From IMG/VR virus record IMGVR_UViG_3300037193_000833, positions 1 to 28,011 of that record: a DNA stretch of 28,011 nt; one strand, written 5' to 3'. The position numbers and the translations under genes are program-made. The DNA comes from a virus. The notes under the pieces were generated by a model, which worked only from the letters and a program-made list of their open reading frames with translations, had not been told where the DNA came from and did not search any database. Shown in pieces: positions 1 through 28,011 of this stretch (positions are counted from its first letter, which is position 1; each line of letters starts with the position of its first letter).

Positions 1-1637
1 GCCGAGAACTCTGCCCCTTGAGTGCCAATCAGAAGACGCTGCATCGGCAGCGCCCAGCAAATCGAGTCGACCGGACCCTCGCCTATGCTTCTATTGATCG
101 GCCCCGAGTCCCCTTCGAATTCGTCATCGAAATCGTCGAAAGCATCCGTGATGGACCCGATCGACTTATCGCGCCCAAACCACCACAGCCGGCCTTCGTA
201 CAGCGCAACCGCTGAAGGCCAGCCCCGGCGATCTGACCAGATAGATTCCCACCAGTCGGAACTTGCAGTAGTGGCGCCAAAATCCTGAAGCACCACCGCG
301 CTCACCACCGTCGAACTCGTGTACTCAGTGACGCGGGCGATTCCGGTAATGCTGCCTGAGGTGTAGGTCAGAGTGAGGTTAGCGGTGCCGGATGTGTACC
401 CGCCGGCCTTCACGCCTATGCGGTAGTAGATGATCTGATTGTCCAGATCATCGTTATAGCTGATCGACTGAGGTGTCGTATACGACGTCACGTCAACCCA
501 ACTGCCCGGCTCAGCGACCGAGTATTGCAGCGTTACTGTCGCCGTGAATACTCCAAGAATTGAGATGCCGAATGCGCGCTGCCCGTCCACGCCTGCGACG
601 CGGATCGGATTTGTGAACGTGTCCTCTGCGCTTACCGACGCGGTGACCGTTTGCCCGCTGGATTGGATCCGAAACAGTGAACCGACATTCGTCGACTTGA
701 ACAGCGCTTTCGATGCAGTCAGCGTGACATCCCCAGTCAGCGCGCTTGGCGTGAGGGTGATCGGCGTAACGTTGACGTTGCGGAATGGCCCCGTCTCCGG
801 CTCATACAGGACAATGGACCATGACCGCGTTGCGCGGCGCTCAATCTTGCGTTGCTGGTATCCGTCGCACGCGACGAACAGCACATCGCCCGACTGCGAC
901 ATACGAATCAGTGAGAGCGCATCTGCCGTCCATGGAACAGTGATTTCCATGGTTCCAGACGATTCGACCGCCACTGAATCGACCAGCGCCGTGAGCGCGC
1001 GATCGTTCATCAACCGGATATGGAAATTGACAGTTGGTGTGAACGCAAGCGAATGGATACCAGTCCCGAGCGTGGTTTCGCTGATATAGTCATCGTTACC
1101 GGACGTTGATCCCACGCGTAACTTGACAGGCCCACGCTGGATCGTGATGCGCAGCGCATGCTCGGTGCCCGCTTCATTTACGGTGACCTGCTGGTCTCGA
1201 ATCGCCGCTGCCGTACCGTCCCCCAGCAGTGCGAGATACCCGCCCGTCTGCCAGCTCGATGTTCCGCCGGACTCGTCATTATCCGTCCAGCCCGTAACAT
1301 CAGAAGTGAAACTGCCGTTGGTCACGGCGGCGGTGACTGCCGGTCGCGAGATGAGCGCATCATCGACCCGAACTCGCATCACTGATGCGGTAATCTCAAT
1401 CTGAGCTGTGTCGTCGGTTGCGAAAACAAACGGGAACAGCTTGGCGGCCGCACCGCTGCGCGTAGAGTCGATGTAGCCGAATCCCGGCCTCAGCATCATC
1501 GAGCCGAGTGTCCTCGGCATCCAATTCGTCATCACCTCGGCAGAAAGCGAGGTGCGCGTGAGATCGATGCGAGCAAGACCCAGACGCGAGATGATCCCCC
1601 TGTTCCAAGTTAACAGGGCGTTGTGTTGCTTTGGCAT
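1..1637 (-). CDS. Phage tail stabilization / tail tubular B-like protein (partial, C-terminus off left edge)
   Basis: An open minus-strand frame runs 545 codons from the ATG at 1637 to the window edge with no stop, so the C-terminus is missing. The start directly abuts the stop of the upstream gene (TAAATG), indicating translational coupling. The N-terminus reads MPKQHNALLTWNRGIISRLG. A long beta-rich middle follows, then a Trp-rich stretch near residues 459-489 containing WWESIWSDRRGWP and LYEGRLWWFGRD. This type of motif is familiar from large podovirus tail proteins annotated as stabilization or tail tubular B-like, which sit next to tail tubular A. Its position just after the tail tubular A-like gene supports a structural role at the tail hub. 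Assignment to the tail is fairly firm; the exact protein name is inference. Confidence 0.75.
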   Translation of the reverse strand, partial: MPKQHNALLTWNRGIISRLGLARIDLTRTSLSAEVMTNWMPRTLGSMMLRPGFGYIDSTRSGAAAKLFPFVFATDDTAQIEITASVMRVRVDDALISRPAVTAAVTNGSFTSDVTGWTDNDESGGTSSWQTGGYLALLGDGTAAAIRDQQVTVNEAGTEHALRITIQRGPVKLRVGSTSGNDDYISETTLGTGIHSLAFTPTVNFHIRLMNDRALTALVDSVAVESSGTMEITVPWTADALSLIRMSQSGDVLFVACDGYQQRKIERRATRSWSIVLYEPETGPFRNVNVTPITLTPSALTGDVTLTASKALFKSTNVGSLFRIQSSGQTVTASVSAEDTFTNPIRVAGVDGQRAFGISILGVFTATVTLQYSVAEPGSWVDVTSYTTPQSISYNDDLDNQIIYYRIGVKAGGYTSGTANLTLTYTSGSITGIARVTEYTSSTVVSAVVLQDFGATTASSDWWESIWSDRRGWPSAVALYEGRLWWFGRDKSIGSITDAFDDFDDEFEGDSGPINRSIGEGPVDSICWALPMQRLLIGTQGAEFS

Positions 1638-2276
1638 TTACCCGATCAACCGGCTTCGGACGCCACGCTCACGATTGCCACGGCCCATACGTGCCCGCGT
1701 CCACGATCCTTGCGGCATGAAGCGAGTTGCCTCCTCCATGGCATCCGTCGACTTCGCCTTCGCCAGCCAGACCTCGGCCAATGTCTCCAAGCTGTCGCGT
1801 TGACTTTGGCTCTTGGTGATCGACATACATGCGCGTGCAGCCAGCCACGCCTCGACATAGCGCGTGAAGTTCGGCGGCCACTTGGCATAGTCCAATCCGA
1901 ACGATGTGCCCCCGTCCACGTAACACACGTAGATCGTGTCGATATCCGCGTACCAGTAGCTGCCCTCGTCCTTGTAATGCAGCAGCGGAACCTTGAAGTA
2001 CTCGTCCTCGCAAACAGCCACTGTTCGGACGTGATTCTCCGGATGGTCGAATGCGTACCGATACCCGAAGGCCGGCGTGATCGACGGCGAATACGTCAGC
2101 TCGATCGAATTGGATGCGAAGTTCCACTGGCCGGCGGCCAGCACCGTTTCTGCCGCATCAGCATCCCATATCGAATCCAGGACACGGCGCGGCTCGCGGT
2201 TCTCGGCGAGAGATGCGAGTTTTCGCTCGCCGAGCTCTCGCAACGCGCCGTTGAACAAAGACAGTTTGCTAGCCAT
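1638..2276 (-). CDS. Tail tubular protein A-like (T7 gp11-like), copy 2
   Basis: 212 residues starting MASKLSLFNGALRELGERKL. The N-terminal ALRELGERKLASL stretch, the WNFA block, the FGYRYAFDHPENHVRT block, and a C-terminal helical part (FTRYVEAWLAARACMSIT, then LETLAEVWLAKAKSTDAMEE) fit podophage tail tubular protein A, the ring joining the portal to the tail. The ATG has a GAGG Shine-Dalgarno about 8 bases upstream. It lies between the tailspike gene and the stabilization protein gene. A second, shorter relative lies at 3845-4369; both share the FGYR..F..P core and end in RLIG. Which copy forms the ring cannot be told from sequence alone, but this longer one looks canonical. Confidence 0.85.
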   Translation of the reverse strand: MASKLSLFNGALRELGERKLASLAENREPRRVLDSIWDADAAETVLAAGQWNFASNSIELTYSPSITPAFGYRYAFDHPENHVRTVAVCEDEYFKVPLLHYKDEGSYWYADIDTIYVCYVDGGTSFGLDYAKWPPNFTRYVEAWLAARACMSITKSQSQRDSLETLAEVWLAKAKSTDAMEEATRFMPQGSWTRARMGRGNRERGVRSRLIG

Positions 2277-2285
2277 GGAAAGGCC

Positions 2286-3848
2286 TCAATTGGGGACCTG
2301 CAACACCTTGTGACCAAGGTCTCCTGAATCATCGGCGCCCGTTGACACCCTTACCATCGCATTGGCATCCACATCCCAGAGCATCAATCGCGTATTGCCG
2401 GCCGTTGCATCGTTGTCGACGCGCATCGTTTCCACTCCGGCGATAGCCGCGCTGAGGCGGCTGGCGGCGAAAAATAGACCCGTGGTGACCTGTGCACGGC
2501 GAACGATGCTCGGCGCGGATGCTGATCCATCGGAGAATCCCACCGGGTTCGAGAATCCGCGCATCATCGTCGAGGTGTCCACACGAACCTCGAAGTAATT
2601 CGTCCCGGGGCTCGAAACGTTTGCCGATGTCACGGCGTTCACCACGTAGTTTTCGATGTACGAATTTCGTGTTCCGCTGTCGGTGCCTGCTGTCCGTAGC
2701 GCATCACCAATGTTCTGCACCAGCATGCAGTGCTCTGAGTCAGTGACAGTAGTACTCTCCTGCTTGATCGCGAACAGCATGTATCCAGCGGGATACGCCG
2801 CTGCCACTCCCGTCTCGATCCCGCGAACAGTGTTGTTCCGGACGATTCCGTACTTGCACCCGCGCAACTCGATACCGTTGCAGCCCTGCACCGACTCTAT
2901 CGTTGTGCCATCCTCAAGCAGTGCGCCTAGCGTCGTGAAATGGTTGTCTGAGACATCGAAACCAAGGGTAAGGTCCAGTCGGATAGGAATGCCGAGATTG
3001 CGGCCCGTATTGCCGCTAATGCGCAGCCGGTTGAAGCCGCTGCCGACGCCCAACGAAACGACATACCCGCTCACGCAGTTTTGTGCGTCGTTGGCCTCGA
3101 TTACACAGTCGCCGCTCGACCTCTTTATCGATGCGCCGAAGAAGCAGTTTATAAACTGGTTGTTCGTGATAGACGTCTTGCACTGGAGCACGCCGTCTGT
3201 CGAACCCGAGGCGTAGATCCCAAGGTCACGATTGCCGATCATTCGGCATCCCGTCACCGTCTGATGCGCGCAGCCGCCAACAAATATGCCACTGTCTCCA
3301 CCGGCAGACTCCCAGTGGTCGCCAGCGTTACACGTCACGCCCTCAATGTGAGCTCGCTTGATGCCACTGTAAAAGACACTGGCCACAGAATAGTCACCAC
3401 GTACGGATAGCGCATCACAGGTTGCAGACGCGCCAGGATTCGCGGGCGGATACTCCGCAATATTCGGAACGACTGTCGAGTTCTTCTGATTCCGTTGATC
3501 GAATACCCCACCGTACCACTCGAACGTGATGCCATCGGTTGGAAACCCCGAACCGGTTGAGGGCACGGTGAATCGGATCAGATCGTTATCGAGCGAGTCG
3601 GTAAAGAACCGCGCATTGGGGTGACATCGCACGCACGTACTCTTTGTGATCGAAACTGATACGCCTCCTGTGTCCGCCCCAGCACCAGCAATCAGGTAAT
3701 CCCCATCGGGAATATAGATATCACCACCAGCCGTAAATAATCTCGCAAGCGCTGCTGTATCGTCCGTAACCCCGTTACCGGTGACACCGTAGCGCCTTGG
3801 TGTGTCCAGCGTGTCATCCGGCAGCATCAGGTGATGAAACGTCGTCAT
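2286..3848 (-). CDS. Tailspike-like right-handed beta-helix protein (pectate lyase 3 fold)
   Basis: 520 residues. Residues about 20-60 read RYGVTGNGVTDDTAALARLF...IYIPDGDYLI, the signature start of the pectate-lyase-3 / tailspike beta-helix family. Many short repeats with N and G turns follow (for example GCRMIGNRDLGIYASGS and ISGNTGRNLGIPIRLD), consistent with stacked beta-helix coils to roughly residue 400. A smaller C-terminal part (GLFFAASRLSAAIAGVETMRVDNDA) may be a trimerisation or virion-tip domain. Such proteins bind and often cleave host surface polysaccharide. No catalytic residues can be assigned by eye. The start overlaps the upstream stop as ATGA. It sits between two tail tubular A-like genes, so it is very probably a virion adsorption protein; enzymatic activity is inference. 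Confidence 0.8.
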   Translation of the reverse strand: MTTFHHLMLPDDTLDTPRRYGVTGNGVTDDTAALARLFTAGGDIYIPDGDYLIAGAGADTGGVSVSITKSTCVRCHPNARFFTDSLDNDLIRFTVPSTGSGFPTDGITFEWYGGVFDQRNQKNSTVVPNIAEYPPANPGASATCDALSVRGDYSVASVFYSGIKRAHIEGVTCNAGDHWESAGGDSGIFVGGCAHQTVTGCRMIGNRDLGIYASGSTDGVLQCKTSITNNQFINCFFGASIKRSSGDCVIEANDAQNCVSGYVVSLGVGSGFNRLRISGNTGRNLGIPIRLDLTLGFDVSDNHFTTLGALLEDGTTIESVQGCNGIELRGCKYGIVRNNTVRGIETGVAAAYPAGYMLFAIKQESTTVTDSEHCMLVQNIGDALRTAGTDSGTRNSYIENYVVNAVTSANVSSPGTNYFEVRVDTSTMMRGFSNPVGFSDGSASAPSIVRRAQVTTGLFFAASRLSAAIAGVETMRVDNDATAGNTRLMLWDVDANAMVRVSTGADDSGDLGHKVLQVPN

Positions 3849-4369
3849 CCGATCAGCCTCGCGCTACTACCACCATCGCCACGAAATACACCGGCCTTCT
3901 GCTGAGCAGACTGGACTTGTACCTTTGCACCGCTCGCTGCAATCGGGATCAGCATCGATTGCAAGCGCTTCGCCTTGTCAGCGAGCACAGACGCCGCCTT
4001 CGCTGCGAAGTATGTATGCACGTAATTCGTGAACTCGGGCGTCCAGGCCGCGTTCTCTGAAATCCACTGCGCTTCGATCACATCGACATCGCAATAGATG
4101 AACTCCGGCTCGTCGTTGTAACCGCGGATTGGCGTACCGCTCGTATCGAGTATGGCCACCGTCGTGACCCAATCCGCCGGCTTCTTGAATGTGAACCGAT
4201 AGCCGAACTCGGACACCCACCGCGGATCCGCTTTCAATCGACCTTCAGTGAGCGCAAACGCCCACGGCTGAGCGGCAAAGCATTTTCGTAACTCGCCGCT
4301 ATTCAGCAGATCATTGAGCAGTGCCTCGGTGCCCAGAGCCCCGAGAACGCTGCGATAGAACGGCGACAT
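3845..4369 (-). CDS. Tail tubular protein A-like, copy 1 (short, divergent)
   Basis: 174 residues from the ATG at 4369 (MSPFYRSVLGALGTEALLND). The frame is open further upstream, but this ATG overlaps the upstream stop (TGATG), so I place the start here. The block FGYRFTFKKPADWVTTVAIL...EFIYCDVDVIEAQWISE...FTNYVHTYFAAKAA matches in order the FGYRYAFDHPENHVRTVAV...YWYADIDTIYVCYV...FTRYVEAWLAARA blocks of the 212-residue gene at 1638-2276, and both end in RLIG. The N-terminal LGERKLASL part of the canonical protein is degenerate. It is most likely a paralogue arising by duplication or recombination around the tailspike gene. It may be a second ring component, an adaptor for the tailspike, or an assembly chaperone; the sequence does not decide. 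Confidence 0.75.
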   Translation of the reverse strand: MSPFYRSVLGALGTEALLNDLLNSGELRKCFAAQPWAFALTEGRLKADPRWVSEFGYRFTFKKPADWVTTVAILDTSGTPIRGYNDEPEFIYCDVDVIEAQWISENAAWTPEFTNYVHTYFAAKAASVLADKAKRLQSMLIPIAASGAKVQVQSAQQKAGVFRGDGGSSARLIG

Positions 4370-4785
4370 CAGGCAGCCTTGGCGTGGTTTTGCGCCCAGG
4401 CGAGTGCCGTGCCCTTGTCCATCTCGGACTTGAGCCGGTCCTGGCCACGCATCACGCACCACTTGAGCCGCGGGCCGCACCACCTCACCTCATAGCCCTC
4501 AATCGATGATCCCTCCTGAACGTCGACCGCGCCGAGCTCAACGTGTGACAGCACTGCAACCTTCGCATAGAGGCGCCCGGCGTCCTGCACATACAACTCA
4601 GCGTAGTAGCTGCCATCCGCCGCACGCACCTCGATACGATCTCCGGTCTTCATCTTGACCGAGTTGTGAGCCCAGTACTTTTCATTGAGCACCGCCTCGA
4701 AGGGCGTCCCATGCTCGGGCACGCAATCCCAAATGTTTCGGTGTGCGTCCGCGGGCTTGAGCCCATTCGCTTTGAGTTGAGTCAT
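4369..4785 (-). CDS. Conserved phage hypothetical in tail module
   Basis: 138 residues starting MTQLKANGLKPADAHRN. An AGGAGA Shine-Dalgarno lies just before the ATG. The middle (KTGDRIEVRAADGSYYAELYVQDAG) looks like a small beta-barrel, perhaps SH3-like. The C-terminus is Trp- and Lys-rich (GPRLKWCVMRGQDRLKSEMDKG). No enzyme motif is visible. It is the first gene after the terminator at 4811-4836 and is coupled to the following tail tubular A-like gene through TGATG. Placement suggests a minor virion or assembly protein, but I do not recognise a characterised family. Confidence 0.7.
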   Translation of the reverse strand: MTQLKANGLKPADAHRNIWDCVPEHGTPFEAVLNEKYWAHNSVKMKTGDRIEVRAADGSYYAELYVQDAGRLYAKVAVLSHVELGAVDVQEGSSIEGYEVRWCGPRLKWCVMRGQDRLKSEMDKGTALAWAQNHAKAA

Positions 4786-4810
4786 CGCCAGTCTCCTGTG
4801 TTTGAAAAGA

Positions 4811-4836
4811 GAAAGGCCCGCCGAGGCGAGCCTTTC
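4811..4836 (-). terminator. Intrinsic terminator between capsid and tail modules
   Basis: The minus-strand transcript has two 12-base arms, GAAAGGCTCGCC and GGCGGGCCTTTC, separated by 2 bases and pairing throughout with one U-G wobble. TCTTTTC follows immediately. It lies 27 bases after the stop of the gene at 4863 and before the ribosome binding site at 4786. It probably reduces, rather than abolishes, transcription from capsid into tail genes, since no separate promoter is obvious downstream. Confidence 0.7.
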
Positions 4837-4862
4837 AGTTGAACCAAGCCTTGCGACTTGGG

Positions 4863-5132
4863 TTAGGTTGATGTCAACGCACCGATCGTGATCGTTGCGC
4901 CCGTGCCCGATGTAGACAGTGCGGTGACGCGACCGATCGACAGCGCGTAGCTGTTGTCCGTCTCGACCACTCGCACCATGTCACCGAGCGCCATGCCGAG
5001 GCTCTGGCCATCGCTGAAATAGTCCGTCGCGACGACCTGTGTCGCACCCTCAGTCGAGTGATACACCCACTGCTTCGGCCCGGCGATCGCCTGTGCCTCG
5101 AGGCGCGGAGGATTGGAAGTTGAGTAAGCCAT
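4863..5132 (-). CDS. Small conserved phage protein following the major capsid gene
   Basis: 89 residues starting MAYSTSNPPRLEAQAIAGPK, then WVYHSTEGATQVVATDYFSDGQ and GMALGDMVRVVETD. This Pro-rich N-terminus with a small beta-barrel-like body is a familiar type of short ORF directly downstream of coat genes in podophages and related phages, where it is usually annotated hypothetical. It may be a decoration or head-stabilising protein, which is inference from position. Only 13 bases separate it from the capsid stop, and the terminator at 4811-4836 follows it. Confidence 0.75.
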   Translation of the reverse strand: MAYSTSNPPRLEAQAIAGPKQWVYHSTEGATQVVATDYFSDGQSLGMALGDMVRVVETDNSYALSIGRVTALSTSGTGATITIGALTST

Positions 5133-5145
5133 GTTCAGTTACTCC

Positions 5146-6000
5146 TTACGCCGCAACGTAAGCGCTGCCGTCATGATTCATGACGACCACACCACTGTTT
5201 TGCAGCAACTGCGAGCCCATATCGACCGAGCACCGCGCCCACGAATAGTCCTGCTCTTCGTCGTAACCCACCGGGCTCTTGATACCGGCGGTGTTGACAC
5301 CGTGGCCGATGGCCGACTTGTGATACATGAAACATTTCTCCGCGCTGGTGCCCTTGCCCGGCAGGTTCGGGTGAACGATCCACACCATACCCAACCAGAA
5401 GTAGGCGACCGGCTTGTCGCGCCAGTTCGGATCACCCGACTCCCAGGGCTTCTTGCCACCGACGTACTCGGCGCTTGAGAACTCCTTGGTCTGGCGCATG
5501 TAGCCCATGAACGCCGGAGTCACTAGGGCCGTGATGTTCGAATCCCACGGAACGTCGTTGTTCTGCAGGATCACCTGAGACTTGGTCACAAGCGGAATGT
5601 CCGCCACGACCGCCGCGCCGGTGTTCACCGTGCCCGTATTCAGTTCGGTGATGATGTCGCTGTCAATCTTGCGATTGATGACGCCCATGGACGTCTTCTG
5701 CATGATCTCGCGCTGATTGCCCTGGCTCGCGAAGATGTTGAAGCTCGTCTTGCGTACGAGATCGTGCCACTCGACCAGCGTCGCACTCGTCTGCGTCAGG
5801 TTGTCCGCACGCGCCGGAATGAGCCCGTTGACGCCGCGGGTCGTCGCCTCAGCGCCGCCGGAATCGGCGACAAGGAACGTGATGGTGTTGCCCTTGATGA
5901 CCCCCTCGGTCGTGACCGAGTCGCGCACCAGGGACTGATTCTGCTCGAAACCGGCGATGAACTCAGCCCTATACTGAGTCTGGAATGCTGTATCCGACAC
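5146..6000 (-). CDS. Major capsid (coat) protein
   Basis: 284 residues if translation starts at the GTG at 6000 (VSDTAFQTQYRAEFIAGFEQNQSL). That GTG has GGGAG 8 bases upstream, whereas the TTG five codons earlier has no Shine-Dalgarno. The sequence AEFIAGFEQNQSLVRDSVTTEGVIKGNTITFLVADSGGAEATTRGVNGLIPA is typical of phage coat proteins of the Phage_capsid_2 kind found in podophages, with a presumed HK97-type fold. Later blocks include NNDVPWDSNITALVTPAFMG and SWARCSVDMGSQLLQN near the C-terminus. It follows the scaffold gene, separated by a homing endonuclease gene, as expected for a head module. Family membership is recalled; the structural role is well supported by context. Confidence 0.85.
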   Translation of the reverse strand: MSDTAFQTQYRAEFIAGFEQNQSLVRDSVTTEGVIKGNTITFLVADSGGAEATTRGVNGLIPARADNLTQTSATLVEWHDLVRKTSFNIFASQGNQREIMQKTSMGVINRKIDSDIITELNTGTVNTGAAVVADIPLVTKSQVILQNNDVPWDSNITALVTPAFMGYMRQTKEFSSAEYVGGKKPWESGDPNWRDKPVAYFWLGMVWIVHPNLPGKGTSAEKCFMYHKSAIGHGVNTAGIKSPVGYDEEQDYSWARCSVDMGSQLLQNSGVVVMNHDGSAYVAA

Positions 6001-6204
6001 TTGAAATACTCCCAAGAAAAGGTTGCTGATGCCTTCGCTCGGGTTGGCTGACGATCACCAGTGACGGAGTTGTCGGCGGTGAGCCGGGTCCGTTGTTGGC
6101 AGTCAGAGCCTGCTACAGCAGAGATGTGTTACTCGCCGGGTCCGATGATTCGGGTTGACCGTCTTTCTCACTTTGAGCAATCGAAATTGTTTCAAACTTT
6201 CGCG

Positions 6205-6714
6205 TCAAGAGGCTCTTGCAAATTCGCCGAACAGCCTACTGGCCGCAGCGACATACGCGGCATGTGCTAGTTCTGGTGTTGCGTGAAGGCCAAGATATTC
6301 GTATTGGCCATTGCATTTAATCGATGCGACATACTTGCCGGTGGCCTTGTTGAGCGACACGCCTTTGAACCCGGTCGTATTGTTTGACTGCGGTCTCTTG
6401 TTGGCCATGTTTTGAGAGCCCGTGGACTTGCGGAGATTCTCGAACCGGTTGTCGGTGCGTTCCGTGTTGCGATGGTCAATCTCCTCGGTTGGCATCTCCC
6501 CAGTCATGTAAAGCCACGCCAGCCGATGCGCCAAATACTCCTTGCCATCAACGCCAATCCACCTATACCCGCCGCCGGAGTCCCGAGCCGCCTTGCTCAC
6601 TCGTCCCGCAATCGATCCTGCTGGAGCACTGCGCCCACGGCGGACCTTCCACTTGAACACCCCGATTACCGGATCGTAATCCAGCAACTCCTTGAGCCGC
6701 GCCTGAGTGATCAC
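6205..6714 (-). CDS. HNH homing endonuclease with C-terminal AP2 DNA-binding domain
   Basis: 169 residues from a GTG start that overlaps the scaffold stop (GTGA). The HNH core is seen in LAHRLAWLYMTGEMPTEEIDH with H63, D80 and H81, followed by N83, N89 and N93 (HRNTERTDNRFENLR), the usual HNH_3 layout. The C-terminal part from about residue 114 (TGFKGVSLNKATGKYVASI, then YLGLHATPELAHAAYVAA) is an AP2-type DNA-binding domain. Such free-standing enzymes cut phage alleles lacking the insertion and spread by repair. It lies between scaffold and coat genes, a common target for homing genes. About 200 bases without a gene follow before the coat start, perhaps carried in with it. Confidence 0.92.
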   Translation of the reverse strand: MITQARLKELLDYDPVIGVFKWKVRRGRSAPAGSIAGRVSKAARDSGGGYRWIGVDGKEYLAHRLAWLYMTGEMPTEEIDHRNTERTDNRFENLRKSTGSQNMANKRPQSNNTTGFKGVSLNKATGKYVASIKCNGQYEYLGLHATPELAHAAYVAAASRLFGEFARAS

Positions 6715-7697
6715 GCCGCCTGGCCTCGCGCCTGCAGCTTCTCGCGCGCCGCGTACAGCTGACGCAGGCGCTCTTGCATCTTGGTGTCCCTGTTGTACTC
6801 AGCACGATTGGTGCTCATGACCTTCTCAATCTTCGCAATCTCGCCAGAGACTGAGTTGATCGTCGCCTCGCTGCCCGCCGGAACGATGTGCGACGCCGGG
6901 TTGATCTCGCGCGCCTGGCCAACGAACCACTTCATGAAGTCCGTGTTGTTGAACAGGCGTGTACCGTCCGGCAACGTCGCATCCATCACCAGTGGCTTCA
7001 GCTCGGGACCCAGCGAGTCGAGATACGAGTTTGCGATATTGATGTTCGCGCGATAGTCCGTGCCCCACTCCTGGCGGAGTGCGTCGGTCGCGGTGACGGA
7101 TTGCTCCTGGTCTGCCTTCTGCGCTTTGGCCAGCGCATCGTCCTGCATGCCGTAGTACCACTCGGCCAGATCGTGAATCACCTCAGGCTGGACGTTGCGT
7201 GAGTGCAGTTTGGCTGCGACAGCATCGAACATCGGCTTGTCTTCCGCGCCGATCACGAGCCCGTTGGGCAGCTTCTCGAAATAGCCATCGGGCTTCTCGG
7301 GGATGCCATTGCCCTTGCGCCACTCAGCAACCTGCTCGGGAGTCGCATCCTTCGGCAGCGGCTTGGCGAGCTCGCCCGAGCTGATCTTCTTCACTGCCTC
7401 CCGGTAGGCCTTGCCGAGATCCGCCGGCGAGGCGAAGCGCTCCAACATCTTCACCGCGGCGTCGTCACCGCCGGCAACGTTCTTGCGCCAGTCGAGGGCG
7501 CCAACCAACTCTTGCGGCGTCTTGAAGCTGCTCAGCGCCGCGGTTGCCTGCTCCTTCGCGTCACCGAAGTCGATGCCGCTGTACCAAGTCGCTGTCTGTT
7601 GTTGCGTCTGTTGCGTCTGTTGTGTCTGCTGCTGCGTGGTCTGCGTGGTCTGGGTTGTTTGAGTCGGATCGCCCGTTGTCGTCGTTTGTTCGGTCAC
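6711..7697 (-). CDS. Capsid scaffold protein
   Basis: 328 residues from a GTG start with GGAG upstream. Residues about 12-35 are a low-complexity Thr/Gln repeat (TQTTQTTQTTQQQTQQTQQT). The rest is acidic and helical, with blocks such as RFASPADLGKAYREAVKKIS, LPKDATPEQVAEWRKGNGIP and GYFEKLPNGLVIG, then a charged C-terminal coiled-coil-like segment (GEIAKIEKVMSTNRAEYNRD onward). These features and the position between the portal-side genes and the coat gene match podophage scaffolding proteins, which guide coat assembly and then leave the prohead. The basic C-terminus would be the expected coat-binding end. Confidence 0.85.
   Translation of the reverse strand: MTEQTTTTGDPTQTTQTTQTTQQQTQQTQQTQQQTATWYSGIDFGDAKEQATAALSSFKTPQELVGALDWRKNVAGGDDAAVKMLERFASPADLGKAYREAVKKISSGELAKPLPKDATPEQVAEWRKGNGIPEKPDGYFEKLPNGLVIGAEDKPMFDAVAAKLHSRNVQPEVIHDLAEWYYGMQDDALAKAQKADQEQSVTATDALRQEWGTDYRANINIANSYLDSLGPELKPLVMDATLPDGTRLFNNTDFMKWFVGQAREINPASHIVPAGSEATINSVSGEIAKIEKVMSTNRAEYNRDTKMQERLRQLYAAREKLQARGQAA
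7593..7664 (-). repeat. Low-complexity Thr/Gln codon repeat in scaffold gene
   Basis: About 24 codons are almost entirely ACN and CAR, encoding TQTTQTTQTT then QQQTQQTQQTQQQT. The DNA is therefore a CAA/CAG/ACG trinucleotide-like array that could change length by slippage. It falls in the N-terminal, probably disordered, part of the scaffold protein. Confidence 0.8.
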
Positions 7698-7723
7698 TGC
7701 CTGTCTCCAGTATTGATGGGGGT

Positions 7724-8005
7724 CTACTTCTGCTCTTTCGCCTGCCGAATGGCGGCAAGGTTGAGCTTCGTCATCTTTACCAGCTGCAGACCCACGAACC
7801 GCCTGCCCTCAGCGAACGCTGTATCGCGATCGCTCTCAGGCCGATAGGACAGGTCGTAGGTCGCGCACATCGTGTTGATCAAATAATCGAGCGCCCGACG
7901 CTGCTGATCGGGGGTCGCGTTGCCACGCTGTAGCGCCTGGATCGCAGATACGTCGGCCGGCTCCCACGCGGGTGGGATGTACGGCTGAGATGCGGGCTTC
8001 TTCAA
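7724..8005 (-). CDS. Bbp19-like phage protein
   Basis: 93 residues. The core RRALDYLINTMCATYDLSYRPESDRDTAFAEGRRFVGLQLVKM matches what I recall of the Bbp19-like domain, named after Bordetella phage BPP-1 gene 19, a small protein encoded between portal and scaffold. Function is not established to my knowledge; position suggests a role in head or connector assembly. The ATG overlaps the portal stop (stop at 8002, start at 8005), giving tight coupling. Confidence 0.82.
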   Translation of the reverse strand: MKKPASQPYIPPAWEPADVSAIQALQRGNATPDQQRRALDYLINTMCATYDLSYRPESDRDTAFAEGRRFVGLQLVKMTKLNLAAIRQAKEQK

Positions 8006-9648
8006 GCAGCGGCCTCAAGCGCTTGCTGAGCTTTGCCCGCTTCGCTTGCTACTGCTGCGCCCTGCGCTGCCATCTCAAGCGCCTGCTGAGCCTGCTGCTG
8101 CTCGGCCGTCTTCTGTGCGTGTGCCTCGACCTCATCCTCAGAGCGCATCCACTTGGCCTCCACGCCGATGCCGGTGAGCGCCTCGCGCAACGCCTTGCGA
8201 GCGTCAAGCGTTGCAGCGGTAGACGGATCGACTTCGACCGCTTCGCGCAGCAAGCCTTTCGCCTCGATGAACTTCTGACCCTTCTGCCGCTCGATCGCCT
8301 GGTGTAACGGGGATTCGAACTTGAAGCGCGTGTTCTGGCCGCGAACACTTCGCGGGAACTCCTGCGGCGGGCCGAACGCACCCGTGCGCATCAGCGCTTG
8401 AAATGTCATCTCACACAGCGCGCCGTTGTATTCGTTCTCCATCGGTTCGAAGAGCGGCAGTGCGTTCCGGATGTATTCCTGCGTGCGAAGGCCGACCTCG
8501 TACGCGGTCATCTCGCGATCCGCCGGCGGCAGAGACAGGCGATTCAGATAGAACGCCTGTTGCAGCATCGCCTTCTTCTCTTCGCTCAACTCCATGCCGA
8601 ATGGAATGCCGGACTTGTCTTGCGTGATCGGACGCAACACCTCACCCAGGCGCTCGTCATACTGAGCATCAACCCAGGTGATGCCGCCGGCGTAGACCGA
8701 CACATCTCCGCGGATAGCTTCCTTCGTTGCGATCAGCGGCGGCCGCACGGCCATCTCGCCTGCCTCGAGCAGCGTCAGTGTCATGGCCTGCAGCAAGCGC
8801 GCATCGGGCAATGCCGCCACGGTGGCTGGCGAGTACGCGTACTGCGAACCTGAGACTGTCTGCCACCGGGGAATGCAGTAGAACTGCGACTGCAGTGGCT
8901 GCTCTGAAATCAGGTGATTGTTGTCGAGGTCGATGTAGATGCTGACATGCGTAATCGGGTACAGCCCGTCTCTGCGGTATTTCTGATCCCCATCGTAGTC
9001 GTCGATGGGTATGACGATATGCCGGCACTTGACGGTGCCGTACGGCTCTTTATCGAACCGTTCCACGATATTCTGGTGCAGCTTCTTCTTGCCGAAGATC
9101 GCCATCAGCGTGCGGATGTCCGGGCACCAGTTGCGATGGATGTCGCCTATGGTCCCGTTGTACCGCTCGCACCAGACCACGTCACGCAGATGCCAGCAGC
9201 GATAGAGCAGCGCCGTTGTCGACCAGTCGGTCTCGACCGAAATCACGCATTGGCCGAAGGATGCGAAGTCGTGGTCGCCTTCCTTCGTCGCGCGCACGAA
9301 CTGCGACAGGCGGTCATACATGGCGCGCTTCTGCACGCCGCTAGCCCACTCCAGCCACTCCTTGCCCGAGTTGTCCAAGCCTTCATCGCGGTCGATAGAT
9401 ATGCTGAACCACTCCTGGCCGCGCGGGCGGAGCATGGACGAAATCGCGTCGCCGAGCTCACGACGCACCAGCAAGGGATAACTGGTCGTCAGGTTGCCCG
9501 CATAGTCGTCGCCGATCTCACGCTTGACCGTGAAGTCGCTTCTTTCTACGTAGAAATTTTCTGAAATGTCCTGCCACAGCAGCGTCAGGGTGCTGCGCGC
9601 GGAGAATAGCTGATCGCCTTGAGCAATCAGCTTTTTGAGGTCAAGCAT
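8002..9648 (-). CDS. Portal protein (podovirus head-tail connector family)
   Basis: 548 residues, the usual length for the Head-tail_con family of T7-like and BPP-1-like portals. The N-terminus (MLDLKKLIAQGDQLFSARST...LWQDISENFYVERSDF) and the blocks SAISSMLRPRG-like (here GDAISSMLRPRGQEWFSISID), QCVISVETDW and HLRDVVWCERYNG are characteristic. The block PPLIATKEAIRGDVSVYAGG and then PPADREMTAYEVGLRTQEYI lie in the wing/stem part. The C-terminus is Ala/Gln-rich and helical (EQQQAQQALEMAAQGAAVAS), probably the crown/barrel. It forms the dodecameric vertex through which DNA is packaged. The ATG overlaps the upstream stop (TGATG). Confidence 0.95.
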   Translation of the reverse strand: MLDLKKLIAQGDQLFSARSTLTLLWQDISENFYVERSDFTVKREIGDDYAGNLTTSYPLLVRRELGDAISSMLRPRGQEWFSISIDRDEGLDNSGKEWLEWASGVQKRAMYDRLSQFVRATKEGDHDFASFGQCVISVETDWSTTALLYRCWHLRDVVWCERYNGTIGDIHRNWCPDIRTLMAIFGKKKLHQNIVERFDKEPYGTVKCRHIVIPIDDYDGDQKYRRDGLYPITHVSIYIDLDNNHLISEQPLQSQFYCIPRWQTVSGSQYAYSPATVAALPDARLLQAMTLTLLEAGEMAVRPPLIATKEAIRGDVSVYAGGITWVDAQYDERLGEVLRPITQDKSGIPFGMELSEEKKAMLQQAFYLNRLSLPPADREMTAYEVGLRTQEYIRNALPLFEPMENEYNGALCEMTFQALMRTGAFGPPQEFPRSVRGQNTRFKFESPLHQAIERQKGQKFIEAKGLLREAVEVDPSTAATLDARKALREALTGIGVEAKWMRSEDEVEAHAQKTAEQQQAQQALEMAAQGAAVASEAGKAQQALEAAA

Positions 9649-9908
9649 CAGCCGCCCAACCGATCCTTGTCGCCACCGGTCAGGATCGTCGACGCACGGC
9701 CGCCGCCGCGTCCGGACACGCCCCGACGCTTGCTGCGCTTGATCTCTTCCTCATCGGCCATGGGAATCGCAGGCTCGTTAGATTGGGGCATCTCTGGCGT
9801 AAAGCTCGAATACGCGTTCTCCATCTCCTTGTTAACCTTCCTGGCCATCCGAAAGTGCAATCCTTCCTTAGGAAGGGCCTTCCTCGCTGTTCTGTGTAGA
9901 CCAGACAT
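9648..9908 (-). CDS. Small conserved phage protein between TerL and portal
   Basis: 86 residues from the ATG that follows the TerL stop directly (TGAATG). A second candidate start, MARKVNKEMENAYSSF at residue 21, may be the conserved beginning, so the first 20 residues are uncertain. The C-terminal RRGVSGRGGGRASTILTGGD is a GRASTIL-type tail that I recall from many short phage proteins near portal genes. It is Arg/Gly-rich and probably disordered. Function unknown. Both ends overlap or abut neighbours, indicating coupling. Confidence 0.75.
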   Translation of the reverse strand: MSGLHRTARKALPKEGLHFRMARKVNKEMENAYSSFTPEMPQSNEPAIPMADEEEIKRSKRRGVSGRGGGRASTILTGGDKDRLGG

Positions 9909-11510
9909 TCAGTGCTTCCTCATGCCATTGGGCCTGCGCGGGCCGTAGTTCACCGCTGGCGCACGTCCGCGCCGGGCGTTCTCTTGTGTCCAGATCTTTG
10001 CGTGGGTCATTGCTCGAGCGCCGTCGTACCAACTCATGATCACGGCGTCACCCTTGTCCGTTGAGCGCCCGAGCGCTTCGCAAACGTCCTCTTTGGAGAG
10101 GACCTTGATTCCCCGGGGTGTCACTTCGAACGTGAGCGCCGTGAGATCTGCAACCATCTCGGGATCCGGCGGCAACGCAATCGGGCTGCCGCCTTCCTGC
10201 GAGGGGTCGAGCGCCTCCCGGAACTGCCAACATGCTTGCGATCGCTTGTTATAGAAGCCGAGCTTCTGATCTTTCGTCCTGCGCACCGAGGCTTCGGCCC
10301 CTTTGTACGCAGTCACGCTCTCGCTGCCGATGTTCTCGATGAGCGTCTCGTACAGCGGGCCGCCATACCCGCCGCCCATGTCGACAACGACCTTTGCACC
10401 GTGCTCCCGATGCGAAATCACGATGCCGGCGCAGTACTTGCCGATGCGCTCGATCGGGATGTCTCTTCCTTCAACCTTAATGAGCGGCGGGTACCAGCCA
10501 TCATAGCGACTGGCGATCACCATCGGATCATTGCCGCCGCCCGACGCATCAACGCCCATCGAGCACATGGGCACGTTGTGCGGTTTGGTTTCAGTCCATC
10601 GCGCCTGGGCTGCCTTGACCCATGCAGTAGGAATCACCTGGAATTCCTGATCCTGCCGCGCGAGCATGAAATTGCCGCTGACCAGGATCTCGCGAACTTC
10701 GGGCGGCAATGCCGCCAATGTCTTCGCGTACTCCTCGGCGTTGTAGTACGGGTTATCGGTGAACTTCGAAGGGATGTACGTTCGCGACTGCGCGTAAACA
10801 GTCACGCCACCGATGACCGCACTATCCCCCTTCTGACACTCGCGATCCTTCCCGCCATCGATCGGCAGGAAGTAGCGCAACTCGCCGGGCTTGGCAGGGT
10901 TCGGATGCGTGGGGTTCAGCCACGGTCCGAAGTAATCAATCATCCAATCGCCCGTGCTATCGAGCGGAGGATTGCTCCCCAGCACCACGCGGCAACGCTG
11001 CCCCGGCCGGTCGGTGCGCAACCAGCCCATCAGGAGCCGAACCTGTTTCTCTGGGATCTGAGCTGCCTCATCGATGCAGATCAGATCGTGGTCGACGCCT
11101 TGGTGCCCACCGATGCCACCATCGGAAGCAAGACCCGCGAAGTGAATCACCCCGCCATCGGGCTTGCGATACTTCGGTCGGGCGCCACCGACGAACCCTT
11201 CTTCTGAGCCGACCAGCTTTTTCGCCGTGTCGATCAGACCTTCCAGGTCCGTGAAGCTCTTGCGAACGATCAGCGTGCGGTGGTGCTCATTGAGCCCCAG
11301 ACCAATCTCCAGCGCGCTCTTGCCGCCACCTGGGCTCCCACCGAACAGCAGCACGTCAGCCTGGCTGAAATACGCGTCGGTTTGCGGCCCCTCGCTCGGA
11401 ATGAATGCGTCGTCCTTCGTCGACTCAATCGCATCCTTGATGACCTGTTGCCTGTCCTTGGTCGGTAACGAGTTCAGCCGACCAAGAATGTCATCGAGCA
11501 GCCGAGTCAT
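9909..11510 (-). CDS. Terminase large subunit (packaging ATPase-nuclease)
   Basis: 533 residues. Walker A is GGSPGGGKS at residues 57-65 and Walker B is DLICIDEAA at about 142-150, followed by a coupling segment VVLGSNPP. The C-terminal RNase H-like nuclease begins with GVDASGGGNDPMV and contains VVVDMGGGYGG, carrying the expected acidic residues. The protein pumps DNA through the portal and cuts concatemers. It follows two accessory ORFs after TerS, which is unusual spacing but within one operon. No clear Shine-Dalgarno lies close to the ATG; a GGGAAG sits about 16 bases upstream. Confidence 0.95.
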   Translation of the reverse strand: MTRLLDDILGRLNSLPTKDRQQVIKDAIESTKDDAFIPSEGPQTDAYFSQADVLLFGGSPGGGKSALEIGLGLNEHHRTLIVRKSFTDLEGLIDTAKKLVGSEEGFVGGARPKYRKPDGGVIHFAGLASDGGIGGHQGVDHDLICIDEAAQIPEKQVRLLMGWLRTDRPGQRCRVVLGSNPPLDSTGDWMIDYFGPWLNPTHPNPAKPGELRYFLPIDGGKDRECQKGDSAVIGGVTVYAQSRTYIPSKFTDNPYYNAEEYAKTLAALPPEVREILVSGNFMLARQDQEFQVIPTAWVKAAQARWTETKPHNVPMCSMGVDASGGGNDPMVIASRYDGWYPPLIKVEGRDIPIERIGKYCAGIVISHREHGAKVVVDMGGGYGGPLYETLIENIGSESVTAYKGAEASVRRTKDQKLGFYNKRSQACWQFREALDPSQEGGSPIALPPDPEMVADLTALTFEVTPRGIKVLSKEDVCEALGRSTDKGDAVIMSWYDGARAMTHAKIWTQENARRGRAPAVNYGPRRPNGMRKH

Positions 11511-11569
11511 GAGCGGTCAGCCGGACTTCCCGCCGCGGGAGCATTGGTAAGCTTCCGACCAACCGCCCA

Positions 11570-12277
11570 TCATTCAGCCCAGGTATTGAGGACGTAGTTC
11601 AAGTCGTCCAACGCGCCCTTCAGAAAGAACTGCTCGCGCACGGTGTTCTCGTACGTGGCCTGACACGATGCGAGCCGTGCCTCAATCTCCTTCTTTCGCG
11701 CCAGCAGCTTGATGTGCATCGGAGACGTCTCCGAGAGTCCGTACAGCGGCGGCGGCCGCAATAGATCGGACTCAGGCGGAATGGTGACGGTGATCCCGCG
11801 ACCCTTCGCCAACGTGATGAAGTGGTGACAGCCCGCGCGCTGATAGCCATATTCCTCGGTCGCGGACATATCCACACCCCACAGCCCGATCTCTTCGATG
11901 CCGGGCTGCTCGAGCGCCAGCGCAAACATCCAGGCCAGGGATGACGTAAAGAAGTACGGGCCGTACTTGGCGATCATCTGCTCGCGCGGGTACCGCACCG
12001 AGCTCGGAACCGCGGCCTGCACTTCGGACATGTAGACCGGCGTGTCATGCGCGGCCAGCTCAGCAAGCCACTGGCAATACTCCGGCGTGAACCACGGCAC
12101 CTGTTTGGCCGGACTGCCCACGACTGGCGGTTCCCAGCGATGCAACTCGAACCACGCATCGCACCGCTCGATGATGGGATACGCCCCGGGCGAGCAGCCC
12201 CAAATCGTCCAGCTCTGATCCTGATACGGCGCCAACCGGATCGACGTTGGCGCGCTCCCAACGAGAGCAATCCTCAT
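11570..12277 (-). CDS. Conserved phage protein of unknown function in terminase module
   Basis: 235 residues. The N-terminus MRIALVGSAPTSIRLAPYQD resembles a Rossmann-like start, followed by WTIWGCSPGAYPIIERCDAW. The middle has KYGPYFFTSSLAWMFALALE and EEIGLWGVDMSATEEYGYQR, and the C-terminus is helical (REQFFLKGALDDLNYVLNTW). I recall this architecture as a recurrent phage protein near terminase genes, sometimes compared with DUF115-like or glycosyltransferase-like folds, but no activity is established. The ATG overlaps the upstream stop (ATGA). Confidence 0.8.
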   Translation of the reverse strand: MRIALVGSAPTSIRLAPYQDQSWTIWGCSPGAYPIIERCDAWFELHRWEPPVVGSPAKQVPWFTPEYCQWLAELAAHDTPVYMSEVQAAVPSSVRYPREQMIAKYGPYFFTSSLAWMFALALEQPGIEEIGLWGVDMSATEEYGYQRAGCHHFITLAKGRGITVTIPPESDLLRPPPLYGLSETSPMHIKLLARKKEIEARLASCQATYENTVREQFFLKGALDDLNYVLNTWAE

Positions 12278-12690
12278 GAAGTGCCCGTCATGGTCGTGTC
12301 AGTGCTCGTGCGGCCGAGCACGCCCCACAGCGACGTCGTCAGACCCACGAGCGTCAGGCTGGCCCCGCCAGAGGCAAAGCTGGCCTTCACCAGCGTCGAT
12401 CCGTCCGTCGATTGGATGTACAGCGCGGTGCTGACACGAGTGACGGTGCGTGCGAGCGTTGACGTGGTCAGCGTCGTCAGTCGCTTGATGGCGCCCACGA
12501 AAGCAGGCGGATCCAGCGTAAACGCCGTCGCTGCGCTCGACATGGTCGCCACCCCGGGATAGCCATCGATGGCGGCGCTCGATGCTGACGTATACGCGGT
12601 GACGCCCAACCAGTCGCGCCCATCGCGAATCGGCTTCTTCGTGACCGAGTCGAACCCGGTGGCTCGACCGTGCAGTGAAACGTAAGGCAT
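12274..12690 (-). CDS. Phage hypothetical between TerS and TerL
   Basis: 138 residues starting MPYVSLHGRATGFDSVTKKP, with GAGGAAA 6 bases before the ATG. The remainder is Ser/Thr-rich and probably beta-structured (ATMSSAATAFTLDPPAFVGA, then TLTTSTLARTVTRVSTALYI). No signal peptide or enzyme motif. Such composition suits a virion surface or fibre-associated protein. The gene overlaps the next one by ATGA and lies about 120 bases after TerS. I do not recognise the family. Confidence 0.65.
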   Translation of the reverse strand: MPYVSLHGRATGFDSVTKKPIRDGRDWLGVTAYTSASSAAIDGYPGVATMSSAATAFTLDPPAFVGAIKRLTTLTTSTLARTVTRVSTALYIQSTDGSTLVKASFASGGASLTLVGLTTSLWGVLGRTSTDTTMTGTS

Positions 12691-12809
12691 AACGATTTCC
12701 TCAGAAATGAATCTGCTTGCTGCTTGTGCCAGGTCCGTGCTGGCTGCTGTCGAACCCTATCGGCCGGGTCGTGGCTTCCGGTTCAAAACGTGCTTGTCAT
12801 ACGGGCGCA

Positions 12810-13355
12810 TCAGAGCGGCTTCTCCTGCGCCTTCACACCCTTGGCCAGGGCGAATGCGATTCGGCGCGCGATCTCGGTCTCGGTCATGTCCGCCGTTTCG
12901 ATTGGGCCGCCGTCCCGGCCGGTGTGCTCGACGCGGTCGTTGAACAATTTGAGATGCTTTCCTAGCAGTTCGGCACCTTTCAACGCGCTCTTTGAGTCGA
13001 ACACATAAGCAGGCGCGAGCGTGCCGTTCGCGGTCTCCACCAGTACCGGCATCCCTTGTCGATCTAAAACCGGTGTCGCCTGCTTGCAGCGCTCAACGAC
13101 CTCATAGACCGTTGCCAGCACGTAATCCGTAGTGATCCTTGTTCGAGCGGCACGCTGATCCATCGCTGCCTGTATAGCATCCGCTATTTCAGGTTTGCTC
13201 AGGTTCTCATTGCCTATGGAGTAGGCCGTGTCCTCGCTGTACCCGGCTCGAATGGCGGCCTGCGTTGCATTCAAATCAACGAGATACTCTTGAACGAACG
13301 CCGCCTGCTTTGGCGTCAGACGCTTTGGCCGAGTCTCCTGGGCCTCGTCACTCAC
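12810..13355 (-). CDS. Terminase small subunit
   Basis: 181 residues from a GTG with GGAG 6 bases upstream. The N-terminal RLTPKQAAFVQEYLVDLNATQAAIRAGYSEDTAYSIGNENLSKPEIADAI is the Terminase_2 helix-turn-helix signature. The middle SKSALKGAELLGKHLKLF and the acidic C-terminal part are also typical. TerS recognises the packaging site and delivers DNA to TerL. It lies upstream of TerL, separated by two ORFs of unknown role. The packaging site probably lies in or near this gene, but I cannot identify it. Confidence 0.92.
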   Translation of the reverse strand: MSDEAQETRPKRLTPKQAAFVQEYLVDLNATQAAIRAGYSEDTAYSIGNENLSKPEIADAIQAAMDQRAARTRITTDYVLATVYEVVERCKQATPVLDRQGMPVLVETANGTLAPAYVFDSKSALKGAELLGKHLKLFNDRVEHTGRDGGPIETADMTETEIARRIAFALAKGVKAQEKPL

Positions 13356-13364
13356 AATGGTCTC

Positions 13365-13772
13365 CTAGTTCCGATGGTCTTTGCCGGCACGGCTGATGTG
13401 CATCTGGCCGTTGCGCTTTTCGATGTAGTCGCCGCGGTTGAGCACGGCGAAAAGGGTGCTGCCGCCGTAGATGCTCAGCAGTTCGCATTCCACCAGCATC
13501 CATACGCCATAGGGCTGGAGGAATTCATTGAAGGCCGGGACGTTCGTTCCATCCCAGGTGATTCTCTCGGGGAGCGGCACTCCGGCGCGCGCGATGCCAA
13601 GGCGGTCGCCGTCCAGCATTACGGTATCGCCAAGGCCGAGTTCAACATTGAGGCCGATACCGACCAGTCGGAGCTTGTCGCCGTGCTTGTCTGCGCGAGC
13701 GAGATGATTGCTCAATAGCCGCTCGATGTCGGCCGCATTGTCGCCATCCCATTGGACGCTAGGGAATGCCAT
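13365..13772 (-). CDS. Phage hypothetical upstream of TerS
   Basis: 135 residues starting MAFPSVQWDGDNAADIERLL. Blocks include GDTVMLDGDRLGIARAG and WDGTNVPAFNEFLQPYG. It looks like a small globular alpha/beta protein without membrane or secretion signals. It starts one base after the stop of the upstream gene and ends 9 bases before TerS. I do not recognise the family; placement suggests expression with the late genes. Confidence 0.65.
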   Translation of the reverse strand: MAFPSVQWDGDNAADIERLLSNHLARADKHGDKLRLVGIGLNVELGLGDTVMLDGDRLGIARAGVPLPERITWDGTNVPAFNEFLQPYGVWMLVECELLSIYGGSTLFAVLNRGDYIEKRNGQMHISRAGKDHRN

Positions 13773-13773
13773 G

Positions 13774-14259
13774 TCAGTACAGCCCGATCTCGCGCCACTT
13801 GATCGTGCCGTTCATCGTGATGGCATCTGCGGGGATGGTGATGCGCACGACGGTGATAGTGGAAACCTCAATCTTTGGCCGCTCATTGTCGACTTCGGTC
13901 TTGAGTGGCTTGTACAGCCAGCCACCCTGGACGTTGAACGCTTCTGAGTGCAGGACCACGGCCGTACCGCCTGAGGCGATCGTCGTGTTGTTTCGGGCAA
14001 CAGTGATCGCTGACGACCGGCTCCACGGCTCGAAGTTCGCAGGGGTTACGGCTGCCCCGCCGGATCCGGCAACTGTGTGCCCGCGGACGATCTGCACCGA
14101 GAGCATTTCCGCGGCTGCGTCGCCGGCATCCGAGTACTGCCCGAGGAATATCTCGCAGATCTCAATGCGAGACGTTGCGCCAGTGGTGAGTTCGAACACG
14201 TCCTGCGCAGCCGAAACCGCTACAGCACTGAATGTCGCCGTGAAGATGGGGCCGTTCAT
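13774..14259 (-). CDS. Beta-rich phage structural-type hypothetical
   Basis: 161 residues starting MNGPIFTATFSAVAVSAAQD, with AGGA 7 bases before the ATG. Blocks such as FELTTGATSRIEICEIFLGQ, SDAGDAAAEMLSVQIVRGHT and a C-terminal ITIPADAITMNGTIKWREIG recall a recurrent phage protein with jelly-roll-like beta structure found with virion genes in many siphophages and podophages. It is probably a virion component, but the role is unknown. Confidence 0.7.
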   Translation of the reverse strand: MNGPIFTATFSAVAVSAAQDVFELTTGATSRIEICEIFLGQYSDAGDAAAEMLSVQIVRGHTVAGSGGAAVTPANFEPWSRSSAITVARNNTTIASGGTAVVLHSEAFNVQGGWLYKPLKTEVDNERPKIEVSTITVVRITIPADAITMNGTIKWREIGLY

Positions 14260-14267
14260 GTCAGTCC

Positions 14268-14702
14268 TTACTGTAAAAGTCGCGTGCGCCGAACGATCAC
14301 TGAAATGATGCCAGTCTCGCTCGGGTTAGCCGCACCAGCTGTCGTGGATGTGAATGTATCGCTGACGCCACCGATCGTGACGACGGTGTCTGTCGCGGTC
14401 GAATTCGATGCGCTGCTCGTGTGTCTTGCGCGCACCTCATCACCACTCTCCACTGTCCCAGCATCGGCGGTGAATGCACCACCATTGATGCTGTAGGTGC
14501 CGCCGGTGACCGTGATGTCCGCTGCTGCATCTATCCCTGTGATCGTGACTGGCGCTGAGGTAATCTCGGTCGACGTCGCGACGTTGAAACGATCGGCGAA
14601 CGTGAATTGGTCGGGCGTGGTGTCGCCTGCCTCCTGCGCCCAGATAGCCGTGTTCCAAATGGCCTCATCCCAGATCTCGCCCCAGATGATCCCGATGGCC
14701 AT
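14268..14702 (-). CDS. Small Ig-like beta-sandwich phage protein
   Basis: 144 residues. The N-terminus is Trp/Ile-rich (MAIGIIWGEIWDEAIWNTAI). From residue about 30 it contains one copy of a familiar beta-sandwich repeat (PDQFTFADRFNVATSTEITS, then TVTGGTYSINGGAFTADAGT and SNSTATDTVVTIGGVSDTFT), seen in bacterial and phage surface proteins. The C-terminus is basic. The ATG sits just after the stop of the upstream gene. Probably a virion decoration or adhesion protein; that is inference from the fold type. Confidence 0.7.
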   Translation of the reverse strand: MAIGIIWGEIWDEAIWNTAIWAQEAGDTTPDQFTFADRFNVATSTEITSAPVTITGIDAAADITVTGGTYSINGGAFTADAGTVESGDEVRARHTSSASNSTATDTVVTIGGVSDTFTSTTAGAANPSETGIISVIVRRTRLLQ

Positions 14703-14705
14703 CTA

Positions 14706-15575
14706 TCAGACACCGAAGGGCGATCCGGAGCCGTCGCCAGTCACAGCGACAGTGTTGATCTGCTCGACGTTCGCGTCGATGGGATCAGCGGCAGCGGCAG
14801 CGAGAACGGCAGCGCCAACCTCGGTTCCAAAGTCCGCTGCAGTCGCTGCGGCGGTCAGCGTGTTCGCGGCCATGGCGCCAACGCTCGAGTCCATCCGGCC
14901 ACTCACCAGATTGTTGATTGCGGACCCATTCACTTGAGTGACATTCGACGTCAGCGGAGCGCTCGTTGATCCGCCCGCCGGCACTGTCGTCACTAGATCG
15001 CTGGTAGCAATCGTAAAGATCGGCGCGGCCTCGAGAGTGACCGTGCGGGTAGCTCCAACGTAATCACTTGCGAACGCCACGCCCTTTTGAACGGCACTTG
15101 ATGCATCCGTGAAGATAAAGGCCATGCCGTTGTAGGCGTCGTTGTCGGCGCTTCCGGCCGTGAGCGTGAACTCGGTCTGGGTCGCGAGCGTGGCAATCGT
15201 CGAATCATTCAGGTACGTGGCGCGCGCGAGCTTCGCCATCTCTGTGCCGCTATGGATTTCATCCCAACGAGCAGCAGTGACCACCTCATAGCTGTCTTCG
15301 AAGGCTAGTGCGCCCGAAACATGCACGAATACCTTCAGTGGTCCGAGCGTGTCAGTGTCGGTCGCATCGAGGGTCGCGTGATAAATGCCGTTGCTGATGT
15401 GCGTGGCACCACCGGAATTCTTGTTCGCGAGCGTCGTCGTACCGTTCTTCCACAGCTTGATGTCGGTGTTGGCGATCGTCAGCCCGGTTTCTTCGGTGTT
15501 CCCATCGGCGCTGTCAACGAAATAGCCGAGCGGGATCTCCTGAGAGGCCGTTGATTGCTTCAAGTACTTAGCCAT
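14706..15575 (-). CDS. Phage virion-associated hypothetical (upper-baseplate/fibre type)
   Basis: 289 residues starting MAKYLKQSTASQEIPLGYFV. The segment DSADGNTEETGLTIANTDIK, then NKNSGGATHISNGIYHATLD and TDTLGPLKVFVHVSGAL, is a recurrent module in phage fibre-associated proteins. The C-terminal half is Ala-rich with SAINNLVSGRMDSSVGAMAA and ends without a transmembrane segment. Its start overlaps the upstream gene by 8 bases. It very likely belongs to the virion, possibly part of an adsorption apparatus with its beta-rich neighbours. Confidence 0.72.
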   Translation of the reverse strand: MAKYLKQSTASQEIPLGYFVDSADGNTEETGLTIANTDIKLWKNGTTTLANKNSGGATHISNGIYHATLDATDTDTLGPLKVFVHVSGALAFEDSYEVVTAARWDEIHSGTEMAKLARATYLNDSTIATLATQTEFTLTAGSADNDAYNGMAFIFTDASSAVQKGVAFASDYVGATRTVTLEAAPIFTIATSDLVTTVPAGGSTSAPLTSNVTQVNGSAINNLVSGRMDSSVGAMAANTLTAAATAADFGTEVGAAVLAAAAADPIDANVEQINTVAVTGDGSGSPFGV

Positions 15576-16263
15576 TTGCCGCCCGCATCATTGAGTAATA
15601 CCGACGTATCGCCGCAATCGATGATCCGGCGCTCTCCCCCACCAGAATCGTCGACTTGATCGTCGTCGTTTCGGCGTCGTCCGACGTGAAAGAAATATTA
15701 GTTCCGCCACTTGGGTTCACGATGTATCCGAAAAACGCTCTGACATTCCCACCGGTATCGATGGAAGTGAAGTCGCCGTCTTCCGTGTAACCTCCGTTTG
15801 TACGGCCCACCGCGACCAGCATGAAATCCGTCGTTCCGGGAGGCGTCAGTGTTCCGCCGGTATGCGTCGTTTGAGCCGATGTGGTCGTGTTGTTGTTCTG
15901 TGCGCCTGATTGGTCGGACGTCAGTCCCGAGACCTCGAGCACCGCGACCTGGAGCGGATCACCGCTGTTGCCGGACAGCGTTACAACAACGCTTTGCCCA
16001 GCGTTGTTCGCCGCGACCGTGCCCTCGTAGATATCCACATTCGACGCGCCCGGAGTCGCCGTCGTGCCGACGATCGTGTACGTCGTCCCTGCCGCATCCG
16101 CCACACTAGTGACAGTGCGAACCGTCTCGTTGACGATCGCCACGACGATCTTGTTGCCATTGACTGCAACATTCCCGCCGGCCAATGAGACGGGATTCGT
16201 CTCATTGAGACCGCCTGGAGGTCCCTCAAACGCACCGGCAATGGATCGAACGTGTGCGCTCAT
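15568..16263 (-). CDS. Beta-sandwich phage hypothetical
   Basis: 231 residues starting MSAHVRSIAGAFEGPPGGLN. It is rich in Thr, Val, Gly and Asn (VTSVADAAGTTYTIVGTTAT, then NNTTTSAQTTHTGGTLTPPG), with the alternating pattern of a beta sandwich. A short helical basic tail ends the protein (SIAAIRRYYSMMRAANG). The ATG overlaps the upstream beta-helix gene stop (ATGA). No catalytic motif seen. Probably a structural or adhesion protein in the same unit. Confidence 0.68.
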   Translation of the reverse strand: MSAHVRSIAGAFEGPPGGLNETNPVSLAGGNVAVNGNKIVVAIVNETVRTVTSVADAAGTTYTIVGTTATPGASNVDIYEGTVAANNAGQSVVVTLSGNSGDPLQVAVLEVSGLTSDQSGAQNNNTTTSAQTTHTGGTLTPPGTTDFMLVAVGRTNGGYTEDGDFTSIDTGGNVRAFFGYIVNPSGGTNISFTSDDAETTTIKSTILVGESAGSSIAAIRRYYSMMRAANG

Positions 16264-17738
16264 GCTCGCGGCCCAATGGTAGGACTGCTGGCATGACAGC
16301 CAATCTGCCCGCCGATGCCGCCGATGCCGTCCGAGCTCCCCATCGTCAAAGCCGGGCTACCCACGTTGAGCACGCCTGTGGTGGTGCTCGCAAAGTCCGG
16401 ATCATCCACAGATGAGTTTTCATCACGCGAGTTCACCGGATTTCCTGTCTCCAACATCGATTGCCAATTCGCCAATGTGGTCTGTGTGCTGCTGTTCCAC
16501 TGGCCACGAAATCCGCCCGCCGATCCGTTCCAGTACAAGTTGCTTCTCAGCCGACCGAATGTGCTGGTGGAGCTGGACAGGTCAACGTGATTGCGCGTTG
16601 ATCCCGATGTCACGACGACGATGTTGTCGTGATTCCAGTTATCTGCGCCGAAATTCGCTGCATCCAGTGAACCGAAAGCCGCCACCACCCCACTTCCGGC
16701 ATCCAGGATGATCGTGTTGTTATACGCACGCGTATTTCGGCAGGGCGTGCTGCCCGCGTTCGCGTAACTGATCGCGACCTCTGATATCCCACGAAGCAAA
16801 TTCTGCCGCACCCGCGTGACATTCGTCGCGTGCGTCTCCTGCATGAACATCCCGTTCGGGCAGTCTGCAAAATCGTTCTTCTCGACGATCAGGTAATTCT
16901 CCGTCGCACCCGATCCGCCAGAATTTCCCTTGATATAGATGGCGTTATAGATGTTCGTGAAGCGGTTGTTTGCTATGAGCCCGTTCAGCACGCTGTAACA
17001 GGTGAGCCCTGCAACGTTTCGGTTGTTCGCGCCCGAGAAAATGAAGTTCCTGACGTCATTGTCCGTGAACTCCATGTCCGTGATGTTGTCCGCCCACACC
17101 GCACTCGGATTCGAATGATCCTCGACGCTGTAGTCGCCACTTCGGCCGATGCCGTCGATGTAGCACCAACGAACGGCACAGCCGGTGCACGATCCACCGC
17201 CGTGGTAGAACAGCACCGCCCCTTCATCGATGCCAAATGCGCCGTTGCTGTGGCTCAGGACAAACCCGAGCATCTCGACATTCGACACACCGACAAAGCC
17301 GATGTGCGCCTTGTCATCGCCGCCGCCGACCTGGCTCGTTCCGTCGTGCGCCAACTCGGTCCGGTCCGCGTTTGTAAGCGGCGTCGACAGATTCGCGCCC
17401 GCATACTCGGCGAAATGTATGATTTTTTCAGTTGAACTACGCCCGGAATTCGCCGGGCTGAACGACGGCAACCCGCCACTCGTGTGATGCGTGGTGTTGC
17501 TCGCGCGGGTATACAAACTGCCGTTTCCGGCCAGCCAGCAGATGTATGTGTTTCTTCCCTCGAAAGTCGACGCGGTTGCTAACGCAAGCGCTTGCGTCGG
17601 AGTCCACGGACTGCCGAATGATCCATCTCCCGATCCGCCAGCAGATGCCGAAACGTAGAAATCCGCTGATTCAGCCGATGGATACGCGCTCTGGCTCTGG
17701 ACCTGATTTATGCTGCTTCGAACAAAGAGAAAGCTCAC
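16260..17738 (-). CDS. Second right-handed beta-helix protein (tailspike-like)
   Basis: 492 residues from a GTG at 17738; no Shine-Dalgarno is evident, so the start is uncertain. Near residue 27 the stretch FYVSASAGGSGDGSFGSPWT is a typical entry to a parallel beta-helix domain. Repeated N/G-turn coils follow (TGCAVRWCYIDGIGRSGDYS, GLIANNRFTNIYNAIYIKGN, LIVEKNDFADCPNGMFMQET). No signal peptide is seen. It heads the block of beta-rich ORFs upstream of TerS, far from the tail module. It may be a second receptor-binding or glycan-degrading protein; catalytic residues cannot be assigned by eye. Confidence 0.75.
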   Translation of the reverse strand: MSFLFVRSSINQVQSQSAYPSAESADFYVSASAGGSGDGSFGSPWTPTQALALATASTFEGRNTYICWLAGNGSLYTRASNTTHHTSGGLPSFSPANSGRSSTEKIIHFAEYAGANLSTPLTNADRTELAHDGTSQVGGGDDKAHIGFVGVSNVEMLGFVLSHSNGAFGIDEGAVLFYHGGGSCTGCAVRWCYIDGIGRSGDYSVEDHSNPSAVWADNITDMEFTDNDVRNFIFSGANNRNVAGLTCYSVLNGLIANNRFTNIYNAIYIKGNSGGSGATENYLIVEKNDFADCPNGMFMQETHATNVTRVRQNLLRGISEVAISYANAGSTPCRNTRAYNNTIILDAGSGVVAAFGSLDAANFGADNWNHDNIVVVTSGSTRNHVDLSSSTSTFGRLRSNLYWNGSAGGFRGQWNSSTQTTLANWQSMLETGNPVNSRDENSSVDDPDFASTTTGVLNVGSPALTMGSSDGIGGIGGQIGCHASSPTIGPRA

Positions 17739-17809
17739 CGGTTATGTCCGAAGGTCATTGCAATCAGCAGATGGATAGGTAACCGTTCCGGGCTCAGCGG
17801 GAGATAACA

Positions 17810-18799
17810 ATGACCAACGGACGAATCGCATACCTCGACATGCTCCGAGGGCTGGCCGCCGTCGCTGTGATGCTTCACCACTATGGTGAGCGCATCGGAT
17901 GGCACAACGTCGGCAACATGGGCGTCCCGGTGTTTTTCGTGCTCTCCGGTTACGTGATCGCCATGAGCGTCGGATCCCGGCCGCCGCGGTCCTGGTCGTT
18001 CCTCGGGCGTTTCGCGCTCAAAAGATCGATCCGCCTCGACCCGCCCTATTGGCTCAGCATCGCTGGCGTGCTTGTACTCGGATACATCGGCGCACAGTTC
18101 GGCATCCGCCACGAGCCCGCAGGCCTCGGGCAAGTCGCTGCCCACCTGTTCTATCTGCAGGGCATCCTCAACTACCCGCAGATTCAGGCGGTCTACTGGA
18201 CACTCTGTTACGAGATCCAGTTCTACCTCGCGCTGATTCTGCTGCTGTGGGTCGCCCGTGGCATGTTCGGCTTCATCCTGCTCGCCACGCTTGCAGTATC
18301 AATCGCTGACAGATTTCTCGACATCACCAACGATGCAGTGATGCTGCGGCACTGGTTCTGCTTCGCGCTCGGGGCGATCACGCGTTACGCCTCGAGCTGG
18401 CGCCTACCACAGCGCTATTTCCTGGCCGCCCTGCTGCTGGTGACCGGCTACGGGTTCACCGCGTTGGATGGATACGCCATCACCGCAGGGCTCACTGCGT
18501 TGTTGATCTACGCCGTGGTCGCCCTCAACCGCGAGTCGTTCGGCTCATGGGCACCATTGCAGTTCCTGGGCCGGATCAGCTACAGCCTCTACCTGACACA
18601 CCTGATCGGTGGCTGGCTTGTGCTGAGCATGGCACTCCGGTACATGCCAGGATGGCTTGCAATGCTGCTGGCGTCCGCTGTGGCGATTGTTAGCGCCTGG
18701 GTGTTCTACTTGTTCGCCGAGGCTCCAGCCGTGCGGTGGAGCCGTCTATTCCACTTGCAGCGCTCACCGAACACGGCGGCCGAGGCTACGCCCGCCTGA
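17810..18799 (+). CDS. Acyltransferase family 3 membrane protein (OafA-like), probable lysogenic-conversion gene
   Basis: 329 residues with about ten hydrophobic helices. The start has GGGAG 7 bases before the ATG. Family 3 signatures are visible: YLDMLRGLAAVAVMLHHY with H23 and H24, GVPVFFVLSGYVIAMS at about 38-53, YWTLCYEIQFYL, and FLGRISYSLYLTH. Enzymes of this family acetylate O-antigen or other exported sugars at the inner membrane. It is the only plus-strand gene inside the minus-strand late block and its end overlaps the convergent small gene by 14 bases. A weak TTGCAA element lies at 17758 but I see no convincing promoter. Independent orientation and function fit a moron altering host surface and phage adsorption. 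Substrate unknown. Confidence 0.88.
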   Translation: MTNGRIAYLDMLRGLAAVAVMLHHYGERIGWHNVGNMGVPVFFVLSGYVIAMSVGSRPPRSWSFLGRFALKRSIRLDPPYWLSIAGVLVLGYIGAQFGIRHEPAGLGQVAAHLFYLQGILNYPQIQAVYWTLCYEIQFYLALILLLWVARGMFGFILLATLAVSIADRFLDITNDAVMLRHWFCFALGAITRYASSWRLPQRYFLAALLLVTGYGFTALDGYAITAGLTALLIYAVVALNRESFGSWAPLQFLGRISYSLYLTHLIGGWLVLSMALRYMPGWLAMLLASAVAIVSAWVFYLFAEAPAVRWSRLFHLQRSPNTAAEATPA

Positions 18800-19007
18800 C
18801 TCGCTTGGTCGTGAGCAGTGGGAACGCGATCAGATCAGCAATGGACCGGTCCACTTTCGGGCGTCGCCGCGGTTTCGGCTTGGGCTGAGCCTCCTGCTCT
18901 CGCATTTCATCGACGATCACTTTCAGCAGCTTCTGGCGATCGGCCGAGCTGGCAGCCGCCAGACGTACCGTCTGCTCGGGCGTCAGAAGCTTGCCGCCTC
19001 TGATCAC
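18786..19007 (-). CDS. Small basic phage hypothetical
   Basis: 73 residues from a GTG that overlaps the upstream stop (GTGA). The sequence is helical then basic: LLTPEQTVRLAAASSADRQK, LLKVIVDEMREQEAQ, then KPKPRRRPKVDR. No domain recognised. The coupling to the fibronectin gene supports translation. The 14-base convergent overlap with the acyltransferase end suggests that gene was placed next to an existing operon. Confidence 0.6.
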   Translation of the reverse strand: MIRGGKLLTPEQTVRLAAASSADRQKLLKVIVDEMREQEAQPKPKPRRRPKVDRSIADLIAFPLLTTKRVRRA

Positions 19008-19579
19008 AGTACGATCTTGCTTACGATGTTCGACGGCGGATCGCTCTGATCCCCATCGGCCGCGTAAGCCCGGATCGCGAAATAATAGGTACCTGGCGCC
19101 AGATTGCTGACCGTGTAGCTGCTGATGCCTGGGTTCGCTACCTGGATTGTCTGTGTCATCGCATCCGGCGATGCGCCGTAGTGGATCCGGTATCCGGCAA
19201 GGTCCGTTAATGGGCTGCCATCGTTGTTTTGTAACCGCGGCGTCCAGGACAGCACTGCCTGCCTCACCGGCACTACTGGATCCGGCGTGACGGTGGAATA
19301 GCGCCGCGCGTTGTTACACCAACGGACCGCCTGGGTGGTCACTGCCGCCACCGCTGCCTTGCGCGTCTCCGCCGCGGTCATGGCTCGCGTGATCGCCTGG
19401 AGCCTATAGCAGTCGAGTTTGGCCGCCTCTTCAGTGGCGCCTTGGCCATACGCAATGATGGACGTGCCCTGATGCAGGTCGGCCCGCCAGTACACGGTGG
19501 ACTCGGCCGCCAGCGCCACGCCCGCGACGAGCAAGCACAGGCCAACCGCCACTACCGCGGCAGTGAACGAGAGACGCAT
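19004..19579 (-). CDS. Secreted fibronectin type III domain protein
   Basis: 191 residues from the ATG at 19579, chosen because it has GGAG 8 bases upstream and begins a clear signal peptide (MRLSFTAAVVAVGLCLLVAG, then VALAAES, cleavage near residue 25). The frame is open further upstream but that part is not protein-like. A helical segment with Cys57 and Cys88 follows, possibly a disulfide. Residues about 105-190 form a fibronectin III domain (AVLSWTPRLQ, AGYRIHYGASPD, YTVSNLAPGTYYFAIRAYAA). It is the first gene after the late promoter and terminator. A signal peptide on a late phage gene suggests a periplasmic or envelope role rather than a virion part; function is unknown. Confidence 0.8.
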   Translation of the reverse strand: MRLSFTAAVVAVGLCLLVAGVALAAESTVYWRADLHQGTSIIAYGQGATEEAAKLDCYRLQAITRAMTAAETRKAAVAAVTTQAVRWCNNARRYSTVTPDPVVPVRQAVLSWTPRLQNNDGSPLTDLAGYRIHYGASPDAMTQTIQVANPGISSYTVSNLAPGTYYFAIRAYAADGDQSDPPSNIVSKIVL

Positions 19580-19674
19580 CGGGGGGGCTCCGGTGTTAGA
19601 GGCCCCTATGTCCGCCTCGTGCAACTCAATGTGCATCTGTGTCGTAGTGACGGGCGGGAGGGGCCGAAAACGAA

Positions 19675-19698
19675 GAACCCCGCTCGGGGGCGGGGTTC
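19675..19698 (-). terminator. Intrinsic terminator just after late promoter (tR-prime-like)
   Basis: The minus-strand transcript reads GAACCCCGC, a 6-base loop, then GCGGGGTTC, a perfect 9-bp stem, followed by TTCTTCGTTTT. It lies only about 20 bases downstream of the start point predicted from the promoter at 19724-19752, so unmodified transcription should stop almost at once. This is the geometry expected of a Q-type antitermination target. Confidence 0.85.
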
Positions 19699-19723
19699 GG
19701 GGATAGTTTTGACCAGTACTTGC

Positions 19724-19752
19724 TTTATATGAATTTACCCGTTGCTTGTCAA
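19724..19752 (-). promoter_or_regulatory. Probable phage late promoter (PR-prime-like)
   Basis: On the minus strand TTGACA (19752-19747) is followed by a 17-base spacer and TATAAA (19729-19724). This is a near-consensus sigma-70 promoter. The -35 overlaps the last codons of the Q-like gene. The next element is a strong terminator and then the entire late operon. It is the best promoter I see in the window and needs no activator by its sequence. Confidence 0.85.
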
Positions 19753-20270
19753 TGCTCCGAAAGCTTCGCACGGCCTCGCAACTGCGCCTCGTATCGATAG
19801 TTAACAAGCATGCGTCCAAGCGCCTTCCTTGCTCGTCGCAGGCGCTCATTCATCGCATCGACCGTCGTCCCCAAGACTTCCGCCTTCTCTTTTGCGGAGA
19901 ACTCCCGCGCGTACACTGCACCTATCGCAAAGTTCACCGCGATAGCTTGGAACTGAGGCTCTGGCAGCAGGTTGACCGCCTTGTTCACGGCGAGGAGCGT
20001 CGGCGATACGTACCAGCAGCATTCCGAGAGAATGCGGTGACCGCCGTAATATGGATTCTGCTTGCCCTGTGCTGTGAGCTGGGACACCTGGAACCAATCG
20101 CGCGGCTCGTACAGTTCCACCCGTCCAACGCTCGTCGACTGCTCCGGGAAGCCGCCGGACAGCCCAACGCGCCAACGCGCCCGGCCCCAGTACTCCAACA
20201 GCGCATTCAGTTCGCGCCAATGGAGCGATGGCAGTTCATCAGTTGTTTCTTCCGCCATGACTGCACTCAC
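19749..20270 (-). CDS. Putative late gene antiterminator (Q-like) with sigma-region-4-like HTH
   Basis: 173 residues from a GTG with GGAG 6 bases upstream. The N-terminal half is Trp-rich (LPSLHWRELNALLEYWGRAR). The C-terminal half has AVNFAIGAVYAREFSAKEKA then EVLGTTVDAMNERLRRARKA, the layout of a sigma-70 region 4-like HTH seen in phage Q-, RinA- and ArpU-type late regulators. It is the last gene of the early operon. Directly after it come a strong promoter and a terminator, as Q precedes PR-prime and tR-prime in lambdoid phages. Length is close to phage 21 Q. The role rests on context plus the HTH; sequence identity to known Q proteins is not claimed. Confidence 0.7.
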   Translation of the reverse strand: MSAVMAEETTDELPSLHWRELNALLEYWGRARWRVGLSGGFPEQSTSVGRVELYEPRDWFQVSQLTAQGKQNPYYGGHRILSECCWYVSPTLLAVNKAVNLLPEPQFQAIAVNFAIGAVYAREFSAKEKAEVLGTTVDAMNERLRRARKALGRMLVNYRYEAQLRGRAKLSEH

Positions 20271-20605
20271 CGCTGTCTCCTGCCGCCCTTGATCTCTCGA
20301 ACTTTCCGACCGTACAGCGCCGCGAACAGGCGCTTACGCAGTGGCCAATCCCGAGCAGCCCTGCCCTTCACATCCTCCGTAACCAGGTCGTCACCTTCGA
20401 TGTACTCGGAATCGCATGTGTACTTGCCCACCTTCTCGCCGTTGACGATCAGCGGGTATTCAACGTGCAGTTTCAGGTCACGGATCTGGCCGGCGCGCTC
20501 GAGCAGCTTTAGTTCGCCGTAACGCTTGGCCTCTGCCTTGCTCGCGAACTTGATACCGTCGACCTCACACGGCTTGGCGCCATATTTGTTGGCGCGCGCT
20601 CTCAC
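20267..20605 (-). CDS. DUF1064 family protein (putative phage nuclease)
   Basis: 112 residues from a GTG overlapping the upstream stop (GTGA). NKYGAKPCEVDGIKFASKAEAKRYGELKLL is the DUF1064 signature. The later YIEGDDLVTEDVKG carries the acidic and lysine residues of a PD-(D/E)XK-like core (E in SKAEAKRY, D and K in EDVKG). Family members are proposed Holliday-junction or DNA-processing nucleases in phages. The ORF is coupled to the Q-like gene by overlap. Confidence 0.85.
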   Translation of the reverse strand: MRARANKYGAKPCEVDGIKFASKAEAKRYGELKLLERAGQIRDLKLHVEYPLIVNGEKVGKYTCDSEYIEGDDLVTEDVKGRAARDWPLRKRLFAALYGRKVREIKGGRRQR

Positions 20606-20793
20606 TGCCCCTTCCTCGGTAGCCTCGGGCTGGCTTCCAACCGTTCGCCTTTCGCTACAAGGTGCCTAGCTCGCTCCACACCCACGCCGAGCTCTGCGCC
20701 GATCTGCTTCAGCAGTTTCCCCTCTCGACGCAAGGCAAGCGCTTTGGCGGCGCGCGCCCGAGATGCCCGTGTGATCTCAACCATCGTTGGCAT
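20602..20793 (-). CDS. Small HTH protein
   Basis: 63 residues from the ATG at 20793 (MPTMVEITRASRARAAKALA), chosen because GGGAG lies 6 bases upstream; the frame is open further upstream but overlaps the preceding gene deeply. LLKQIGAELGVGVERARHLV is a plausible helix-turn-helix, and the protein is strongly basic. Probably a small DNA-binding regulator. It overlaps the upstream gene by 17 bases and the downstream DUF1064 gene by GTGA. Confidence 0.65.
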   Translation of the reverse strand: MPTMVEITRASRARAAKALALRREGKLLKQIGAELGVGVERARHLVAKGERLEASPRLPRKGQ

Positions 20794-21175
20794 TTCCAAC
20801 TCCCGTAGGTTGGGATGGTCCCTCATACAATGGGATGACCTCCCATTGCTTCGGATCACTGCGATCTGACTTGCGCCATTTCCAGGTCGTGTGTGTAACG
20901 TCCCAGGTTCCATCCTCAAACCTTCGCATCCATGCGCGCACTGGACGCGCTCCCGGCTCGGGGGCGAGTCCGCATCCGCAAGTGCTGCAGTGGGGCGGCT
21001 CGCGCTCGTGAGGCGGCTTCGGCTCTGGGACGGCTCGCTCCAGCACCGCAAGCAAAAAGTCGACGTGCAGCGGGCACATCTCGTAGCCCTGTCGCTTCGT
21101 TTCCTTTACGAATCCGATCACGAACTTCACCTGCTCCGGTGAGCCCCACTCCTTCGACGGGAGAGGGTCGGTCAT
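20777..21175 (-). CDS. Phage hypothetical with CxxC motif
   Basis: 132 residues from the ATG at 21175 (MTDPLPSKEWGSPEQVKFVI), which overlaps the stop of the mini membrane gene (ATGA) and has AAGGTG 8 bases upstream. PPHCSTCGCGL near the middle could bind metal, and C39 in YEMCPLHVDF lies earlier. The rest is Trp/Arg-rich (RAWMRRFEDGTWDVTHTTWK). No known family. Part of the overlapping early operon. Confidence 0.65.
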   Translation of the reverse strand: MTDPLPSKEWGSPEQVKFVIGFVKETKRQGYEMCPLHVDFLLAVLERAVPEPKPPHEREPPHCSTCGCGLAPEPGARPVRAWMRRFEDGTWDVTHTTWKWRKSDRSDPKQWEVIPLYEGPSQPTGVGNANDG

Positions 21176-21297
21176 TTGTGAAACACCTTCGACATTTGCC
21201 AACCGACAATCGCGAAAAAGCCAACGACGCCGGCAACGATGACGCTAACGCCGACACCGAGCGTCCACAGCAGCCAAATCGGAATGGTGATTGTCAT
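21172..21297 (-). CDS. Mini membrane protein (41 aa)
   Basis: 41 codons: [20 protein letters not shown] followed by VAGVVGFFAIVGWQ and a short basic tail. One strong transmembrane helix spans almost the whole protein. Its ATG overlaps the stop of the upstream gene (ATGA) and its stop overlaps the start of the next (ATGA), which is strong evidence for a real gene. Location is among early genes rather than a lysis cassette, so a holin role is less likely. Function unknown. Confidence 0.75.
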   Translation of the reverse strand: MTITIPIWLLWTLGVGVSVIVAGVVGFFAIVGWQMSKVFHK

Positions 21298-21518
21298 TTC
21301 GGCTCCGGCACTTCAAGAGAGCGCATAACGGTAATGCCCTTGCTAGTGCGTCTTGTCTGGATGCTGATCCCGAGCTTGCTCGCGGTTTCTCTAATCGTTC
21401 CATAACCCCACTGGAGACCGCAGTGGACGTAATTCCCTGGCTCCAACGATTTAAGCGTTGCAGTCAGGTCCGGCCTGAATACGATCTTGCGTTCAATGAA
21501 TGGCGATTGGCCCGTCAT
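21294..21518 (-). CDS. Small phage hypothetical
   Basis: 74 residues starting [20 protein letters not shown]. The second half, [20 protein letters not shown], follows [14 protein letters not shown] and may be a small winged or HTH-like unit. Start overlaps the upstream stop and stop overlaps the next start, both as ATGA. Function not recognised. Confidence 0.68.
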
Positions 21519-21889
21519 GCCATGGACTCCAGTTCAATCACCGGCACGCCTTTAGCTTTAGCTCTGCGGACCATGTCGGCTGTGCCGCGGCCACCGGGGA
21601 ACGCCACCACCAAGTCAGGCGCATGTTCATCGAGCATTTTCTGATTGCGTATCGGGCCTGCGGCCTTTCCGTGTAGTTGCCAATCAGCAAACTCCACACG
21701 ACATCCCTTGCCGTTCTTCCATGCCCATTGCCCAGCAAGCCGATCGGCACCGCTCGCGCCACCGTGGATGATTACATCCGGTTCAATCCCCCTAAGCACC
21801 ACATCGACTCTTGATGCATCAGAGTAGTCGCGGCCACCGCACACGAGAACGCGGAGCTGATCCTTTGTCGGCGCTTGCTCATTCTTCAT
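21515..21889 (-). CDS. DUF2493 / SLOG-family protein
   Basis: 124 residues from the ATG at 21889; an earlier TTG start is possible but lacks support. [20 protein letters not shown], then [32 protein letters not shown] and [17 protein letters not shown] are the ordered motifs of the DUF2493 (YspA-like) branch of the SLOG Rossmann superfamily. These proteins are thought to bind nucleotides or nucleotide-derived ligands. It is common in phages, but a biochemical role is not established. It overlaps a mini membrane gene upstream. Confidence 0.9.
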
Positions 21890-21998
21890 CGCTGCCAATC
21901 CCCGCAAAGGTTCGCCATAGGAACAACACCCCGCCGCAGATCACCAGCATGCAGAACGATACGGCTATGCCTTGCTCCAGCAGCAGACGTGCGCTCAC
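21879..21998 (-). CDS. Second mini membrane protein (39 aa)
   Basis: 39 codons from a [23 protein letters not shown] then [19 protein letters not shown]. It has a single transmembrane helix and an acidic end. The GTG overlaps the upstream stop (GTGA), and the end overlaps the start of the SLOG gene by 11 bases. These couplings make it credible despite its size. Function unknown; it might anchor or regulate the SLOG protein, which is speculation. Confidence 0.65.
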
Positions 21999-22210
21999 CG
22001 CGGCACCAGCATCTCAGGCGGCGCGCAGACGTTCTCGCCATTGGTCAGCACCTGATATCCCAGCCGCTTGCCGATCAACTCACCGTAGTCGTTGTACACG
22101 TCGCGCTCCTCCAATCCGCCAGTGATCACGCCTGCCATGAATGAGAACTTCGGGTAGCGCGGGCTGTGCTTGAGCATGCACTCGTCGCCGATCTGGAATT
22201 CGCTACTCAT
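21995..22210 (-). CDS. Small phage hypothetical
   Basis: 71 residues: MSSEFQIGDECMLKHSPRYP, then VITGGLEERDVYNDYGELIG, ending [10 protein letters not shown]. The pattern suggests a small beta-barrel that could bind nucleic acid or protein. Coupled on both sides by ATGA or GTGA overlaps. No family recognised. Confidence 0.68.
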   Translation of the reverse strand: MSSEFQIGDECMLKHSPRYPKFSFMAGVITGGLEERDVYNDYGELIGKRLGYQVLTNGENVCAPPEMLVPR

Positions 22211-22443
22211 GCGACTTCCTTTGCGGCCTTCTTTGCCGCGTACATTGCTCGCTGCTTTTCCAACCGCTCTCGATGGATGTCACACATTGCCTTCACAATC
22301 TCTTTGTCGTAGCCGGCGTCAACGTGAGTTCCAAACGGACTCCAGGCATTGAACCACGTGCCGTGCTTGTTATCAGCCCAACTGATCTTGTAGCCGTGCT
22401 CATTGATGGCTTCTCGCTTCTTCGGGTCAGCGACCCACGTCAT
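22207..22443 (-). CDS. Small phage hypothetical
   Basis: 78 residues: MTWVADPKKREAINEHGYKI, then WADNKHGTWFNAWSPFGTHV, and a charged C-terminal helix (CDIHRERLEKQRAMYAAKKA). No enzyme motif is recognised. It overlaps the primase-helicase stop (ATGA), so it is co-translated with replication genes. Confidence 0.68.
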   Translation of the reverse strand: MTWVADPKKREAINEHGYKISWADNKHGTWFNAWSPFGTHVDAGYDKEIVKAMCDIHRERLEKQRAMYAAKKAAKEVA

Positions 22444-24182
22444 CGCATCGCCTCGTAACGCCCCATGCGGAAATCGTGTATCGATGGATCCTGATAACTC
22501 GCTGTCGGCTTCACATACTGCAGTTTCGCGAGACCAATTCGGCCGATCTGCCTGAAACGAATCTTCTGCACATGGATCTCGACGAATGCTTGATCGTCGG
22601 TGAAGTCACGCCACACGCACATGCCGTTGTCCGCCTTATTGCGCCAGTGTGCTGAGCCGTTGCAGTCGTACAGCGTCGGCACCGGGTAGTTGCCGTCCTT
22701 GTCGCGGTAGAGCTTTGTTGGATGAACCACGACGAACAGATGGATCCCCTGGTGTCGCGCGAACTGACGCATGCGTTTGAGTGAGATCGAAACGTAATCC
22801 GTCTCACTCATGCCGGTCGGCCTGAAGTGCTCTAGCTCGTTCCATGGATCAATCACAAGTGCGCGGATCCCCTTGCGGAACACGAGGGCTCGAGCGCGCT
22901 CCAATACGGCATCGATGGTCCAGTCCGTGTCTTCGTCCGGCAGGATCCAGAAGAAATGTTCCTGCACCCATGCCTTTGACATGCGCAGCGTCTGCGGATC
23001 CATGCGCTCGGTCGGGCCATCCGAGAATGGGGAGCGCGCATACTTCTCAATCACGCGTGCCATGTGATCCTCAAGCGGCTGGTTCTCCGGGCTGAAGATC
23101 CCAAACCGCCAGCCGTGCTCGGCGGCAAGATTGACGGCGAGCGCATCCACCCAGTTCGACTTGCCACTGTTGGGGATGCCGGTCACCACTGTGAGTTCGC
23201 CGGGGCGCACGGTGAAGAACTGATCCACCTCATCCCAACCCGTCGAAACACCCTTCTCCCAGCCATGCTTGTACAGGTGGTCGATGCGATCAGATAAATC
23301 TTCAACCTCAAAGACGCCCGCGATCGGATACGGCTGCGCCTCATCCAAACATGCGCGCAATTTAGCCGCACCATGCTTGCAGAGAACGTCGTTTGCATCC
23401 TTGCAATCGCTTGGCCAAACCACGCGACGGCACTTCTCACGACCCAGGCGTCGAGCTAGCTCATCCTCCAGACGCCGGCCTGGCGCATCAGAATCGACGG
23501 CGATAATCCACTCCTGCACAGCCTCCAGCCGTTCCTTGTCGGCTTCAAGGAATGCGAACTTACTGGCGTAGTCCTTCGCATTCTCGGCCGGTGCGCCATC
23601 GGGTACCGACAAGCACGACGTGATGCCAGCGACCTCCACCGAAAGCTTATCAATCTCGCCTTCGACGATCGCGCAGCGCGTCGGATCGATATCGTTCAGG
23701 CCATAGAGCACCCTTTCGGCACCAGCCTCCATACGGAAGTTCTTCTCGCGATCGCGATACTTCGCGTTAATCAATTCCTCACCGCGGTAGTACGGGAAGC
23801 ACACCGCCTTCACGCGATCCTCGACCTGCGGCATGTACACCGACTGCAAGCTGATCCGATTTCGCCGGATCACGGTCGGCGGGATGCTTCGCGTTGCCAT
23901 CCACTGCACGAGCGCTACGTCCAGATCCGGGGCCATTGGCCTCGGTGACGGCCTCACGAATGCCGGCTTTCGCCAATGCAGTTCTGACTGTCTGGCGCCC
24001 TCCTTCAGCGTTCCTGTCCAACCACAGTGGGCACAATTCCAAACTCCCTTCTCGACGTTCACCGAGAGGCAACGGACGTGTTTTTTCTTTCGAGTCGGAG
24101 AACATTCCGGGCAAATGACGTCGACTTCGTTGCTCGCGGCAGCCGGGAGTTCGATCCGAAAATCCGCCCACACCTTCGTCAT
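22440..24182 (-). CDS. Primase-helicase (T7 gp4 / Twinkle type)
   Basis: 580 residues. An N-terminal zinc-binding domain has C24, C27, then C50 and C53 (NCAHCGW). A TOPRIM primase domain shows IVEGEIDKLSV at about 172-182 and DSDAPGR at about 230-236. A RecA-like helicase domain follows with Walker A GIPNSGKS (335-342), Walker B ALVIDPWNE (441-449) and VVVHPTK (484-490). This matches the bifunctional gp4 fold: primer synthesis plus 5-to-3-prime unwinding at the phage fork. No phage polymerase is in the window, so a host polymerase or a gene outside must copy the DNA. Its ATG overlaps the DUF1376 gene stop. Confidence 0.95.
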   Translation of the reverse strand: MTKVWADFRIELPAAASNEVDVICPECSPTRKKKHVRCLSVNVEKGVWNCAHCGWTGTLKEGARQSELHWRKPAFVRPSPRPMAPDLDVALVQWMATRSIPPTVIRRNRISLQSVYMPQVEDRVKAVCFPYYRGEELINAKYRDREKNFRMEAGAERVLYGLNDIDPTRCAIVEGEIDKLSVEVAGITSCLSVPDGAPAENAKDYASKFAFLEADKERLEAVQEWIIAVDSDAPGRRLEDELARRLGREKCRRVVWPSDCKDANDVLCKHGAAKLRACLDEAQPYPIAGVFEVEDLSDRIDHLYKHGWEKGVSTGWDEVDQFFTVRPGELTVVTGIPNSGKSNWVDALAVNLAAEHGWRFGIFSPENQPLEDHMARVIEKYARSPFSDGPTERMDPQTLRMSKAWVQEHFFWILPDEDTDWTIDAVLERARALVFRKGIRALVIDPWNELEHFRPTGMSETDYVSISLKRMRQFARHQGIHLFVVVHPTKLYRDKDGNYPVPTLYDCNGSAHWRNKADNGMCVWRDFTDDQAFVEIHVQKIRFRQIGRIGLAKLQYVKPTASYQDPSIHDFRMGRYEAMR

Positions 24183-24934
24183 ATCGCCACCTTCCGCTCT
24201 TCCGGCTGGATTGCTTTCGCGAAGTATGCTGCGGGATCAACTGGCGGTTTTACGGCCATCCCGCCGAGGATTTCTGCGACTTTTTTCTCGCCGATTTGAG
24301 AAACGGCCTTCCCAATCAGGCCGCGATGTCTTGCGCCCAAGAGTTTTACGCCAAGGTCGAACATGGCTTTCCGCGGGTCAGGTGGATCAGGAACAGACGG
24401 CGCTTCGCCCCTACGGGAATCTCGTTGGGGACTGGGGACTGGAGACTGGGAAGCCGTGTTGTCACGCGTGACGGGGTGCGTGACGGCGCCGTGACGTTCT
24501 TGTAATTTCACTCGTGACAGTTCCGTTTGTAGCTCGGACGTCGACGCGTCCCATGGCATGACAACGCCCAACTCGCGCAGCTCATTGAAGAGTGCCTTGC
24601 GGCGCTCTCTGGCGCGGCGTTGCCGCTCCTTGTCATTGAGCTTCTTCTCTTCGGCCGCCGGAATACTGTCTCGATAGCGCTGAATCTCTTCCTCGACGCG
24701 ATTCTTAACCCAAGCACCGTCGACGACGGTAAAAAACTCCTTGAGCACTGAATCTACGGCGAGTTTCTCTGGCTTGGACTTAGCGCGCGCCACACGGTAG
24801 ACATCGCCAGTAGGAATGCCCGCCTCGGTTCCGTAATATCGATCAAGCAGCAAGTTGTATGCGCCGTGCTCAAGCATGGAAAGGTGCGCCGTGTCTTTGG
24901 CGTAGTCGCCCAGATGCCGCTCGTAGTAATTCAT
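24179..24934 (-). CDS. DUF1376 (YdaU-like) phage replication-associated protein
   Basis: 251 residues. MNYYERHLGDYAKDTAHLSM, then LEHGAYNLLLDRYYGTEAGI, is the DUF1376 signature, a winged-helix domain found at the start of phage replication proteins. A charged coiled-coil linker follows (AAEEKKLNDKERQRRARERR), then a disordered Ser/Pro part and a compact C-terminal domain (MFDLGVKLLGARHRGLIGKA). It lies directly before the primase-helicase and overlaps it, so it probably acts as initiator or helicase loader; that role is inference from context. Confidence 0.88.
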   Translation of the reverse strand: MNYYERHLGDYAKDTAHLSMLEHGAYNLLLDRYYGTEAGIPTGDVYRVARAKSKPEKLAVDSVLKEFFTVVDGAWVKNRVEEEIQRYRDSIPAAEEKKLNDKERQRRARERRKALFNELRELGVVMPWDASTSELQTELSRVKLQERHGAVTHPVTRDNTASQSPVPSPQRDSRRGEAPSVPDPPDPRKAMFDLGVKLLGARHRGLIGKAVSQIGEKKVAEILGGMAVKPPVDPAAYFAKAIQPEERKVAI

Positions 24935-25155
24935 TGCTGGTCGAGGAATTCATCCAACGTCATTCCGTTGCTAACTCTCATCGCATCCCGGCGTTCGTCA
25001 TCGCGATCCTTCGCTCGATTGGCCGCATTCCACACTGCCATCTCGGCGACATACCCGGCGTGTTGCCAGGTGTCTTCGTCATCCACGGTTGTATGCGGCG
25101 CGATCATGCAAGTAGTTATAAACTCATCGACATAAGTGACCCGAACGCAATTCAC
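24931..25155 (-). CDS. Small phage hypothetical
   Basis: 74 residues from a GTG at 25155; an in-frame ATG at 25107 is an alternative start. Motifs: TYVDEFITTCMIAPHTTVDD, then HAGYVAEMAVWNAANRAKDR and ending MTLDEFLDQQ. Acidic and helical at the C-terminus. Stop overlaps the DUF1376 start. No family recognised. Confidence 0.6.
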   Translation of the reverse strand: MNCVRVTYVDEFITTCMIAPHTTVDDEDTWQHAGYVAEMAVWNAANRAKDRDDERRDAMRVSNGMTLDEFLDQQ

Positions 25156-25162
25156 CGTTTGG

Positions 25163-25390
25163 TCACGCCGCCTTCCGCTTCCCTTCGACCAGCGAATACG
25201 CCATGTACCGCCTGCCGTTCTTCTCGACTGGCGTGTGATTGATCAGATGCCCGTCGCGTTCTAACTCGCGAATTCGCTCAGATAATCGGAAACACAGGTA
25301 GCGCTTCGTGGCGATCAGCGTCGTGATCGACCCGAAGTTGCGAAGGTGATGGAGCACCAGTTGCTTCTGCGTCTGCTTGCAGTTGCTCAC
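25163..25390 (-). CDS. Small winged/HTH protein
   Basis: 75 residues from the GTG at 25390, chosen because GAGGTG lies 6 bases upstream and the terminator at 25405-25436 precludes a longer coherent gene. QTQKQLVLHHLRNFGSITTL, then LSERIRELERDGHLINHTPV and NGRRYMAYSLVEGKRKAA, has the layout of a winged helix-turn-helix. Similar short ORFs sit upstream of phage replication genes. Probably a DNA-binding protein. Confidence 0.75.
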   Translation of the reverse strand: MSNCKQTQKQLVLHHLRNFGSITTLIATKRYLCFRLSERIRELERDGHLINHTPVEKNGRRYMAYSLVEGKRKAA

Positions 25391-25404
25391 GATCCGCACC
25401 TCGA

Positions 25405-25436
25405 AATTAAAAATCCGCCGGCTGTGACACCGGCGG
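25405..25436 (-). terminator. Intrinsic terminator inside the early operon
   Basis: The minus-strand transcript reads CCGCCGG, an 8-base loop, CCGGCGG complementing it, then ATTTTTAATTT. It lies 43 bases after the stop of the CII-like gene and before the winged-helix gene. Unless a separate promoter exists downstream, replication genes would need read-through or antitermination here. Confidence 0.8.
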
Positions 25437-25478
25437 TAGGGGCGCCCAAAGGGGGATGACGCGGGCGCGAGTTGGAAA

Positions 25479-25895
25479 TCATTTCTGCACCTCACTGAGG
25501 CGCTTCATCAGGTCGTTGGCCTGAGAGATCGCGGCATGCAGGCCCTGCACAGCGGCCGAGAGATTGACCGTTGCCTGCTGCGCTTCTTCCTGCGGCGTGA
25601 TCCAGTGCAGGTCACACTTGAGCTGCTTGGACTCGTGCGCGTGGATGTGAGACGCGCCGGACTTCAGCCGGGCCAACAGCTTCACACGCTGGATGTCGTG
25701 ATAGCCGAGCTCCTGCTTCTGCTTGGGGTTGCAGGCATTGAGCAACCGGGGATGTGTCTTCTCGATGTCCTCGTCGGGCCACAGCGCTACGGCGACAGTC
25801 TTCGCTCCACCGGCCGCTTCTACATCCGCTGCGATCGCCGCCTTGAGTGCGACGATCGGTTTCTCTAACTCTTTGAACAGCGAGAGCGTTTCCAC
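25479..25895 (-). CDS. Putative phage regulatory protein, CII-like (CP76-type)
   Basis: 138 residues from a GTG at 25895 lacking an obvious Shine-Dalgarno. The core TVAVALWPDEDIEKTHPRLL, then NACNPKQKQELGYHDIQRVK and LLARLKSGASHIHAHESKQL, resembles the Phage_CP76 CII-like family, with an HTH near the N-terminus and a helical C-terminus (VQGLHAAISQANDLMKRL). In related phages this gene controls the lysis-lysogeny choice as the first gene after cro. The position here, first in the early operon after Cro, agrees. Family assignment is by pattern memory, so moderate. Confidence 0.65.
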   Translation of the reverse strand: METLSLFKELEKPIVALKAAIAADVEAAGGAKTVAVALWPDEDIEKTHPRLLNACNPKQKQELGYHDIQRVKLLARLKSGASHIHAHESKQLKCDLHWITPQEEAQQATVNLSAAVQGLHAAISQANDLMKRLSEVQK

Positions 25896-26289
25896 GTTTT
25901 ATAAACCCGTATGAAACGTCGTTCGGAACGAGATCGCGCGATGAGGCGTAATGCACTTGCCCTGAGATGGCCTAGGGGACTGTCCAATGTCGATGTTTCT
26001 TACGAGGTTTCGATGCTCGCCAAGCTGAACTGTGACGAACGTTTGTTTAGAACGCGCACCCTCACTGCGCGAGAGATATATTCGCGGCAGGAATGCTGCG
26101 ATGCTCGTCGCAATTGGTGCGACGAATGCAGGGATAGCCCGCAGGTAAATCTTGCATGTGTTAAGCGCCGCTACGTGCTCGCTTGCACTGACCATGTGGA
26201 CGTGACACTTTCGTTGCGGGCTCAACATAGGGGGATGCGGGATGGCACGGTTGCAACTAGTGACGAGCAACGGAAAGCGAGTCGACAAA
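25896..26289. other. 394-base stretch between CII-like and cro genes without a convincing gene
   Basis: Frames are open on both strands here, but none has a ribosome site or recognisable protein. The minus-strand leader of the early operon crosses it. It holds a 7-bp-arm inverted repeat at 26105-26125. Near the CII-like start, ACGTTT and AAACGT flank a TTTATAA sequence. It may be an untranslated leader with regulatory RNA or nut-like sites; I cannot show this. Confidence 0.5.
26105..26125. repeat. Perfect 7-bp inverted repeat in early leader
   Basis: TCGTCGC, a 7-base spacer AATTGGT, then GCGACGA. The arms are perfectly complementary. No T-run follows on either strand, so it is not a standard terminator. 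It could be a protein-binding site or RNA hairpin in the early leader. Confidence 0.5.
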
Positions 26290-26502
26290 TCAGGCGACGG
26301 CTCGCCGACCTTTCACGGGCAGATCAGCGAATCGGAACTTACCTTGGCTCAGCGACTCGATTTGCCAGGCGCGCCCCTCGGGGAATTCCCCGCCCCACAT
26401 GCTCACCGCTTCTCGGGTGATGCCGAGCGCATCGGCGAGGGACTGATGGGTACCACCGAAGTGGGCGACAACTTCATCAAACGAAACTTGGGACGCAGCC
26501 AT
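26290..26502 (-). CDS. Cro-like repressor
   Basis: 70 residues from the ATG at 26502. The frame is open upstream, but the promoter with -10 at 26514-26509 predicts transcription starting at this ATG, and no Shine-Dalgarno exists, so the mRNA is probably leaderless. FDEVVAHFGGTHQSLADALG, then ITREAVSMWGGEFPEGRAWQ and IESLSQGKFRFADLP, is the layout of small Cro/YdaS-like HTH proteins. Divergent from the CI-like gene across a shared control region, as in lambdoid switches. It should bind the operators below and limit repressor synthesis in lytic growth. Confidence 0.85.
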   Translation of the reverse strand: MAASQVSFDEVVAHFGGTHQSLADALGITREAVSMWGGEFPEGRAWQIESLSQGKFRFADLPVKGRRAVA

Positions 26503-26508
26503 TGTCCG

Positions 26509-26537
26509 AGCGTAAGCGTGCTTCCGGTCGGTGTCAA
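26509..26537 (-). promoter_or_regulatory. Promoter of cro / leftward early operon
   Basis: Minus strand: TTGACA (26537-26532), 17-base spacer, TACGCT (26514-26509), then 6 bases to the cro ATG. The operator at 26512-26525 covers the end of the spacer and the first half of the -10. Geometry is the same as in the rightward promoter at 27122-27150. Confidence 0.8.
26512..26525. promoter_or_regulatory. Operator 1 (in cro promoter)
   Basis: GTAAGCGTGCTTCC: an imperfect palindrome of half-sites GTAAGC and GCTTCC (consensus GCTTAC). It overlaps the -10 of the cro promoter, so bound repressor should block RNA polymerase. Confidence 0.7.
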
Positions 26538-26569
26538 GCCACTTACTCGCGAGCGGCAGACTCAAGTTC

Positions 26570-26583
26570 GTAAACTCGCTTAC
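26570..26583. promoter_or_regulatory. Operator 2, overlapping probable cI promoter
   Basis: GTAAACTCGCTTAC, half-sites GTAAAC and GCTTAC, abuts the cI ATG directly. Within it TAAACT at 26571-26576 could be a weak -10 for a leaderless cI transcript; there is no good -35 at 16-18 bases upstream and no Shine-Dalgarno. Binding here would repress, or from a neighbouring site might stimulate, cI expression. Confidence 0.65.
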
Positions 26584-27051
26584 ATGTCCAAACGTAAGCC
26601 AAAGGATTCATGGGCAATTCAGCGAGGCGCAGCGATGCGAGCCGCGAGAGTTGCGCTTGGCAAATCCCAGGCCGAGATTGCTGAGCTGGCGGGCGTGAGG
26701 GACCGCGAGACAATTTCGCAGTATGAAAGCGGGCTCATCGCGGATATCGATTCGGGAGTGATCCCCAAACTGGCGACAGCATTAGGCATGCCGCCTCAGC
26801 AGCTGTCGAGAACGCCTTGGGACGCGCGCGACGAGGCCGCCGATCTTAGGGTCAGCAGCGTCGCCCGCCAAATCGCCTATAGCTTCGACCGATATCCGCT
26901 GGCGATTCAGAACCAGATCCGCGAGGCCATTGCTCGATACGAGATCATGGTGAAGCAGCACGGCAAGGAAGCCGCCGATGCGCTGTTTGGCCCGCCGCCG
27001 TCTCCGCAGAAAGCCGAACCTCCACCATTGAAGCGTCAAGCGCAAAGATAA
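26584..27051 (+). CDS. CI-like phage repressor (XRE HTH, no peptidase domain)
   Basis: 155 residues from the ATG at 26584, the first in-frame start after operator 2; the frame upstream is an antisense shadow of cro. The HTH_3/XRE domain is RAARVALGKSQAEIAELAGV then ETISQYESGLIADIDSGVIP and KLATALGMPPQQL (about residues 18-80). The rest is a helical part (VARQIAYSFDRYPLAIQNQI) and a Pro-rich tail. There is no S24 LexA-like peptidase, so induction by RecA-driven self-cleavage is unlikely. It is followed by a terminator. It should keep both early promoters off through the GTAAAC..GCTTAC operators. Confidence 0.85.
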   Translation: MSKRKPKDSWAIQRGAAMRAARVALGKSQAEIAELAGVRDRETISQYESGLIADIDSGVIPKLATALGMPPQQLSRTPWDARDEAADLRVSSVARQIAYSFDRYPLAIQNQIREAIARYEIMVKQHGKEAADALFGPPPSPQKAEPPPLKRQAQR

Positions 27052-27073
27052 CTTAGGTTAAATAGCCAACCAC

Positions 27074-27100
27074 AAAACCCGGCACCAGACCGGGTTTTTT
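27074..27100 (+). terminator. Terminator of the cI-like gene
   Basis: Plus strand: AAAACCCGG, a 7-base loop, CCGGGTTTT, continuing into a T-run. It lies 23 bases after the repressor stop and isolates the repressor from the rightward operon. Confidence 0.9.
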
Positions 27101-27121
27101 GTGTCTGCCGACGTAAGCCGC

Positions 27122-27150
27122 TTGACATGTTTCGTAAACGCGCTTACGCT
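27122..27150 (+). promoter_or_regulatory. Rightward promoter with embedded CI/Cro operator 3
   Basis: TTGACA (27122-27127), 17-base spacer, TACGCT (27145-27150). The operator GTAAACGCGCTTAC (27134-27147) fills the spacer and the start of the -10. An ATG lies 6 bases after the -10, as in cro. A degenerate operator-like sequence (GTAAGCCGCTTGAC, 27113-27126) overlaps the -35. It drives the genes at 27199 and 27424. Confidence 0.82.
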
Positions 27151-27198
27151 CTCCCCATGCCGCAAACGTCAGCGCCGATCAAAGGGGAGCCGCTAGGC

Positions 27199-27388
27199 AT
27201 GAAGACCGTCACGATCACCGTCGAGCTCACCCCCCGCCGAGGCGATGGCGCTCGCGCAGTTCCACAAGCGCCTCACCTGGACCGACTTCAGGACGAACGC
27301 GGTGGATGACATCGAGGCGTACCTGATGCGCGATGCGAGCGACAAGGTGCGCACCGCGCTGGTCGAGCAGGGCTACGCGCCTCGCTGA
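27199..27388 (+). pseudogene. Small phage protein (DUF7706-like) interrupted by a frameshift
   Basis: The ATG at 27199 has GGGGAG 9 bases upstream and encodes MKTVTITVELTP, the typical start of a short phage protein family I recall as DUF7706. At 27230-27235 there are six C; five would keep the frame and give LTPAEAMALAQF. With six, translation leaves that frame and stops at 27309. The expected remainder (MALAQFHKRLTWTDFRTNAV, then DDIEAYLMRDASDKVR, ending GYAPR) is open in the next frame from 27245 to 27388. The whole restored protein would be about 62 residues. It may be a sequencing or assembly homopolymer error, a true mutation, or programmed slippage. It is the first gene of the rightward operon. 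Confidence 0.8.
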
Positions 27389-27423
27389 GCAACAACCGAT
27401 TCACAACAATTCTGGAGAAACAA

Positions 27424-28011
<588 letters not shown>

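Follow-up and report, generated by a model that had tools for sequence, protein, structure and literature searches.

We find that the window analysed here, a stretch of 28,011 bases that constitutes IMG/VR virus record IMGVR_UViG_3300037193_000833, very probably carries a Q-type late-gene switch of a temperate phage, in which a regulator gene, a promoter and a terminator follow one another in the order Q / PR' / tR'. Judged from its sequence, the 173-aa product of the regulator gene appears to be a diverged Q-like antiterminator that may act like those of the 21Q/AlpA type. Many environmental temperate phages have late genes without a recognisable regulator, and a Q-type switch could be found by its layout, namely a regulator stop codon on the -35 element and a hairpin within about 50 nt, despite a protein too diverged for family models.

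The putative regulator gene and its product

The Q-like gene (19749..20270, minus strand) encodes 173 aa from a GTG start, with an in-frame ATG about 4 codons further on, and its assignment draws on the open reading frame, the Sigma70_r4_2 and NCBIfam matches, and its rank in a search with a Q profile. As the initial annotation had proposed for an HTH gene ending at a TTGACA-N17-TATAAA promoter, its stop codon is a TGA inside the TTGACA -35 hexamer (19752-19747). The protein combines an N-terminal LLEYWGRARW motif with a C-terminal sigma-region-4-like HTH. Pfam returned Sigma70_r4_2 alone (E 2.3e-4, below the cut-off), and NCBIfam a sigma-factor model (E 7e-7, far below the cut-offs) restricted to the C-terminal part. 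No Q family was matched in Pfam, PHROGs or NCBIfam, in keeping with the earlier remark that the protein is not obviously a known Q; the lambda Q family and RinA/ArpU-type activators were absent among these matches, and PF06530 had no match in the window at E 10, nor any by hmmscan. Because a match to the family model was lacking, we do not file the protein in PF06530. A sigma-region-4-like HTH is nevertheless what a Q protein is expected to have, since the contact of 21Q with its site resembles that of sigma R4 on the -35 element (PMC6606751) and since the Q of phage YA3 combines a PF06530 match with a sub-threshold Sigma70_r4 match. Two genes upstream of Q, a second small protein (20602-21051, minus strand) also gave a weak sigma-region-4-like HTH match.

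AlphaFold models of the protein, computed from 2 or 1 input sequences, reached pLDDT values of 39 and 48, which is too low for comparing folds; the nearest structures in the PDB were sigma-factor domains, with non-significant E-values. A PDB sequence search did not have the AlpA chain among its matches. Close relatives of the protein were confined to a single IMG/VR contig, L002, with none in GTDB genomes, GenBank phages or plasmids.

Promoter, leader and terminator

The PR'-like promoter (19724..19752, minus strand) consists of a TTGACA -35 hexamer, a 17-base spacer and a TATAAA -10 hexamer (19729-19724), and matches the consensus at 11/12 positions. It is the sole site of at least 10/12 on both strands of the window, while 0.075 sites of at least 11/12 are expected per dinucleotide-shuffled window; a scan demanding T at the last -10 position overlooks it. 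DNA-pattern searches for the promoter otherwise gave only chance matches, which fell in coding or AT-rich DNA. Transcription is predicted to start at 19717 (minus strand), 7 nt past the -10 hexamer. The spacer between the hexamers reads AGCAACGGGTAAATTCA (spacer block of the promoter, AGCAACGGG) and is the likely place of the predicted Q-binding element, although no direct-repeat element like that of phage 21 was found in it. Two copies of a short AAGCA repeat, AAGCG in L002, lie around the promoter (window 19747-19717; L002:4527-4557), the variable base having changed in both copies; with copies 23 nt apart, the repeat is too short to be claimed as a binding site.

The promoter is followed by a tR'-like intrinsic terminator (19666..19698, minus strand) with a 9-bp stem and an interrupted T-run, recognised by its hairpin, its folding and its conservation in L002. 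The hairpin has GC arms of 9 nt (19675-19683 and 19690-19698) that are 100% complementary and enclose a 6-nt loop, its stem beginning at about +20 and 50 nt after the Q stop, which bears out the perfect 9-bp hairpin noticed some 20 bases past the predicted start. On the minus strand TTCGTTTTCG stands 3' of the hairpin, and since the U-tract is interrupted, the strength of the terminator is uncertain. The leader folds with -23.2 kcal/mol (z -3.2). Within the stretch 19717-19660 (minus strand), leader GGUCAAAAC can also pair with GUUUUCGGCC past the hairpin and so enclose the terminator, a pairing poorly kept in L002. Candidate -10-like pause elements in the first transcribed bases, the NANNNT hexamers AAAACT and AACTAT (19703..19710, minus strand), are weak, as are those of L002, and their register is not conserved relative to L002; a convincing element of this kind was not found in the window.

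Conservation in related phages

The 55-kb contig L002 carries at the Q position a protein 84% identical to that of the window. Its promoter agrees with the window's at 25/29 bases, both hexamers and the spacing of 17 bases being unchanged, and its hairpin is 83% identical and stands at equal distance, whereas the coding DNA is 77%, the leader 59% and the stretch past the terminator 65% identical. Given these lower values for leader and post-terminator stretch, promoter and hairpin represent the conserved parts.

In L019, a 54-kb contig of a sister phage whose terminase is 82% identical to the window's, the Q-position protein (157 aa, with an HTH) shows no significant pairwise resemblance to that of the window, and TTGACA once more covers the stop codon of the HTH gene; the -10 hexamer is weak, and a long, strong terminator starts 54 nt past the stop. 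In this part of the contig (L019:2171-2260), the first transcribed bases contain TAAGCTGCCGTT, which is identical to the stretch annotated in phage 21 as its pause-element region and stands 36 bases from the -35, equal to the phage 21 distance. One other same-register run of at least 12 bases turned up in ~354,000 windows, a 13-base match in L038 at a gene start, which we attribute to chance. With a different regulator next to the pause-element sequence of phage 21, L019 points to a replacement of Q proteins within a promoter frame that persists. L037, from a phage whose terminase is 68% identical to the window's, shows DUF1064, then a 164-aa protein with the shared WGRA-RW...G-YP motif, then a near-identical hairpin; its promoter is weak (8/12). 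The terminase used as bait in GTDB genomes found nothing.

Profile comparison with known Q proteins

A profile was assembled from the Q proteins, 15 in number, of known phages and the DLP12 prophage, none of them from the contigs studied here. We ran it against 458 ORFs that measure 100-250 codons and lie in the window or in related contigs, a background that is only approximate because many of these ORFs are not real genes. The Q-position proteins ranked 1 (L019), 3 (L002), 4 (L037) and 5 (window), and their scores were reached by 0, 2, 3 and 31 of 4000 shuffles, respectively. These amount to three independent lines rather than four, as the L002 protein is closely related to that of the window, whose own score is weak (3.3 bits). 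The matches are colinear, comprising an N-terminal LLE-WGR motif and then the C-terminal HTH (weak matches at hmm 9-22 and 96-121 for the window, 8-23 and 81-124 for L002), so that the window protein presents the order of an N-terminal WG helix motif followed by a sigma-R4-like HTH that is a trait of 21Q. A profile-profile comparison with enteric Q proteins recovered the WG motif only, at a probability below 2%, which is non-significant alone. Taken at the level of sequence, the resemblance of the Q-position proteins to the Q profile is weak but specific. Gene order, promoter, terminator, conservation in L002 and this blind profile test thus all fit the Q / PR' / tR' order that had been suggested at the outset.

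Genomic setting

Directly upstream of Q lies a gene for a DUF1064 Holliday-junction-resolvase-like protein (20267..20605, minus strand; Pfam 7.9e-17, PHROG 1.1e-29), preceded on the same strand by small HTH and hypothetical genes and a DnaB/Toprim primase-helicase. The succession of a resolvase gene and a Q-position gene is common to the window, HK639, HK629 and DLP12; the temperate podovirus F116, which also has DUF1064, was rejected as a parallel, a different protein following its DUF1064. The first gene past the terminator encodes an fn3 protein with an N-terminal signal-like stretch (19004..19579, minus strand; Pfam fn3 2.2e-6), and its relatives occupy the equal position in L002 and L019. 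Beyond it, the late region (1..17738, minus strand) comprises tail-spike-like, small and large terminase and other structural genes, as judged from ORFs and, for the terminases, PHROGs. The initial annotation had placed all late genes beyond the switch; this holds for the structural genes, which are found downstream of it on the same strand, yet an acyltransferase gene with an O-antigen acetylase-like PHROG (17810-18799, plus strand) stands antisense among them. It is missing between the corresponding genes of L002 and L019 and is probably a lysogenic-conversion gene.

A P22-Cro-like gene (26290-26565, minus strand) and a CI-like gene (26242-27051, plus strand) face each other at the far end, a pair that fits a temperate lambdoid plan, and the gene order of the window (immunity, replication, resolvase, Q, late genes) is lambdoid. 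Its terminase belongs to the BPP-1-like podovirus type (~40% identity), and BPP-1 itself showed no block comparable to Q, promoter and terminator. Three further features of this end were recorded: a strong hairpin that has a T-rich tail and lies near the beginning of the cro-side operon (25415-25436, minus strand), which could be a tR1-like early terminator; a strong 9-bp terminator directly 3' of the CI-like gene (27074-27098, plus strand); and an ORF (27424-28011, plus strand) that passes, at the contig end, into a long low-complexity stretch rich in alanine, a possible assembly edge.

Alternative explanations and proposed mechanism

Could the HTH protein instead be a sigma-like activator or an alternative sigma subunit for the late promoter, with the hairpin merely closing the early operon? 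Sigma region 4 is indeed its best library match and the C-terminal part alone matches, yet neither a sigma region 2 nor a full-length ECF/sigma-70 match was found, and the WG motif near the N-terminus forms part of the Q-profile matches. Moreover, a promoter near-consensus for the housekeeping sigma would hardly need activating, and a terminator placed past it would cut the late transcript short as well, so that we regard such an activator as quite improbable. The terminator might also be an ordinary end-of-operon element beside a constitutive promoter, the late genes being controlled elsewhere and partial read-through being enough, as the interrupted U-tract, with which termination may be partial, would allow. 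We hold this to be very improbable, as L002 keeps promoter and hairpin together while their surroundings diverge, L019 has an equivalent set with the phage 21 pause element, and an unblocked strong constitutive late promoter would be harmful to a phage that has CI-like and Cro-like genes. Hardly credible, finally, is a regulatory small RNA, in which the short terminated transcript would itself be the product and read-through incidental: the short leader folds well and shows extra pairing around the hairpin, but from promoter to hairpin it is poorly conserved (59%), unlike a conserved small RNA, and the late genes come next.

We therefore prefer the Q-type switch, for which the following course can be envisaged. 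Host RNA polymerase would initiate constitutively at the near-consensus promoter and, when the 173-aa protein is absent, would halt at the hairpin after ~45-50 nt. The protein would be produced from the final gene of the early operon, either upon induction or at a late stage of infection. It may then bind with its HTH to the -35/-10 spacer just downstream of its own gene and load onto an early paused polymerase, whose RNA exit channel its N-terminal part would narrow such that the hairpin cannot form, and the loaded polymerase would then read through into the late genes. A bolder version, which we consider unlikely, holds that the protein founds its own Q family with an N-terminal nozzle non-homologous to those of 21Q, lambda Q, 82Q and AlpA, that its loading site, immediately ahead of the terminator, is a single one without a repeat, and that sister phages swap unrelated Qs into one conserved promoter-terminator frame.

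Comparison with known Q systems

The Q / PR' / tR' system of lambda follows a logic equal to that of the window switch but belongs to a different Q family. Its leader before tR' is long, so lambda is the wrong yardstick for leader length, and the initial proposal that a short leader marks a distinct antiterminator class is not supported: the geometry of phage 21 is equal, an AlpA-controlled terminator begins as early as +26, and the hairpin, 50 nt after the Q stop in the window, starts at 47 nt in HK629, 52 in IME1369, 63 in HK639, 64 in SE1, 73 in Pm34, 76 in CF3a and 108 in zjk6. Loading of lambda Q also requires an extra -35-like element (PMC6606751).

In phage 21 (PF06530; OL657228.1; PDB 6jnx, 6p18), likewise, Q closes the early operon and its stop is the place of a TTGACA, the terminator falls inside the first ~50 nt of the transcript (annotated at ~+3 to +50 in its record) and the late genes lie beyond, and 21Q shares with the window protein the sigma-R4-like HTH and a WG motif in the first helix. 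The window nevertheless departs from phage 21: a TGAGCA direct repeat is missing from its spacer and a pause element is not recognisable, its protein has no Pfam match to the 21Q family and more residues from the WG motif to the C-terminal helices, and past the terminator it carries the fn3 gene where phage 21 has tRNAs and lysis genes. Pseudomonas phage Qs such as that of YA3 (PF06530) resemble the window protein in a WGKW / WGRW motif and a sigma-r4-like HTH, yet they are recognised by Pfam whereas the window protein is not, and the YA3 terminator lies 224 nt from the late promoter (PMC7326022).

AlpA of Pseudomonas aeruginosa is an antiterminator that lacks sequence similarity to Q proteins and has a structure like that of 21Q; its element lies between -35 and -10, and, unlike the proposed switch of the window, it controls cell-lysis genes (PMC7969949, PMC9371919). 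The two systems are alike in their short leaders, AlpA-controlled terminators beginning at +26 (PA0807 promoter) and +54 (PMC7969949). While 21Q uses two binding sites, AlpA uses one (PMC9371919), and as one protomer suffices, a direct repeat is not needed in an AlpA-type system. Furthermore, the three recognised Q families are already without significant mutual sequence similarity (PMC9371919), so that the sequence divergence of the window protein alone is not new in kind.
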